Of a stretch of DNA of 64,000 nucleotides, positions 1 through 64,000 are shown one piece after another (within the stretch, counting starts at the first letter, position 1; the number at the start of each line of letters is the position of its first letter). The stretch comes from Sinohyriopsis cumingii (taxonomy: Eukaryota > Mollusca > Bivalvia > Unionida > Unionidae): contig JAPYKE020000273.1 of assembly GCA_028554795.2 (NCBI GenBank), positions 62,001 through 126,000 on the forward strand, in the 5' to 3' direction. The notes under the pieces were generated by a model, which was not told the origin of the DNA, ran no database searches, and saw only the letters and a list, made by a program, of their open reading frames with translations. Both the position numbers and the translations under genes were made by a program.

Positions 1-873
1 ACACAACACTACCACAAGGGTGACCCAACTCAGAAAGGCATTTTCGCAGACTACGTGGATGCCTTTTTGAAACTGAAACAAGAAGCCAGTGGCTATCCTT
101 CCTGGTGTCACATTCCCGCAGATCAAAAGTTATTCAAAGAGAAATACTGGGAGCAGGAAGGTATCACTTTAGACCACATCGAGAAAAACGAAGGCAGGCG
201 ACCGTTTGCCAAAGTGATGTTAAATTGCTTGCGTGGTAAAATGGCACAACGACCGTGTTTACCCAAGACTGAGTATTTGAACAGAACCTTCCCGTTACTT
301 CCAGATGATTCACGACAAAACCAAATACATGAAACACGTGGAGGTCGTTTGTGAGGATTTGATCTTAGTCATTTACGAAGAAGATCTGGACTTTGTACAA
401 GCCGACGAATTTGGAAATGTCATCATTGCGGCTTACGTGACAGCCCATGCTCGCTTAAAATTGTACGAAGCTTTAGCACTGTTAGGGGATCGCGTCCTGT
501 ACTTTGATACAGACAGTTGCATTTACCTTGATCGCCCGGGTCAACATCACCTTAACATCGAAGGAGATTTTTAAGGAGCCTGGACAGACAAGCACCCCGA
601 CGAAAAGATTTTAAGTTTCGCTTGTGACGGTCCTAAAAAGTACGGCTACGAATACCGGGAAAAACAAGGAGAAGTGCACACGGAGTGTAAAGTGAAAGAT
701 TGACAATTAAAGTGATCACCTACCAACCGCACAAGATTGTATGTTTACCCACTCACCAAATCGTCAGTCGATCCCTGAAAAAAGTCTATCAAATCGTGTA
801 CCAGAAGCGAGTGCGTCTTTCCAATCACTTCACTTTGCCGTATGGACATGTCGGTATAAAAAACTGGTTGTGA
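1..873 (+). pseudogene. polB: protein-primed family B DNA polymerase (C-terminal part)
   Basis: This is the palm/thumb end of the Polinton replicative polymerase, which copies the linear element from a terminal protein primer. The visible sequence runs without a start from base 1. It has the FLKLKQEASG block common to Polinton and adintovirus polymerases, then the motif C signature YFDTDS around 502-519, whose two aspartates bind the catalytic metals, and near the end a KVYQIVYQKRV...LPYGH stretch typical of the C-terminus. The copy is dead in three places: a frameshift near 300, a TAA just after GDF at 572-574, and a further shift near 700. The natural stop is at 871-873. The N-terminal exonuclease and terminal-protein regions lie outside the window. 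Confidence 0.88.
855..863 (+). promoter_or_regulatory. TATA box ahead of BIR gene 1
   Basis: TATAAAAAA lies within the last codons of the polymerase, about 42 bases before the ATG of the next gene. The same octamer-like box stands 42 to 62 bases before four genes of this element (BIR1, ATPase, basic core-like protein, QK-GG protein), which supports function rather than chance. Confidence 0.5.
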
Positions 874-896
874 GAGGATAGCCACCAACCAGAAGG

Positions 897-1271
897 ATGA
901 CTTCGCCACCGCAAGAATCGAGTGAGAAACCCAATGAGAACCCCAAGTTCAAACCCTAACATTTTCCGGTCTTCTTACCTTACTATTGTGATTGTGCCCA
1001 TCGATTGGAAACGTTTCAAAAATGGCCCACGGATATGGAAGGATTACCTATTTCGAATGTTTTAGCTAGAACAGGATTTGTCTACTTGGGACCTGAGACT
1101 GGATTTGGATACGAAGTACAGTGTTTCAGTTGCGGCCTGAAGTTACGAATGGATCTATGTATCTATAAAGATTCAGCTATTCTGGAACATACTCGATGGT
1201 CTCCGCATTGTCCTTACCTTTCTATGGCTTTCCACCCATCACACTACGGTACAATTATGACGATACCTTAG
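897..1271 (+). pseudogene. BIR-domain (IAP-like) protein 1
   Basis: BIR domains fold around one zinc ion and, in IAP proteins, bind caspases or their activators. This frame has the order expected of a BIR: R-L-x-T-F-x-x-W-P near residue 36, a GF-Y-LG block, the CFSC zinc pair, then EHTRWSPHC supplying the histidine and last cysteine. No RING domain follows, so it would be a single-BIR protein of about 124 residues. The start at 897 sits behind a TATA box and is chosen because the frame continues through. An in-frame TAA at 957-959 separates a short leader from the BIR. A second BIR gene follows directly. A role against host cell death is an inference from IAPs of large DNA viruses. Confidence 0.75.
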
Positions 1272-1526
1272 AGAAGGTAGTACCGTTGTACAGGAAGAAA
1301 AAAATGAAAACTTCCAAAACTAGACATAAAAAAGGAACGATGTACAAGCTTGAGACTTGAATGCGACTAGTATAAAAAGGGACAATATGCAAGATCGATA
1401 GTTTATTGTGACTACCAAGACCAAGCGAACAAGATGAATCCTTTGAAAGAGAGATCATTCAAGTTCGGTGATTGTAAAAGAAATTTACCTTCCCATAGTG
1501 TGACTAGTAGTGGATAGATAAGACCC
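1272..1526 (+). promoter_or_regulatory. intergenic region with TATA box (1371-1379) ahead of BIR gene 2
   Basis: No gene is seen here. TATAAAAAG at 1371-1379 resembles the boxes in front of other genes in the element. Two ATGs follow (near 1387 and 1434) whose frames close quickly, so the first useful start is at 1527. An upstream duplicate TAAAAAAGG near 1328 is not convincing. Confidence 0.4.
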
Positions 1527-2118
1527 ATGCATTGCGACGAAATATGTCCGGAAGGAAACTGTAAGTGTCCATGCGGTTACCATAGTAATTGCGTAGCAGA
1601 CTACGATCCTGTGTCTTGCGATGAGAGCGATGCTGTACGCTGTCACCTCAGTGATGCAGGAAAGGATCATGGGAACTTTGTTCTCACTACACCTACTATA
1701 GAGAGTGATGCTGTGCGTATCAAACCTGACGGATGCGAAAGCGATGCCACTCCTTATCGTGGACACTTTACTGGTTTTCATTGGATGTCGACCATCACGT
1801 CTACCACTGGATGTCATCCAGCCCTGAGCAATCTTCCGTCTATGTCACCCTACCCTCATCGAAACGAACCTGTGAAATACGAATCTTCGTTCCCTGTGCG
1901 TTTGCCTGAATACTGCAACTTTGAAAATCATTTTCAACCGTTCATTGGAAAATGACCTAAATATCTGGGAGGACCGACACCCGAAGAATTAACCAGAGCC
2001 GGATTTTTCTACTTGGGTGTCACTTCACCACTGGGAACAACAAGATTCGACCTATCTGGAACATGCTCGCTGGTCTCCCAATTGTCACTATTTACCTTTG
2101 GTGGGACGATATCAGTAA
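1527..2118 (+). pseudogene. BIR-domain (IAP-like) protein 2, decayed
   Basis: From about 1842 this repeats the layout of the gene before it: a short S/P-rich leader, FPV-LP-YC, then a BIR start with ELTRAGFFYLG. After the GFFYLG block the CxxC zinc pair is missing, and the frame shifts near 2040 into LEHARWSPNC, which restores the histidine and last cysteine. A TGA at 1953-1955 also interrupts it. The 5' part (1527-1841) is open and Cys-rich (several cysteines in the first 30 codons) with three ESDAVR-like repeats. It may be a separate leader or a remnant of another gene. The two BIR genes look like an old tandem duplication. Confidence 0.62.
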
Positions 2119-2125
2119 TCCCTGA

Positions 2126-2584
2126 ACGGATACTTTACAAGAGAACATTCTTGGTTTGCCTGTGGTGTTGAGAGAACGCATTTACCGAGAACTGGACAAA
2201 ATACAAGTGAAACCTAAAGAACAATTGCATCCGTTACATCACCGCTGTTTAAATCACTGGTACGTGAACGCTATAAAAGGACTGATTCAGTTGAAAGTGT
2301 TCCATTGGTCAGACATTCATCAACTACCCCTTGGTTCAAAGGACTGGTTTGTTATTGATGATTCTATTTGCTACCAGTTAGACTTACTGCAGCAAATTCC
2401 AGAGGAAGAGTTAGAGAGTTACCAAAATCTTTTACACAATGTCACCTTAGTGAAAGAGGAAACTTCTGAACGAATTGTGATGTGCAAGTTAGTGACTAAA
2501 CTATTTAGATTCGCCACTGGAGTAAAATCATCTCTGGGCAGACAGTACACTTATTGTCTCAGACAAAAGGGAGTTTTAGTATGA
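2126..2584 (+). pseudogene. unknown protein, tandem copy A
   Basis: I do not recognise this family. The frame is open and encodes about 150 residues with LRERIYREL, HRCLNHWY and a C-terminal LGRQYTYC block. The following gene is a clear paralogue, which lets the start be judged: where copy B has ATG-GAT-ACT, copy A reads ACG-GAT-ACT at 2126. Its start codon is therefore lost or replaced by a non-AUG start, and the first internal ATG is much later. No zinc ligands or membrane segments stand out, and the composition is that of a globular protein. Confidence 0.6.
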
Positions 2585-2591
2585 CCTAATC

Positions 2592-3520
2592 ATGGATACT
2601 TTACATGAGAACATTCGTGGTTTGCCAGTGGAGTTGAGAGAACGCATTTACCGAGAACTGGTCAAAATACAAGTGAAACGTAAAGAACAATTGCATCCGT
2701 TAGGTCACCGGTGTTTAAACCACTGGTACCTAAATGCTATAAGAGGACTGATTGATGAGAAAGTGTTCCAGTGGTCAGACCTTTTTAAACACTTCTAAGA
2801 CGAGAAGGATCAACATGTTCATGATTTTCGTTACTTCGAGATACACCTACTTCAACGAATTGAGGAAGAAGAGTTGGAAGATTACAAAAATCTGTTACGC
2901 AACATATGCTTAGTGGAAGAGGAAACTTCTGAACGAACTCTGAACTGTAGGTTAGTGCTTGGAGCATTTAGATTTCCAACTGGAGAACGAATGTCTCTGG
3001 GCAGAAAGTACATTTATTGCTTCCGAAAAAAGAGGGTATACAAACAGGTTGCTACGTCACGGCTTTTATCAAAAGTGATTCAACAGACTCCGTGGAAGGA
3101 ACTCAATGACTCTGTTCAAACCGTGGAAGACTACCAACACGTAGTACAACAACTGTATCCATTAACTTTTGGTCGACGTGTTGTGTGTGTCTTAGTGACT
3201 TTTATCTGGAATTTCGTTTATCAGCCGATTCCTTGTGGACTCTTTACCAACAGTACTTACCACCCAATCAAACATGAAAGTGGTGCCTTTAAATGGTCAC
3301 GAGATACTCATTTTGCTCAAAGCCTTGCGTTTTCATGTGGATACTTCTCAACTCTACGGGAAAAAAAGATTCGTCAACTTTTAGGTACCGAAGAGGTGTA
3401 TGATGATGTGTGTGTAGCTTGTGACTTACACCCCCAATTGGATAGATGTACGTGACTGGAAAAAATGGGGTTTTGAGGCTTGGACCCAAGAAGTGGCCCA
3501 GTATGCTCAAGAGTTGTGAC
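2592..3520 (+). pseudogene. unknown protein, tandem copy B (longer)
   Basis: It starts with ATG at 2592 and matches copy A over about 150 codons (RERIYREL, HRCLNHWYLNAI, EEELEDYKNLL, LGRKYIYC). It then continues for a further 150 codons absent from copy A. A TAA at 2796-2798 interrupts the frame. A shift near 3430 moves the end into another frame that closes at 3518-3520 with a Trp-rich DWKKWGFEAW stretch. The extension contains a weak second version of the EDY...R...C pattern, so the protein may itself be an internal duplication. Function unknown. It lies between the BIR genes and the packaging ATPase. Confidence 0.6.
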
Positions 3521-3814
3521 CCTTCCTTCCAACGTACAAGGAAAAAAGTCACTTTTCAATCTGTGTTAGTGACAGTACCAGAAGAACCCGTCATGGACAT
3601 TCCTAAAAGACCATTTCGGGAAGAAACTTGTGTGACATTACCCCCTGTAGAACCTGTAAAAACATTACGCCTTGTCCCTAGGACATCTTGGTTACCCAAA
3701 ACATGTTGTACAGAGACTTGTTTCTATTCCACTTTGATCGTTTTAATGTGCATTTTATCGTTGTACTTAACCCTTTGGCTTTTACGTATTTTAGTCTTTC
3801 GTGTTTATTTTTAA
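3503..3814 (+). CDS. small single-pass membrane protein, unknown
   Basis: About 103 residues, open throughout. The upstream gene ends at 3520, so the ATG at 3503, which overlaps it by 18 bases, is the natural start. An ATG at 3446 is also in frame. The N-terminal 70 residues are polar and proline-rich (PEEP, PPVEPV). The C-terminal 27 or so form one long hydrophobic helix (LIVLMCILSLYLTLWLL) ending in basic and aromatic residues, which suggests a tail-anchored protein. A short cysteine cluster (CCTETC) precedes the helix. No relative is recognised. Its place just before the ATPase would suit a virion or assembly membrane protein, but that is only inference. Confidence 0.5.
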   Translation: MLKSCDPSFQRTRKKVTFQSVLVTVPEEPVMDIPKRPFREETCVTLPPVEPVKTLRLVPRTSWLPKTCCTETCFYSTLIVLMCILSLYLTLWLLRILVFRVYF

Positions 3815-3841
3815 AACATCAGTAAACGTGTCTTGAAAAAG

Positions 3842-3850
3842 TATAAAAAC
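3842..3850 (+). promoter_or_regulatory. TATA box ahead of packaging ATPase
   Basis: TATAAAAAC stands 54 bases before the ATG at 3896, between the stop of the membrane-protein gene and the ATPase. Confidence 0.55.
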
Positions 3851-3895
3851 TCTTGTCTTGTCTGTTTTCGTGTCACAAGTAACATTCCTGACACT

Positions 3896-4624
3896 ATGGC
3901 TACCTCTGCTGTCTCTGCTCCCTCTTCCTCCACTTTCAAAGTCATCGACGAACACTTAGATCGTGCCAGTTGGGAGGCTTTGTATCTTCGCCATCCCTTT
4001 AACATGCTCATTGCTGGACCTAGCGGTTCAGGCAAAACCGAATTTGTCAAACGTTTGATCGAACATAAACATCATTTAATCGATCGTCCACCTCACCGAA
4101 TCGTGTGGTGTTACAAAGAGTGGTAATCGGCGTACAGCCTCTTGCGAGAAAGTCAAGGCGATTCCATCGTGTTTGTGGAAGGCATTCCTAAAAAAGACGA
4201 CGGAATTGTGTCTGACCCCCGTCAAACCCATTTGGTCATTTTCGACGACATGTTAGGAGAAGACGAAGAAGACATTAAACTTTGGTTTACGCGCAAAGGG
4301 CATCTTCGTAATACCAGTGTCATTTACATCACTTCAAATTTGTTTGAACAAAGTAAAGGACATCGCACTTTAAGTCTCAATGCCCATTACCTGGTCTTGT
4401 TTAAAAGCCCTCGAGATAAATCGCAAGTGCAAGTCTTAGCCAAACAGTTAGGAACGCCTTGGCTAACTCATGCGTACGACGATGCCACTCAAACTCCACA
4501 CACCTATTTACTCGTCGATTTTAAACCCACTACCCCTTATTATTTGCAATTTCGTACCCATTTGTTTCACCACTGGTGTCAGGACGGAGGGTGTGTCCTG
4601 TACATGTCTCCGTCCTCGACTTAA
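3896..4624 (+). pseudogene. FtsK/HerA (A32-like) DNA-packaging ATPase
   Basis: This is the genome-packaging ATPase of Polintons and related viruses. The Walker A motif GPSGSGKTEF is about 40 residues from the start, after an S/T/A-rich leader. Walker B, LVIFDDML, with its two acidic residues, is followed by a strand ending YITSN that fits the sensor position. The start at 3896 is preferred because a TATA box lies 54 bases upstream and no ATG falls between. The only lesion seen is TAA at 4124-4126 after WCYKEW, where relatives have a sense codon, so it may be a recent single nonsense change. About 242 codons, near the usual length. Confidence 0.85.
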
Positions 4625-4635
4625 CCCAAAAAATC

Positions 4636-4643
4636 TATAAAAA
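4636..4643 (+). promoter_or_regulatory. TATA box ahead of basic core-like protein
   Basis: TATAAAAA stands about 45 bases before the ATG at 4681 and just after the ATPase stop, with the same spacing as at other genes of the element. Confidence 0.5.
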
Positions 4644-4680
4644 CCTCGGACACTTTTCGTCTGTCTCACACAACGTCAAC

Positions 4681-5495
4681 ATGATGTCCCTTCAGTCTCA
4701 TCTTCCCGTCAAATTGATTCGTGCCTTGTATGGCATCAGTCGCGAGAAAAATCCACAAATACGTGCTCGTGTCTTAGAAGCCAGTCTCAAAGAAGTCTTA
4801 CGATGGTTTACGGTGACAGCAGGTCAATTACTGAAAGTCGTCATTCAGATTCCTCATCAAACCAAACGCTTTTTTGAGAGAAACAAAGTAGCTTTGACCC
4901 AACTGGCCGATCCCCGCACTGACACTCAAACCAAAAAGCAAATCATTTCGAAACCTGGAGGGAGCGGTACTGTAGGAGGTGTCATCATTCGCTCCCTCTT
5001 AAAATGGGATCCTGATGCTCCCAATGTTCTCCCGAAGAAAAAAGCCACTCCCAAAAATACCAAACGAAGCCCCAAGAAGAAAAATAACAACGGTGTCAAG
5101 ACCAGGTCACGACCCAAAAAAAAGAAAAGCCCCCTAAAAAGAAACAGAAAGGTCCCCAGAAAAAGAAAATCTCACAGAAAACAGCTTCTACTCGCAAGAG
5201 AGGCACTTCGGCCAGGACGCAACCTTACATTCGCAAACCACGACCTGCAACGACGGTGACCGCATCTCCGGTAGCCTCAGGTTCATCCACTTCTCCGTTG
5301 ATAACACCATGGAAGCCCTTGTCTCAATGAAGTTCTTCTCCAGTGGTGAAACCCTCCTCTTTAGCTGCAGTGGCAGCCTCTCACAAAGTACCTGCTCCCA
5401 AAATCAAAGTCCAAGAGAGATCGGGAATGTTACAGAGTTTACTGGATTTGTCCAAGCAAGAACTGGTTCGATTTAGTCCCCTTCATGACGTGTAA
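4681..5495 (+). pseudogene. basic DNA-binding or core-like protein with QK...GG domain
   Basis: The first 110 residues are a helical domain ending in a KKQIISKPGG pattern. A long Lys/Arg/Pro tract follows, with many PKKK repeats of the kind seen in viral core and histone-tail-like proteins. After an A-rich stretch near 5115-5150 the frame shifts into a Ser/Thr/Pro-rich tail. That tail passes a TGA at 5327-5329 and ends in a tidy LLDLSKQELVRF block at 5493-5495. The helical domain resembles the next gene (an uncharged loop and then GG), so the two may be old paralogues. Condensing DNA in the particle is a guess from composition. Confidence 0.55.
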
Positions 5496-5528
5496 TGCCT
5501 GTCATCAAGTTAATACGACGCGTACCAG

Positions 5529-5537
5529 TATAAAAAA
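5529..5537 (+). promoter_or_regulatory. TATA box ahead of QK-GG protein
   Basis: TATAAAAAA stands 62 bases before the ATG at 5591 and shortly after the stop of the preceding gene. Confidence 0.5.
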
Positions 5538-5590
5538 GGTCTGCGACAAAGCATGGGTATCAGTGCTTTTGTGCTCCTGAAGACCCTAAG

Positions 5591-5993
5591 ATGTCACCTC
5601 CTAGTAAACATCCCTCTTCTGAACCCAAAGGAAAGAAAAGGAAAGGACTGCCTCCTCGTTTAGTCAAACATGGGGACATGTTGTCTATCCTGTCCAAAGC
5701 TTCTCCACCCATGCGGGCAAAAAAAACTCATTCAAATGGCCTCCAAAGATGTCATCGATACCGTGTGAGAATGTTGTTTGAACGTCTTGAAAGGCACGAT
5801 ACCTTTGTCGAAACACCAGAAACAATGCTTAGGGAAACATCGTCACGTTCTTCGCTAAATGGTTCAAAAGAAAATTCGCATTCGTCAAAAGAAGATGTTG
5901 GTCCAACACGGAGGAATTTTGTCTCTATTGTTAGGACCTTTGCTGAAAGGAGTCTTGGGAACTATGCTGGGAGGACTCGTGGGAGCAAGATAA
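5591..5993 (+). pseudogene. small QK...GG protein of Polinton/adintovirus type
   Basis: The basic leader (KGKKRKGLPPR) is followed by a conserved domain with CECCLNVLKGTIPL, a QK pair, and a C-terminal glycine-rich hydrophobic end (LLLGPLLKGVLG...GGLVG). Small proteins of this shape are common in Polintons and adintoviruses and have no settled function. The leader and the domain are in different frames: an A8 run at 5719-5726 has one A too many. A TAA near 5855 also breaks the domain. The leader's frame stays open to 6028 in the wrong frame, which makes a misleading 145-codon reading. Copy 2 has the same one-base excess in its A run. Confidence 0.6.
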
Positions 5994-6041
5994 AAAGGAC
6001 CTCTGGAGTCCCAAGATCTCAGACGTGACCCTTGACATCGA

Positions 6042-6645
6042 ATGGAAGGACGAAAGCTAGCTTTAGTGCCTTACAAACGATGGATGGAATACCATCGTTT
6101 GCAAGAACAACGAACCCCGCATTTGCCTCCCAATCCCAATTTGAGCGAGATGTCCCAGTTACAACACGAGTTGCAGTCATTGATGGATCGCCTCGATTTG
6201 TCAAATCACAAAAGTACGGTCAACTCTTGCAACGACTGCAATTCTTTCACCAGAAAGCTTTAGCAGTAAAAGCTCTACCCACTTTGAAAGATTTTAAGAC
6301 CTAGATGAAAAGTTCTCCAACACTACCAACCCAAAACTACTACTCCCAGTCACCAAGACAGAACAAGGAGAAGAAGAAGGGCATCAAACTCCGCCAGAAA
6401 ACTTACGCAAGTTAACAATACCACCTACATCGAGAATTGGATGGACTAAAAAGATGATGACCACTCCTTCTTCATCAGAAGAGGAAACGAAGGTGAAGAT
6501 AGAAGTGAAACAAGATCCGATTACCCCTGTTCAGCCATCATCCTCAACGACACCTATCGCTGGCCGGACACGCAAAGCATTACAAACCAAGAAAATACCA
6601 CACGAGAAAAAGAGCAGCATCAGCGAAGAGTGGGTGACTTATTAA
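6042..6645 (+). pseudogene. proline-rich Polinton protein preceding integrase
   Basis: It starts with GRKLALVPYKRWMEY, continues through a helical QLQHELQSLMD region and ends with the sequence SEEWVTY just before the integrase start. Copy 2 keeps the same gene intact at 228 codons, which shows what is missing here: a frameshift near 6200, a stop at 6302-6304 and loss of most of the polyproline middle. Unknown function. The conserved position next to the integrase and the LVP start are shared with other Polintons, to my recollection. The remaining C-terminal part (from 6454) is charged and serine-rich. Confidence 0.65.
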
Positions 6646-6657
6646 CAAAATAAAAAA

Positions 6658-7344
6658 ATGGAGAAGGTGTTAGCCAGCATTTACTACGATCCATCCCATT
6701 CTACAGGTTACGGAGGAGTTCAAAAATTGTATCGTGCTGACAAACCTGAACTGAAAATTCTCCGTTTACCTCAAGTGCAACGATGGTTACAAGAACAAGC
6801 TACCTACACTTTACACAAACCTATTCGACGCAAGTTTTCCGGAAGTCGCACCCAACTGGAAGGCATCGATCATCAATGGCAAGCCGATTTAACCAATGTC
6901 TGTCATTTGGCCACCTACAATAGCGGGTACAAATATTTGTTTTGTGTCATAGACGCCTTTTCCATATTTGCCTGGGTCGTGCCACTGATTTCCAAATCGA
7001 GCAGCGAGTTAGTGCGAGCCCTGTAGCGGGTGTTGAAACAAAACGGTCGCCACCCTCGTCGATGGCAAACGGACAAAGGCACAGAATTTCTGAACCATGC
7101 TTTCCAAAAAGAATTAAAGAAACGTGACATTCATATTTTTTTTACCACCAAGAATCCTGAAACCAAGGCTCGCATCGTGGAACATTTTCAACCTGCTTTG
7201 AAAGAACGCGTGTGGAAATATTTTACGCATCACCACACTCTCAAGTACATCGACATCTTACCGCAACATTGCTACAAAAGGAGAACCTTTGACAAAATAT
7301 TCCATTCACCAAAGGAAAAGTCATTTTCGAAAACGGTTCTCTAA
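6658..7344 (+). pseudogene. int: DDE integrase fused by deletion to penton tail
   Basis: This is a retrovirus-like integrase that inserts the element. The catalytic residues of the rve core can be read: D in WQADLT, D in QTDKGTEF, and E in KARIVEHF. A TAG at 7024-7026 interrupts the core. After about 7265 the sequence no longer matches integrase. It matches the last 26 codons of the penton gene of copy 2 (FHSPKEKSFSKTVL against the end of that gene). The integrase C-terminal domain, the chromodomain and nearly all of the penton gene are therefore missing, a loss of roughly 1.7 kb judged by copy 2. Confidence 0.85.
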
Positions 7345-7357
7345 CGAGTTGTAAGTC

Positions 7358-7799
7358 ATGTATCCAGTGTACCGAGGTGTCGCTCGACAGCGAGGACATG
7401 GTTTAGGAGATATGTTAAAATCGGCCTTTCGTTCGGTGGCATCCGTGTTGAAACCGATGGTGACACGAGCACTGTACGCCTTGAAAGATGCCGCACTGAC
7501 GCAAGGCAAAGAATTTCTCCAAAATGTCATCATCGACAAACAAAACCCTAAAGAAGCTTTCTTGAGAGCAGGCAAAAATGTCTTGTTGCAAACAGGCAAA
7601 GACATTTTGGGTCGACGAGAAACTCCTATAAATGTCCTGAATGCTACTGAATCAGGCATTCCCGCTTCCCTGACTCCACAGTAAGGACACGGCAGAAAAA
7701 GACGACGAAGAAAACATCCCTTCAGAAGCATTCATACACCGAATGCTAGAAAGGCTAAGAAAAGAAGAACTGCTCGAGACTTAGACATTTATGATTATT
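7358..7799 (+). pseudogene. pVI-like minor capsid/core protein
   Basis: It begins MYPVYRGVARQRGHGLGD, then has an amphipathic helical region (MLKSAFRSVASVLKPMVTR), a central G-rich part, and a strongly basic end (GRKRRRRKHP) closing with DLDIYDY. This YRG...QRG-G-G start and basic tail are typical of the small minor-capsid protein that sits beside the capsid genes in Polintons and has been likened to adenovirus pVI/pX. A TAA at 7682-7684 separates body and tail, and everything else is open. The start ATG is kept here, whereas copy 2 has AAG at that point. Confidence 0.65.
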
Positions 7800-7820
7800 A
7801 AATTATTGAGAAACAGGAAA

Positions 7821-9135
7821 ATGATGCGCCGAGAGTCTTGCGCCAGTTGCAAGTCGGAACTGGATCTGTTTGCCATGCCACCCACCATGATGACGATGCA
7901 AGAATCTCAGTGGGTCGAATTTCATCCCGTCTCCTCTTTGACGGATTCAGCTCCCATTGAGTTTGATATGAAAGGTCAGCCCAAATATTACATTGATCTG
8001 AATAGCAGTTACCTGTACTTGAAAGTCAAAGTGATCAAAACGGACAACACTAATACAGAAGCCGATGCTAGAGTAGCTCCTGTCAACAATTTCATACATT
8101 CCTTGTTCAGTGAGGTGGACTTGTACTTGAATAACAAACTGGTCAGCAGCAGCATGGATACTTACCCTTATCGGGCGTACCTGGAAAATCTCTTGACGTA
8201 CGGAAAAGAAGCCAAGAATACTCATCTGGATGCCTACGTGGTATGGAAACCTGACACAGCGGGTGAGAACACGTTTAACGACAAAGGCCTGACAGCAGAT
8301 GACGATCCTCACAATGTGGGGTTTAATGACTGTCGTAAGAAAATTATGCAAGGACGTAGTTTAGAAATGTTGGATCGTTTGCATTTGGACATATGGATAC
8401 AAGAAAAGTATTTGCTGAACGGAGTGAATATCCGCCTGAGACTGAATCTTAGCAGTGCCGCTTTCCATTTGATGGCCAATGCCAACGAATACAAAACTAT
8501 CATCCAAGAAGCCAGGCTCTTCCTGTGGAAGTGTTACCTAAAATCGGAAATGACATCAGTCACACTTTGAGCAGAACGACCGCCAAGTATCCGATACGAA
8601 GAGTGGAAGTGAAAACGTTCACTATTGCTACTGGACAGCGATCCATGATCGAAGATCATCTATTCCAAGGACATTTACCCTAACGTTTGATCATTGGCTG
8701 CGTCAAGAATTCAGCCTTCAATGGACTTCACAACGAAAACCCTTTTCAGTTTCAACATTACAACTTAGCCAAAATCGAAGTCAGTCGCGATGGCAAGACA
8801 CTGTGTACCAGACCCTTTGAGCCTAAGTTTGGTGACAGGAATTATTTGAGATCGTACTTGTCCCTGTACGAAGCCACCGGACAATTAGGGACCAACACCA
8901 GTCACGGTATTTCGTACGACGATTATGTAGGAGCTATGCTTTGTGGGCTTTTGACTTCACTCCAGACCAAGGCAGCGACGAGGGACATTTTTACCCTATA
9001 AAATCCGGTCAGATTCGTGTGGAACTTCAGTTTGCGAATCCACTACCCCCAGATAACAGTGAACGTCATCCTGTATGCCGAATTCGATAATACCTAGAAA
9101 TCAACAGTCTGAGAGAAGTCATTCTAGACTATTAG
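7821..9135 (+). pseudogene. major capsid protein, double jelly-roll (hexon-like)
   Basis: This is the Polinton/adintovirus major capsid protein, which in invertebrate gene sets often appears as a protein 'F54H12.2-like'. Recognisable blocks are SLFSEVDLYLNNKLVS, DTYPYRAYLENLL, a QEKYLLNGV segment and, late, AFNG...NPFQF. The start is set at MMRRESC, in line with copy 2, because the ATG at 7791 still overlaps the previous gene. Lesions: a loss of about 8 bases near 8527 relative to copy 2, TAA at 8682-8684, single-base shifts near 8936 and 9060, and one near 9094. The natural end is REVILDY at 9133-9135. Length about 440 codons. Confidence 0.85.
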
Positions 9136-9140
9136 AAGCC

Positions 9141-9623
9141 ATGGAAGACTGTTATTCCTATTTACATAGTGGAGAATCTTTGGACATGGAATGTGAGGAG
9201 ACCATAAAAGGAGAACCCCACGACAAAGACGAAGAAGTCATAATGATGAAGTCCCGATTGCCAGAACAAGAACAGCATTTAGTCTCCTGTTTTGCTATAT
9301 ACCTGTCAGAAAACGTTAAGGAATTGATCAAGAAAGATTGCTATGGATGTTAAAACGATCATCCCAGTCAAATTCAACACGATAAATGCTTGATGCTGAG
9401 TCAAGAAGAAAAATTAGACGAGTATCTGGAAAAAGCTTGGAGTCTCATCTCGGAAGAAGACGTGTTTCATCGGTGGTATAAAGGCTTGCGTAAATATTCT
9501 TGTGCTCCATTAACGCCTCTGGAGATCAGTCGCATCGAAACTCTCTTGGACCAGGGTACGAAGTCGGAGCTAATACCCGTTTACTTGTCAGACTTTTCCA
9601 AGAGAAAGTCAGGATCGAATTGA
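9141..9623 (+). pseudogene. CYGC/DHPSQ-motif Polinton protein
   Basis: It starts six bases after the capsid gene. It is an acidic N-terminal region, then a helical EQEQHLVSCFAIYLSE segment and the motif DCYGC...NDHPSQ..H..CL, which recurs in a late gene of many Polintons and adintoviruses and looks like a small metal site (two Cys, His, Cys). The second half has EEDVFHRWYKGL and ends in SDFSKRKSGSN. A TAA at 9351-9353 falls between CYGC and NDHPSQ, where copy 2 has CAA, so one base change explains it. Function unknown. Position between capsid and protease suggests a virion-related role. Confidence 0.65.
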
Positions 9624-9660
9624 TCACTTATTATCACCTGTGAAGAAAAAACCCACAAAA

Positions 9661-10227
9661 ATGGATACCTGGGAACTTGATTACCTTTTGAACCACAGTT
9701 CGTACACTGCTTGGAATCCTCTCGTATGTGCAAAAAATAAACTACCTCATCGCAAACCTCAAGACCATCAAGCTTATGTGATCAACACGGCCGACAGTCA
9801 TCTCCCAGGAACCCACTGGGTAGCTGTCTACTTTCCTCAAGATGGATGTGTGGAGTATTTTGATTCGTATGGATTGCCCCCTTTGGAAGACGATATCATT
9901 GACTTTATGAGAAGAAATGCTCAGACAACACGTTTCAATGATGTGAAATTACAAGGCACAGATTCATTGGTGTGTGGACAATATTGTGTGTATTTTCTAC
10001 ATCAACGCAGTCTTGGATATTATTTAGAACATTTAGTGACTTATTTTGATCGTCATTCTTCTAGAAACGATGAGAAAGTAGATCGATGGTTTTGTGACCA
10101 TTATGGTTATCTTTTGTCTTTAGCTAGGAAACGTAGTGTACATCAATGTCCCAATGACTTCCAACAGTGGAAATCACAATTTCATTCACAACGTTGTCAA
10201 CCTTGTCCAAAACAGCTAGTTAGTTGA
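9661..10227 (+). CDS. adenain-like cysteine protease (maturation protease)
   Basis: 188 codons, intact. This is a C5/ULP-type protease that in adenoviruses and Polintons cleaves capsid and core proteins. The catalytic set is visible: His in GTHWVAVY, Asp in EYFDSYG, then a glutamine for the oxyanion hole and the nucleophile Cys in CGQYC. The ATG at 9661 is used because the longer reading starts only with GTG, unlikely in a eukaryote. Copy 2 has lost the Asp-containing FDSYG and changed CGQYC to CEQYC, so this is the only usable protease of the two. A Cys-rich tail (CPNDF...CQPCPKQ) ends it. Confidence 0.88.
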   Translation: MDTWELDYLLNHSSYTAWNPLVCAKNKLPHRKPQDHQAYVINTADSHLPGTHWVAVYFPQDGCVEYFDSYGLPPLEDDIIDFMRRNAQTTRFNDVKLQGTDSLVCGQYCVYFLHQRSLGYYLEHLVTYFDRHSSRNDEKVDRWFCDHYGYLLSLARKRSVHQCPNDFQQWKSQFHSQRCQPCPKQLVS

Positions 10228-10435
10228 AAAAAATGTTTGTTTGTTGATTGAATGGTTAATTTAAAAAAAAATGTTAATTGTTAGTTGTGAGTTATTTGAA
10301 TAAAAAAATGTTGTGTTTTGAAGAAAAAAATGCGTTTGTCGTTTGTTTTTTGCCATGGGTATCATGAACCATGCTCTTTGACTTCTCTCTATCCCTCACA
10401 TCACACTATTTTAGCGTTCCGACTCGAAACCGTGT
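10228..10435 (+). other. A/T-rich 3' region after the protease
   Basis: Four short T-rich repeats (TTTGTTG, TTAATTG) and three A-runs followed by ATG occur here. AATAAA at 10299-10304 can serve as the polyadenylation signal of the protease gene. No stem-loop of the kind found after the next three genes is present, so the late genes and the cassette probably end their mRNAs differently. Confidence 0.4.
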
Positions 10436-10475
10436 AGGGATGTTTTCCTTCGCGTCCGCGCTTTTACCATAAAAG
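10436..10475 (+). promoter_or_regulatory. cassette promoter box 1 with TATA-like CATAAAAG
   Basis: GGGATGTTTTCCTTC is followed by GCGTCCGCGCTT and then CATAAAAG at 10468-10475, 42 bases before the ATG. The same box precedes the next two genes with only a few changes, and copy 2 has it at the equivalent first gene. Confidence 0.6.
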
Positions 10476-10516
10476 TGGGGTCTGACCATTCATTGTTGAG
10501 TCATCCTCCTACGAAG

Positions 10517-10744
10517 ATGTGCTCAAGATTAGCCAAGCTGAACGAAGCCTACGTGAATTTTCATCTGGTCATGACAAGTCTGATACCGAGACCTGAAGAG
10601 ATAGATAATGTCAGAATGTTAAAAGTCACTGAAGACCTGATGGAAGAGCTCTTCAGAGAGGAAATCAAGAAGGAGAAAGAAGAATGGACGGAGAAGTACA
10701 GACTACAGAATCAGCAAAGAGAGCAGCAGCAACAAGAGCAGTAG
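10517..10744 (+). CDS. cassette gene 1: short charged coiled-coil protein
   Basis: It starts with MCSRLAKLNEAYVN at the first ATG after the promoter box. About 75 codons follow, mostly Glu/Lys with heptad-like spacing, and it ends in a run of glutamines. The reading may continue to 10883 in another frame, where a plausible tail with PILWESLPPYEV is found. Copy 2 has the same split, with the tail still recognisable, so the Gln-repeat is the likely site of slippage. No family recognised. It is followed by a histone-type stem-loop. A distant likeness of its start to cassette gene 2 (SRL.KL.E) suggests common descent. Confidence 0.5.
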   Translation: MCSRLAKLNEAYVNFHLVMTSLIPRPEEIDNVRMLKVTEDLMEELFREEIKKEKEEWTEKYRLQNQQREQQQQEQ

Positions 10745-10905
10745 AAACCAGACAGAGGTTTTGTCAACTGCAGTGTCGACAGCAAAGTGTTCTCCTTCTC
10801 TTTCCGAAGAAGCAGACCCTATCCTGTGGGAAAGCCTGCCGCCATACGAGGTCGCAGTCTTAGATCATAAAAGATTGCCATAGCTCCTTGTTCACACAAA
10901 TAAAC

Positions 10906-10942
10906 AGCCCTTTCAGGGCTACCCGATACTCTAGAAAGGAAA
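10906..10942 (+). terminator. histone-type 3' stem-loop and downstream element, gene 1
   Basis: AGCCCT-TTC-AGGGCT pairs perfectly over six bases (10906-10920) and is followed by ACCC. After 12 bases comes the purine-rich AGAAAGGAAA (10933-10942). This is the layout of replication-dependent histone mRNA 3' ends: a stem-loop bound by SLBP, then the element paired by U7 snRNA. The loop is one base shorter than the usual four. Confidence 0.65.
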
Positions 10943-11166
10943 TACTCATTAAATTGCCAATGGTATGTTAGAAAAAATAGAAGTGCGTCTATAAGCACAT
11001 TATTTGTTAATCTTGGTTAGAAAGTGTGACTCTAAGTCCTTCGTTTCCGTCGCTTGTCAAAAGAAATGTTCAATGAGTGATTGTCAGTAAAACAAGTAAG
11101 TGAGTGTTTCTTTTAGGTCCGCGCGTTTTTAGTGATAATATGGATAATGTAAGAATTGGGTGTTAA
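10943..11166 (+). other. spacer between cassette genes 1 and 2
   Basis: The part next to the stem-loop (TTGCCAATGGTATG) is also present after the other cassette genes, so it belongs to the repeated module. The rest is A/T-rich with no reading frame, apart from a TAGGTCCGCGCGTT near 11114 that looks like a decayed promoter box. Confidence 0.4.
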
Positions 11167-11206
11167 GGGATGTTTTCCTTCACGTCCGTGCTTAAAGTAT
11201 TTATAG
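11167..11206 (+). promoter_or_regulatory. cassette promoter box 2 with TATA-like TATTTATA
   Basis: GGGATGTTTTCCTTC, ACGTCCGTGCTT, then TATTTATAGG. The 5' leader that follows (ACGCTCGGCAGTCTGGCTA) is shared with the equivalent gene of copy 2. Confidence 0.6.
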
Positions 11207-11257
11207 GAAAACGCTCGGCAGTCTGGCTACCCATCGTTGACCTGTCAACATTAAAGA

Positions 11258-11824
11258 ATGAACAGTAGAATAGAAAAACGTATTGAACTTCAGATGTGCC
11301 TGGAATATGCCAGGCGCTTGTTGGACGAGCTGGCCATGGAGGCTATAGCAGAGCAAGCTAGGATAGAGGAGGAAGAGGAATAAAAGAAGAGGAAAGAAGA
11401 GGAGGAAAAGAAGGAGGACATAGCAGAGGAAGCAAAAATAGAAGAGGAGAGAAAAAAGAAAGACGAGGAAAAGAAAAAAGCTATATTATCTCATCTCATG
11501 ATGAGAGCTCTGTGTGAGGTTAAGCCAGAGGCAAGGACGCCTCCGCAGAGGCAAGCACTGGGCACTATACCAACACAACAGTCTCTACCAGTACCACCGC
11601 CAGTAGCATTACAGGTGCGTGCAGAGAATATAAGGAGACCCCAACATCCTAGAGTATGGAATAGAAGAAGAGAGAGGGAAGTTTTGACAATCTCATAGAC
11701 AGAACATTGGGAGAGTGAAGCCAATCAACCTCCCTCTGCGCTCCCGACAATAAGAGTGAATTGGGAGAACGATTGGAGCCGTCGATGTGTCTGCGGTGCC
11801 AGGCCGGGGAGATGTAGGCATTAG
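11258..11824 (+). pseudogene. cassette gene 2: coiled-coil protein with Cys-rich end
   Basis: It starts MNSRIEKRIELQ and contains ARRLLDELAMEA, identical in copy 2. A long Glu/Lys/Arg coiled coil follows, then a Pro-rich section and a conserved end DWSRRCVCGARPGRCRH with three cysteines. In-frame stops at 11381-11383 (TAA) and 11696-11698 (TAG) interrupt it. Copy 2 keeps the same end in the corresponding place, so the two parts are one gene of about 188 codons. The Cys/Arg-rich end could bind zinc or nucleic acid; that is inference. The family is not recognised. Confidence 0.6.
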
Positions 11825-11851
11825 CCAGGTGCATCTGAAGTTAGAAAAAAC

Positions 11852-11892
11852 AGCCCTTCTCAGTGCTAGCCAATACTCTAGGAAAGAGAAAC
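11852..11892 (+). terminator. histone-type 3' stem-loop and downstream element, gene 2
   Basis: AGCCCT-TCTC-AGTGCT (11852-11867) has five of six pairs and a four-base pyrimidine loop. GGAAAGAGAAAC begins 13 bases after it. Copy 2 has a compensated version with G-U pairs at the same point. Confidence 0.55.
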
Positions 11893-11959
11893 TTTTCAAA
11901 TTGCCAATTGGTGTAAATATGGAGTAGTGTGAATATAAACACTTACTCCTTTACTAATG

Positions 11960-12020
11960 ATATTGTGTGTGTGTGTTTGTGTGTGTGTGTTTGTGTGTGT
12001 GTGTGTATGGGTGTGTTTGT
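11960..12020 (+). repeat. GT microsatellite
   Basis: About 28 GT units with T-T interruptions. Copy 2 has the complementary CA tract at the same place in its cassette (55982-56017). Confidence 0.85.
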
Positions 12021-12039
12021 AAGCGCTCACGTACGTTTG

Positions 12040-12290
12040 TGTGGATAGTATATTATTACGGTTTGTAAGCACTCGCGTACGTTTGTGTAGATAGTAGAGT
12101 GTGTGCTTAGTTTAAACTTACTTTCTGTGTGGATAGTAGATTTTGGGTTTAATTTGGCTTCTCCGTTTGTGTGGATAGTAAGTTTGGGGTTTGTTTATGC
12201 TTCTCCGCGAGTGTGGAGAGCATAGTTTGGGTTTGATTTTTGCTTCTTCGCGTGTGTGTGGATAGTAGATATCGGATTTGACTAGTAGAT
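12040..12290 (+). repeat. element-internal minisatellite, unit about 42 bases
   Basis: About six imperfect units, each with GTGTGGATAGTA, a GGGTTT stretch and GCTTCTCCG. It lies between cassette genes 2 and 3. Copy 2 has the same repeat, complementary, at 55680-55960, so it was part of the element before the copies separated. Confidence 0.8.
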
Positions 12291-12310
12291 AATATGAGAA
12301 GAGAAAAATA

Positions 12311-12348
12311 GGGACGTTTTCCTTCACGTCCGTGCTTTACATAAAAAC
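12311..12348 (+). promoter_or_regulatory. cassette promoter box 3 with CATAAAAAC
   Basis: GGGACGTTTTCCTTC, ACGTCCGTGCTTT, then CATAAAAAC, 48 bases before the ATG. It is the third copy of the box in the cassette. Confidence 0.6.
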
Positions 12349-12395
12349 TCAAAGCGTTCGTTATTCTCGCCATTCTACGAAATAAGCGAGAGACG

Positions 12396-12980
12396 ATGGC
12401 AGGAGTGACTGATTTATTTAATAACTTGAGAGATAGCTATTTCTGGATAATGAATGGAACTTACGTGATGGAAAAGTTAGAAAAGGAATTAAAGCATGAT
12501 GGCAGTCGAGATTATATGACCAGTTTGAAAATAGCTACAGACCTGGTGCAATGAATGACTGAGGAAGAAGTGGAAAGAATAAGAGGATTGATTGACCCAC
12601 CTTATTTGAGAGTGGGAAGTTTAAAGAAAGCCCTGCATCATGTCATCCAAGTCAGGTGCTTCCATGAAGACAGCTTTTATTGGACCAACTGGTGGTACGT
12701 AAAGTGGGGTCTCAACCAGCTGATAAAAGCAGAAGAACTCGTCAGAAAGTAAATGAAGGTAGAAGTGAAGAAGATAAAAGAAAAATGGAGTAAAGAAAGA
12801 AAGGAAGAAGATAATATGAAGAAGAAAGAGGAGTTTGAAAGACTGAATAATAATTGGATGAAGATACAAGAGAAGTTTAGAACATTGGGTCATCCAGACT
12901 GGATTCAAGAGTTGGAAAAGGAGAAGAAGAAAGGAATAATTGGGAAAGTGATGAAATGGATGAAGAAGTGGAGGAAATAG
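12396..12980 (+). pseudogene. cassette gene 3: Trp/Lys-rich helical protein
   Basis: One frame runs from MAGVTDLFNNLRD to KWMKKWRK, 194 codons, with a TGA at 12552-12554 and a TAA at 12750-12752. Each of the two stops is directly followed by ATG in the same frame (TGA-ATG and TAA-ATG). The middle is Trp-rich (FYWTNWWYVKWG) and the end is Lys-rich (KEKKKGIIGKVMKWMKKWRK). It may be one broken gene or three short frames read by reinitiation. The last part is kept in copy 2 with IIGK...WWNNWRK. No known family. Confidence 0.5.
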
Positions 12981-12994
12981 AAGAAGAACCCAAA

Positions 12995-13034
12995 GGCCCT
13001 TTTCAGGGCCCCTTATTGCCATCGAAAAGAAATG
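12995..13034 (+). terminator. histone-type 3' stem-loop and downstream element, gene 3
   Basis: GGCCCTTTTCAGGGCC (12995-13010) agrees fully with the metazoan histone stem-loop consensus, with six pairs and the loop TTTC. The purine-rich GAAAAGAAATG begins 13 bases later (13024-13034). It is the best match of the six. Confidence 0.75.
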
Positions 13035-13049
13035 ACTTTCTTGCCTAAC

Positions 13050-13416
13050 CCCAAAATTTTTTAAAATGTCGTATCAGTGTTTGTCTCTTGTCTGTGTTCT
13101 CTCTGTACACCCTGCGCTTTGTTCAGTCCTGTGACGTCACCTTCCCAAGTTGCTACATTGTTATCAACCTCCCCTACTGTGACGTCAGACGCTATCTTTC
13201 CCTTGTCCCTTTACAGGTTCAATACTTTTTGGTCCCTGTATAGTCCCACCCATGATAAATTTCCCATTTTAAATTTCCCATTGTCCCTATATCGTCCCAG
13301 GGTGTGTGTCTGTAATGTATTTTCCCACTGTCCCTATAAATCTTGTCCCTATATCGTGCCGGGGGGTGCGTCTGTAATGTATTTTCCCATAGTCCCCCTA
13401 TCGTCCCACTTCACTA
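13050..13416 (+). repeat. subterminal repeat region and 3' end of Polinton copy 1
   Basis: Short tracts of TCCC, TTTCCCATT and GTCCCTATA repeat through 13200-13410. Read inward from its end it matches the same region of copy 2 (GGGAAATTTA-CATGG-TGGGACTATA), so this is the terminal repeat of the element. Two perfect TGACGTCA sites lie at 13132-13139 and 13180-13187. A frame open across it has no coding character. Confidence 0.7.
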
Positions 13417-13601
13417 TTCGCGTGTTCTCTCTGTTTGGGAGAGTTGTGACCTAGCCATTAAAGTAGTTAGATCAAACCTTTGTTTTGTATTAATCAGAAA
13501 GACATAACATTAAGGTGCGCCAATTTACGTACTGGCGACGATTTTTGCGCGTCAAATCGGAAAAGTTTGCATATTTGACGCATGATGCATGAGTAGATAA
13601 A
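13417..13601. other. host flank of copy 1
   Basis: No gene or repeat is recognised. A target duplication cannot be tested because the other end of the element is outside the window. Confidence 0.3.
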
Positions 13602-13637
<36 letters not shown>

Positions 13638-13649
13638 GTGTGTGTGTGT
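13602..13649. repeat. compound CA/TA/TG microsatellite
   Basis: CA, then TA, then TG units, forming a perfect inverted repeat. Confidence 0.9.
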
Positions 13650-13924
13650 TTCAGGGTTCGACAGCAGACTATACTGTATCTTGTATTGAGTGGTCGCAAA
13701 TCTCATATCTGTAGATTTATTTAGCACTGATTGAATTCAAATGTTGACAAATGTAAATGATAAATGATATGAGTTATTGATTCATTTATTTATTATTTAG
13801 TACTTTAAGTCGGAAATTAATAGTTGCATATCATAGTCTTACCGTGGAAAGCAGTTTAATAATTTGCGTAGATGTCTTAGTGGAGCAAGTGATAGTGAAT
13901 TAAGTATAGTATCTTTACCGCCGT

Positions 13925-14076
<152 letters not shown>

Positions 14077-14081
14077 TTTAG

Positions 14082-14537
14082 CCCAATATTACGAAGTAAG
14101 AGCCTCAAACAGTACCAATACTCTTATCAACGACTTTGACTCGGGTACGCTTCTCAACACCAGTGACATAATACCCAAGACCTCTGGCGAGACTGAAAAG
14201 TTGGCATTTGAAGGAAGCAAACCTGGATCCAGTAAGGACGAAGCGATTTGGTATGTTGCCATCCGCGCTGTGGATGAAAATAACAACAAAGGAAGCGTGT
14301 CTAACATCGTAACTCTCGGAAGAGCTGCTTCCTTCAGCATCACAGAGAACTTTACAGTGGTTGTAGTAGTAAACCCTGACCCCAACAGGCAACTGGAACA
14401 TGAGGTGAACACGTTGAGGACAACAATAATCATTGTCGTTGTCGTGGTAGTTACTGCGTTACTCGGTCTCGTGATTGTTGGATTGTTCCTGTACAAAAAG
14501 ATAAATAGACCTGGACGAGTGGACATGATTAACAACG
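14082..14537 (+). CDS. CLCA-like (calcium-activated chloride channel regulator) exon
   Basis: The exon encodes the end of a CLCA protein: a fibronectin-like strand (YYEVRASNS...DFDSG), [14 protein letters not shown], the SNIVTL segment, and a transmembrane helix rich in Val, Ile and Leu followed by KK and a short tail. The acceptor TTTTAG is at 14076-14081 and the donor G|GTAAAA at 14538. Phases are consistent: it begins with two bases of a codon and ends with one. CLCA proteins are secreted or membrane-bound metalloprotease-like regulators. Upstream exons are not in the window, so they lie beyond the Polinton or are lost. Confidence 0.7.
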
Positions 14538-15300
14538 GTAAAAGTATAGTACTTACCATCTTCCTTGATATTAATTTTTATTTTTATTGAACGTCCATTA
14601 AAGTTGTTATTCCAGCATTTGTACAGTGCAACGTTATCAAAAGGTTTAGCGCACATGAAAACAAAATGCATCTTCAATGAACAAAACAAACAATGATCAG
14701 TGTATTGTACGTGTCTAATGTGTTAAATGAATTACCAAGTTAGGGCGCTCTTGAAGATAATTGGCTTTCTGGATAAACTGTGCATCAATTGACACCTCAT
14801 TTGTTAGTGGCCAACTCATATCTGTAGGAAAATGTAATGAATTTAAATGTGTGGCTATTACTGGACCGACATTGGGACTTTTGACGGTCAGTAGGAGTCA
14901 TCGAGCGATTCTCGAGTGCAAGGTAGGTAACTCTACCTGCTATATGCACGTACATATTTAATGTGGGCGATGTGAAACTCCTTCTTTAACGGTCGCACGA
15001 ATTTTGTAATTATTTGAAAAACGACATTTTCTTAGGTGGTATTAGATATAATATGTTGAATGGTGTATTGAAAATGGAAAAAATGATAAAACTTAATTAC
15101 GATCATGATCTATATTGGCTACTCGGTATTATGCGTTGTTTTCTTATCAGTAGCTTTAAAACTCAGCAGGCAAACAGTATAACCGTGTTTATAACTGCAT
15201 TATCTTTTCGTCTTATGTGAAAGTCTAATGACTATGGAAAACGCAGTGAACGATACACGGTACTTAAAATAATAACTAAGCCAGCAGACAAACAATGACC

Positions 15301-15303
<3 letters not shown>
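14538..15303. other. CLCA intron, no further exon seen
   Basis: AT-rich sequence without convincing splice-bounded frames. Frames at 14761 and 15014 have no domain and no acceptor. Confidence 0.35.

Positions 15304-15357
<54 letters not shown>
15304..15357. repeat. GA microsatellite
   Basis: About 27 uninterrupted GA units. Confidence 0.95.
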
Positions 15358-15360
<3 letters not shown>

Positions 15361-15639
15361 TGGTGTACACAGGGAAAACGTCAAATTAAGCGCAATAAAG
15401 AGTTTAGAACTACTAAAATATATAATAGCCAGATGAATTCATGTGTTAAAAAATCAGACATTTAAAAAATAAGACGGCGTTAAAAATTAGGCGAGGAAGA
15501 TGGCTTGTGGTTCAAGTTAATAAGCGTTCGAAAACTGGGGGTGGATTGAATGTAAATACAGTGGCAGATGAGCATGTACATTCTATATCCAAATGTATGC
15601 AGTGTGCTAGCTTTTCTTTTCGTCCCATAATATCCTAGT

Positions 15640-16095
15640 TAAGCTCAATTAGACATATACCATAAATAGGTAGTTAGCCTCTAATGCTCTAATTAGACTA
15701 AGTGACACACTACCTTAGTTAAGCAAAATTAGACATGGTACCATAGTTAGGCTAAATGAGACATAATGCCTTGTTATGCTAAATGTAACGTCTAATGTAC
15801 TAGCTAAGCTAAATTAGACAAATACGACCATACGCTACATTAGACATTGAATACCCTAGTTAGGCTAAATTAGACAAATAATACATGGTTAGGCTGTGTT
15901 ATACATATAATACGTTAATTAGGCTTACATTGGCGTATAATACCCTTGTTAGGCTAAATTAGACATATTATACCCTAGTTAGGCTACGTTAGACAGATAA
16001 TAAAATAGTTACACTAAATTAGACATATAATACCATAGTTAGGCTACGTTAGACATGTAATACCGTAGTTAGGCTAAATTAGTAATTGAATACCC
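15640..16095. repeat. minisatellite, unit about 30 bases (TTAGGCTAAATTAGACAT)
   Basis: About fourteen diverged units of TAATACCxTAGTTAGGCTAAATTAGACA in one orientation. The last units are cut by the first SINE. Confidence 0.85.
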
Positions 16096-16097
16096 TC

Positions 16098-16449
16098 GTT
16101 TCTTGTGTGTGTGTTTGTATGTGTGATTTGGATTGTTAACGTAGCTTTAACAATTATATCTTTACGATGTCTGCAGTGTGGCAGTTTGCAGTGATCTCTA
16201 GAACTGGGGCATCATGCTGCAGATACGTAGCATCATGTCCCATCCAGTAACATTATCTTGACACCAGGCCTACCTGTCCTAACATTAACCTCTTAAAGAT
16301 GAGCGCCTAGCGAGGCAGCTGTTTGTGCACTGTTAGTGGAGCTGTTAGTGCCACTTTTATAAGTCTTTGGTATGACTCAGCCGGGGTTCGAACCCGCGAC
16401 CTTCCCCATCCGATACGGACGCTCTAACCACAAGGCCACCGGAGCGGTC
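16098..16449 (-). mobile_element. tRNA-headed SINE, copy 1
   Basis: Read on the minus strand it starts with a tRNA-like head: an A box (GGTGGCCTTGTGGTTAGAG) and a B box (GGGTTCGAACC, rc 16385-16395). It then passes into a conserved body with GCTGCCTCGCTAGGCGC and ends near a GT/CA tract. The body resembles the conserved centre of metazoan SINE families, which I cannot name with certainty. Copies 2 and 3 are nearly collinear. Confidence 0.75.
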
Positions 16450-16894
16450 ACCCTCGTTTGGTTAAATTAAACATATAATATTCTAATTGCGCGGAATATT
16501 CATTTTGTTTATATTACTGCTAAAATTAAAAATGTCTTTCCTTGATGTTAGTGTTTGTTCCTTATAATACTCACTGGTCACCGTGTATTTCAGCATGTTA
16601 ACTTACAATATATTTTCAGAATTCTTGTTTTAAGGCTCTTAATGTCAGTCAAGATTTTGTCTGTATATATCGCAATATTATAGTAACTCGAGAAAAGTAC
16701 CGATCCGTGTTATATTGATAGTAATTTTCCGTTAAAAAATGTAGCGGTTATACATTTCAACATTTAATGAACTACATTGATTTTAAAACATGCACTATAT
16801 TAATTACAGGATCAACAATGAAACCAACCGCACCAACCAGCCATTTTAACTACACTCGGACAGCGTGGGTGACACAAGGTGAATAACGCGCGCG

Positions 16895-17238
16895 CGCGCG
16901 CGCGCGTGTATGTGTGTGTGTGTGTCTGATTTAGATTTTTAACGTAGCTTTAACAATTTTTCAATCATATCGCTACGATGTCCGTTGTGTGGCATTTAAT
17001 AATGATGTCTAGCACTGGGGCATCATGCCACAGACATGTAGCATGATTTCCCATCCAGTCATATTATCCTGACACCAGGCCGACCAGTCCTAACACTAAC
17101 CTCTTAGTGCTGAGCGCCTAGCGAGGCAGCTGTTAGTACCATTTGTTATATGTCATTGGTATGACTTGGCCGGTGTTCGAATCCGCGACCTCCCGCATCC
17201 AAGACGGACGCTCTAACCACTGGGCCACCAGAACGGTC
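16895..17238 (-). mobile_element. tRNA-headed SINE, copy 2
   Basis: Same orientation and layout as the copy before it, with a B box variant (GGATTCGAACA) and an intact A-box region. Its 3' side is a CG/TG repeat at 16888-16924. Confidence 0.72.
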
Positions 17239-17330
17239 GGTGAATAGCGTAACTTTTAAGACCATCTGATGGTCTGTACCAAATCGTGAAAAATACGAAA
17301 TATTACCATAATTGTTTGATGATATGTAAT

Positions 17331-17480
17331 ATCATACATACATACATACATACATACATACATACATACATACCATACGTACCATACCATACCATACCAT
17401 ACCATACCATACGTACATACCATACATACATACATACATACATACATACATACATACATACATACATACATACATACATG
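17331..17480. repeat. CATA microsatellite with CATAC variants
   Basis: Two blocks of CATA flank six ACCAT units. It joins the 3' end of SINE copy 3. Frames across it are repeat artefacts. Confidence 0.95.
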
Positions 17481-17486
17481 TGTGTG

Positions 17487-17797
17487 TGATTTTGATTTTT
17501 TTACGTAGCCTTACCAATTTTTCAGTCATATCGCTACGATGTCTGCATTGTGACAGTTTATAGTGATGTCTAGCACTGGGGCATCATGCAGCAGACATGA
17601 AGCATGATGTCCCGCCCAGTCACATTATCCTGACACCAGGCCGACCAGTCCTAACACTAACCTCTTAATGCTGAGCGCCAAGAGAGGCAGCTATTAGTAC
17701 CATTTTTGTAAGTCTTTGGTATGACTCGGCCGGGGAACGAACTGACGACCTCTCGCATCCGAAATGGACGCTCTAACCACTAGGCCACCGGAGCCGT
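17487..17797 (-). mobile_element. tRNA-headed SINE, copy 3
   Basis: Third copy, same strand. Its B box is decayed (the usual GTTCGAA reads GAACGAA on the plus strand). CATA repeats border it on both sides (17331-17480 and 17801-17840), which suggests that it inserted in a CATA tract or that the tail seeded one. Confidence 0.72.
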
Positions 17798-17840
17798 CTC
17801 ACATACATACATACATACATACATACATACATACATACAT

Positions 17841-18650
17841 TTTCATTGAAAATATTTTCTTCATAATGCTTAATATTGCAATATACCTGGGTATGTTCTA
17901 TTTATACCTTTGTTAGATTTTAGTGATTTTTTGTTGAAGTCGCTGTTGATAAGACATTTCTCAACCTGAATAATTAGTCAGTTTCTAAAAGCTGACGTGA
18001 TAATGCGCGATATTAATGAGATTTTAGGATACTTAATGAAACCATTAATTAGTTTGTTAAAATGGACCCTCCCTAATTTCTTTACATAGGGAATGTTTTG
18101 GCTGTTTTAGGTATACCTGTATTGCAGTTTGAAATGGAAATAATTATTTGTATTAGTTGTTTGGATTGTGGTTTGTATTACACAGCGTTAAGTACTACTA
18201 TCGGGCTCGAAAAGGCTTGCTAATAAGTCATACAAATGTGAAACTATAGAAAATTAATGTGCAGGTGTGAAATCAGAGATTAAATCTTTATGAGACCTCT
18301 TGTTTGTAACAATATCATACACATAAGAATGATATGAAAGCATTGATATAATTCATTGACTACCTTTAATATCACACGCAATAAATTTAACCATCCGAAC
18401 TATCCTTGTCCTGAAAATGTGAATATTTTAGGCGTTTGCAAATTCGAACGAAAATAATTTTCGATACCGGGCTTTACATTAAACTTTCTTATTCCCTTAT
18501 TTTGAAGGATCACGTCAGTTGTAAAATAATTTCGGGTGAGAAATACTGTCTTGTATCATTTGTTTGACAAGTTCTATAACTTTTGAAATACTGATTTATC
18601 CATACATTAATGAAATAATGTCATTCCAGAAGATACTTTTTTGACCTCAG
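17841..18650. other. CLCA intron
   Basis: AT-rich with no reading frame of note. It runs up to the acceptor TTTTTTGACCTCAG before the next CLCA exon. Confidence 0.35.
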
Positions 18651-18736
18651 GTCCTTTTAAACATAAAGTGAGTGGAACATCCGATGTAGCTCACGCCATC
18701 GTAAGTGCTGAACTTGGGCTGGACGGCGAAGAGCAG
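18651..18736 (+). CDS. probable last coding exon of the CLCA-like gene
   Basis: 86 bases between an acceptor TTGACCTCAG and a donor CAG|GTACAG. The phase fits the preceding exon exactly: its single left-over base completes a glycine codon with GT, giving 28 codons (PFKHKVSGTSDVAHAIVSAE...) without a stop. The next candidate exon starts at 19239 after TTTGTTTCATTTGCAG and begins with TGA, so the protein would end in DGEEQ. The link is inferred from phase, and no domain is present in this tail. Confidence 0.5.
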
Positions 18737-19238
18737 GTACAGATACGTTTTTTAAGCATCTTAACCTTTTAATGAAATATCTTTAAAATTGAAACTTATC
18801 ATTTTTCAATTTTCCAATACAAAGAACTTCTTTTTGACGAATAGTATATAAGATTTAATTATTAAGTTATCTTATAAACAATTGATAATATTTATAAAGT
18901 CTGTACATTTCGCAACAGATGCTTAAATAATGGCAACGAATTGTACTCAACACCGTTCCAACTCACTGTATGGTGTAATGTACTTTGAAAGAGTTGGTTA
19001 ATTTCATATATTACCACTGGTTTTTCTACGTAAATATTGTTTACACCAGATTCGGATTCATAAGGAATATATGTACTTTTCTATACGAGTACCAGCATTA
19101 TGTCATTATACATTTTCTATTTTCTGTAAGAGTATCAGCATTAGGTCATTGGACATGTTGTATTTTGTATACGAGTACCAGCATTAGGACATTGGACATT
19201 TTCTTTTTTCAAATGTGCCTGCTTTGTTTCATTTGCAG

Positions 19239-19320
19239 TGATGTAGAAGTACGCAAGAAATGGGATACGCCCCATTCCATGTACCTATTTAATAGTTGGA
19301 AAAGGAGCTCATTTTAAGAG
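19239..19320 (+). other. possible final exon (stop and 3' UTR) of the CLCA-like gene
   Basis: A good polypyrimidine tract and TTTGCAG precede it, and the first triplet TGA supplies a stop in the expected phase. A different phase would encode a short tail ending FNSWKRSSF, which cannot be excluded. An A-run follows at 19321-19335. Confidence 0.35.
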
Positions 19321-19335
19321 AAAAAAAAAAAAAAA

Positions 19336-19791
19336 CAAAACAGAAAAGCAGCACACTGATCGAGAAGAAACGGAACACGCTATAAATTGCCTAATGTTGC
19401 CAAAGAGAATTTATGAAACAAATAGACAATAATTTAGACGTATTCTTATGAGGAAGATCATCGATCATAAGTAACACGAAACAATATCATGGCATTTTAT
19501 AGCCCGAGTGCTTTTTCATTTTTTTGTTCTTTATGAAATCGTGCTTTAAATGTTACATTTTAAATAGATTCTACAAAAGTAAGGCCTTTACAAAGGACTA
19601 TTTTCAAAGGAGAAGTAGGATATGATTTGATTGATTCGAACATGGTTTCTTGATGTTTACAACGAAACTTACAGGGAATAAAGTTAGCGTTTTTAAGTTT
19701 TGATTCTGTTCGTTAATCGCTTTGATTGTCGTACTTTTAAACGATTTTCTTTGAGGTATTTCAAGGTGAATTTTAGTTCGAAGAGGGAATT

Positions 19792-19863
<72 letters not shown>

Positions 19864-20284
19864 ATTGAAGGAAGAAGAAAAATCCTCTAGAGCGTTTTGG
19901 TTTATTTCGTCTCGAAAAAAACCTTCGGCTTGATGTATGCATTTATTGACGTTAATATTTACTATTTATTTTTCAAACAATGTATGTATCAAAATGTTTA
20001 TTATTGACCATTAAAAATATAATTAGCTATCAGTCACGAAAATCAGGGAAAGTGCACAGATTACTTACGAAAACAGATTCTCGTTATATGAACTTTGCAT
20101 GTTCACACTAGAAAATGCTACGTTGCGAATTTCACATTAGTGTGAAACGGTGCACTGAACCAATTCGACCTCTTTGTATCAAATTTATACAAGAATCGTA
20201 TGCCACTAAGTTTAATCTGTACAACGCATACCTTCTTGATCGTATGTAATATTACTGTTATTGTCTAGCAGAATACGAAAAGCT
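19336..20284. other. noncoding, with a TA microsatellite at 19795-19860
   Basis: No gene seen. The TA run has about 33 units. Confidence 0.6.
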
Positions 20285-20935
20285 CAAGGCAGCATTTACC
20301 CAGTCAGTATGAAAGGTAACTAATACTGTACCCGGTCAATATGAAGAAAAAAACTAACATTGTACCCAGCCAATATTACAAGTATATACTATTGTACCTA
20401 TTCATTTTTAAAAGTATACAACATTGTACCTCGCCAATATGATAAGTAACTAACCTTGTGTCCATTGTATATGAAAAGAAACTAATATTTTAGCCAGTCA
20501 ATATGGAAAGTAATTAATATTGTACCCAGCTAATATGAAAAGTGACTAATTTTGTATCCAGTCCATATGAACAGAAACTAATACTGTACCCAGTCAATAT
20601 TAAAGTGACTAATATTGTACCCAGTCAATATTAAAAGTAAATAATGTTTTATCCAGTATATATAAAAAGTAACTCTTGTACCCAGCAAATATGAAAAGTA
20701 AATATTATTGTACATAATCGATATGAAAGTTTACTGATGCTGAATCCAGTCAATATAAAAAAACTAATGTTGTACCCAGCCAATATGAATAGTAAATACT
20801 ATTGTACCTAGTCAATATGAAAAGTTACAAATGCTGTATCCAGTTAATATGAAAAGTATCTAATGTTGTGTCCAGTCAATATGAAAAGTAATCATTATTG
20901 TATCCAAGCAAGATGAAAAGAAATTATAACTGGTG
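20285..20935. repeat. minisatellite, unit about 32 bases (GTACCCAGTCAATATGAAAAGTAA)
   Basis: About twenty diverged units in one orientation. No spacer structure and no CRISPR relation. Confidence 0.88.
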
Positions 20936-21039
20936 ATTTGTCCGTAGCGACGTAACAGTTTTGATCATATCATTACCATTACATCATCAAGAGTCATGTT
21001 TATGCTAAACGCACTGAGTGCTCACATGTATATCGCGAA

Positions 21040-21190
21040 TTCGTAAATATAAAATTTGGTAGAGTATCAACTCAAGCTCGTAAATATAAAATTTAAGAAA
21101 GTGAACAGTATTAACTCAAGCTTGTAAATATGAAATTTAGTAAAGTGCACAGTATTAACTCAAGCTAATAAATATGAAATTTAAAGATTT
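21040..21190. repeat. short tandem repeat, unit about 46 bases
   Basis: Three to four units of AAATATAAAATTTAGTAAAG plus AACTCAAGCT. Confidence 0.7.
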
Positions 21191-23674
21191 TAAGTACGCA
21201 ATGTTTAATATTTACTCTTTTGTTTTCATGTGTATTGTGATTAATGTGCCCAAACTATTTCCTGAACGATACGTTTCGGTAGCTAGGGATTGGATCTCAA
21301 ACCAAATATGTTCTCAAAAGCAAAGGCTTTAAAGACATTCCTAAAAGTTTTTGTTAGAGTAATTAAATTTCCATATGTTTTCTGCTGCGTTATTTTGTGT
21401 TAGTTGGTAGAATATTCTGTACAAGGAGATTTATGTGTAAATATTCATCGACTTTCAATAAAGTTCGTCTATCTCTTACTATATTTATTTATACGTTGCG
21501 CTATTTATACGTTGTGAATATTTTGTTTCAAATTCTCCCGTTGAGACTTAAAGCACCACAAGATGTTCTCCATTCAAACAGAATTCCTAAATTTATCATT
21601 CGTAAATCATATTAAGTAGATATCTACAGGTATCCAAAATAATGAGGTTGATAATGACAAGTGTCTGCTTTTCGATAACGGAAAGCACAATGAAGGATCC
21701 CGTAAAAAAAACTATATAGTATACATATCATGAAACCGTTTAATTTAATGAGTGGAACTCTCAACTAGATGCTATTCTCTAATGCTACAATGCCCAATCA
21801 ACATCCTTTGTTTGTCTCCACTTACGTTACAATGCCCAATCAACATTCTTTGTTTGTCTCCACCGTAAAGTCGAATTGTGTTTTGTATATATTTACAGAT
21901 ACCCAAAATAAAGAGATTGATAGTGATCATCTTTCTGATAAAGAAAAGCTTACGAAATCACCCATTTACGACTTGTCTCTTAAATATACCACGTTCGAAA
22001 TATGTTTCGTATAGAGTCTAATCACTGGCAGATACTGGGAGAATATCACTTTTATGTCTGACAATTAAATATTTTGGTCTGCTTATCAACCTATTAAAGT
22101 GACGGTTCTAAGCTTATTTTATTTGTTGACGATAGTCTATGCATGTTTTAAATTTTGATTACTGGATATAGAATGTAAGGCTAAACCAACAAGGAAAGAT
22201 TTCTCGGCCTCCTAAGTAAATGGTTTCAAATGACCATAATTTCTGACCAGTAGCACACACATCAATTCTCATGAGTGTGATTTAAGTAGACGGACTAGAT
22301 AAAGACTTGGTATCTAACTTTGATAGCATACGATGTAAAATTCATATTAATAAATGGCACAATTATGAGAGAATGTCATATCAGTTGGACTATTTATCAA
22401 ACAGTTACGTGTATGTAATCCTACGCATAACAAGCTCTTCCAAATAATAATACGGTTTTATATCCACAGCAAGAATATAGATTCCACCTTAAAATCAGGT
22501 GTGCGAAATATATAAACCTAGCACAACCGAATTTCTATTTATAACTGACTCATGGGACAGGAAATCTTCAGGTGAAGTTATTGAGACTGTAATTTTACAA
22601 TCTTGAGTCACGATGATGTGAACTATTTTCAGCTTTTTTTCCCCAATAAAGTTTATGTCGAGGGAGATTTACGACGAACAAGCATTGCCTGACGCAATCA
22701 TAATACTACAAAAACGGCAGGCGACTGACATTCATTTTAATTTATAGTTTACAAATGTTTCTTGCTCAAAATATGCAAACATGCATCTTAACTCGTACTC
22801 CTGTAGATTTAGATGCGTGCTACAGATGCTACTAACAACTCAATATAATCTCTCTCAATTTATTCATTCAACGTAAAAATGGAATTTAAATAAGTCCATT
22901 AAGCAGTTTAAAGCGTACGTTTTCATTCATGGATATATACCGTACCGTGTTTACATTATATCCCCTTTTGACTAAAAATAGTATAAAATTTCATCACCAA
23001 ACTTTGATATAAAAATAAACTTTACATCACTTCCTCTTGGTCAAAAAAGAGCCAAAATATTTTATTTGTTTCTCTGTACAATACCAGTATGTCGATTCAC
23101 ATGACATTATTTGTACTGTCAGTATATTGCTTTCAATTACAATACACCGGGTTTGCAATTCTTCTATTTGTATTCAATTCATAATTCGTTGCTGATCGAG
23201 ATCAGTCCAAACATGATTAGGTAGATAGCACGTGACGAGCTTTTGCATTTGAATATAAATAAATTTGGAGGAAATAACAATTTAATTTTCCTTGCTCACT
23301 TTATGTATAAAAGAATATATGCATTTCTCGTGCCTGAAGTACACTGTTTAAATGACAACTGGTAGGTCCTTTGGTTGTCACAGTGACATGGTTTTAACAA
23401 TAGTTCCAAAATTTACAATCTCAACTTACATCAATTCATTTTTACTTCGATGACAAGTGGATAAATATAACATTTCTTTGCTACAGACGTCACCATACCT
23501 AGCACAGCCTTATAAATCTGAAATGTATATTTGCTCGAAATAAATATTCCTCCTTTTTACGATTAAACTTGAATGTGATCCATTTTGTCTTGAAAGAGAT
23601 TGTTTTAGACGCACTTTTGATCAGATTATGTTTGGTTTTTTTTAGTTTAAAATACATATATCCAAAAAACAATA
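21191..23674. other. noncoding AT-rich host DNA
   Basis: A 42-base direct duplication (AATGCCCAATCAACAT...GTCTCCAC) lies at 21788-21862. The frame across it ends with a possible exon-like tail (NKEIDSDHLSDKEKL) after TTTACAG at 21892, but there is no support beyond that. The remainder has nothing recognisable. Confidence 0.4.
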
Positions 23675-24051
23675 GTGATACTAATCTAAAGGACCACTGC
23701 AAGATATTGGGCATCTCATACATTGACCATGTTACCAACAAAGAAGTTCACAGAAGGGTCCAACGAGCCATTGGACGCTATGAAGACCTCTTGACCACTG
23801 TGTAAAAAACGCATAATGAAGTGGTATGGTCATGTCTCAAGATCATCTGGACTGGCAAAAACAATCTTGCAAGGCGCAGTGCGGTGTGCAGAAGAAGAGG
23901 CAGAGAGGACAAGAGGTGGGAAGACAACATTAAAGAGTGGACAGGCATGGGGTTTGGAGATTCCCAAAGGGTAGTATAGAACAGAGGAAGATGGAGAGAA
24001 TTGGTTGTAAAGTTAATTGTGGTACGCAAACGACCTCTTCGGTTAAGGGAT

Positions 24052-24083
<32 letters not shown>
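23675..24083 (+). mobile_element. 3' end of a non-LTR retrotransposon, 5'-truncated
   Basis: The frame reads CKILGISYIDHVTNKEVHRRV, RYEDLLTTV, then in another frame MKWYGHVSRSSGLAKTILQG, with RGRQ-like and EWTGM-like remains further on. These are the conserved last segments of endonuclease/reverse transcriptase proteins of non-LTR elements. It ends in about nine GAT units, the usual simple-repeat tail of several clades. A frameshift and stop at 23803-23805 show decay. Upstream reverse transcriptase is absent. Confidence 0.75.
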
Positions 24084-24084
<1 letters not shown>

Positions 24085-27000
24085 CATTCAGAATTTGCAG
24101 ATAGTCAGAACTCAATGCTCCGGCAATCGACACAAAATTGGAGGCGATGGATGGTAAGTGGATAGGAAGAGTTGATCGTTTTGATGTCAGTTCGTTGTGG
24201 TTTGTCAACTCATGGTCTGGATTTCCTTCGCAAAGCGATGAAGGCTAACGCAATTGTGCTAACCGTATCGGAAAATCCTCGCCTGTTTTCGGCTCGAATC
24301 AAATAGCTGTCTATCTAAAAGAGACTTGGAGCATTTCGTATTAGTACTTTCCGTTCTGACGGACGAACATTCGACTATGTATGCTCCACATAATAGAATA
24401 TTAACTTTGAAAAGGAGGTTGGGTAACGTTTCAACCATCGGTGAAATATCAGTACTTTTAATTTGTAAAATTATAAAATAAACAACACCAACACGTAGAA
24501 TGTGTGACCGGTTTCGCTTTAATGCTTCATCAGACTGAATTCAAACTGAATTCAATATCATTTAATTTGTAAAGTTATTCCTGCAGCATATTTACCAACA
24601 AATTGGCAAACCGATTTAAAACTATTGATTACATTGCTTTTGGTGATGAAACGAATCGCACCGTCTGTAAAATTATGACTTAATAATAACTTCTAGCATC
24701 AGAGAAAAAAAATGAAAATTGTTTAATTTCGAGGTCTTTTTGTTAGCAAAACATCTCTTGTTGTACGACTGTTTTATTAGTAATTGTTGTTGTTGTTTTT
24801 GCCGCTGCATGTCAACTAGTACTGGATTCAGTATAATTATGAGTCTCAATAATTTAAGTATGTCAGCATGTCCGTTACAACACCATGCTGTCGTGCGAGC
24901 TGTTAGAGCTGAGGTACCGTAGGCATGCATATAAATAGAAACTATAATCGCTTCAATCCTGGTTAGTATTTCATTTATTTCTGTTCTTTTGTTTTCATCT
25001 CCATGTGCAGTCAAATGTGCTTATGCAGCCACATGTGTTCGTTTTTTCCAGCGCCTGAGAGTACTAAAGAGCAGATCCACAGGGTCGGCAAAGTTGATTA
25101 TGTGATTTGACTCCAATTCCACACTTAAAACATGGCTGAGCGCCTGTACCATGGAATAAGGCCACTGTGTGCGTTTCTGGACCATGGAATAAGACCACTG
25201 TGTGCGTTTTACAGTATTCGAAATAACATGTTCTGCTGTAGAGTTTGTGTTTTTCATGATAGAGAACGTTGGACCTATTACGTAATAATGCTATGGGACT
25301 TGATATGCATACACTCAAGCATTCATCTAATTGTTGGAAACATGGTTCAGATGTGCTCGTCTCCGCCATAATATTTCATTCTATGCAGTGTTTCAAAGCT
25401 AGTCGGAAAGAGAGTATCCCATTATCCATTAAGAGACTATGACAAACACGTATATTGTTTCACACAAAATATTATATGGGTTGATTATGAAACCTACATC
25501 ACAAATTGTCATATGTCTGAGTGTCATTTGTGCTTTATTTAGTAAGGCCCAAAAGCATTTATTTAATAGCCTGCTGTTGGATATCCTCATCGCTAACATC
25601 ATCAAAACTTTACTCGCTTCAGACGCAGCGGGAGAGCTATTTCTCTTTTGTGACTGTACTTTACTGTGCACAATAGTTTGTGGATTCTTTATTTTGATTT
25701 ATTTGTTTTCAAATACATGCTCAAGTTTATTTTGTTCCATTTCTTAAGTAACTCCCACGTTAACCAATTTATCAATGTGTTCTAATTATTTTCCTGAGAA
25801 CGCATGTAACAACGTTTGTGCCTCCTGGATAAGTCTGTATGATGCATTCAAGCGATTCAATGCTTTTGTTAGAGACCTCCATAAATTTGCTGAAAATAAT
25901 TTGAGAATCGATCGCCAGACTATTGCTCAACATTTGTATATAAACCTCCGCAAATATTTCTTCAATTCGAAAATATTCACAGCTCAATTATATTTTTCTT
26001 CTTTTTCAAAATTACGCGAGAATTCAATGCTATACGGGGTTTTACGGTTGCAACGGAGTTACTGATCGCAGCGCCTAAAATTACCTCCCTTAGCTCCAAT
26101 GCGCATGCCCACAAAAAAATTCCTGTTCCGGATAGTTCACCGTTCTACACTTAGTTAGCGAAACATAAAGTCAACAAAGGAAGGAATCTTAGCTGTACTA
26201 CAGATCATTTTGGTTAAACCAATGAATCAATTATTTATGTCTCACATCTTTTGTTCACACTAGGATATTAATTATAGACATTAAATCAGATAAAATTAGA
26301 TTCAGTATCCATACTTACATTATATCAGATAATTAAATAATATTTACTTTCCATACTTAAATGATAACAAACAATTAAATTAAATACAATGTCAATATCT
26401 GATAATATATATTTATTATCCATAATTTCAGATACATTTGTAGGAACATTTCACTTTGCTCTCCGATTTTAAACATTTATTGCACATTTTTGGATATATA
26501 ACTTAACGAAAACAATCTCAACTATTTGCATTTTTCTGTGTCGATATATCCTTCTTTCTTCATTTACTTTCGCAAGGCTAATAGTTCGTTTATAACACGA
26601 GTTAAGAAAGTTCGATAAGAAAATTAGAACAGGAATTCGATACGTCGGCTGATTTGTAATGCTGAATATTTTAAATCAGAAAAGATTATTTTTTTTAAAT
26701 GGAACACAGTATTTTAATGTATTCAGAGGAACTTAACAAAGCAATAATTACATTAGCTATCACAACGATAAATGAGTGTCATTAATGCAGATAGAATATT
26801 TATTCATATTTGGGTGTAAATATCGTACAATATTCAGATTAAATAACATGCCCAATGACGTTTATTTTTGTTTCATTTTCTTTTTGACTTTTGAAACATC
26901 AAGCATCGGACGGTACATGCAATAACTTTCAGAATAATTATTCTTTGCTTATGCTGACACGTAATAACTCTCAAATTTGCTGGGGTCTTTAGACAAAATT

Positions 27001-28229
27001 TCTGATTGCCGCCAGCAAATTCATATAAAACAGCCTTCTTAAAATTAGTTTAATTCTGTTTAACTCTCCTAGCATCAAATATGTAAGTTTTAAAGATCCA
27101 TATTATTTCACAGATTCCGTCCTATTACTTTGGTTCACCTTTTAAATCAATATTGATGCACGTGACCGGATGTGAAATTGCAAACAGTATGATTTAAAAA
27201 AGAGACTGATTGTAAGAACATACTCTACAAGTCAATAATAAATGAATACTCACAAATATTCATATTTGTTGTCTTTATCTATCAGTCAATCTTTCTATCT
27301 TAGCATCATTTTATACTCGTTTTTAACCAGAAGTATGTTTATGTAATATACGTATGCGAACACACATTCATTCGAGGATATACATACCCATGCAACAGAT
27401 GAAATGAGACAGACATACATACAGACAGACAGGCAGATAGATGAGAGCCATGAAGGTCATATACATTCATAGTGTGTCTAACATCGACATTTTTCCAAAT
27501 TGTATACTCTAAAATTTCCAACCGTTCAAGAAAATAATATTCATAACAAGCAAGCGTAGTACCAAGTTCGTGTTAGGCCCTTTTTGGACACTTTTGATGT
27601 GGTGTCACGCTTAACTTGAACACAGTAAATAACTTTCACAATTAGTACGTGAAAATATACTTTGATATTTTATGTGAGATCTTTGAAGAGTTTAGGAGTT
27701 AGTATACAGTAACCTCTGTGTTATACTATGGTCACTCTTTCAGTGCAACAGGACGCCATCATGAAGCACGTTAAAAGATATCAAGCACTGAGTCCGACAG
27801 GATATGTTTCTAGTTATCTAGTGCGGAATGCGAGGTGGAATTATTATGATACAACGTAGACGCAAAAAAGTAAATAACGAATACTACTTGGACATAGCAA
27901 GATAACAAATAATGTCGCGTTAGATGGGGAAAAATCGAAATCATATAGCATGGACCTAATTTCACATCAGGTATATAGCTGGGCTGTTATCCAATGATGC
28001 GCTACAACACTACAACTGGTTGATGTAGGAATTTAACCACAACAATATCTGTGCCACTTACAGCTGTATAATTATACCAATTGCTCACCAATACATATTC
28101 AATATGCATTTATGCTGAGGCACAAAAAACTTTTACAGCGACATCAAAGTCGAGGTGAAGTCCAGCGACACCAGTGATTATTCCAAGGACAAGATCTCTA
28201 ACATCACTTAAGCGAATGAAAACGTTGTT
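24084..28229. other. noncoding host DNA
   Basis: No convincing gene in about 4.1 kb. A 34-base duplication (ACCATGGAATAAGACCACTGTGTGCGTTT) lies at 25148-25210. Open frames at 25439-25747 and 25775-26065 have no domain, no splice context and no codon pattern that I can defend. Many AT-rich stretches at 26200-27300. Confidence 0.4.
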
Positions 28230-29660
28230 TGTCTATTATTTTTTTTTATATCTTTTTTTATTTTCTTTGGGGGGAGAGTTCTCCCTTATTTGATCTTCTC
28301 AGACCAGTACGGGATTCCCCTCTGCCCTACTTGTATGGATGCCAAAGCTAAATGTCATTTTTTGATGTTATTGTATGTGTTGCTATATGTATACTGTTCG
28401 TTAATATAGTAGTATTTGTTTGTTAATTTATTTTTAAAATATCTTTTTAAAATTATTATTTATTCTAAGTATTCATCATCTTCGGAAGATAGTTCTGCTT
28501 CCCGCGCCTCTTTTTCTCTCTTTTTGTGCTTTTTTCTCTCATCTTGTCTTCTTTTCTTTTCCTTTTTCGCTCAGTGTTTTGTTCTCTTTCCCTCTTTCAG
28601 ATTGTGGTGATATACTTGTTTCTGTTTCTTGGATAGTCATTTCTACTGCTTTCAATTCTTCTTTGTTGGTTTTCTTTTTCCTTCTTGGTGTTGGCATTGG
28701 TCTTTCTATCATCTCTATTATTGCTCTTGTATAGGATGCTCTTCTTTCGCAAGTGGATGTCGTTGTGGGTGAAGTAATACTATTTGGGTTACGCTTAATT
28801 CCGTAGTTGTTGTTTTAGTATTTTCCGGTAATTCCGTTTTTATTGCTGTTGTACATTGTAATGCTATGTTTGCCTGTACTTCCTCTTCTTCTTGTCTGCG
28901 TTCCTGAGGTATCATTGTGATTATTGTTTCTTCCTGGTTTTTCCTTTGCGGTTGTTGCTTTTGTTGTGTATTTAGGTGTTGTCCCTTGTTCTTCTCAGAC
29001 CCTTCTTCATTTTGTTCAGCCATTTGTGAGGTGTATGCCCCGTGTTTCCACATCGTTTGCATTTACGATGGTATATACACCCTTTATACCATGACTTTAC
29101 CAGAAATCCATGAAGAAAAAAAGCTGGTTTTATCTTGCTTACTTCGTTTTTTTTTTTTATTTCTAGAAGCCTCGTTCCATTCTTTATGGGGGTGAGGCGA
29201 ATAATGTCCATTTTTGCGTGTATTACTTTCATTTTCAGCTTTTCCTCAAACCTCTTGACTGTCGCTTCTAGGGGAATCTCCATTGGAATATCAGATATAT
29301 GAATCTCTATTGTTCTCTTCTTGATTTCCCTTCGTATTGGCTCAGGTTCTTTTATCATTACGGTTTCTCCTGCGATTTCCATTTCTCCATAGGGAAGAAT
29401 TGACTTAATTCCCTTTGGTTTAAGTAACCATCCATTAAATCCCTTTCTGTTTAGTGAGTCTGTTCTATGAAATCCTTGTTTAAACGTTGTACTGCTGTTA
29501 GGATTCGTGAACATGGTCTATTCTCTAATGTTATTTTGGAGACATCAATCTCTTGAGCTCCCGCTTTGTAGGTACATTCTAAATAATCGCCATCCTTTGT
29601 CTTAATTCGCTCGGTATGGAAATATTGTTTAAGTTCAGAGAGTTCTCTGTGTAACGCCAT
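28230..29660 (-). mobile_element. ORF1-only non-LTR retrotransposon remnant
   Basis: On the minus strand from 29660 an ORF1 (gag-like) protein begins MALHRELSELKQYF. It continues after a shift near 29500 through IPMEIPLEATVKRFEEKL and a CCHC knuckle, CKRCGNTGH-TPHKW, in which the last cysteine is replaced by Trp. It then runs through a Gln/Glu-rich tail ending SSEDDEYLE near 28466. A short 3' part follows with GTACTGGTCTGAGAAGA and an A-rich end at 28230-28260. No reverse transcriptase lies between, so the element lost ORF2. It is broken by at least two frameshifts. Confidence 0.6.
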
Positions 29661-30571
29661 CTTGCTCGTGCGCTGCGTGTCGCTGAGTACTTTTCAGGAG
29701 CTGCAATAATATTCTTCTTTAAATGTATATTCCTTGTATTTGTAGAATAGCGTCACTTTTTTACCGTATCATTTTCATTGTTTCTATTTCCATGAGTTAT
29801 AAAATCTTAATGGCGGTGGAGTTTCTTGCGGTCATGTTAATACTGGCGTTGTCATCATTGTTTACTTACTTCAGTGTAGTTACCTGTCCATCACTTGCCT
29901 TCAGTTCTTAGTGCTTACTTTTTTTGTCTATTATAGGGGTAAATAAGTGATAGCCCAATGAGAGTTTGTTAGACGAAAGTCGAAATTATATTCTTTTAGT
30001 CGACAGACAAAGGCGAAGTAAACTTTTGTGCGGTAATACAAAAGATGTGTGATTAAAGAATGTCACGTATGTTCTAGTTAAAAGCAGCCAGAGCGACACA
30101 GTTATATGCTAAATGTGGTATTTAACACCATGCAGTGACTTCTCCCGCTTATTCTGAGTTACGCCTTTATCTTAGGCTGACATCTTTATCATTTATTGTG
30201 CTGAAAAAATTAGCTATTACCACCAAACACTGGAAACAAGATTTACATTAATCCATTACATATATAATGAAGATATGTTTGTATTTACTTTCACATCGAA
30301 AGGCTGGTATGAATTATTCAGTTATATCTGTCTTGGTTCTTTAAGTTTTGTCTTACTATAGGAATTGTTTTAATCAGCTCTGAAATCACTACTAGTTGAA
30401 AAGTACAAAGTTGTTATGTTTGATCAGTTTTCATTGAATTTTCTATAGAACTCTTCCAAAATTTTGCTTTATCTAATTGTATCCAAAGCCTTAGTATCAA
30501 ATCACTTTAATACGTAACCGGTTCTTGTAAATGTAAAAATGTTACATATTGCGTCTCCACCTACAATAGAT

Positions 30572-30658
<87 letters not shown>

Positions 30659-31559
30659 CATTTATTAGTAATAAAATTTGACACTACAGCCGGGTTTCAA
30701 TATATCAAATTTAGAATTATCCATAGGATCGGTTAAGATTGTTCCCAAATTTAACTATTGTTCTCTTCCAGATAGCATATCTTTGTTTATTTTTGTACAT
30801 TTGTTGCATATACTGAACGTTAATTAATTACGTCTAATCCGATATAAAAATTAATTTCCTGATTTTTTGTAACATACAAGTTTACAGTATTGTATGATCA
30901 GCCTAATTGTTTTAATAATTATACGACATATTATTGAAACGAATCTGTTTTGTGAAACTTGTATTCAGCAAACTGTTTTCAATCGGTAATTTTTATTTAC
31001 CCAACACATGACACAGTTTCAACTTTAATAAAATCCAACAAACCTTTTTTATGTTTATTTAAAATTTAAACAAGACCTGGTGATATTCGTTGATAATATT
31101 TAATTGATAGCGTCCCTCTTTTCGATATTCATATGCCACAGTACTAAGAAAAGTAGGTCATACAATAAATCTAGGCACGGTTTTAAAAGAAAAATACCGT
31201 ATTGTCTTTATGATCAGCATATTGAATAAAGCGAAAATAAATTTTTGTAAATTAGACGTAAAATCAGGTTATAAAGAAAGCTTAGACTTTGTAATTAAAT
31301 ACATATAGGGAATGTATGGACATATTAATGCTGAAAATAGATATATGTTTCCAACTGACAACGAGAGCTTACTTCGGCAATACATGGTGAATTTCAGTAG
31401 AGATTGAATAGTTTTAGATAGAGAAACCCTGTTCAACACAACGTAATAATCCACTTAACAACCAATACAATTCGCCTCATAAACCGAGTGCAACAAAAAT
31501 GAAATAATAACAATTTCACTATTTTAAAAATCTTTTAATAAAAGATTTTATTGACATAC
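29661..31559. other. noncoding, with a TA microsatellite at 30576-30656
   Basis: No gene seen. About 40 TA units form the microsatellite. Confidence 0.55.
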
Positions 31560-32660
31560 TTGCCTAAAAGTACTTGAACTTTAGAAATGCCAAGGTCTGT
31601 AGTTACAATTGTAATTTGGTTAAGTGTTTTGCTTTTGGAAAGTTTCAAAAATGCAGCCACTCGAAGCTTTTAAAGTACACTGTTAAGTGTTCATACAGCC
31701 TCGCCTCATTCCAGGAACCCCTTAACATGTCAAGGATGTACGCTCTTCGTAAATTCGAGTGACACATAATACAGCGTGACTAGTTTCAATACTTGCATAA
31801 AAATGAAACACGATATATTGCTTATTAATAACTATATAATTCACTTAAAAGTAATAAAGTGATAACGGAACAATTAGGAGACAATCAGACATTCGGTCAG
31901 TCAATTCACATGAAAATCTATGGTCAATGCAGAGATGCAAGTGGATACACAAACACTAAACTTTACTAACATCACAGCTTATAACACATAATGAAACAGT
32001 TCGGTTCAACTAAACATTGCACATTTTGTGAATGATTTGACAAACCTTGGAATTTTTAACACACTTTCTGGAAGATACCATAAAGACAATTTTGAATAGG
32101 GCTAATATATTTTTTGAATGGTCTGACAAAAATACAGAAGAAGGTATTAAAACATCCTATTGTTTTCCTTGTACGATCTGTCTGTTTGTCTGTCTTTCTA
32201 TCTGTTCCTCTCAAGGGTCCCAAAGTAATTGCTCCTAGAAAGGTCACTATGCATTTCTACAGATAATGTTATCCAATACAATGTAGAATTAACATCAGAT
32301 ATTCATATTTTGAAATTAAAAAAACAAAACAAAACATTGTCTACTCTACTGTAGAGCAAGATATCCACACATTCATTTTTAATTACAAAACGATGAAGTG
32401 GCGAGGATGTAACCAATAGGCATATTGTTCTTAGCCCGGAGCATGTATTTGAATTTATGCAACATCATGCCAAGATCGCATGCGTTTTAAACGCAATGGA
32501 GTGACGTCGATTAATAGAATAGAGCGATGTTCTGAGTTTCGCATCGTCACTCAATCACGTCATCGTCGTCGTGCCATCACCCCATAACTTTTAGGGCCTT
32601 GGAAGTTTTGACCCTAACACGCTTCATCCCAATCGATAGTCAAACTCACCTTTAAAACAC
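31560..32660. repeat. dispersed repeat or old duplication, arm A (inverted partner 39545-40250)
   Basis: Shared blocks with the reverse complement of the partner include TTTGGTTAAGTGTTTTG, CTCTTCGTAAATT, TTTGTCTGTCTTTC, AACATCAGATATTCATAT and TTTTAAACGCAATGG. Order is preserved over about 0.7-1.1 kb. No coding potential. Confidence 0.6.
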
Positions 32661-33189
32661 AGACACTTGTTTATTTAAATGATGTAATATCTGAAGATAT
32701 TACATACCCACAATTGAATATATGACTTTATTTAATGCAAATATCAAAAGGAAAAAAAATCATTAAAGATCACAATCATTTGTAACGGGGGTAAACGTGT
32801 TTTAACAAGCAGGTATCAGTGTCGCAACGTTACTGTATCTTGGTCTTTTTTTATTACTTTCTTTTGGAAATTGTGATTTCTTAAGCGAAGATGTCTTATT
32901 GCTATTACGTATCCCAAGTGAACTGAAAATTCAATACAGTGTCGTTTAAATGAACACACAGTTATTTGTTTATATAACCAGAGAAAAAGTGGTTATATAT
33001 GAATACCTCTCCAAGAAAGATTAGGAAACGGGTAAATTGGTTTCCAATATGAAACGTATGATTTTTGACTAATTCACCCTTGAAAATCGCAACTTCCAGG
33101 AAAAGATACAACCATTACTTTCTGCACCATCGCCTTTAAATAAGAGTTTCTGTTGTCTGGTGATTTACTATCCATGTTTTGATATTATC

Positions 33190-33540
33190 CCTAGGATGAC
33201 GAGCTGGGAGATATATATGTTAGGTTGCTAAAAGGGCAATATTTTATTTTAAAGAAATTATAATGCAATTCATACCTATTAAAGTGTAAAGCTATTGTTT
33301 AAAAAAGATGTTCACTGTCGTGTACTTTTTTTCAGTGTAACTATTTGCAAGCATTATTGCTAATTTTTGTAAAGATTTTAATTGTTCACTTTCCATACCA
33401 TGTCCCAGTCCTGACTGATAAATCATTGAAATTTTATTCTAACTGCGTAACTACTTCCTATTTAAAAGGAAACCTGTCTGCAACGTTTTGTGGATATGAT
33501 TATATTGGGTCATCCTTTGAAAGATTTCTTTCTAAATATT
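33190..33540 (+). repeat. direct-repeat partner of 40870-41240
   Basis: Both arms contain AAGGAAACxTGTCTGCAA, TGACTTTATTGGGTC or its variant, and the ATTCATACCT segment, in the same orientation. The translated middle is partly conserved (LKGN-SA-FC, IGSSFE-F), so it might once have coded, but the partner has a stop. Confidence 0.5.
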
Positions 33541-33979
33541 GAAATTCTTACGTACAATGCGTGCGTAATATAATTGGGCGATGTGTATCAGTTTCGCAGT
33601 ACACGCAGCACTGATGCCACGATGTTTTGTTATATTTATCATTTTAAAGTTATGCACCCAAATAAATGATACTCCATTTCTACATTTCTTTCACGTATAA
33701 ATGTAAATACGGTTCAGAATCTGATAAAAGTCACGTAAATACCGCCAAACGGGTGGTAGTTGCTTTATTCCTCATAAATAAGAGATAAATTGGCTCTTCA
33801 ACGAGATGTTCATCCGTTTTACATCAGGTAAGGTTGTTCAGGCAACCTCGAGAAATGACTATGTAAAGTCGGTTTACCAGACCAGCACCTTCATTGTGGA
33901 ATCTTTAAATTGCATCTGAACTTTTTTATATACCTTGTTTTCCTTTTTGGCAAGAATAATGATTATGCACTTGGGCGAG

Positions 33980-34233
33980 TGATCTCCGGGTGCTCAAAAG
34001 AAAAGCTTCATTGATTCGTCAAATCATCCTTGAAACACTTTAATATTGACCCTGAGTCCTGGGAACATTACACTCAAGATTGCTCTATCTTGCTGAGTCT
34101 CATTGATACTGAAGCTATAGACTTAGAACAGAAGAAAATTGCAGAAGCAGTGCAGAAGTGCAACCAGCAGAAATCTCAGAACTGTAGAACATCCTCTATT
34201 GATCAAACAGACTCAAGGGACATCTCGTGTTAA
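33980..34233 (+). pseudogene. possible retroelement tail remnant
   Basis: A short open frame reads LKHFNIDPESWEHYTQD and KKIAEAVQKCNQQK. The pattern (NIDP..WE...QDR) resembles the last segment of reverse transcriptases found in many invertebrates, followed by a helix with AEA-QK. No upstream domain is left. The identification is weak. Confidence 0.3.
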
Positions 34234-35314
34234 GTGTGCCACAGACAGTTCAGAGAGCAAATTGGTTTAATCAGCATTTCACGTACTGGCAGGAACCAAA
34301 TCAAAACGGCCAAAATGTTATAATAAAAAGATTAATATTCTTTCGTTTAGTATTTTGCATTTCGTTTTGCAATTTCCCATATAAATTCTGGTTTTGTAAA
34401 ATTTTAACCATGTATGTGCGTAGTTCAATTTTGATTACTGCTAGGTGTCTGTGAAAACTGAATCTTCAAAATATGTAACTCCACATACTGTGACACGTGT
34501 ACTGCTTTTTACTTCATCTAGATCTCCAACAATTCCTTCCACATGAACTGAATTGAAACTGAGCATGATAAACATTCTGTCAGGAAAGATGCATACTTAT
34601 TGTTTGGTGTATCTGTGTGAATCTTTCCGAATGAAATTAGATACAAATTAAGTGTTTTAATGATAGTATCAACGTCTGAATGATTTAAATTTCACCTTGT
34701 GCCTTTCATGATCTCTTATTGGAATGTATTTTATCTCGTAGCCTTTTACTTTGCATTTGTCATTGTTTCAAAACTGTAGTGAAAAGTCAGCTTCATATTT
34801 TTCATTGTTATCTACTTTTTAATTTCGTTTCGTATATATTTTATTATGCAGCTAGGACAGTGTATATATTGTAGTAATTTTATCACGTGTTTCGTGTGTA
34901 CCATTTTATGTTTTGATTTGCACGTTTTAGGATAAACTTTCTTTTTCAGTGTGGTTTCGTGGTTAATACAAATTCATGTGACATGCATATCTAACTTCCT
35001 TCATTTTCTTATGCACTGTTAATTTTAGTTTTAACATCAGCTAAACCCATTATCTTTCATAACATCCGGGTTTGTACCTTCTGCTATGCATATATCTTGC
35101 TAATGAAAAGAGGGTATTTCTCTGCAGCAAATATTGTCCCTGAAATAGAATAAGATGCGTCTTTGACACGTCACTTATTTGACCGCAGTGATGTTTTCAG
35201 CTGGTATCCAACCTTTAATCTGTGCACTCTCTCCATATCAATCTTATGATCTTCACAACAGCTTCAACTTTGTATGCAATTTTCTTCGTTGCACAGATTT
35301 AGAAATTTTCAGTA

Positions 35315-35815
35315 ATCTGTGCATTCTATATTCGCTGCATTCAAGCCGTCCATTTTGTAAACTGTGCATTCTATTTTCGTTCCCTTCAAGTCCTCCATTT
35401 CGTAATCTGTGCATTCTATATTCGTTCTCTTCAAGTCGTCCATTTTGTAAACTGTGCATACTATATTAGCTCCCTTCAAGTCGTCCATTTCGTAAACTGT
35501 GCATTCTATATTCGCTCCCTTCAAGTAGTCCATTTCGTAAACTGTACATTCTATATTCGCTCCATTCAAGTCGTCCATTTCGTAAACTGTGCATTCTATA
35601 TTCGCTCCCTTCAAGTCGTCCATTTCGTAAACTGTGCATTCTATATTCGCTCCCTTCAAGTAGTCCATTTCGTAAACTGTACATTCTATATTCGCTCCAT
35701 TCAAGTCGTCCATTTTGTAAACTGTGCATTCTATATTCGCTCCCTTCAAGTCGTCCATTTTGTAAACTGTGCATTCTATATTCGTTCCCTTCAAGTCGTC
35801 CATTTTGTAAGCTTC
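35315..35815. repeat. minisatellite, unit 45 bases
   Basis: Eleven units of TCGTCCATTTCGTAAACTG plus TGCATTCTATATTCGCTCCC. Because 45 is divisible by three and the unit lacks stops in several frames, long frames appear on both strands. They are repeat artefacts. Confidence 0.92.
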
Positions 35816-36014
35816 AAATAAAGCCTGATCTGAAATATTCTTCTCAGTAAAGTTAGGAAGGCATCCGTTTGTAAAAATATTTCGTATTTATTTTGCGGTT
35901 CTAAGCGTTACACCAATTTTATATTTAGCAGCACCAGCTATATTATTTTGTCGGGTATCAGAATACATGCATCCTAAATTTTTGTCTGGTCTCTTCCCTG
36001 TTCGCGTCAAATGG

Positions 36015-36245
36015 ATTGGCTCATATTGACATGTAATGAGTGTTATTACTCCTTATGTCAAGTGGAATCATGTATATTGATTTGTGATGAGTGTTATAAC
36101 TGCTCAGGTCACCTGGAATCATGCATATTGACTTGTGATGAGTGCTATTACTGCTTATGTGAAGTGGAATCATGCCTATTGACTTGTGATGAATGTTATT
36201 ACTGCTCAGGTCACCTGGAAGCATGCCTAATTACTTGTGATAAGT
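36015..36245. repeat. minisatellite, unit 48 bases
   Basis: About four and a half units of GACTTGTGATGAGTGTTATT plus ACTGCTCAGGTCACCTGG. Translation gives a Cys-rich 16-residue repeat that imitates zinc fingers but has no flanking gene. Confidence 0.88.
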
Positions 36246-36299
36246 GTTGCCGCATTTGCCAGCTTTTGACAAAAGATCAACCTTTTATCTGCCTTTTTT

Positions 36300-39190
36300 A
36301 AAGCAACAATTAACACATAAAATCGAGTGGCTGTTAAGACTCTGTGGTCTTAAACTATCAGAAAAGAGCGAAACCAACAAGATTAGTAAATTTCAGCAAA
36401 TAGTTTATTTCTGTCGAATACAAAGTAAAAATGTAAAAAGGAACTTATAGTATTGTGAATTAAATCCCGAATGATCCTAAAGGTTCTATCAAAAGTCCAA
36501 AGGTATGAAATATGCTAAATTAATTCCATTCTTGAATGTGCTGATTGTATATTTGTACAATGGTCTTGAAAGTGCCGATGTACCAATAGTTTTGTTGTTC
36601 CAAAATGGTATAATCTAGATGGTCCATGAATGAATTCACAAAAATATATAAAATGTGACTTCGTCCAGACAGGAAGCACTTTTTAATTCCATTGAATAAA
36701 TTAAATAACTAAATGAGCTCAAATTATAATTGTACACAACTAAAAGGGATTCCATGAGACATGTTAAAATAGGAATAAATAACTGTGTTGATCACAACCT
36801 TTATATAAAAATCTAAGACACAGTAAGAAGACCATGATGAGGGTCATTTTCCTATCAAATTGGTAAACAGAGTCAGGGATGTTCACTTACATTTTAAGAA
36901 ATAACCTGACACACATCAGATAGATCATGCATTTTCCAAGGGAAAAATGTCTTAAACTCAGATCCAAGAAAGCTTGTTGCTTACAAATGATAATTATCTT
37001 ATAATATAATCTACAATCATGGACACACATTAGCGATGTAATATGTTGTTTAAAAAATGATCGTTACAATTTACAGTCACGGACAAACGTTAAACACACA
37101 ATATAGACATACATAAAAGTAGCGAATGAATTTTTCAGTAAAACTACAACCAGATTATAGCAAATGAAGTGGCATGCTCAACAAATGTATAAAAGCGTCA
37201 AATATCGATGGTCCAAGTATGTGCTGAAAAAAATGTGAACTACCATTCGATTTTAAGAATGGCCAGAAGTTATGTGTATAGAGGATGCTAGTGGTAAGCA
37301 CTTCATGTGCCAAACCAACCAAACTTCAAAGCATTGTCTAGTCATGCTGCATGGCTGAGTAACTTTTCAATAAAACCCGCCCAAATTATACAAGCAAAAG
37401 CCAACATACAGACAAAGGTACAAAACCCCCAGATGGACAGAAGCCGTATCACGAATTCCCTGTCAAAATGAACATATGCCAATTTATGATATTCAATTTA
37501 TTATGTCCAAGTAATAATTCATAATATAATATTTATTATGACCTTATACCAATTTATGCTATACAATTTATTATGGCTTACATGGATGTTTAGTAAAAGA
37601 TATATTTCCATTTTACACAGCTTTTAAAATGGACAGCAATTTAGGATTTGAAACACAGGGTTTCGAAATTCCATGACTTGGTTGGGATTGTAAAGTACTC
37701 CACCACAAGTAATAAATTCAACCGTGAAAGCTTGTGTCTGAACAATGAAGTGCCTATTCAAAGATATGTTCACCTCCACAGTCAGAACTAAGTACCCTCC
37801 TGTATACCCCTACACTGTCTTTAAGTTAGATAACTATTACAGGAGCTTCAGATCGCCCATCTGGCTCCGATTCGACTAATGAACAAAGTCAAGATCAGTT
37901 GGACAATAAATCTGGATCATTAAAATACTTTCTGTCTAATTATAATAATGTTGAACAATGTATATGTAATGAAAATAAGAGCTTTTAGCTTTTTTCTCAT
38001 GGTTTGATGTCTTAACCCATATTGAATAGTACATGGTCCGATCCTAGAAGGACTTTGTACCAGGATGCTTTGTCAGAAGACTTTTTACCATGATGATTTG
38101 TGTCAGAGCTGTTCGATGTTTAGCGGATTGTTTTAAACAGCGCTGTTTAAATTTACTTATATGATGGAGAATTGACATCACAAGAACATATTCAAAAGTC
38201 TTCACATCTGGTCGCTTTCTATCATATTTAGTCAAATTCTCTTGAACAGATTCCGAGAAAAGGCTATTTATGTCTTTTTTAACCTTTGGTAACATCAGCC
38301 GTATTTGATGAATAATCGGTATCATTCGCAAAATTTGAAATCACTTTACGCCGTAACACTGTTAACAAATTAGCTAAGAAAAGATTTTTTAAAAGGTTTT
38401 ATATTTTTAATAATGATTTGACATATTTGTGGACGAAACCGCATAAGTTTTACAAACCCTAAAAAAGAAAACATTTCTTACCATGTGCTTTTAGTCTACT
38501 TCTTCAAATTCTATTCAGTGGTTTTTGAGATTAAATCATTTATTTTTGTTAATTGTCAATAACATCGGTCATATTTAATCGCAAAGCCATTTCATTGCGC
38601 TTTTGAAAACACTTAATATCATGATGTTTTTTGGTTAAAGTTGGACAAATTTTAAAGAGTCAACGAGAAGAAGAGGTCAAACGATTTGTATTTGTAATAA
38701 TGACGCTCATGGTTAAAGTCGAATTTAGAAATAAATTTGAAAGCCTTCTTATCCAGGATGCGAACTGTCAAATGTATTACCATGCTATTGAGCAATATTT
38801 GAGAAGAATTCGTTTACATTTTTATCTATTTTTTGTAACGGTAGCCGTTTTCACTTGGTGATCAGCATTGCATGTGTCGAAGAACAGACCAGGCACGACG
38901 GACGCAGAATCATATCACAAGGTTACATAAACTTATGGCCAGTTGAGAAAAAAATTAAATAAGTTATATCGAATTCTTTTGCAAATTTTGGAATAATGCA
39001 ACCCTGAGTTTCAGTTTTTGGGGAGGAAATGGCACTGATGTTTGAACATAGATTATTGCAAACTACTGAAGGTATTTTGACCTTGCACGCTGAATTTAAC
39101 GTTAATATGATCAAATGGCAATTAATTAACAACATAATTTTTGCACATAATTCTACGTGATATAGATGTCTGCTCATACTCTGAATGAAA
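36300..39190. other. noncoding host DNA
   Basis: Nothing recognised. A minus-strand frame at 38044-38331 (95 codons; KKDINSLFSESVQENLTKYD) has protein-like composition but no domain, no splice signals that I can place and no relative in mind. Confidence 0.35.
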
Positions 39191-39194
39191 CAAA

Positions 39195-39309
<115 letters not shown>

Positions 39310-39544
39310 CACTGCTACCAAATGAAATATATTTTGAATTAAAAACTATTTACATGTGTTTGGGGGAAATGTTAGTATTGCTGTTTTCACACCAAATGTT
39401 CTTTTGCAGTAATTTGCAAACTTCAGTGCCTTATAGATACGTACCATATGTCGTGCCTCGGCTGTCAGAGCGGTGTACCAGTATACTGGTATGCTTGCGA
39501 CTGACCGATCAGATGTTACCTCGTGTATATCACATCTTCTATGT

Positions 39545-40250
39545 TTGAAAGGTAAGTTTTCCTAGCTATTGGGAGGAGTCGACTTGGACCCCAACGAGAT
39601 CATGTTAGGAACAATCGCTCAAAAGCCGAAGACGTTATGGAGTGATGGAACGACGATGATGACGTGATAGTGTGACGATGAGAAATTCACCGCCATTGCG
39701 TTTAAAACTCATGCGCGCTGGGCATGGAGGTATAATATCGTATAAATTTGAATACAAGCCCCGGGCTACGAACCAAATGCATATTGGTTACTTCCTCGGC
39801 ACTTCAGCTTTCTGTAGCTAAAAATTAATCTATCTTACTCTACCGTAAAGTAGACAATGCTTGTTTGATTATTTTTTTGGGGTGGGTGGGAGGGGTTGGA
39901 TGTGTTATAGTTGTGGTTTTATTTTTCTTCAATTTCAGATATGAATATCTGATGTTATTTCTACTTTTTATTGGAGAACATTATCTGTACAAATGCATAA
40001 TGACCTATCGAGGACCAGCTATTTTTGAGCTGTAACGAAAGACAGACAAACGGACCGGTCACGTGATATTATGTAAGTGTCACTCAAATTTACGAAGAGT
40101 GAACTTCTTGGACAGGTTAAGAGGTTCCCGAAACATTTATAGACTGTATAAACATTTACAATCTACTAATACAGGATCAAGTGTCTAAATACTTGAAGAT
40201 ATTTTAAAAACAAAACACTTAACCAAATTAAAAAATTATAACTAAAGACC
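39545..40250. repeat. dispersed repeat or old duplication, arm A' (inverted partner 31560-32660)
   Basis: Reverse complement of the partner over collinear blocks, with moderate divergence. Confidence 0.6.
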
Positions 40251-40357
40251 TTGTCATCATGACAGGCACACCTATTTATTTTAATATGTTTAATTTTATT
40301 AGCAGGGAAAATATAAATGTATATCTGATATTCAGTGCATGAATTATATCCCCCAAA

Positions 40358-40418
<61 letters not shown>

Positions 40419-40440
40419 GATATACATATATATATATATA
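40358..40440. repeat. TA microsatellite
   Basis: About 30 TA units, with a repeat of AATGATATACAT at the end. Confidence 0.95.
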
Positions 40441-40869
40441 ATGATATACATGGAAGTTTATAAGCATACATGCTATGTTTAATAAAGTGTATTTATGATA
40501 TGCTCATTTTCTTCTCCGTTAACATTACATTCTCAGAATCGATCAATATTTTACGATATTGCACACCTTCTTATTGCACCCTCGCGCAGGACACTTCTGC
40601 CCAATAGTGTATTAGGAACTACTTTGTAAACAAATCATGTACATTCGCATAGTAGGCGCAATAAGTTTTGGTTGATTAAACAGACATAGCTAGGTCCCTG
40701 CTTGCCACACTCGAATTTGAACTGACGAGGAAAAAATAAAGAAACGCAAATTTGAATTTCGACCAATAGGTATAGGCCAATGAGTTTCATTATATTCCCT
40801 GCCGCATGAACAAATCCAAATACGTCAACATCAATCACGTGATGGAAATAGCCGTATTATACACGTCCT

Positions 40870-41240
40870 AGATAATAAACCGTTTTGGGTCATAGCTCTA
40901 ATCTAGAGGATGGAAAGATTCCAAAAATGTAATAATTTTTAAAAACAAATTATGATATAATTCATACCTCGAGAAATAAAAATTGTTTTTCAAAAAATAT
41001 TTGCACAATATACACTGTGGTGTAATTTTGTACCGCGTAAATATATACATAATTATTGCTCCTGTTGTTTTAAAAAGAATTACTTTTTTAATTTCAGTAT
41101 CATTTTCTCAATATTTATTTGGAAAATCATCGACCATTTATTTTAACTGTATGACCACTTCCGTTCTGAAAGGAAACATGTCTGCAAGGTTTTGCTGATA
41201 TGACTTTATTGGGTCTTCATTTGAAAAATTTAATTTATAT
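40870..41240 (+). repeat. direct-repeat partner of 33190-33540
   Basis: Same block order as the partner. It contains a TGA within the conserved translated stretch. Confidence 0.5.
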
Positions 41241-41749
41241 AAAAGCTGAACTAGTTATGGTTTAACATGATATTAGCCATGACCACAATATCTTGCAGAA
41301 TGTTACCCACACTAATTTGCAGAAGAAAGTTGAGATGGCTAACATAATCCAAACGGTTAATCCAATGTGTCCTGTAACACACAATCCATTTCAGAATTAA
41401 TGTTGAATTATTCCCCTTTATACAAAAATTGCAAAACGTTTTCAATATTGCATACTATAATAATTTCAGATTTTATGTTTAGAAAATATGAAATTATATG
41501 TTGTTGTTGTTGTTTTTTGATAACTAAATAGTTCAAAAGAAGAACGAAAAATAGGGATGAAATTTTCTAATATGCGCAATTCCATTTGTATTGAAATCAG
41601 GTCAGTTTGCTACAATAAATAAATACAATTATGAAATGTCAGTTCCATTGTTTTGTGTGTAGAGCAATTTTCATTATATCATTAAAAAATGTGGTGGTTT
41701 GTTTGAGCAATATGATAATGGCAGTTTTAGTTTTATGATACTGAGCTAT

Positions 41750-43720
41750 GTCAAAACCTTCAACCCCCTGTGACTTTGTCCACACATCAAATGTGCACGG
41801 CCACGCCTGAAAGTTACCAACAGGTGCTCATGCAGGAGGATAGTCATCAGCGGTGGAAGACTTAAACCTAGATCAGTAACCAACAAAACCACTATTATCA
41901 GACTATTGTCATTAATCATACGGGTGATGATAATGGTTTCAAATTCTGAAACCATATTGCACTGGAAAAGATGCAAACTTTAAGTCGATTTTTACCAGTT
42001 GTTTTGGCTAGCCTCTGTTCCGTATCCGTGTTTGTAGACGCCGTAGGTCTTCCATTTCTGCCAATACGGCGTCGAACTCACCCAACCTAATATTTGTTTA
42101 ATCCTGAACTGCAGTCTAGTACACCTTGGCAGCTGCATTGGAACTAATTTGTGCTGCAACCAGAAATTCTTTAATAGACACATATTCTCTAATGCAGCTG
42201 TATTCAGATTAGTTTACCAGCACCGCTAGTAACACCGGTTACTATTGATATGATATGGCTGCAACAACAGTTCTTATTGTGCCTATAACAATTAACGTAG
42301 TCATGGTTCCCGCTACAACACATGCGCTTCTTTTGGTGATTTCATTCAGAAGCTATTGTTCCACTCCGATAATTTGTTTCGTGTATGCAACATTCAGGGT
42401 TGATCACAATTCTTCTATCAATAAAGTGATAGCGAAGTATAAATGCTAGTAGGCTGGCATTATTCAGGCGCAACATGCACATATAACCAATAACTCTTGT
42501 TTACTTCTGCAACCGAAATACAGTCATAGAAAATATATACTTGGAGAATAGTTAAATTTCTGGCAGTTTTGCACTATCTAGATCTGACATTCAGTTCATA
42601 TCAAAGCATATGCAGTTCATATTAAAGTATGATCGATATCTACATGTGCTATTTCATAAACAAACTATTTATATTTATGTGTTAATTTAGAGTTGTCAGT
42701 CAGGTCCTTGATATCCCCGATTTTTATATCTACATTTTACCTCACCACAATCATCGATCGGCTCCTGAACCAATTGAATTAGGTTTCCATCGATAATAAG
42801 GTCTCCAGTCATTTCATTGCCAGATATTTTAACTTTCAATATCTTATTTGTATGGACGTAGTCTTTTATAAGAACAATCCACATACCAGAGTATCTGATT
42901 CAACTGATTTAATTATTTAAACCAAAAATCACAAGTTTGCCCGAGTCGCCGTCAACATCAACCAGGCGTGTAAACACAGTCAAATCCGATTTGGTAGCAA
43001 ATCTGGTTAGAGCCACATCAGGGTCGCTTCAGCCTAGATTTCTTGCGTACAGCTATTGAGTGATAATGTGTAGTCGTTATGGTGTGTTGAAACATCTAGA
43101 TACTACAAGTCAAATCCATTAAAGTACTCAATGTCGCTGTTATGATCGTACCCACGTCTTGTTTGTGTATCATCAACGTAGAATCAATCTACTGCAACCC
43201 GCCAACAGGAATGGGCAGCATCATTGGCATTTTATACAAGTTGGTGTTGTCCAAATAGAAGATGCAGCTGTTTGGGACTACGGAGTCATATCGGATCACA
43301 TGGGTTGATAGTTCTAGCAGGGAGGTGGCTCGCCATTTGTATACCGCCACGAATATCACGTTAAATATTAAACATATTCTGATAAATATCAGTAAAAAGC
43401 TGCATTTCTGCTATTAATTTTGACAGAAGTGAATGCATCCCAATCCTTCCAGGTGATGAAATGTAGTGCACAGATTCATGTTTATACACATGCACGGCTT
43501 CATAAGGACACTTCTTTTCCCAATTGTGCGTAATGTCGATAGATTCCTGAAAGCATCTTTGAAGGATGTGATATTGCAACCCGCATGACCCATGTAGGAA
43601 TCTTAATATAGTACTGAGCTGCCATATTATGAAGTGGCTTCACGGGTAGCTGAGAAGATACAAGAGAAATTCTTAACATTACAAATAAGTGAGCTTTCGT
43701 CATGTAGCTTAATATTCGTA
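41750..43720 (-). pseudogene. decayed coding tract, unidentified
   Basis: On the minus strand several short stretches read like protein in changing frames: SSQLPVKPLHNMAAQYY, IRYDSVVPNSCIFYLDN followed by LPIPVGG, DPDVALTRFATKSDLTVF, GDLIIDGNLIQLVQEP and EFDAVLAEMEDLRRLQ. They lie in order with stops and shifts between them and no clear exon borders. I suspect one old gene, perhaps a large extracellular or polycystin-like protein because of FDAVLAEM, but I cannot show it. Confidence 0.3.
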
Positions 43721-46200
43721 TCCTACATTCACGGATGAATTACCTTAGTTGAATCACAGCTGCATACTTATATACAGCGACATCAGTGTCTAATTTAGAA
43801 ATGTTTGTGTTATTGTTTTTACTTTAGCAGGATCAGAAACTGCAATCGCTCATATCTGGCTATTATCTGATTTACTTCTATATCATTTTAAGCAACACTG
43901 GTGTTGTCGGATGTTGCTACAATCTTAGGTTTGGTGATTATTAGCAGGCATGGGCGATACTACTCGCGAACAGATTTGTAGAGGTAATTTCGCGACTTTA
44001 CTCCGATAGCACATTTAAGACATTGTAGTGCACCTAGATCTACATGTAACGCGAACAAATGTATATTTTCAGTATTGACCACTGCATGATCACGCTGTCT
44101 AATGCATGCACCTTTGTAGTGAAATCCCAATAATCAGTAACAAAGAAATCATTGAATAAATGTGCCTTAAGTCGATATCAACCAATATTATCTCAAATGA
44201 TCCATCACTGAGTAATCCGTAAACTGGCATACTTCCGTTAGTTGATCAAATTGTCTAATCTTAAACGTTTTGGATTGCTTGTTTATTTCAGTTATGATTT
44301 GTTTTTATTCTTTGGACTTAAAATGGGGTTCAACGAAAATCTCCGACTGGCCAGTGAGTGTAGATGCCATCGTTATATTAATATTTAATAAACGAACTTA
44401 TATTTCATCCTCGCCTCCTAAATAACCGTTTCATTGATCAGAACGGTACTTTCAATTACTGCGTCTCTTACGTTTGTTGAGGACATTGCGAATATCACGT
44501 TCATTCCTTTACTTGTTTGAAAGTTTTATTTCTGACTCAGTGAACTCAGTCAGATCGTTAACTTTATTATCTATACTTTCAAATGAACGAAACAGCTTTT
44601 TAGTTCATTCACAAACAAATCTAATCAACCAAAGCCTAAAGCGTCGACTACATGAGTATAAATGGATTGTTTATAAAGTAGATTCTAAAACACTATACTA
44701 TTTTTAGGCACACGTGTCGTGCACGTGTGTACAATATCAAGGTGTTCAATATCGTAAAATGCTGCTCAATTTTGACAATGTAAAGTTCATCTAGGCAACA
44801 ATGAGCATACAATATGTTCTTTCATTCAGCTTTATTTCATGACTGTGTTCTTCTTGGAATATGTATACAGTTACATAATCGTTCTGTGATTATGAAACTT
44901 TTTCATATGTGCTACCAAATAGAGGACCTTTCAGTCCTATACCAAACAGAGTCATCACTACATCACCAAGGCCGTAAAATGTTGAAATGAATGAAATATG
45001 TATCAGGCATAACATGTATGTAGTACATGGCATTCTACATTCAGGCCTAAAAAGTTGATCAAAATTGTAGTAATTCCACATTTCAAATTATTTCCTATTT
45101 TTCGTGCTGGAGATAATCCGATGAAGCATAATGCAATCGGCATCAATATCAGTGTGTCTCGTACCGCATTTTATGTCATTATCAGTGTGTCTGTACCGAA
45201 TTTATATAATTATCAGAGTGCATCTCGTACCTTATTTATATCATTATTGGAGTGTGGTTCTTACATCAGTTATATCATTATCTGAGCGTGTCTCGTACCG
45301 CATTTATATCATCATCTGAGCGTGTCTCGTACCGCATTTATATCGTTATAAGGGTGTGTCACGTACCGCATTTATATCGTTATAAGGGTGTGTCACGTAC
45401 CGCATTTATATCACAGTCTGCCTCATACCGCATTAATACCATTATCAGAGTGTGTCTTGAACCGCATTTCTATCGTTATCAGTGTTTCTCGTATCACATT
45501 TATATAATTATGATTCATTTATTTTTAATTTTTTTATCTTGATGTCGTCTCATTTCTTTTTAACTCTTTTGAAGTTTTCATTGTATGATCTTATGCATTT
45601 TAATGTAAGTTTGCTATGCATATGCCTAATAAATTCAATAATTGAACCCTCTGGACCTACAAGTACAATAAAATAACATCCAACTTTTAGATTTCTCGGT
45701 TGTCTTGAGATTTCAAGTAGAAAATAAGATCTGTTGCTTGTTTTACAAGGCATAGATAGTGTGTTTGATGTCTTCTACAAACATGATATTGTCTTTTATC
45801 TCTAGGTATGGATATACCTATTAGGACAGAGCTTTTAAGTAAAAGTATTACGATTGAAATTTATTCTAAATTGTATTAAAAGTAATTATTCATTAATATA
45901 TATTGAAAATAATTTTCCACTAAAATATATGGAGATAACATTTATATATTTGTGTAATACAACTGTATGCTTATTTATAAAGACCTCACTTTACGAGCAG
46001 GTATAGAAACCCAAACAATACATTTCGCTGGTAACTAAATGTCAACATTTGTCAGCATAAAATACATGTCATTCGTATCTAAATCTCATCAATTTAGATT
46101 TGGGGGGAAGCTGCTGAACAGACAAATTATTATATCAATAATGGATGCGTTACGCAGATGGTTCACACGATCGCCATGGCAAATTTCAAGGGGCATTTTC
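43721..46200. other. noncoding, with a minisatellite at 45140-45510
   Basis: The minisatellite has about eleven units of 33 bases (CGTACCGCATTTATATC and GTGTGTCT). The rest has no recognisable gene. Confidence 0.6.
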
Positions 46201-46210
46201 TGAAAAAACT

Positions 46211-46285
46211 GTATAAATAGCGAAGCAGGCTTACGAAGAATTAGTTCGTTGCTCGAGTCAGAACAGCTCTGTCTTTTCCTTACAG
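46211..46285 (+). promoter_or_regulatory. TATA promoter and 5' exon ahead of SRCR exons
   Basis: TATAAATAG at 46212-46220 is followed about 30 bases later by TTAGTTCG, a good start-site context, and then by a short leader ending CTTACAG|GTAAGAAT, a near-perfect donor at 46286. The 43-base leader is repeated with small changes at 46813-46855, where the donor is absent. The direction and the SRCR exons downstream suggest one gene, but the connection is inferred. Confidence 0.4.
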
Positions 46286-47003
46286 GTAAGAATCGTCTGC
46301 GTTCGCAAACTTCTTTAAAGAATGTGTATTTTTTAATATTTGAGATTTTAACGGTAAAGTTCATATTTTCCAATATTTTTGTGAGTTCTTTATATTTTCT
46401 ATTATAATATAATGGAATGTTTAATTGTATTTGTGGTATGTATTATTGGAAAAGAAGAATTCGCTACCAACTTCCTGTTTAGACTTAATTTGGAAATAAA
46501 AGATTTTTTAAGTAATATTGAGTAATGTTTAGTAACCTATTCCAAATTAGTATCCTATTTTAAATTTAGCACGATACATTTCTTCAAAATGATTGTTGCA
46601 TTATTCGCAACTATTGAATTTTATACTCCTAGGATATCATGAAGTTAATCGAGATTTAACTATCTATATTACATTCTAAAAGGCAGATATTATACAATGA
46701 AGTTGGTAAGCACGATGGGAAAGTATAAGTTTATATGTATTTCTTGTCTTTTAAATATAAAGGCTTTATAAATGTATCTTTAAAATTCAGCATTATATAT
46801 ATATCATAAAAGTTCGTTGCTCGAGTCAGAAGGGCTCTGTCTTTTCCTTATAGCGATTCCGTACCGCATTCCTCAAGATGTAGACGTATCTCCACGGTTA
46901 TTGGTGACACCCTTTTTAGAGAGCCTGAATTCCTTCTTCTCTCTCTGTCTCTCTAACCATGGGCAACGATATTTCGTAACTTATGAGTGATCTCTTTTCA
47001 TAG

Positions 47004-47203
47004 AGAGAGATGAGAAGAAGGTTATGATGGAACTCATATCATGACATACCCGCAAGGCTCGTGCGGGACATGGAAAAATTTGGTTTGTGACGTTAATCGT
47101 ACTGGAAATGAAACAAACATACAGGATTGGCAGCATAACGAATGGGGAATATATGGTTTTGATCATAATAAGGATGTTGGGATTCTCTGCAGAGACCTGG
47201 CAA
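47004..47203 (+). pseudogene. SRCR domain, C-terminal half (exon)
   Basis: Scavenger receptor cysteine-rich domains bind ligands outside the cell. This exon has CDVNRTGNETNIQD, HNEWGIY and DHNKDVGILC. Two cysteines that should form disulphides are replaced by Trp (in IQDWQH) and Phe (in YGFDH), so the domain is probably not functional. The acceptor is TTTTCATAG, and the donor GCAA|GTATGT at 47204 leaves one base that completes AAT with the next exon. Confidence 0.6.
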
Positions 47204-47590
47204 GTATGTTCCGTGTACTTTATCTTAATGTTTGATGTCTGTCCCGTAAGACTGTAACATACAACTATTTTCTTTTAATATAGACGAAGTTCATGGTCAT
47301 GTAATGACCTTGTTTGTATATCTGTAATGCAACTTGTCAATATTGAACATATCTTGATAAGGGCACTTTGCAGTGACTTTATTAAATATAAGAAAGATGT
47401 CCACTTCATTTTAAATGTAGAGCTCGGTGCTAACAGATACATTCAATAATTACCCCACAAATATCTTCAAAACAGTAAACAAAACATCCTAAATTAATGT
47501 TCTCCTTATTTATTGTTTATCTTTCAATTTATTTATGTATTTTGACTTTTTAAAATTGTTTTTGAGGTACATAAATATTTTTCCATATAG

Positions 47591-47720
47591 ATACCGATTT
47601 ACGATTGACGGGAGGTTTTCATAACCTCGAAATCTTCTACCGTGGACACTTAGGCACTGTCTGCGATGATGGATGGGATGATCCAGATGCCACTGTTTCC
47701 TGTCAAATGCTGGGCTTAAC
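47591..47720 (+). pseudogene. SRCR domain, N-terminal half (exon)
   Basis: It starts LRLTGG and contains the typical [20 protein letters not shown] followed by QMLGLT. The acceptor is CATATAG and the donor AAC|GTAAGT. The phase matches both neighbours (2 bases in, 2 bases out), so it is spliced to the exons on each side. Confidence 0.75.
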
Positions 47721-48036
47721 GTAAGTAATAATTTTACAAGAAACATTACACAGTTGGTATGATGTTTTCGTGATCTGAAATGCTTATTTTGTTGTCATTT
47801 TGTCAAGGTTAAGTGTCAGAATACTTACCTCTGAAATTTGCCTTCTGGGTAGGATTTGTCGGTTTAACACAATGCATCTAGGTATTTTATTGTTGGGTTT
47901 GTGATCGCGAATTTAATTCAGATTTCGCGAGGTACAAAATGATATGCTGTTCTTTTCAGCACCTTAATAAGAATCAAATAATTAATTCACAAATAATTTT
48001 GAAAATAAATTAACGAAACATTCGTGTCTTTTTCAG

Positions 48037-48205
48037 GTATGGCTATGTAGCAATCGCAGCTAAATTTGGTCAAGGTTCAGGACGCATTTAGCTGGAAAAT
48101 GTGCGATGTAAAGGAAATGAGACAAACCTAGAAGACTGCCAACATGGTGGATGGGTTCGAGAAAATTGTTTCCATCAGGCGGATGCAGGAATCTTCTCCC
48201 AGTAG
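48037..48205 (+). pseudogene. SRCR domain, C-terminal half with nonsense codon (exon)
   Basis: It completes the domain: YGYVAIAAKFGQGSGRI, then TAG at 48089-48091 in place of the Trp of the usual IWL, then LENVRCKGNETNLEDCQH, NCFHQADAGI and a stop. The final cysteine of the domain is missing (IFS in place of I-x-C). The gene is therefore a pseudogene, or this copy is. Acceptor TTTTTCAG. Confidence 0.7.
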
Positions 48206-51200
48206 CCACCGTTGCTTCTTCCACATTTTTTAAAATACATTTTTTGGCCATAAAGTGTGTATTCCTTGATATAGCAGAAACTTATATGATACAGAGTTTT
48301 GTAACACCCTCACTGCTTTTGTCGTTATGTGTCATGACTAACATTGCGCAAACGTTGAAATGTACTAGAGAGAATTAGGAAACCATATAAACATTAGGTT
48401 AAAAGTTCATGACAGAAATCATTAAGAATGTGTGCGAAAATTCAGGATAAGAGCGTCAGCGTAAATTGTTTTGCAAAATTATTGTGAGATTTGACAAGCA
48501 TGCAACATTTTCATATGCAAATGAGGAAGCCGATGAGGTGAGCAGTTCAGGTAAGTGTCCTTTTTGCTTGTGCGATCGTTAATGGGTCAGGGAATGTAAA
48601 CTTCAGGTGGCTGTATGTACGGTAGTAAACTTGGTGGTGACACTTCAGCCTGTTGTCCATTTTTGTGTGTTATAGATGTCTATGGAAATGTATACCAACT
48701 GGATCATTGTAACATTTATTAAAAAGCGCATATATAAGTGTATAGCAATGACTCATAATTGCATTTGGCAGATCTATGGGTATTACAGTAATTCATAATT
48801 GAATTTGAGAGATATGACAATCACTCATGATCGCATTTGATCCATGTGTATGACAATCACTCATGATCGTATTAGATCCATGTGTATGACAATCATTCAT
48901 AATTGCATTTGAGAGATCTATGTATATGACAATCACTCATGATCGCATTTGATCCATGTGTATGACAATCACTCAAAATTCATTTGACAAAAAGGGTGTA
49001 TGAATTGTTCAGATCGGCATGTATACAAAGCAATTTTGATACACTACTTGATAAAAAAAACAGTGCAAGATATCTCACAAATAACATATACATAAAAGCT
49101 GCTATTATACATTTCATGAAGTTTTTTTCTTGACCAAAATGATTCTCATTTTGTGCATACGACCATCAAAAAGACAAATATCAATGTCCTGTCTTCTCCG
49201 AAGTGATATTCTTTACCGACGAGGATTATTCAGTGTGGTTTGAGAGTGATACCTTTAATGGATTTCGTTGGGTCTAAACGAAATTTATGCATCTTTATAG
49301 AGATGATACCTTGCATGAGTTCGAATTCCAGCATTCCACGACATAATTTACAGGTGTTATCCCGTCCTACTGACTTTGTTTTCATCGGCTTGACTTTCCC
49401 AAGGTTTGTTAGATTTCAACCAAATGGGGTATGCAGCCTTATGGTTGACCCCACGTTTGTGTGAAATCGATACCTGGCATCCTATAGGCAATTTAAAAAT
49501 CACACAATTACATGCATCCTTGCCTTGTTATCAACTGAACCTCTAGAAATGGGCCTGTCTCTGTTATTTGATACAACGTCTTGCCATGATTTTAACACTG
49601 GCAGAGTTTCATGAAAATCTCTCCTGGCGTTACATGCTTATGGACTAAAGAAGCAATTGTAAACAAAGGGATGGGCAGATAATGAGTTAATATAACATGC
49701 CCATTGTAAGACTGACATAATAAAATAAATCAATATTCGTTTCGTAATTTAGCATGACGCATGAGCTACATGTTACCAGTAGTGTTCATGCTTTGTCCTT
49801 TACCTTGAGAAATGATCTAGAACATGGTAAGCAAGTCACTGTCGTTGTATATCGGCGAATATACATTCTGTCTATTATCTTAAAATAGATGTAAAAGGCA
49901 CTTGTTAGATTTGTTGTATCTACCTCACCCCATCCAAAACTCAGCAACCCAACCCGCAGTGCTAAGGTCGCCAAAACTGAACCACTTAATGTTGCCTTTA
50001 ATCAGTCACATACCAAAACTGAATCAATGAAAGTGTTGCGACGTGCGAAAGCACAACTTCTTTGAAAATCTTTTATTTTTTATTTTTATTAAACTGATGA
50101 TGTCTCTTTAGTTTACAGAAATCTTGCTTGGTATGGTGCTCCGACATGACAGCCGACCCGTGCCTTGATGATTCAAGTTTCTAAAAAGTTTTTATTATTG
50201 TAGTATTCGTAACAACGTTAGTTGTATCAAATAACCAAACTCCCCCCAACCCATGTTCATAGTCGTTCTATGATAGAAAGAAATAAGGGAGATTATTAAG
50301 TTATATGCTGTATCGATCATTAATGTCACACTATTACAAAACGGATCGAAATTTTGGACCAATAAAATCAAATCAACATAATTATGGCTTAATAAATCTT
50401 CTCTCAGCGTGTTTTTTTTTATACTAAATTTTAGCGCATAAATGTGTTAATCGTGCTTATTTATCGTTTTGGCTGCTGATCCAACCCAGGACATAGTATT
50501 TTGAGAACAATCCTAGAATTTGCAGTCAAATGATCACCACTAAACTCATACAGCTGAAAAGAACGACAGCAAAAAAGAAAAAAAGAAAGATAAAAAAGAA
50601 GAACAAAAAAAAAAAAAAAATGCTAAAACCAAGAGAGAGTTTTCACCAATGAAAATGCAGGAATTAATGTAACTTTCGAACAATAGATTCAAAAGCCTTC
50701 CGTTAGTTCCGTGCCCATGTCGTTTTCCTAAGTGAAAACCGCATTACGAAGAAAAGACGTCAGCTTGATGATACAAAAGAGTAGAACGATTGCGAGCATT
50801 AATGAAAGGCAGAAACATCGGAGTTTTTCGCGTTTCTATCGGAGCTCAGACTTTGCAGAGACGGATTGCCTACATTTCTTAGTGCTGAGACCAAATCAGA
50901 GGATTTGGCATCTCTGCAACGGTGTCTGGTTCTGCACGGTTGAGAATATCTTTGTAATCGTCACATATGGCCAGATGTCTTGATTCTGCGTCGCTGTAGA
51001 TTTTTCTTCTATTGGTCAGTCAGTGAAAATTAGTGTGGATGCCATCTATATATTATTTACCGAAGACATTTCTATAATTTATTTTCTATTGATGTCAATC
51101 GCCAAAGATCTTCACCGTCGTTGCTGGAAATTTCACTGCAATTATCTAGTAGGAAATCACTTGTGCGTTGTCAGCAAATACTGATTTGTCTGAGTGAGTA

Positions 51201-54200
51201 TCTTAATTGGGATTATGAGGCCACCCCTACCTATCATAATTCTCTAGCCTGCGAACCTCTGACACGGTTGCAGAGCGGGCTCACGTGGGCTACAATTGCA
51301 GGTGCACGTATGTGCAAACCATTCACAGTAGGGAAAGGTCATGGGGAATCTAGGAGGGGTTCTGGGTTGGAATACTTGATAGATAATCATGTCCTCATGT
51401 ATTAATTATGATGATACTGCCCGAAGCGTTTCTCTGTTGACATCGATTAGTAATAGCACCGGTTTATTGAGAGATATTGGTTTCTTAGTTATTTTTGTTT
51501 AATTTGTCTTTCTTTTCTTTTCTTGCAACTCTGATTAAAAAAATCGGACTTAAATCGGCATGCTTTTGTAAGAGTAACGAACTCAAATTATTTACTTCAA
51601 ATAGCTGCTACGACAATATGTTGGCACCAGCCAAAATCAAACTCAAATACGAGAGACCATAAACAAATCAGATAACACCAAATGCGCTATGAAGGAAAAA
51701 AGAGGTGATATATTTGATTAGTAATTTTAGGCAGGCTACAAAAATACTATATTAGATAATACAGTATAAGCACGAAGCCTTGCACCACGTGTGCAAAGAA
51801 CGTTTCATTTTCAGCTCAGTGTGCCGTTTTTCGTTTAGTATGGTTACCTTGGATCGAGTTTGAAAAGTGGGCTACATAGCTTTAAATCAGTTACTTTAAA
51901 AGTGAAGAATTAAACTTCATCTTTGAGGCACATGTCTCATTTGGACATACAATGATGATTTACAAAGGGACGTTTTGTTACAGTAAGAAGATCTCTATGA
52001 ATAGCCAAGTTTTGTTTTAAGGACCGAGATGGTTCCTGGCAACGTATAAGATGTAAAGAAACTTTCTTGCCTTTAGAAGAAACGCTGTTCGTCTCTTTCG
52101 CAACGCGGCAAATATAAAATCGAATAATAAGCCAGAACATTGTTCTTCACTTCATACATTGTGAATCCTATTATTATCAAAAATCCCTTGAGTATATATC
52201 ATAGACATTGTACAAATATATAATATGTACCATCGAGTGTATCCAAAACCGAAATGAGTGAGAATAATCAAATGTTATTTTGTAATTGCCATTCAATATT
52301 TATTTGGATACACCATTTTTGTCAGAAATAAAACACAACAAAACAAATAATTCAAGAAATATGCACATGTGTTACCCGAAAATACAGGATTTCGTTTTTA
52401 CCTCATTCTGAGACTACCTGACACCTGGAAATAAGTAAGAATTCACTTTGAACCTCCCATTTTTACTGAAGCCCTATAAATAGTATTCGGATTCCTGACG
52501 ATAATTTCAGTTCTAAAGACGTAGGAAAGCCTTTAAAAGTTAAACTTGTCTAAATATTAATGGCTACCCTCTTTGATCGTTTAGTCAGGTTACTGCTATA
52601 TCAAGATTCTTTTGATTGATATACTTTTGATTTGGGGTTAAAACCATCTAGCAGCTGTCTATACATGTATACACAAGGTTTGCTGTGTATATGTGTATTT
52701 ACTCAGCACATCTTCTGTATTAGATACACCTATTACACCTATGTAACACGTTTCATTAAGTTATGTAGGTACGAACTTTCTGTAAGACATGCCAGTATAA
52801 TTCCAATTATTATGAATGAAATAGATTTTCTGCATATGACTGGATATTAAAGGTCACGTGATACTTGCGTAAAACAAAACTTACACATCGGTAAATTCTG
52901 GGACTACTCTCGGTTTCTAGCAATGTTTGAAATGTACAGAAATATTGCAGACACGCATTGAGAAACGATTGTTTTATCATTTAAATTTGTAATTCAGCAA
53001 ATAAGTCATAATTATACTCTTTTTATTCCTTTTCCAATATTATTTCATTGAACTGCATAGTTTACTATACAATTATGGCGTTCGTCTGCTACATGGTCCT
53101 GCAATTTGGCCGATTACAGAGTTTTGTCACTGAAACTTTCTCCTGATATCGAACAATTAGATGACAAGGAGCAAAAACAAATTGTATCAACCCGTGAAAA
53201 GGATGGTTGTGGATTTTGTTGATATTGCAATTGATATTAAAAACTCTGGAAATGAAACGGAAGAACTCTAAAAGACAGAAAGACCTCCGTCACGCAAGGC
53301 ATACACAACAACAATAATAATAGTGTGGGAACCGGATCAATCAAATTTGGGGCTACGGAAGGGCATATAACAAGAGTCAAGCAATCATCTGAAGAGGAAT
53401 TAAAACATGGCGTCCGTACATAGGAGCAAGTGGTTGGCGGCAACTTGCCCCCACCCCCGTATTTCATCTGTAAACAAGGTTTGGCCTACAGCCGTAAAAC
53501 GTAATACCTGGCCACTACATATTTACACTGCCCCTCCCCTCAAAAAATTAATTCTGCGGGCTCCCTTGAATCAAAAGCTATTGAAATTAACAAGTAATCA
53601 GAGCTCACCAAACGTTACACAAACTGGGGCATTGGAATTTTCAATGGCAACCTTTTTATAAAAAAATGTGTGTGTATAATGGGATGGTGTGAATCTGACC
53701 ACTTTCACAGAAACCTCACATATTTATGAGACCATCACTCAAAGATTGAATGAAGTTTTTAAATGCTAAAACTGCAAGAAAAAGAAGAATATAATCTGAT
53801 CATTCGCATGAAATATCTTTAGTGGATAAATGTTGAACATTTAATATAGGACACACTTTGTTAAAATTACGATGCTATGATGTCCCCTCCACCAATGCGA
53901 ATCCACATCATTGAAAAATGAATATAATAATCCATGAAGCTGATTCTTTTGTTAAGGTAAATTATTATGAAGTGTAGTCATTCACTAAATTACACAGAAA
54001 TTACATTACTATTTAGTTGCTACAGTTCTTCTCAAGAAATAAATCTTCTATAAAATTTAAAAAACTTGAAACGCTGAAGACTACGGTTCATATTATTGCC
54101 ATATTACATACATTAAAACCCAATAATAAATATGAAAGTCAAGTACATGTTGTAGGAAATGTCTTCTTTATATGTATTTCAAAATTATCATGCAAAGTGT

Positions 54201-54475
54201 AAGAACTGTATGGCTAGGAATATTTTTCGATTTACTTAAAGCTTGGTGCATTGAAAGTATTGGACACAAGCTCGACTTCAACACACTTATGCCAGATGAG
54301 ATGAATGGCCACGTTGAGGCCTAACCGAAATTCTTAGCATTCAGGGTTACAAAAAATGCCAGCTGATCAGGCGCAAAAATATAATATAAATTAATTTTGA
54401 AAAGTTTGCGCAGTCATATATATATATTCTTTTCCAATGTCCTTCATATATAAATATATATATGGAGAAGAATAG
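48206..54475. other. noncoding host DNA
   Basis: About 6.3 kb without a gene that I can support. A diverged tandem repeat (ATGACAATCACTCATGATC, unit 36-60 bases) lies at 48740-48985, and an A-rich tract at 50565-50622. Frames at 50732, 51121, 53237 and 53407 have no domains. Confidence 0.45.
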
Positions 54476-55130
54476 AGTTTGTCAAAGACAAAGAATTCAA
54501 AGATGCTAATTCAATATTAAATGCAAAATTAAAATTTAATCTAAAATCAGATATTTCAAGATCAACCCAGCACTATACTATAATTTCACCAGAAGAATTA
54601 GAGAACATCAATGCCTTTCTTTAAAACCTTGACCCTATTGCAAATCGATTAGAATCTGATTTGTAATTGTCACTATCATTTGTCCAGTGAAATCTGCGAA
54701 AGTTTTTTCTGGATAAATCGGACAAAGCAGAGAAGACCGTGTTACACACTGCAGTAAAGAAGCAATGAAATCTCATGAATTAGCTCAAAGAAGGTACATA
54801 TATATGTTAATCTGTGAGACCAAAAACATTTATCCTCATTCATGTCAATCTTCTGCAAGAATGCATGAGAACAGTGTTATAATGGTCACGCACTGTTTGC
54901 AACAGCAATTCAAGATATGAGTAATGCTGGGTTTGCTACCAGGAATATTTTGTTTATGACAAACCACAAATATGAGAAGTCTCTTTAAACGTACAGTCGC
55001 TGACCTAGCACTGAACAAAACCAATTTATTAGGTCAGTTTTGAAAAATATGGCTATTGGTGGTCAAGCTCTGTCTGTATCAGTCCCTGAAACCAACCCCT
55101 TCACTTCAGATCAAAATCTGCAACCATCGA
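54476..55130 (+). pseudogene. Crypton/DUF3504-type tyrosine recombinase remnant
   Basis: The first part, KDKEFKDANSILNAKLKFNL, is the N-terminal signature of the KIAA1958/QRICH1/Crypton group. Then a gap has decayed coding sequence. The last part, near 54920-55000, reads MSNAGFATRNILFMTNHKYE followed by a stop and TYSR, which matches the catalytic end of tyrosine recombinases (AGF..R.I...TGH...SL.SY). The conserved Gly of TGH is Asn here. Several frameshifts and stops. It ends about 110 bases outside the Polinton terminus. Confidence 0.55.
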
Positions 55131-55241
55131 TAAAATCTTGAATCCCTAGTTCAAACACTTGAATCGCACGGTCCCTTCCAGCACTCCAACACTCAGCTAT
55201 GCAACCAAACAAAGCATATGGCATGCTTTGCGAGCAACTAT

Positions 55242-55530
55242 AGTAGTGAAGGGGGACACCCTAGCGACAATGTAAATCCCAGTCAAAACGATCGTGGGAC
55301 ATTCTGGCGAGAAGGGGAATTTAACATGGGGAAATTTAACATGGATGGGACTATAGAGCGACAAAAAAAGAATGGGACTGTCTAGACACAAGGGAAATTG
55401 AACATGGGAATAGGGGGATTGCTTACGGACAAGGGGCCTTACCATGAATAGAGGGACAAAGACAGAGATAACACAGACAACATACATTATACAACAACTT
55501 GACAAATAACTATAAAAAAAAAAACTGAGG
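55242..55530 (-). repeat. subterminal repeat region and inner end of Polinton copy 2
   Basis: Tracts of GGGAAATTTAACATGG and GGGACTATAGAG repeat here. They align with the end of copy 1 in inverse orientation. No gene. Confidence 0.7.
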
Positions 55531-55562
55531 CAAGAAAGCAAATCTTTAGGAGGCATATGAGT

Positions 55563-55578
55563 GGTCCTAAAATGGGCC
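55563..55578 (-). terminator. histone-type stem-loop remnant, gene 3 of copy 2
   Basis: Minus strand GGCCCATTTTAGGACC corresponds to the perfect loop after gene 3 of copy 1, with decayed pairing. CTAAAGATTTG, a possible downstream element, follows 14 bases later. Confidence 0.4.
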
Positions 55579-55583
55579 TTCTT

Positions 55584-55670
55584 CTATTTTCTCCAGTTGT
55601 TCCACCAGCTCTTCATTTTCCCAATGATTCATTTCTTCTTCTGCTTTTCATCCTCTGTCATCCAGTCAGG
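55584..55670 (-). pseudogene. cassette gene 3 remnant (C-terminal end only)
   Basis: DWMTEDEKQKKK, a stop, then IIGKMKSWWNNWRK. It matches the last 28 codons of gene 3 of copy 1. About 590 bases including promoter and N-terminal part are missing, and the minisatellite directly abuts the remnant. Confidence 0.55.
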
Positions 55671-55679
55671 AAAAAACAA

Positions 55680-55960
55680 ACCACAAATTACTATCCACAC
55701 ACGGGAAAGAGCAAAAACAAGACACAAATATACTGACAACACACGCGAAGAAGAAAAACAAAGCACAAATATACTATCTACACACAGGAAGAAGAAAAAA
55801 CATACCACAAATATAATATTCACACACGCGAGGAAGAAAAAACAAACCACAAATATACTAACCACACACAGAAAGGAGCAAAAACAAACCCTAATATACT
55901 ATCCACACAAACTTACGCAAACGCTTACAAACCCCAATAATCTACTATCCACACAAACGT
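55680..55960 (-). repeat. element-internal minisatellite, unit about 42 bases
   Basis: Complement of the repeat in copy 1, with about seven units of ATACTATCCACACA plus AAACAAACCACAAA. Confidence 0.85.
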
Positions 55961-55981
55961 AAGTCAGCTTATACAAACACA

Positions 55982-55984
55982 CAT

Positions 55985-56017
<33 letters not shown>
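55982..56017 (-). repeat. CA microsatellite
   Basis: About 18 CA units, at the position of the GT tract of copy 1. Confidence 0.9.
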
Positions 56018-56020
<3 letters not shown>

Positions 56021-56078
56021 AAAATAGTAAAGGAGTGAGTGTTTATAATCACACTCACTTCAATTGGCAACTTGAATA

Positions 56079-56114
56079 GTCTCTTTAAAAAAATTGTTAG
56101 CCCTGAGAAAGACT
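56079..56114 (-). terminator. histone-type stem-loop and downstream element, gene 2 of copy 2
   Basis: Minus strand AGTCTT-TCTC-AGGGCT (56114 to 56099) pairs over six positions if G-U is allowed. AAAGAGACT follows 11 bases later (56087 to 56079). The pairing is kept although three stem bases differ from copy 1. Confidence 0.5.
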
Positions 56115-56142
56115 GTTTTTTTAAAAACTTCAGATACACCTG

Positions 56143-56673
56143 TTAGTGATTACATCTCCCAGGCCGAGCCCCACACCCACATCGCCTACTCCAGTCATTG
56201 TCCCAATTGATTTGAGTGACTGGGAGTGCAGAGGCAGGATGATTAGCCTTAGAACCCCAATATTCAGTTTCTGGGATTCTAAGGATTTGTTCCCTCCGTC
56301 TTCTTCTTCTATGCCAGCCACGGGGATGATGTTGTTCTTGCTATTGCAACTCCTCCTCCCAGTTTTCCATTCATGGGATTGCGACTCTTGCTATTGGTGG
56401 TAAAGGCTGTGGTAGTGGTAGTGGATGTAGCTGACATGGCTGTGGTGCTGGTTCTGCCTGCGGAGGTATCATCACCTCAGGCTGGACCTCACACAGAGGT
56501 TTTAGCATGAGGTGAGGTAGGATAATGTCTTCCTTCACTTTCTTCTTTTTCCTCTCATCCTCTTCTTCCATTCTAGCTTCCTCCTTAACTGCCTCCATGG
56601 CCAGCTCGTCCAGGAGGCGCCTGGCATAGTCCACGTGCACTTGAATTTCAAGCAATTTTGTAAGTCTACTCAT
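56143..56673 (-). pseudogene. cassette gene 2, copy 2
   Basis: It starts MSRLTKLLEIQVHVDYARRL, with LLDELAMEA as in copy 1, then a shorter Glu/Lys coiled coil, a Pro/Gln-rich section and, after a frameshift near 56390, the conserved end NDWSRRCGCGARPGRCNH. An extended reading from an upstream ATG is possible but not needed. This copy shows that the Cys/Arg-rich end belongs to the gene. Confidence 0.6.
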
Positions 56674-56706
56674 TTTCTTTACTTGATGCATCAACGATGG
56701 GTAGCC

Positions 56707-56745
56707 TGACTGACGAGCGTTTCCCTTTATATGTGTGAAGGAAAC
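56707..56745 (-). promoter_or_regulatory. cassette promoter, gene 2 of copy 2
   Basis: Minus strand GTATGTTTCCTTCACAC then ATATAAAGG and AAACGCTCG. The box is shortened, but the TATA region and leader are kept. Confidence 0.5.
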
Positions 56746-56958
56746 ATACCCTGTTACCAAAACTTACTTGGCCCATATCATTACCCAGAGAATCATGGAA
56801 ACATGGACTTAAAAGAAACACTCACTCACTTTTTACTTACAAACACCAATTACAATCACAAGCTCACTGACTATTTTGACAAACTACGGAAACGAAGTGC
56901 TTATAGACACACTTCTATATTTTATAACTTACTAACAAACCATTGGCAGTTGAATTAG

Positions 56959-56998
56959 CATATCTTTTCTAGCGCATTGGGTAGCCCTGAAAAGGGTT
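56959..56998 (-). terminator. histone-type stem-loop and downstream element, gene 1 of copy 2
   Basis: Minus strand AACCCT-TTTC-AGGGCT followed by ACCCA, then AGAAAAGATATG 12 bases on. Five of six pairs are kept, with the consensus loop and flank. Confidence 0.65.
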
Positions 56999-57123
56999 GT
57001 TTTGTTGTCGAGGAGGAGGTATGGCAGTCTTTTATTGTCTAAGATTGCGTCCCCGTCTGGCGATAGGCTTTCCCACAGGATAGTGTCTGCTTCTTCGTAA
57101 AGAGAAGGAGAACTGTTTGATGT

Positions 57124-57387
57124 CTACACGGCAGTCGACAAAACCTCTGTCTGGTTCCTGCTGTCGCTCTTGTTGCTGATGCTCTCTCTGCTCTCTCTGT
57201 TGTTTCTTAAGTCTGTACTTCTCCGTCCATTTTTCTTTCTCTTTCTTGATTTCCTCTCTTCTATTAGGTCTTCAGTCGCTTTCAACTTTCTAACATTCTG
57301 TATCTTTTCAGGCTTCGGTATCAGGCTTTGCCTGACACGATGTAAATTCACATAAGCTTCGTTCATCTTGGCTAGTCTTGAGCACAT
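57124..57387 (-). CDS. cassette gene 1, copy 2
   Basis: It starts MCSRLAKMNEAYVNLHRVRQ, like copy 1, and runs through a Lys/Arg-rich segment in a frame that differs from copy 1 after the first 40 codons, ending at 57124. A one-base difference near 57280 changes the coiled-coil end to a basic end. Downstream the tail WESLSPDGDAILDNK corresponds to that of copy 1. Unknown family. Confidence 0.5.
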   Translation of the reverse strand: MCSRLAKMNEAYVNLHRVRQSLIPKPEKIQNVRKLKATEDLIEERKSRKRKKNGRRSTDLRNNRESRESISNKSDSRNQTEVLSTAV

Positions 57388-57439
57388 CTTCATAGGTGGA
57401 TGAGCCGACAATGGATGGTCAGACTTGAGACTTCCCCGC

Positions 57440-57482
57440 TTTATATGGTTCAAGCGCGGACGCGATCGAAAACATTCCTACA
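57440..57482 (-). promoter_or_regulatory. cassette promoter, gene 1 of copy 2
   Basis: Minus strand GGAATGTTTTCGATC, GCGTCCGCGCTTG, then CCATATAAAG, 53 bases before the ATG. Confidence 0.6.
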
Positions 57483-57685
57483 CTGTTTAGAGTAGGAACG
57501 CTAGAATAGTTTGATTTGAGGGATAGAGAGAAGTCAAAGAGAATGTTTCATGATAAAAATGGCAAACAACCGACAGGCTTAATTTTTCTTAACACATTTT
57601 TATTCAAGTAACTAACAACCAACAATCAAGAAATTTTTAAACTTAACAATCCAATAAACTAACAAACATTTTTTATAATAATTAA

Positions 57686-58209
57686 CTATTTTGGACAAGA
57701 TTGACAACGTTGTGAAGTGAAGCTAGACTTCCACTGTTGGAAGTCACTGGGACATTGATGTACACTACGTTTCCTACTTTCTCAACGTTTCAAGATGAGT
57801 GACGATCAAAATAAGTCACTAAATGTTCTAAAGAATATCCAAGACTGCGTTGATGAAGAAAATACACACAATATTGTTCACACACCATGGAATGTGTGCC
57901 TTGTAATTTCACATTATTGAATCGTGCTTCTCTTAAAGTAGACATGTCTTCCTACATGTCTTCATAAAGTCGACATGTCTTCCAAAGGTGGCAAGCCATA
58001 CGAATTAACATACTCCACACAACTTTCTTTACAAAAGTAGACGGCTACCCAGTGGGTTCCTGGGAGATGACTTTCGTCCGTGTTGATCACATAAGCTTGA
58101 TGGTCTTCAGGTTAGAATGAGGCAGTTCATCTTTACCTCACATGACAGAATTCCAAGAAGCATTGTACGAACCGTGGTTGAAAAGGTAATAAAGTTTCCA
58201 GGTATTCAT
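57686..58209 (-). pseudogene. adenain-like protease, copy 2 (inactive)
   Basis: It starts MNTWKLYYLFNHGSYN and keeps THWVAVYF with the catalytic His. The next motif reads EYVNSYG where copy 1 has EYFDSYG, so the Asp is gone, and CGQYC is CEQYC. Stops and shifts occur at several places, and one stretch (ACATGTCGAC...GTAGACATGT) has been rearranged. It cannot give an active enzyme. Confidence 0.75.
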
Positions 58210-58264
58210 TTTTGTGTTGTTTTTTTCTTTCTTGTTGTTTTACTTCACAGGTAATGATAATTGA

Positions 58265-58749
58265 TCAATTCAGTCCTGAGATTTTGCTTGAAAATATCTG
58301 ACAAACAACCGTTTCTTCGTTCCGTCTCTGCACTCTCAGCAAAGAGAGCTTCGATGTGATGGATCTCTAGAAGTATCAGTGGAAGAGAGGAATGATCACG
58401 CAAGTCTTTATATCACGGATACAACACGGCTTCTTCCGAGAGGAGACTCGAAGGTTCGGCCAGATACTCGTCCAATTTTTCTTCTTGACTCAGCGTCAGA
58501 CATGTATCGTGTTGATTTTGACTGGGATGATCGTTTTGACATCCATAGCAATCTTGCATGATCAATTCCGTAATTTTTTTTTCTGCCAGGTGTTTGTCAA
58601 ACTTGGAGACTAAATGTTGTTCTTGTTCTGCCCATCTTGATTCATCACTATATCCTCTTTGTCTTTTTTCTTGGGGGTCTACTCCCACGGTATCCTCATT
58701 CCATTTCCATAGATTCTCCAACATTCAAAGAGGGATTACAGTCATCCAT
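58265..58749 (-). pseudogene. CYGC/DHPSQ-motif protein, copy 2
   Basis: The middle is open: EQEQHLVSKFDKHLAEKK, then DCYGCQNDHPSQNQHDTCL without the stop of copy 1. A frameshift near 58715 separates the start, and shifts after ISEEAV-like SLLSEEAV destroy the end. Confidence 0.65.
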
Positions 58750-58754
58750 TGCTT

Positions 58755-60053
58755 CTAATGGTCTAAAATGACTTCTCCCAGACTGGTATTGTCGAATTTG
58801 GCATACAGGATGACCTTCATCGATTTGTCTGCGTGTAGATTTTCTGCAAACTGAATTTCCACTCAAATCTGGCCCGAATTTATAGGGTGGAAATGTCCCT
58901 CGTCACTGCCTTGGTCTGGAGTGAAATCAAAAGCCCACAAAGTATAGCCTCCTGCATAATCATCGTACGTAATACCGTGACTCGTGTTCCTAACTGTCCG
59001 GTGTCTTCGTACAGGGTCAAGTAAAATCTCAAATAATTCCTATTGGTAAAGTCAGGTTCGAAAGGTCTGTTACACAAGGTTATGGCGTCGCCACTAACTT
59101 CGACCTTGGACACTTTGTCGAGCTGAAACTCGAAAGGATTTTCCTTGTAGTCTCCGTTAAAGGCTGTATTTTTGACGATGCCAACGATCAAACGTTTGGA
59201 TAACTGTCCTTGGGACAGATGATCTTCGATCATGGATCGCTGGTTAGCGGAAATGGTGAACATTTTTACTTCCACGCGTCGTATCGGATAATTGGTGGTC
59301 GTTCTGTTCAAAGTGTGACTTATGTCGTTTCCCACTTTAGGTAACACTTCCACATGTCGCACGTAAAGTCGGGCTTCTTGGATGACGGTTTTGTACTCAG
59401 CAGCATCAGCTATCAAATAGAAAGCTGCACTGTTACGATTCAGTCTCAGGCGAACATATACTCCATTCAGCAAATACTTCTCTTGCACCCACATGTCAAA
59501 TGCAAACGATCCATCAGTTCTAAACTACGTCCATGCAGGATTTTCTGTCGACGGGCGTTAAAGCACACATTGTGAGGATTTCCTTTAATACTGACAGTTC
59601 TGTGTCGTTAAACTTTTTCTCAACTCCTGTGTCAGGTTTCCATACCAACCAAGCATCCAGATGAGTGTTCTTGTCTTCTTTTCCGTACGTCAAGAGATTT
59701 TAGAGGTACGTTCGGTAAGGGTAAGTATCCATGTTACTGCTGACGAATTTGTTATTCAAGTACAAATCCTCTTCACTGAACAAGGATGCATGAAATTGTT
59801 GACGGGATCAACTCTAGCCTCACCAGGCAGAGCGAGATTCTCGCCCATTTTGATCACTTTGACTTTCAAGTGCAAGTAACTGTTATTCAGATCAATGTCC
59901 TTTGATTTCAAACTTTATGGGAGCCGAATCCATCAAAGAGCAGACCGGATGAAATTCGACCAATTGGGATTCTTGCATAGTCATCAGAGTGAGTGGCATG
60001 GCAAACATATCTAGCTGGGACTTGGAACAGGCACAAGACTCTCGGTGCATCAT
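58755..60053 (-). pseudogene. major capsid protein, copy 2
   Basis: Start MMHRESCACSK, with the conserved blocks LFSEEDLYLNNKFVS, DTYPYRTYL, QEKYLLNGVYVRL, and the end LGEVILDH. The second half (from about 59494) is open for 200 codons and includes the short segment lost from copy 1. Stops and shifts occur mainly in the first half (59500-59930) and near 58990. The two copies break at different points. Confidence 0.82.
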
Positions 60054-60071
60054 TTTTTCTGTCTCTCTTAT

Positions 60072-60404
60072 TTAATAATCAAAAACGTCTAAGTCTCGGA
60101 CGGTTCTTCTTCAGGCAGCGTTCATAGCATTTATAAGGGTTTCTCGTCGACCCAAAATGTCTTTGCCTGTTTGCAGCAAGACATTTATGCCTGCTCTCAA
60201 GAAAGCTTATTTGGGGTTTTGCTTGTCGATGATGACATTTTGGAGATATTCTTTGCCTTGCGTCAATGTGGCATCCTTCAATGCGTGCAATACGCGTGTC
60301 ACCATCAGTTTCAACACGGGGTCTACTGAACGAAAGGCTGATTTCAGCATATCACCTAAACCATGTTCTCGCTGTCGAGCGACGCCTCGGTACACTGGAT
60401 ACTT
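60072..60404 (-). pseudogene. pVI-like minor capsid protein, copy 2
   Basis: It matches copy 1 from YRGVARQREHGLGD to RRETLIN. The start codon is AAG where copy 1 has ATG. A stop follows NPK at 60207, and most of the basic tail is deleted before DLDVFDY. Confidence 0.65.
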
Positions 60405-60417
60405 GACTTACAATTCG

Positions 60418-61330
60418 TTAGAGAATCGTTTTTCGAAAATGGAGTTTTACCGTGACTTTTCCTTTGGTGAATGGAATATTTTGTCCTAGATCTCCTTTTA
60501 TACCAATGTTGACAGTGTCAAAATACAACTTACTGACGGGCAAATAGTGAGGATGTACAAATTTGCGGTGAACTTGATAAACGTTTCCACCTTCCTCGTC
60601 AGAGTTCGTGGCAGAATCCACTTTGAAAGGAATGACACTCAGTAACGGTACGGAGGTGTCCTACCACGTTGTACTCCACCTCATCGGAGTACACGAAGAT
60701 CAAATCCAATTCTTGGTTCAGTTCTACTCGGGAATTAAAATACTTTGCAAAACTCAAGTTGTCATAAATAGGTGGTATCGGTTTCCCCTGATCATCTGTA
60801 CGTTCGTACCCAAATTGTCAAACAATTCAGATCAAAATATAATGCTCAATATTTTACTCTCCGAAAATTTCGTATCAGGCGACGTGCTACTTTATGGTAC
60901 TCAATCGTAACACTTTTGTTTACTCTCTTCAGGGCTTTGTCAAATGCTGCATTGAACCTGTCAGCAATCGTGTTCACCAGATGTTGACCGCTAGAATAAT
61001 GGCCTAGAAACATTTTCATATTATAGACGTACAGAGTATTACTACCGGCCGCTAGTCGTTTATTAGAGGCATCTACAGTTTGGATTTTATTCAAGTTCTC
61101 TTGCAGTTGCACGACATGCTCTTCGACCTGGAAAATTGTTTTGAATTTCAGTGATGTTTAGGATTTGTATCGGGTGAATGATTTTCACCAAAGCCACTTC
61201 CCAATGGGCTTCTTGATCTAATTGGGTGGCCTGAGGTAATTTGGCCTTGCAACAACACTAAATATTGTTGGGAAACACTTCCATGGAACTGTCACTGGGT
61301 AGCGTCAAGTAAAATTTTTTATTGTGGCTC
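60418..61330 (-). pseudogene. penton-like minor capsid protein (single jelly-roll)
   Basis: The gene is almost absent from copy 1. It starts near KKFYLTLPSDSSMEVFPNN, the usual beginning of the Polinton penton protein. It continues with KLPQATQLDQEAHWEVAL, then LDLIFVYSDEVEYNVVG, HYLPVSKLYFDTVNI and IPFTKGKVTVKLHFRK, as in adintovirus pentons. Shifts near 60620, 60720 and 61120 break it. The middle stretch from 61112 to 60846 is open. Its last 26 codons are those fused to the integrase in copy 1. Confidence 0.7.
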
Positions 61331-61359
61331 CTAATTCCAGAGTTCTGCAGTCCTATGGG

Positions 61360-61753
61360 TTACTTGTAGTCAGCGTAGTATCTCCGCCCAAAATGTTGTT
61401 CTAGTTGGAATGGTGACTGACGTTGGACGCAAGGCCTCCCCTGTTCCCTTTCGAGGAGTATTTCAGTGAAGGACTGGGAAGAAGGTAACCGATGCAATTG
61501 CTCAATAAAATGGTCCACAATTGTTTCTCTCTTTGTTGCAAACTCAAATTGGCAATGTCAGCACCCACGACACAATACACCACAAAGATTTGGAAGAAAA
61601 GACGATTTGCATTTTAGGCACACGTTCAGCACACCACATCCACAAGCGTTGCTTTTGTAGATCTTGCAGAGAAGAACTGGGTAAAGGAGTGGACACTGCA
61701 GTGGTAGAGGTAGCTGAGGAAGTGTGGAAGGGCACGATGGTCACTTTTTTTAT
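61360..61753 (-). pseudogene. small unknown gene between integrase and penton
   Basis: Decayed frames read KKVTIVPFHTSSATS, LQDLQKQRLWMWCAERV, FATKRETIVDHFIEQLHRL and the end FQLEQHFGRRYYADYK. Shifts join them in one order. The expected start is ATA, perhaps from ATG. Its relation to known Polinton genes is unclear. Confidence 0.4.
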
Positions 61754-62843
61754 AGCTGATGACTTGCGAAGCGTCGATCCAAGAATCAAAACTGGGTGGA
61801 ATTCCTTTCCAAAGTACTTGGACTTGTTTGACTCGTCGTTTTCCAACTTTACGCGTTCCGCGTTCGAAAATGCTTTCGATGTTGTACACTTCGTCTTTTT
61901 TTGGTGACACGTTGTAACTCGGGCAAGTAAAACTTTCCTTTAAACACTTTCCCGTTCATGTCTTCCAATTTATAGACTGTATGATGATGTCGACGCACTC
62001 GTCCAGTGACACAAGACAATTGGGTGGTCCAATTGGGTAAGTAACCTTTGTCGGAAGTGCATTTGGTTTTATCAATGCGCACCCAATCTCCTACTGCCAA
62101 CACTCTTGGGGACTGCCACTGTCTTGGACATACCAAACAGGCGCTCGAAAATGGTCACATCCTTGTCGGGAGTCACTTCTTGGGGGGGGGGCATGTCCTA
62201 TGCTTTCGATGGTAAGATTGATTGTACGCTTGGATCAAGTGCGGTAAGACGTCGATGTACTTGAGAGTGAAGTGCTGAGTAAAATATTTCAACTTGTGTT
62301 CTTTGAAGGTGCGTTGAAAACGTTCCACGATGCTGCTTTGGTGTCGGGATTCTCGGTGGTGAAAAAGTGAACATCACGTTTCTTTAATTCTTTTTAGAAA
62401 GCTTGGTTCAGAAATTCGATGCCTTTGTCGCTTTGCAATCGAGGAGGGTGACGACCACTTTGTTTCTACACCAGTTGGAGGGCTCGCACTAAGTCATTGC
62501 TCGATTTGGAAGTCAATGGCACGACCCATGCAAATTTGGAAAAGATTTGGATGACACAAAACAAATATTTGTAGCCACGATTGTAGGTGGCCAAATGAGA
62601 GACCTCGGCTAAATCGGATTGCCATTGATGATCGATACCATCCACTCGGGTGCGACTTCTGGAAAATTTTCGTCAAATGGGTTTGTGTAAAGTGTACGTG
62701 CCTTGTTCTTGTAACCATCGTTGCACATGAGGTAAATGGTGAATTTTCAGTCGGGTTTTGGCAGTATGATACAATTTCTGAACTCCTCCGTAACCTGCAG
62801 GATGGGATGGATCGTAGGAAATCCTGGTTAACACCTTCTCCAT
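61626..62843 (-). pseudogene. int: DDE integrase with chromodomain, copy 2
   Basis: It begins MEKVLTRISYDPSH. The core has WQSDLA and QSDKGIEF with the first two Asp, and the third catalytic residue is lost in a shifted stretch. The C-terminal part has DWVRIDK, GYLPNWTTQL and FYLPELQ, typical of Polinton integrases. The chromodomain VYNIESIFERGTRK...VLWKGIPPSFDSW follows in another frame. Stops after LHKPI and in the core. Chromodomains in these integrases are thought to guide insertion to chromatin marks. Confidence 0.85.
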
Positions 62844-62845
62844 TT

Positions 62846-63532
62846 TTAATAAGTCACCCACTCTTCGCTGTTGCTACTCTGGACGGGGCGAAAGGGTGGT
62901 TTGGAAACGGCTTTACGTGTCCGATGTTTCACGGGAATAGAAGTCAAAGGTAGTGGTGGAGGTGGTGGTAATGGAATGGCTTTGGTCTTCTTTTCTTTTT
63001 TCACTTCTGGTTTGACTTTTTTCTTGTTCACTTCTGTCGAAGGAGGAGTGGACAATATATTTTTAACCCAAGCTTTCAGTTCTTCTCGTTGGGGTGTGGA
63101 GGATGGGGTCAACAAGGAGGCCACAATCTTACTAGGAATGGGAGCTGCTGACGGTGTTTGAAAGACTTCTCGTGCCTCTTCTTCGTATGGCATTCCTGGG
63201 GTTGCGTCTGTCTTGGCCACTGGGGGTGGTGGTGGCAGTGATGGTGGTGGACGTTTCATCAAGGCCTTAAACTCTTTCTGAGTGGGTAGAGCTGTTTCGT
63301 CTAAAGGTTTCTGGTGAAATAGTTGTAGTCGTTGCAAGAGTTGACCGTACTTTTGCGATGTTTCTGTTTCAGACACATCGTTGTGATCCATCAACGACTG
63401 TAACTCGTGTTGCAATTGAGACATATCGGTCAAATTCGGATTGGGAGGCAAATGTGGGGTACGTTGTTCTTGCCAACGATGGTATTCCATCCATCGTCTG
63501 TAAGGCACTAAAGCCAGTTTTCGTCCTTCCAT
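62846..63532 (-). CDS. proline-rich Polinton protein, intact
   Basis: 228 codons without a break. MEGRKLALVPYRRWMEYHRW, then QLQHELQSLMDHND, a helical region, three Pro runs (LPPPPPV, PLPPPPPLPL), a Lys-rich centre (KKVKPEVKKEKK) and the end SEEWVTY. Copy 1 has only the ends. Unknown function. Position next to the integrase and the low-complexity middle suggest a structural or scaffold role, which is only inference. The stop overlaps the ATG region of the integrase (ATG at 62843). Confidence 0.75.
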   Translation of the reverse strand: MEGRKLALVPYRRWMEYHRWQEQRTPHLPPNPNLTDMSQLQHELQSLMDHNDVSETETSQKYGQLLQRLQLFHQKPLDETALPTQKEFKALMKRPPPSLPPPPPVAKTDATPGMPYEEEAREVFQTPSAAPIPSKIVASLLTPSSTPQREELKAWVKNILSTPPSTEVNKKKVKPEVKKEKKTKAIPLPPPPPLPLTSIPVKHRTRKAVSKPPFRPVQSSNSEEWVTY

Positions 63533-63580
63533 TCGATTTCAAGGGTCACGTCTGAGATTTTTGGACTACAGAGGTCCCTT

Positions 63581-63988
63581 TTATCTTGCTCCTACGAGAC
63601 CTTCCAGCATGCTTCCCAATACTCCTTTCAGCAAGGGCCCTACTATCAGAGGCTAAATTCTTCCAAATTGTACCAACGTCTTTGGACGAATGGGTATTTT
63701 CTTTTGAACCATTTGGCCAAGAACGTGACGACGTTTGGCTAAGCATTTTTTCTGGTGTTTATACACAAATATCGTACCTTTCAAGACGTTCAAACAACAT
63801 TCGCACAAGGTATCGATGACATCTTTGGAGGCAGTTTGAATGATTTTTTTTTCGCATGGGTGGAGATGCTTCGGACAGGACAGACAACATGTCCCTATTT
63901 TTGACTAAACGATAATGCAGTCGTTTCCTTTTCTTTTTTTTTTTTGGGGGGGGGGGTTAGAAGAGGGATTTCTTCTGGGGGTTGACAT
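63581..63988 (-). pseudogene. small QK...GG protein, copy 2
   Basis: It starts MSTPRRNPSSNPP in front of C11 and A13-14 runs, then has the same leader and, after an A9 run near 63844-63852 that is one base out of frame, the domain with LCECCLNVLKGT and a QK pair. A stop within the glycine-rich end (FGRI) and a TAA at 63770-63775 in the leader frame show decay. Confidence 0.55.
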
Positions 63989-64000
63989 CGCTGGGACTTC

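Follow-up and report, generated by a model that had tools for sequence, protein, structure and literature searches.

A putative histone-type 3' processing signal on three non-histone genes of a Polinton-type element

The replication-dependent histone genes of metazoans end in a two-part signal, composed of a stem-loop (Rfam family RF00032) bound by SLBP and a purine-rich element (HDE) that pairs with U7. To our knowledge, this signal is used in animals by histone messages only, and we know of no earlier case outside histone genes, nor of any virus or mobile element, that employs it. Giant viruses are known to end transcripts with hairpins; in mimivirus and in virophages, the latter being relatives of Polintons, such hairpins occur as a rule and lie before the poly(A). 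In the open-licence literature, where absence is weak evidence, we found no paper joining Polinton with 'histone stem-loop', nor virus with 'histone-like stem-loop'; histone, stem-loop and adintovirus are mentioned once each in PMC12220804, and a preprint on adintoviruses and their kin (PMC11071296) contains neither 'stem-loop' nor 'polyadenyl' and has 'histone' twice, both times for viral histone-like proteins.

The window analysed here (the whole stretch of DNA, 64 kb) harbours two copies of a Polinton-type element, both decayed: copy 1, and a second, diverged copy at approximately 55.5–64 kb on the minus strand. The left end of copy 1 apparently lies beyond the window. In common with animal Polintons/Mavericks and adintoviruses, the element has candidate genes for an integrase (Pfam rve, E 1e-4 and 1.9e-4), an A32-like ATPase (Pox_A32, E 2.7e-4) and an adenain-like protease (Peptidase_C5, E 0.0037; 74 protease homologues), all with Pfam matches below the curated cut-offs, together with a capsid-type protein, so labelled by our own recognition, which matched a protein of a tubeworm-associated contig, L003 (32% over 168 aa, E 2e-30). 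A piece at 281–571, without match in the Pfam search, was assigned by eye, from its motif, to a putative PolB gene. L003, found in a scan of prokaryote genomes, is a 3.6 kb contig of a tubeworm-symbiont MAG, presumably representing animal contamination, with a protease followed by an opposed gene; no other element DNA of such clear relationship was found, and this contig had neither a coded relative of genes 1–3 (below) nor an RF00032 match. What distinguishes the present element from the animal Polintons and adintoviruses is a set of three genes with histone-type 3' ends, which in copy 1 read as follows:

10517..10870, plus strand: gene 1, a frame of 117 codons interrupted by one stop at 10742; closing stop 10868–10870
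11258..11824, plus strand: gene 2, a single frame of 188 codons interrupted by stops at 11381 and 11696; closing stop 11822–11824
12396..12980, plus strand: gene 3, a frame with two in-frame stops; closing stop 12978–12980

Nine metagenome homologues of gene 1 were found, six of them alike over the full length (112–126 aa); they are helical proteins ending in a basic tail at the C terminus. The predicted structure of one, P0077, has helices at 4–22 and 26–80 followed by a low-confidence tail (pTM 0.36), and the model had no match in a viral structure library. The gene 2 piece gave no homologues at E ≤ 1e-3, and the translations of its two copies have the C-terminal motif W(E/D)NDWSRRC.CGARPGRC in common. 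BLASTP of P0077 against the gene 2 piece and against the first gene 3 piece produced no alignment. All three copy 1 genes are preceded by a common promoter module:

10443..10474, plus strand: gene 1 promoter module (TTTTCCTTCGCGTCCGCGCTT), then a CATAAAA TATA-like box; 2 mismatches against the gene 2 module
11173..11193, plus strand: gene 2 promoter module, then TATTTATA; query of the motif scan
12317..12337, plus strand: gene 3 promoter module, then CATAAAA; 0 mismatches against the gene 2 module

A stem-loop or its remnant lies 5–35 nt 3' of the stop codon of every one of these genes in both copies, the three signals of copy 2 being at places corresponding to those of copy 1:

10906..10920, plus strand: stem-loop of gene 1, copy 1 (AGCCCTTTCAGGGCT, 3-nt loop); RF00032 17.0 bits, E 0.73; fold -8.6 kcal/mol, z -2.58
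11852..11867, plus strand: stem-loop of gene 2, copy 1 (AGCCCTTCTCAGTGCT; 5/6 pairs, UCUC loop); from hairpin descriptors, no Rfam match at E ≤ 10
12995..13010, plus strand: stem-loop of gene 3, copy 1 (GGCCCTTTTCAGGGCC, perfect); RF00032 30.2 bits, E 9e-6; fold -10.9 kcal/mol, z -1.49
56983..56998, minus strand: stem-loop of gene 1, copy 2 (AACCCTTTTCAGGGCT, 5/6 pairs); RF00032 18.4 bits, E 0.22
56099..56114, minus strand: stem-loop of gene 2, copy 2 (AGTCTTTCTCAGGGCT, 6 pairs, two of them G-U); from hairpin descriptors and motif scan, no Rfam match at E ≤ 10
55563..55578, minus strand: decayed stem-loop of gene 3, copy 2 (GGCCCATTTTAGGACC); from alignment to copy 1, z -0.02 (no better than shuffles), no Rfam match

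The 64 kb were searched with Rfam in five pieces at E ≤ 10, the filters being slightly tighter on the longest piece and the E-values being calculated over all 4227 Rfam families. RF00032 gave three matches in the window, every one of them just 3' of the stop codon of gene 1 or gene 3 on the coding strand, and all sub-threshold; at the gathering score of 34 bits the window had no match, the best reaching 30.2 bits. At E ≤ 10, none was found in 1–9500, 14000–54500 or 59000–64000, and three of the six signals went unreported, namely those of gene 2 in either copy and that of gene 3 in copy 2. The sequence-only reading had placed a histone-like stem-loop after each of the three copy 1 genes and had called the third perfect. 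The description of the third is borne out by its 6-bp stem, UUUC loop and E-value, albeit at a score under the gathering threshold. The more general statement agrees with the positions and with the scores of genes 3 and 1, and fits less well in detail: the gene 1 loop in copy 1 is of 3 nt, one T fewer than in copy 2, and gene 2 has a UCUC loop in both copies and, in copy 1, a C/U mismatch in a hairpin which folds no better than shuffles (z +0.35).

Compared with the metazoan histone 3' end, gene 3 has the same 6-bp stem, T-A closing pair and UUUC loop, and the A-rich 5' flank, the ACCC 3' flank (gene 1), the purine HDE and the TATA-like box are likewise shared. So is a short distance from stop codon to stem-loop, which in copy 1 is 14 nt in gene 3 and is given as 6–17 nt for Hydractinia histone genes in PMC5011920; in genes 1 and 2 it is longer (35 and 27 nt, respectively). 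Further differences are the non-histone nature of the genes and their location in a Polinton-type element, the first stem pair, which in genes 1 and 2 is A-U instead of G-C (it is G-C in gene 3), the UCUC loop of gene 2, and the scores below the Rfam threshold. Among the six signals, a 6-bp stem with a 4-nt pyrimidine-rich loop is complete in two, that of gene 3 in copy 1 and, with its two G-U pairs, that of gene 2 in copy 2. G at the second stem base, said in PMC10388802 to be required by SLBP, is present in five of the six, gene 1 of copy 2 having A. In comparison with 200 shuffles, only gene 1 of copy 1 folded clearly better (3/200 reached its value, against 12, 22, 39, 88 and 117/200 for the other five), and the pair covariation over the six signals was reached by 68 of 500 shuffles.

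The second part of the signal, the purine-rich element, was located downstream of every stem-loop:

10934..10944, plus strand: HDE-like element of gene 1, copy 1 (GAAAGGAAATA); AAAGG 14 nt after the loop
11881..11891, plus strand: HDE-like element of gene 2, copy 1 (GGAAAGAGAAA, contains AAAGAG); AAAGA 15 nt after the loop, 6/6 to AAAGAG, the complement of the mouse U7 core
13024..13034, plus strand: HDE-like element of gene 3, copy 1 (GAAAAGAAATG); AAAGA 15 nt after the loop
56959..56969, minus strand: HDE-like element of gene 1, copy 2 (GAAAAGATATG); AAAGA 15 nt after the loop
56081..56086, minus strand: HDE-like element of gene 2, copy 2 (AAAGAG); 12 nt after the loop
55543..55547, minus strand: HDE-like core of gene 3, copy 2 (AAAGA); 15 nt after the loop

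In copy 1 the purine run begins 12–13 nt after each loop, with the cores at 14, 15 and 15 nt, in agreement with the 12–14 bases claimed from the sequence alone. AAAG(A/G) occurs 12–15 nt after the loop in all six signals, against a background of 1–3% per site, the spacing rule having been taken from the same six sequences before counting. A descriptor combining hairpin and AAAGR found four sites in the 64 kb (both strands), all four at these gene ends, whereas 100 shuffles gave a mean of 0.53 and a maximum of 3. Five of the six signals match AAAGAG in 5–6 of 6 bases, the reference being the U7 core of mouse (CUCUUU; PMC7026596). The confinement of the Rfam matches to gene ends, the near-constant purine spacing in 6/6 and the second copy together support a bipartite histone-type 3' signal at genes 1–3.

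Relatives of the three genes were sought in IMG/VR with the protease, the capsid, gene 1, the PolB piece and two DNA patterns as queries (gene 1 being the only one of the three genes among them), and no locus encoding a relative of genes 1–3 was found; tblastn of pieces of genes 1–3 on all 104 loci gave no hits. The only relatives of the element in IMG/VR were two weak protease matches (L001 and L002), neither with an RF00032 match at E ≤ 10. Exact stem-loop cores were present in 101 IMG/VR stretches, none with AAAGR at 12–15 nt and none with an ACC flank plus purine element; as no piece of the element (protease, capsid-type, integrase, PolB or others) matched any of the 101 by tblastn, these cores were taken as chance matches.

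The six signals are not independent of one another, because they stem from two copies, because genes 1 and 2 have a 3' region in common (0/300 shuffles as good), and because the 84 nt after the gene 3 HDE weakly resemble the corresponding stretches of genes 1 and 2 (eight comparisons, 15–165/300 shuffles as good). This 3' similarity makes a single common origin of all three gene ends possible. When gene 3 of copy 1 was set without gaps against its copy 2 counterpart at gene 1, 13/16 positions were identical in the stem-loop and 10/11 in the HDE, against 6/24 upstream, 6/13 in the spacer and 9/36 downstream, and gapped alignment of the 60 nt upstream was no better than shuffles (183/300).

Genes 1 and 2, in both copies, have a second hairpin, in most cases a stronger one, whose invariant GNNTATAA loop starts 49–75 nt after the first. 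This hairpin, along with the kinship of virophages and Polintons and the hairpin ends of giant viruses, would suit a signal of the mimivirus and virophage type, in which a hairpin by the stop codon ends the transcript and polyadenylation follows, with no part for SLBP or U7. Proximity to the stop codon is indeed common to both; however, the first hairpins here are short and, with a stem of 6 bp, a loop of pyrimidines, an A-rich flank on the 5' side and an HDE some 15 nt on, of histone type; they were seen at three genes, gene 3 has no second hairpin of the GNNTATAA-loop kind, and the protease gene carries a conserved AATAAA in their place:

10299..10304, plus strand: AATAAA following the protease gene and retained at 57604 in copy 2, in contrast to the stem-loop genes

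We regard such a giant-virus-like signal as improbable.

Ordinary poly(A) genes, with the stem-loops as chance or functionless relics, are likewise unlikely. The earlier claim that AATAAA is lacking nearby is correct for genes 2 and 3, which in both copies have no AATAAA or ATTAAA from -150 to +200, and fails for gene 1, which in copy 1 has AATAAA at 10899, 7 nt upstream of the stem-loop (and ATTAAA 42 nt past the stem-loop start) and in copy 2 has AATAAA at a different place, 38 nt before it. Hairpins as such were also hardly above chance, the simple descriptor giving 7 matches (three at gene ends) vs 3.0 expected and a looser one 41 vs 40.4, and were therefore not used as evidence; the weight of the case lies in the combination of hairpin, purine element, position and second copy. 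Against mere relics stand these positions, the purine element in 6/6 and the Rfam E-value at gene 3, in addition to the missing poly(A) signals of genes 2 and 3. Very unlikely, finally, are dual-type mRNAs, whose stem-loops would bind SLBP solely to serve translation, localisation or stability and whose poly(A) tail would be made further downstream: some replication-dependent histone genes do yield polyadenylated mRNAs under certain conditions (PMC3661734), and conservation extends past the expected cut site (TGCC at 29–34 nt in 6/6, the second hairpin in four), but in genes 2 and 3 neither AATAAA nor ATTAAA follows the stem-loop within 200 nt, and the HDE, which serves cleavage, is kept.

The best reading, which we hold to be quite likely, is that non-histone viral genes of a Polinton-type element carry a genuine histone-type 3' processing signal, and it suggests that the element has borrowed the host machinery for replication-linked histone mRNAs. 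In the intact ancestor, the stem-loop would be bound by host SLBP and the AAAGR element would pair with the host U7 snRNP, the pre-mRNA would be cut a few bases past the loop to give a mature viral mRNA without poly(A) tail, and this mRNA would be processed, exported, translated and degraded as histone mRNA is, being abundant in DNA-replicating cells (in S phase, probably in eggs and embryos) and otherwise cleared. With the protease gene retaining an ordinary AATAAA, 3' ends of two kinds would be in use within the element. Poly(A)-free ends, the use of SLBP and U7 and a restriction to S phase are projected from known metazoan biology, and any role of the gene set early on or in replication is conjectural. 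On balance, we lean towards an animal Polinton/adintovirus lineage that retains a group of non-histone genes with the same promoter and the same type of poly(A)-free 3' end, dependent on SLBP and U7, by which their mRNAs would be tied to DNA replication in the host or to eggs and embryos rich in SLBP.

If this is true, three mobile-element mRNAs break the histone-only rule for the histone-type 3' end and would provide natural non-histone substrates for SLBP and U7. Genes of such a kind would be missed by poly(A)-selected RNA-seq, and a virus-like element could read the S phase of its host without encoding a sensor of its own.

The three small neighbouring genes that follow the protease gene (genes 1–3) are found in two decayed Polinton/adintovirus-type elements:

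First 13 kb of the window, + strand: copy 1, with integrase pieces, an A32-like ATPase piece and an adenain-like protease
About 55.5–64 kb, − strand: copy 2, more broken than copy 1

Pfam scores for the integrase, A32-like ATPase and adenain-like protease were under the curated cut-offs. The protease has 74 homologues in a large protein set, and the copy 2 form of one element protein matched a tubeworm-associated contig (32% over 168 aa, E 2e-30). The element also contains a BIR (inhibitor of apoptosis) domain at 960–1268 (PF00653, E 1.2e-14) and, at 2128–3037, a tandem duplication of ~465 bp across open reading frames (73–88% identity), for which no convincing Pfam family was found. Two 54-nt units (TTGTCCCTATATCGTCCC...) that are 89% alike lie towards the right end of copy 1 (13281–13396), and a tRNA-like sequence on the − strand at 17162–17234 (RF00005, 29.1 bits) is possibly a tRNA-derived SINE.

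In copy 1 the reading frames of genes 1, 2 and 3 end at 10870, 11824 and 12980 and contain one, two and two in-frame stops, respectively; these genes are therefore relics. Gene 1 has nine metagenome homologues, six of them alike along the full 112–126 aa, one differing at the C-terminus and two partial; for the homologue P0077, two helices and a low-confidence tail were predicted (pTM 0.36). No homologues were found for a piece of gene 2, and the gene 2 and gene 3 pieces searched yielded no Pfam family above cut-off. Six 42–46-nt tandem repeats with GTGTGGATAGTA separate gene 2 from gene 3 in copy 1 (12034–12280); repeats at about 55690–55960 in copy 2 resemble them by eye.

The sequence-only reading had placed a histone-type stem-loop and a downstream purine element after each copy 1 gene, and both were recovered: the stem-loops start 35, 27 and 14 nt past the frame ends of genes 1, 2 and 3, and AAAG(A/G) begins 14, 15 and 15 nt after the loop. 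Stem-loops at the corresponding places in copy 2 start 33, 28 and 5 nt past a stop (a candidate stop for gene 3), with AAAG(A/G) at 15, 12 and 15 nt.

Copy 1, + strand, stem-loops: AGCCCTTTCAGGGCT (gene 1), AGCCCTTCTCAGTGCT (gene 2), GGCCCTTTTCAGGGCC (gene 3)
Copy 2, − strand, stem-loops: AACCCTTTTCAGGGCT (gene 1), AGTCTTTCTCAGGGCT (gene 2), GGCCCATTTTAGGACC (gene 3)

All six signals thus have AAAG(A/G) 12–15 nt after the loop (local-sequence expectation, 1–3% per site), and all six have TGCC 29–34 nt downstream. The second stem G is present in five of six, as is an A on the 3′ side; the base directly 5′ of the stem is C in genes 1 and 2, preceded by an A run. Passages of PMC10388802 report that SLBP requires the second stem G and has wild-type affinity for a loop that carries A twice on its 5′ side and once on its 3′ side.

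A search for RF00032, the Rfam histone 3′ stem-loop, had been proposed as a check and bore the claim out in part: three of the six gene ends were matched, namely gene 3 of copy 1 (30.2 bits, E 9e-6) as well as gene 1 in both copies (copy 1, 17.0 bits, E 0.73; copy 2, 18.4 bits, E 0.22), where E-values refer to all 4227 families scanned over 4.5 kb and, going by the tool's description, would be that many times smaller for one family alone. No match in the window reached the gathering score, the other three signals were not reported, and 1–9500, 14000–54500 and 59000–64000 gave no match at E<=10. Hairpin descriptors alone were not significant (7 vs 3.0; a looser one, 41 vs 40.4). The looser descriptor combined with AAAGR at 12–15 nt, a spacing derived from these same sequences prior to counting, found four sites across both strands of the 64 kb, every one at a gene 1–3 end on the coding strand, against a mean of 0.53 and a maximum of 3 in 100 shuffles; it misses gene 1 in copy 1 and gene 3 in copy 2. 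None of 101 IMG/VR stretches with exact histone cores had AAAGR at this distance or was matched by element proteins in tblastn. Only gene 1 of copy 1 folded clearly better than its shuffles. On balance, we consider it likely that these gene ends carry a true histone-type processing signal.

The region beyond the HDE (the purine-rich element with its AAAGR core) is common to genes 1 and 2 (0/300 shuffles as good), which are therefore counted as one lineage. Gene 3 differs from them, as comparisons with both show.

Ungapped matches upstream, in the stem-loop, spacer and purine element, and downstream; flank counts run too low, gene 3 of copy 1 against copy 2 giving just 12/24 upstream and 12/36 downstream
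Gene 3 of copy 1 vs gene 1 of copy 2: 6/24, 13/16, 6/13, 10/11, 9/36
Gene 3 vs gene 2, copy 1: 10/24, 12/16, 4/13, 7/11, 7/36
Gene 3 vs gene 1, copy 2: 8/24, 10/16, 6/13, 8/11, 14/36

Gapped alignment of 60 nt upstream gave no or little excess (47–291 of 300 shuffles as good, eight comparisons), and 84 nt past the HDE did slightly better (15–165 of 300). Judged by these ungapped and gapped comparisons, the stem-loop and purine element stand out at equal spacing, but all three ends may be remotely related. Genes 1 and 2 have A-U as their first stem pair and gene 3 has G-C; covariation across the six sequences was matched by 68 of 500 shuffles.

Downstream of the histone-type stem-loop, genes 1 and 2 of both copies have a second hairpin with the 8-nt loop GNNTATAA, whose stem varies in sequence yet stays paired (4–9 bp unbroken); none was seen downstream of gene 3. 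The window holds five such loop-and-stem sites, four of them at genes 1/2, vs 1.4 in shuffles (maximum 6).

10983–10998, + strand: gene 1, copy 1; loop start 67 nt after the first stem-loop, z −1.7
11922–11948, + strand: gene 2, copy 1; 64 nt, z −3.4
56894–56915, − strand: gene 1, copy 2; 75 nt, z −4.1
56034–56059, − strand: gene 2, copy 2; 49 nt, z −5.0

The supposed lack of a nearby AATAAA held for genes 2 and 3, where neither copy has AATAAA or ATTAAA between −150 and +200 relative to the stem-loop, and failed for gene 1, which in copy 1 has AATAAA 7 nt upstream of the stem-loop and ATTAAA 42 nt past its start. In copy 2, AATAAA lies 38 nt upstream, at a different site; the protease AATAAA is kept at the aligned place (10299 in copy 1, 57604 in copy 2). 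A promoter module, TTTTCCTTC(A/G)CGTCCG(C/T)GCTT with a TATA-like box after it, precedes all three copy 1 genes (with the gene 2 sequence as query, no mismatch at gene 3 and two at gene 1), so that genes 1–3 resemble a single set, regulated alike at the 5′ and 3′ ends. The window's next best site, with 4 mismatches, precedes gene 1 in copy 2; in that copy, genes 2 and 3 gave no match at <=6 mismatches.

IMG/VR queries with the protease, the capsid, gene 1, a PolB piece and two DNA patterns found no close relative. In L003, the only clearly related element DNA found, the protease is followed by an opposed gene, with no relative of genes 1–3 and no RF00032 match; the feature is therefore not found beside every Polinton protease. 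L003 (1–3607) is a contig catalogued under the MAG of a bacterial endosymbiont of a tubeworm, presumably as host-animal contamination, and carries adintovirus-like genes that we take, from similarity and motifs, to be capsid-type, protease and probable PolB. The open-licence papers searched contained nothing linking Polinton to 'histone stem-loop', nor 'histone-like stem-loop' together with virus.

In histone mRNA, as passages of PMC7026596 describe, SLBP binds the stem-loop, the 5′ region of U7 pairs with the HDE (core CUCUUU in mouse), and the pre-mRNA is cleaved 4–5 nt past the loop. By analogy, gene 1–3 mRNAs of an intact element would be cut by U7 snRNP and stay without poly(A), and might, one step further, be gated to S phase or embryos. 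We lean, somewhat less firmly than for the signal itself, towards a Polinton/adintovirus lineage that would place non-histone genes under SLBP/U7-dependent, poly(A)-free ends and so tie them to host replication or embryos.
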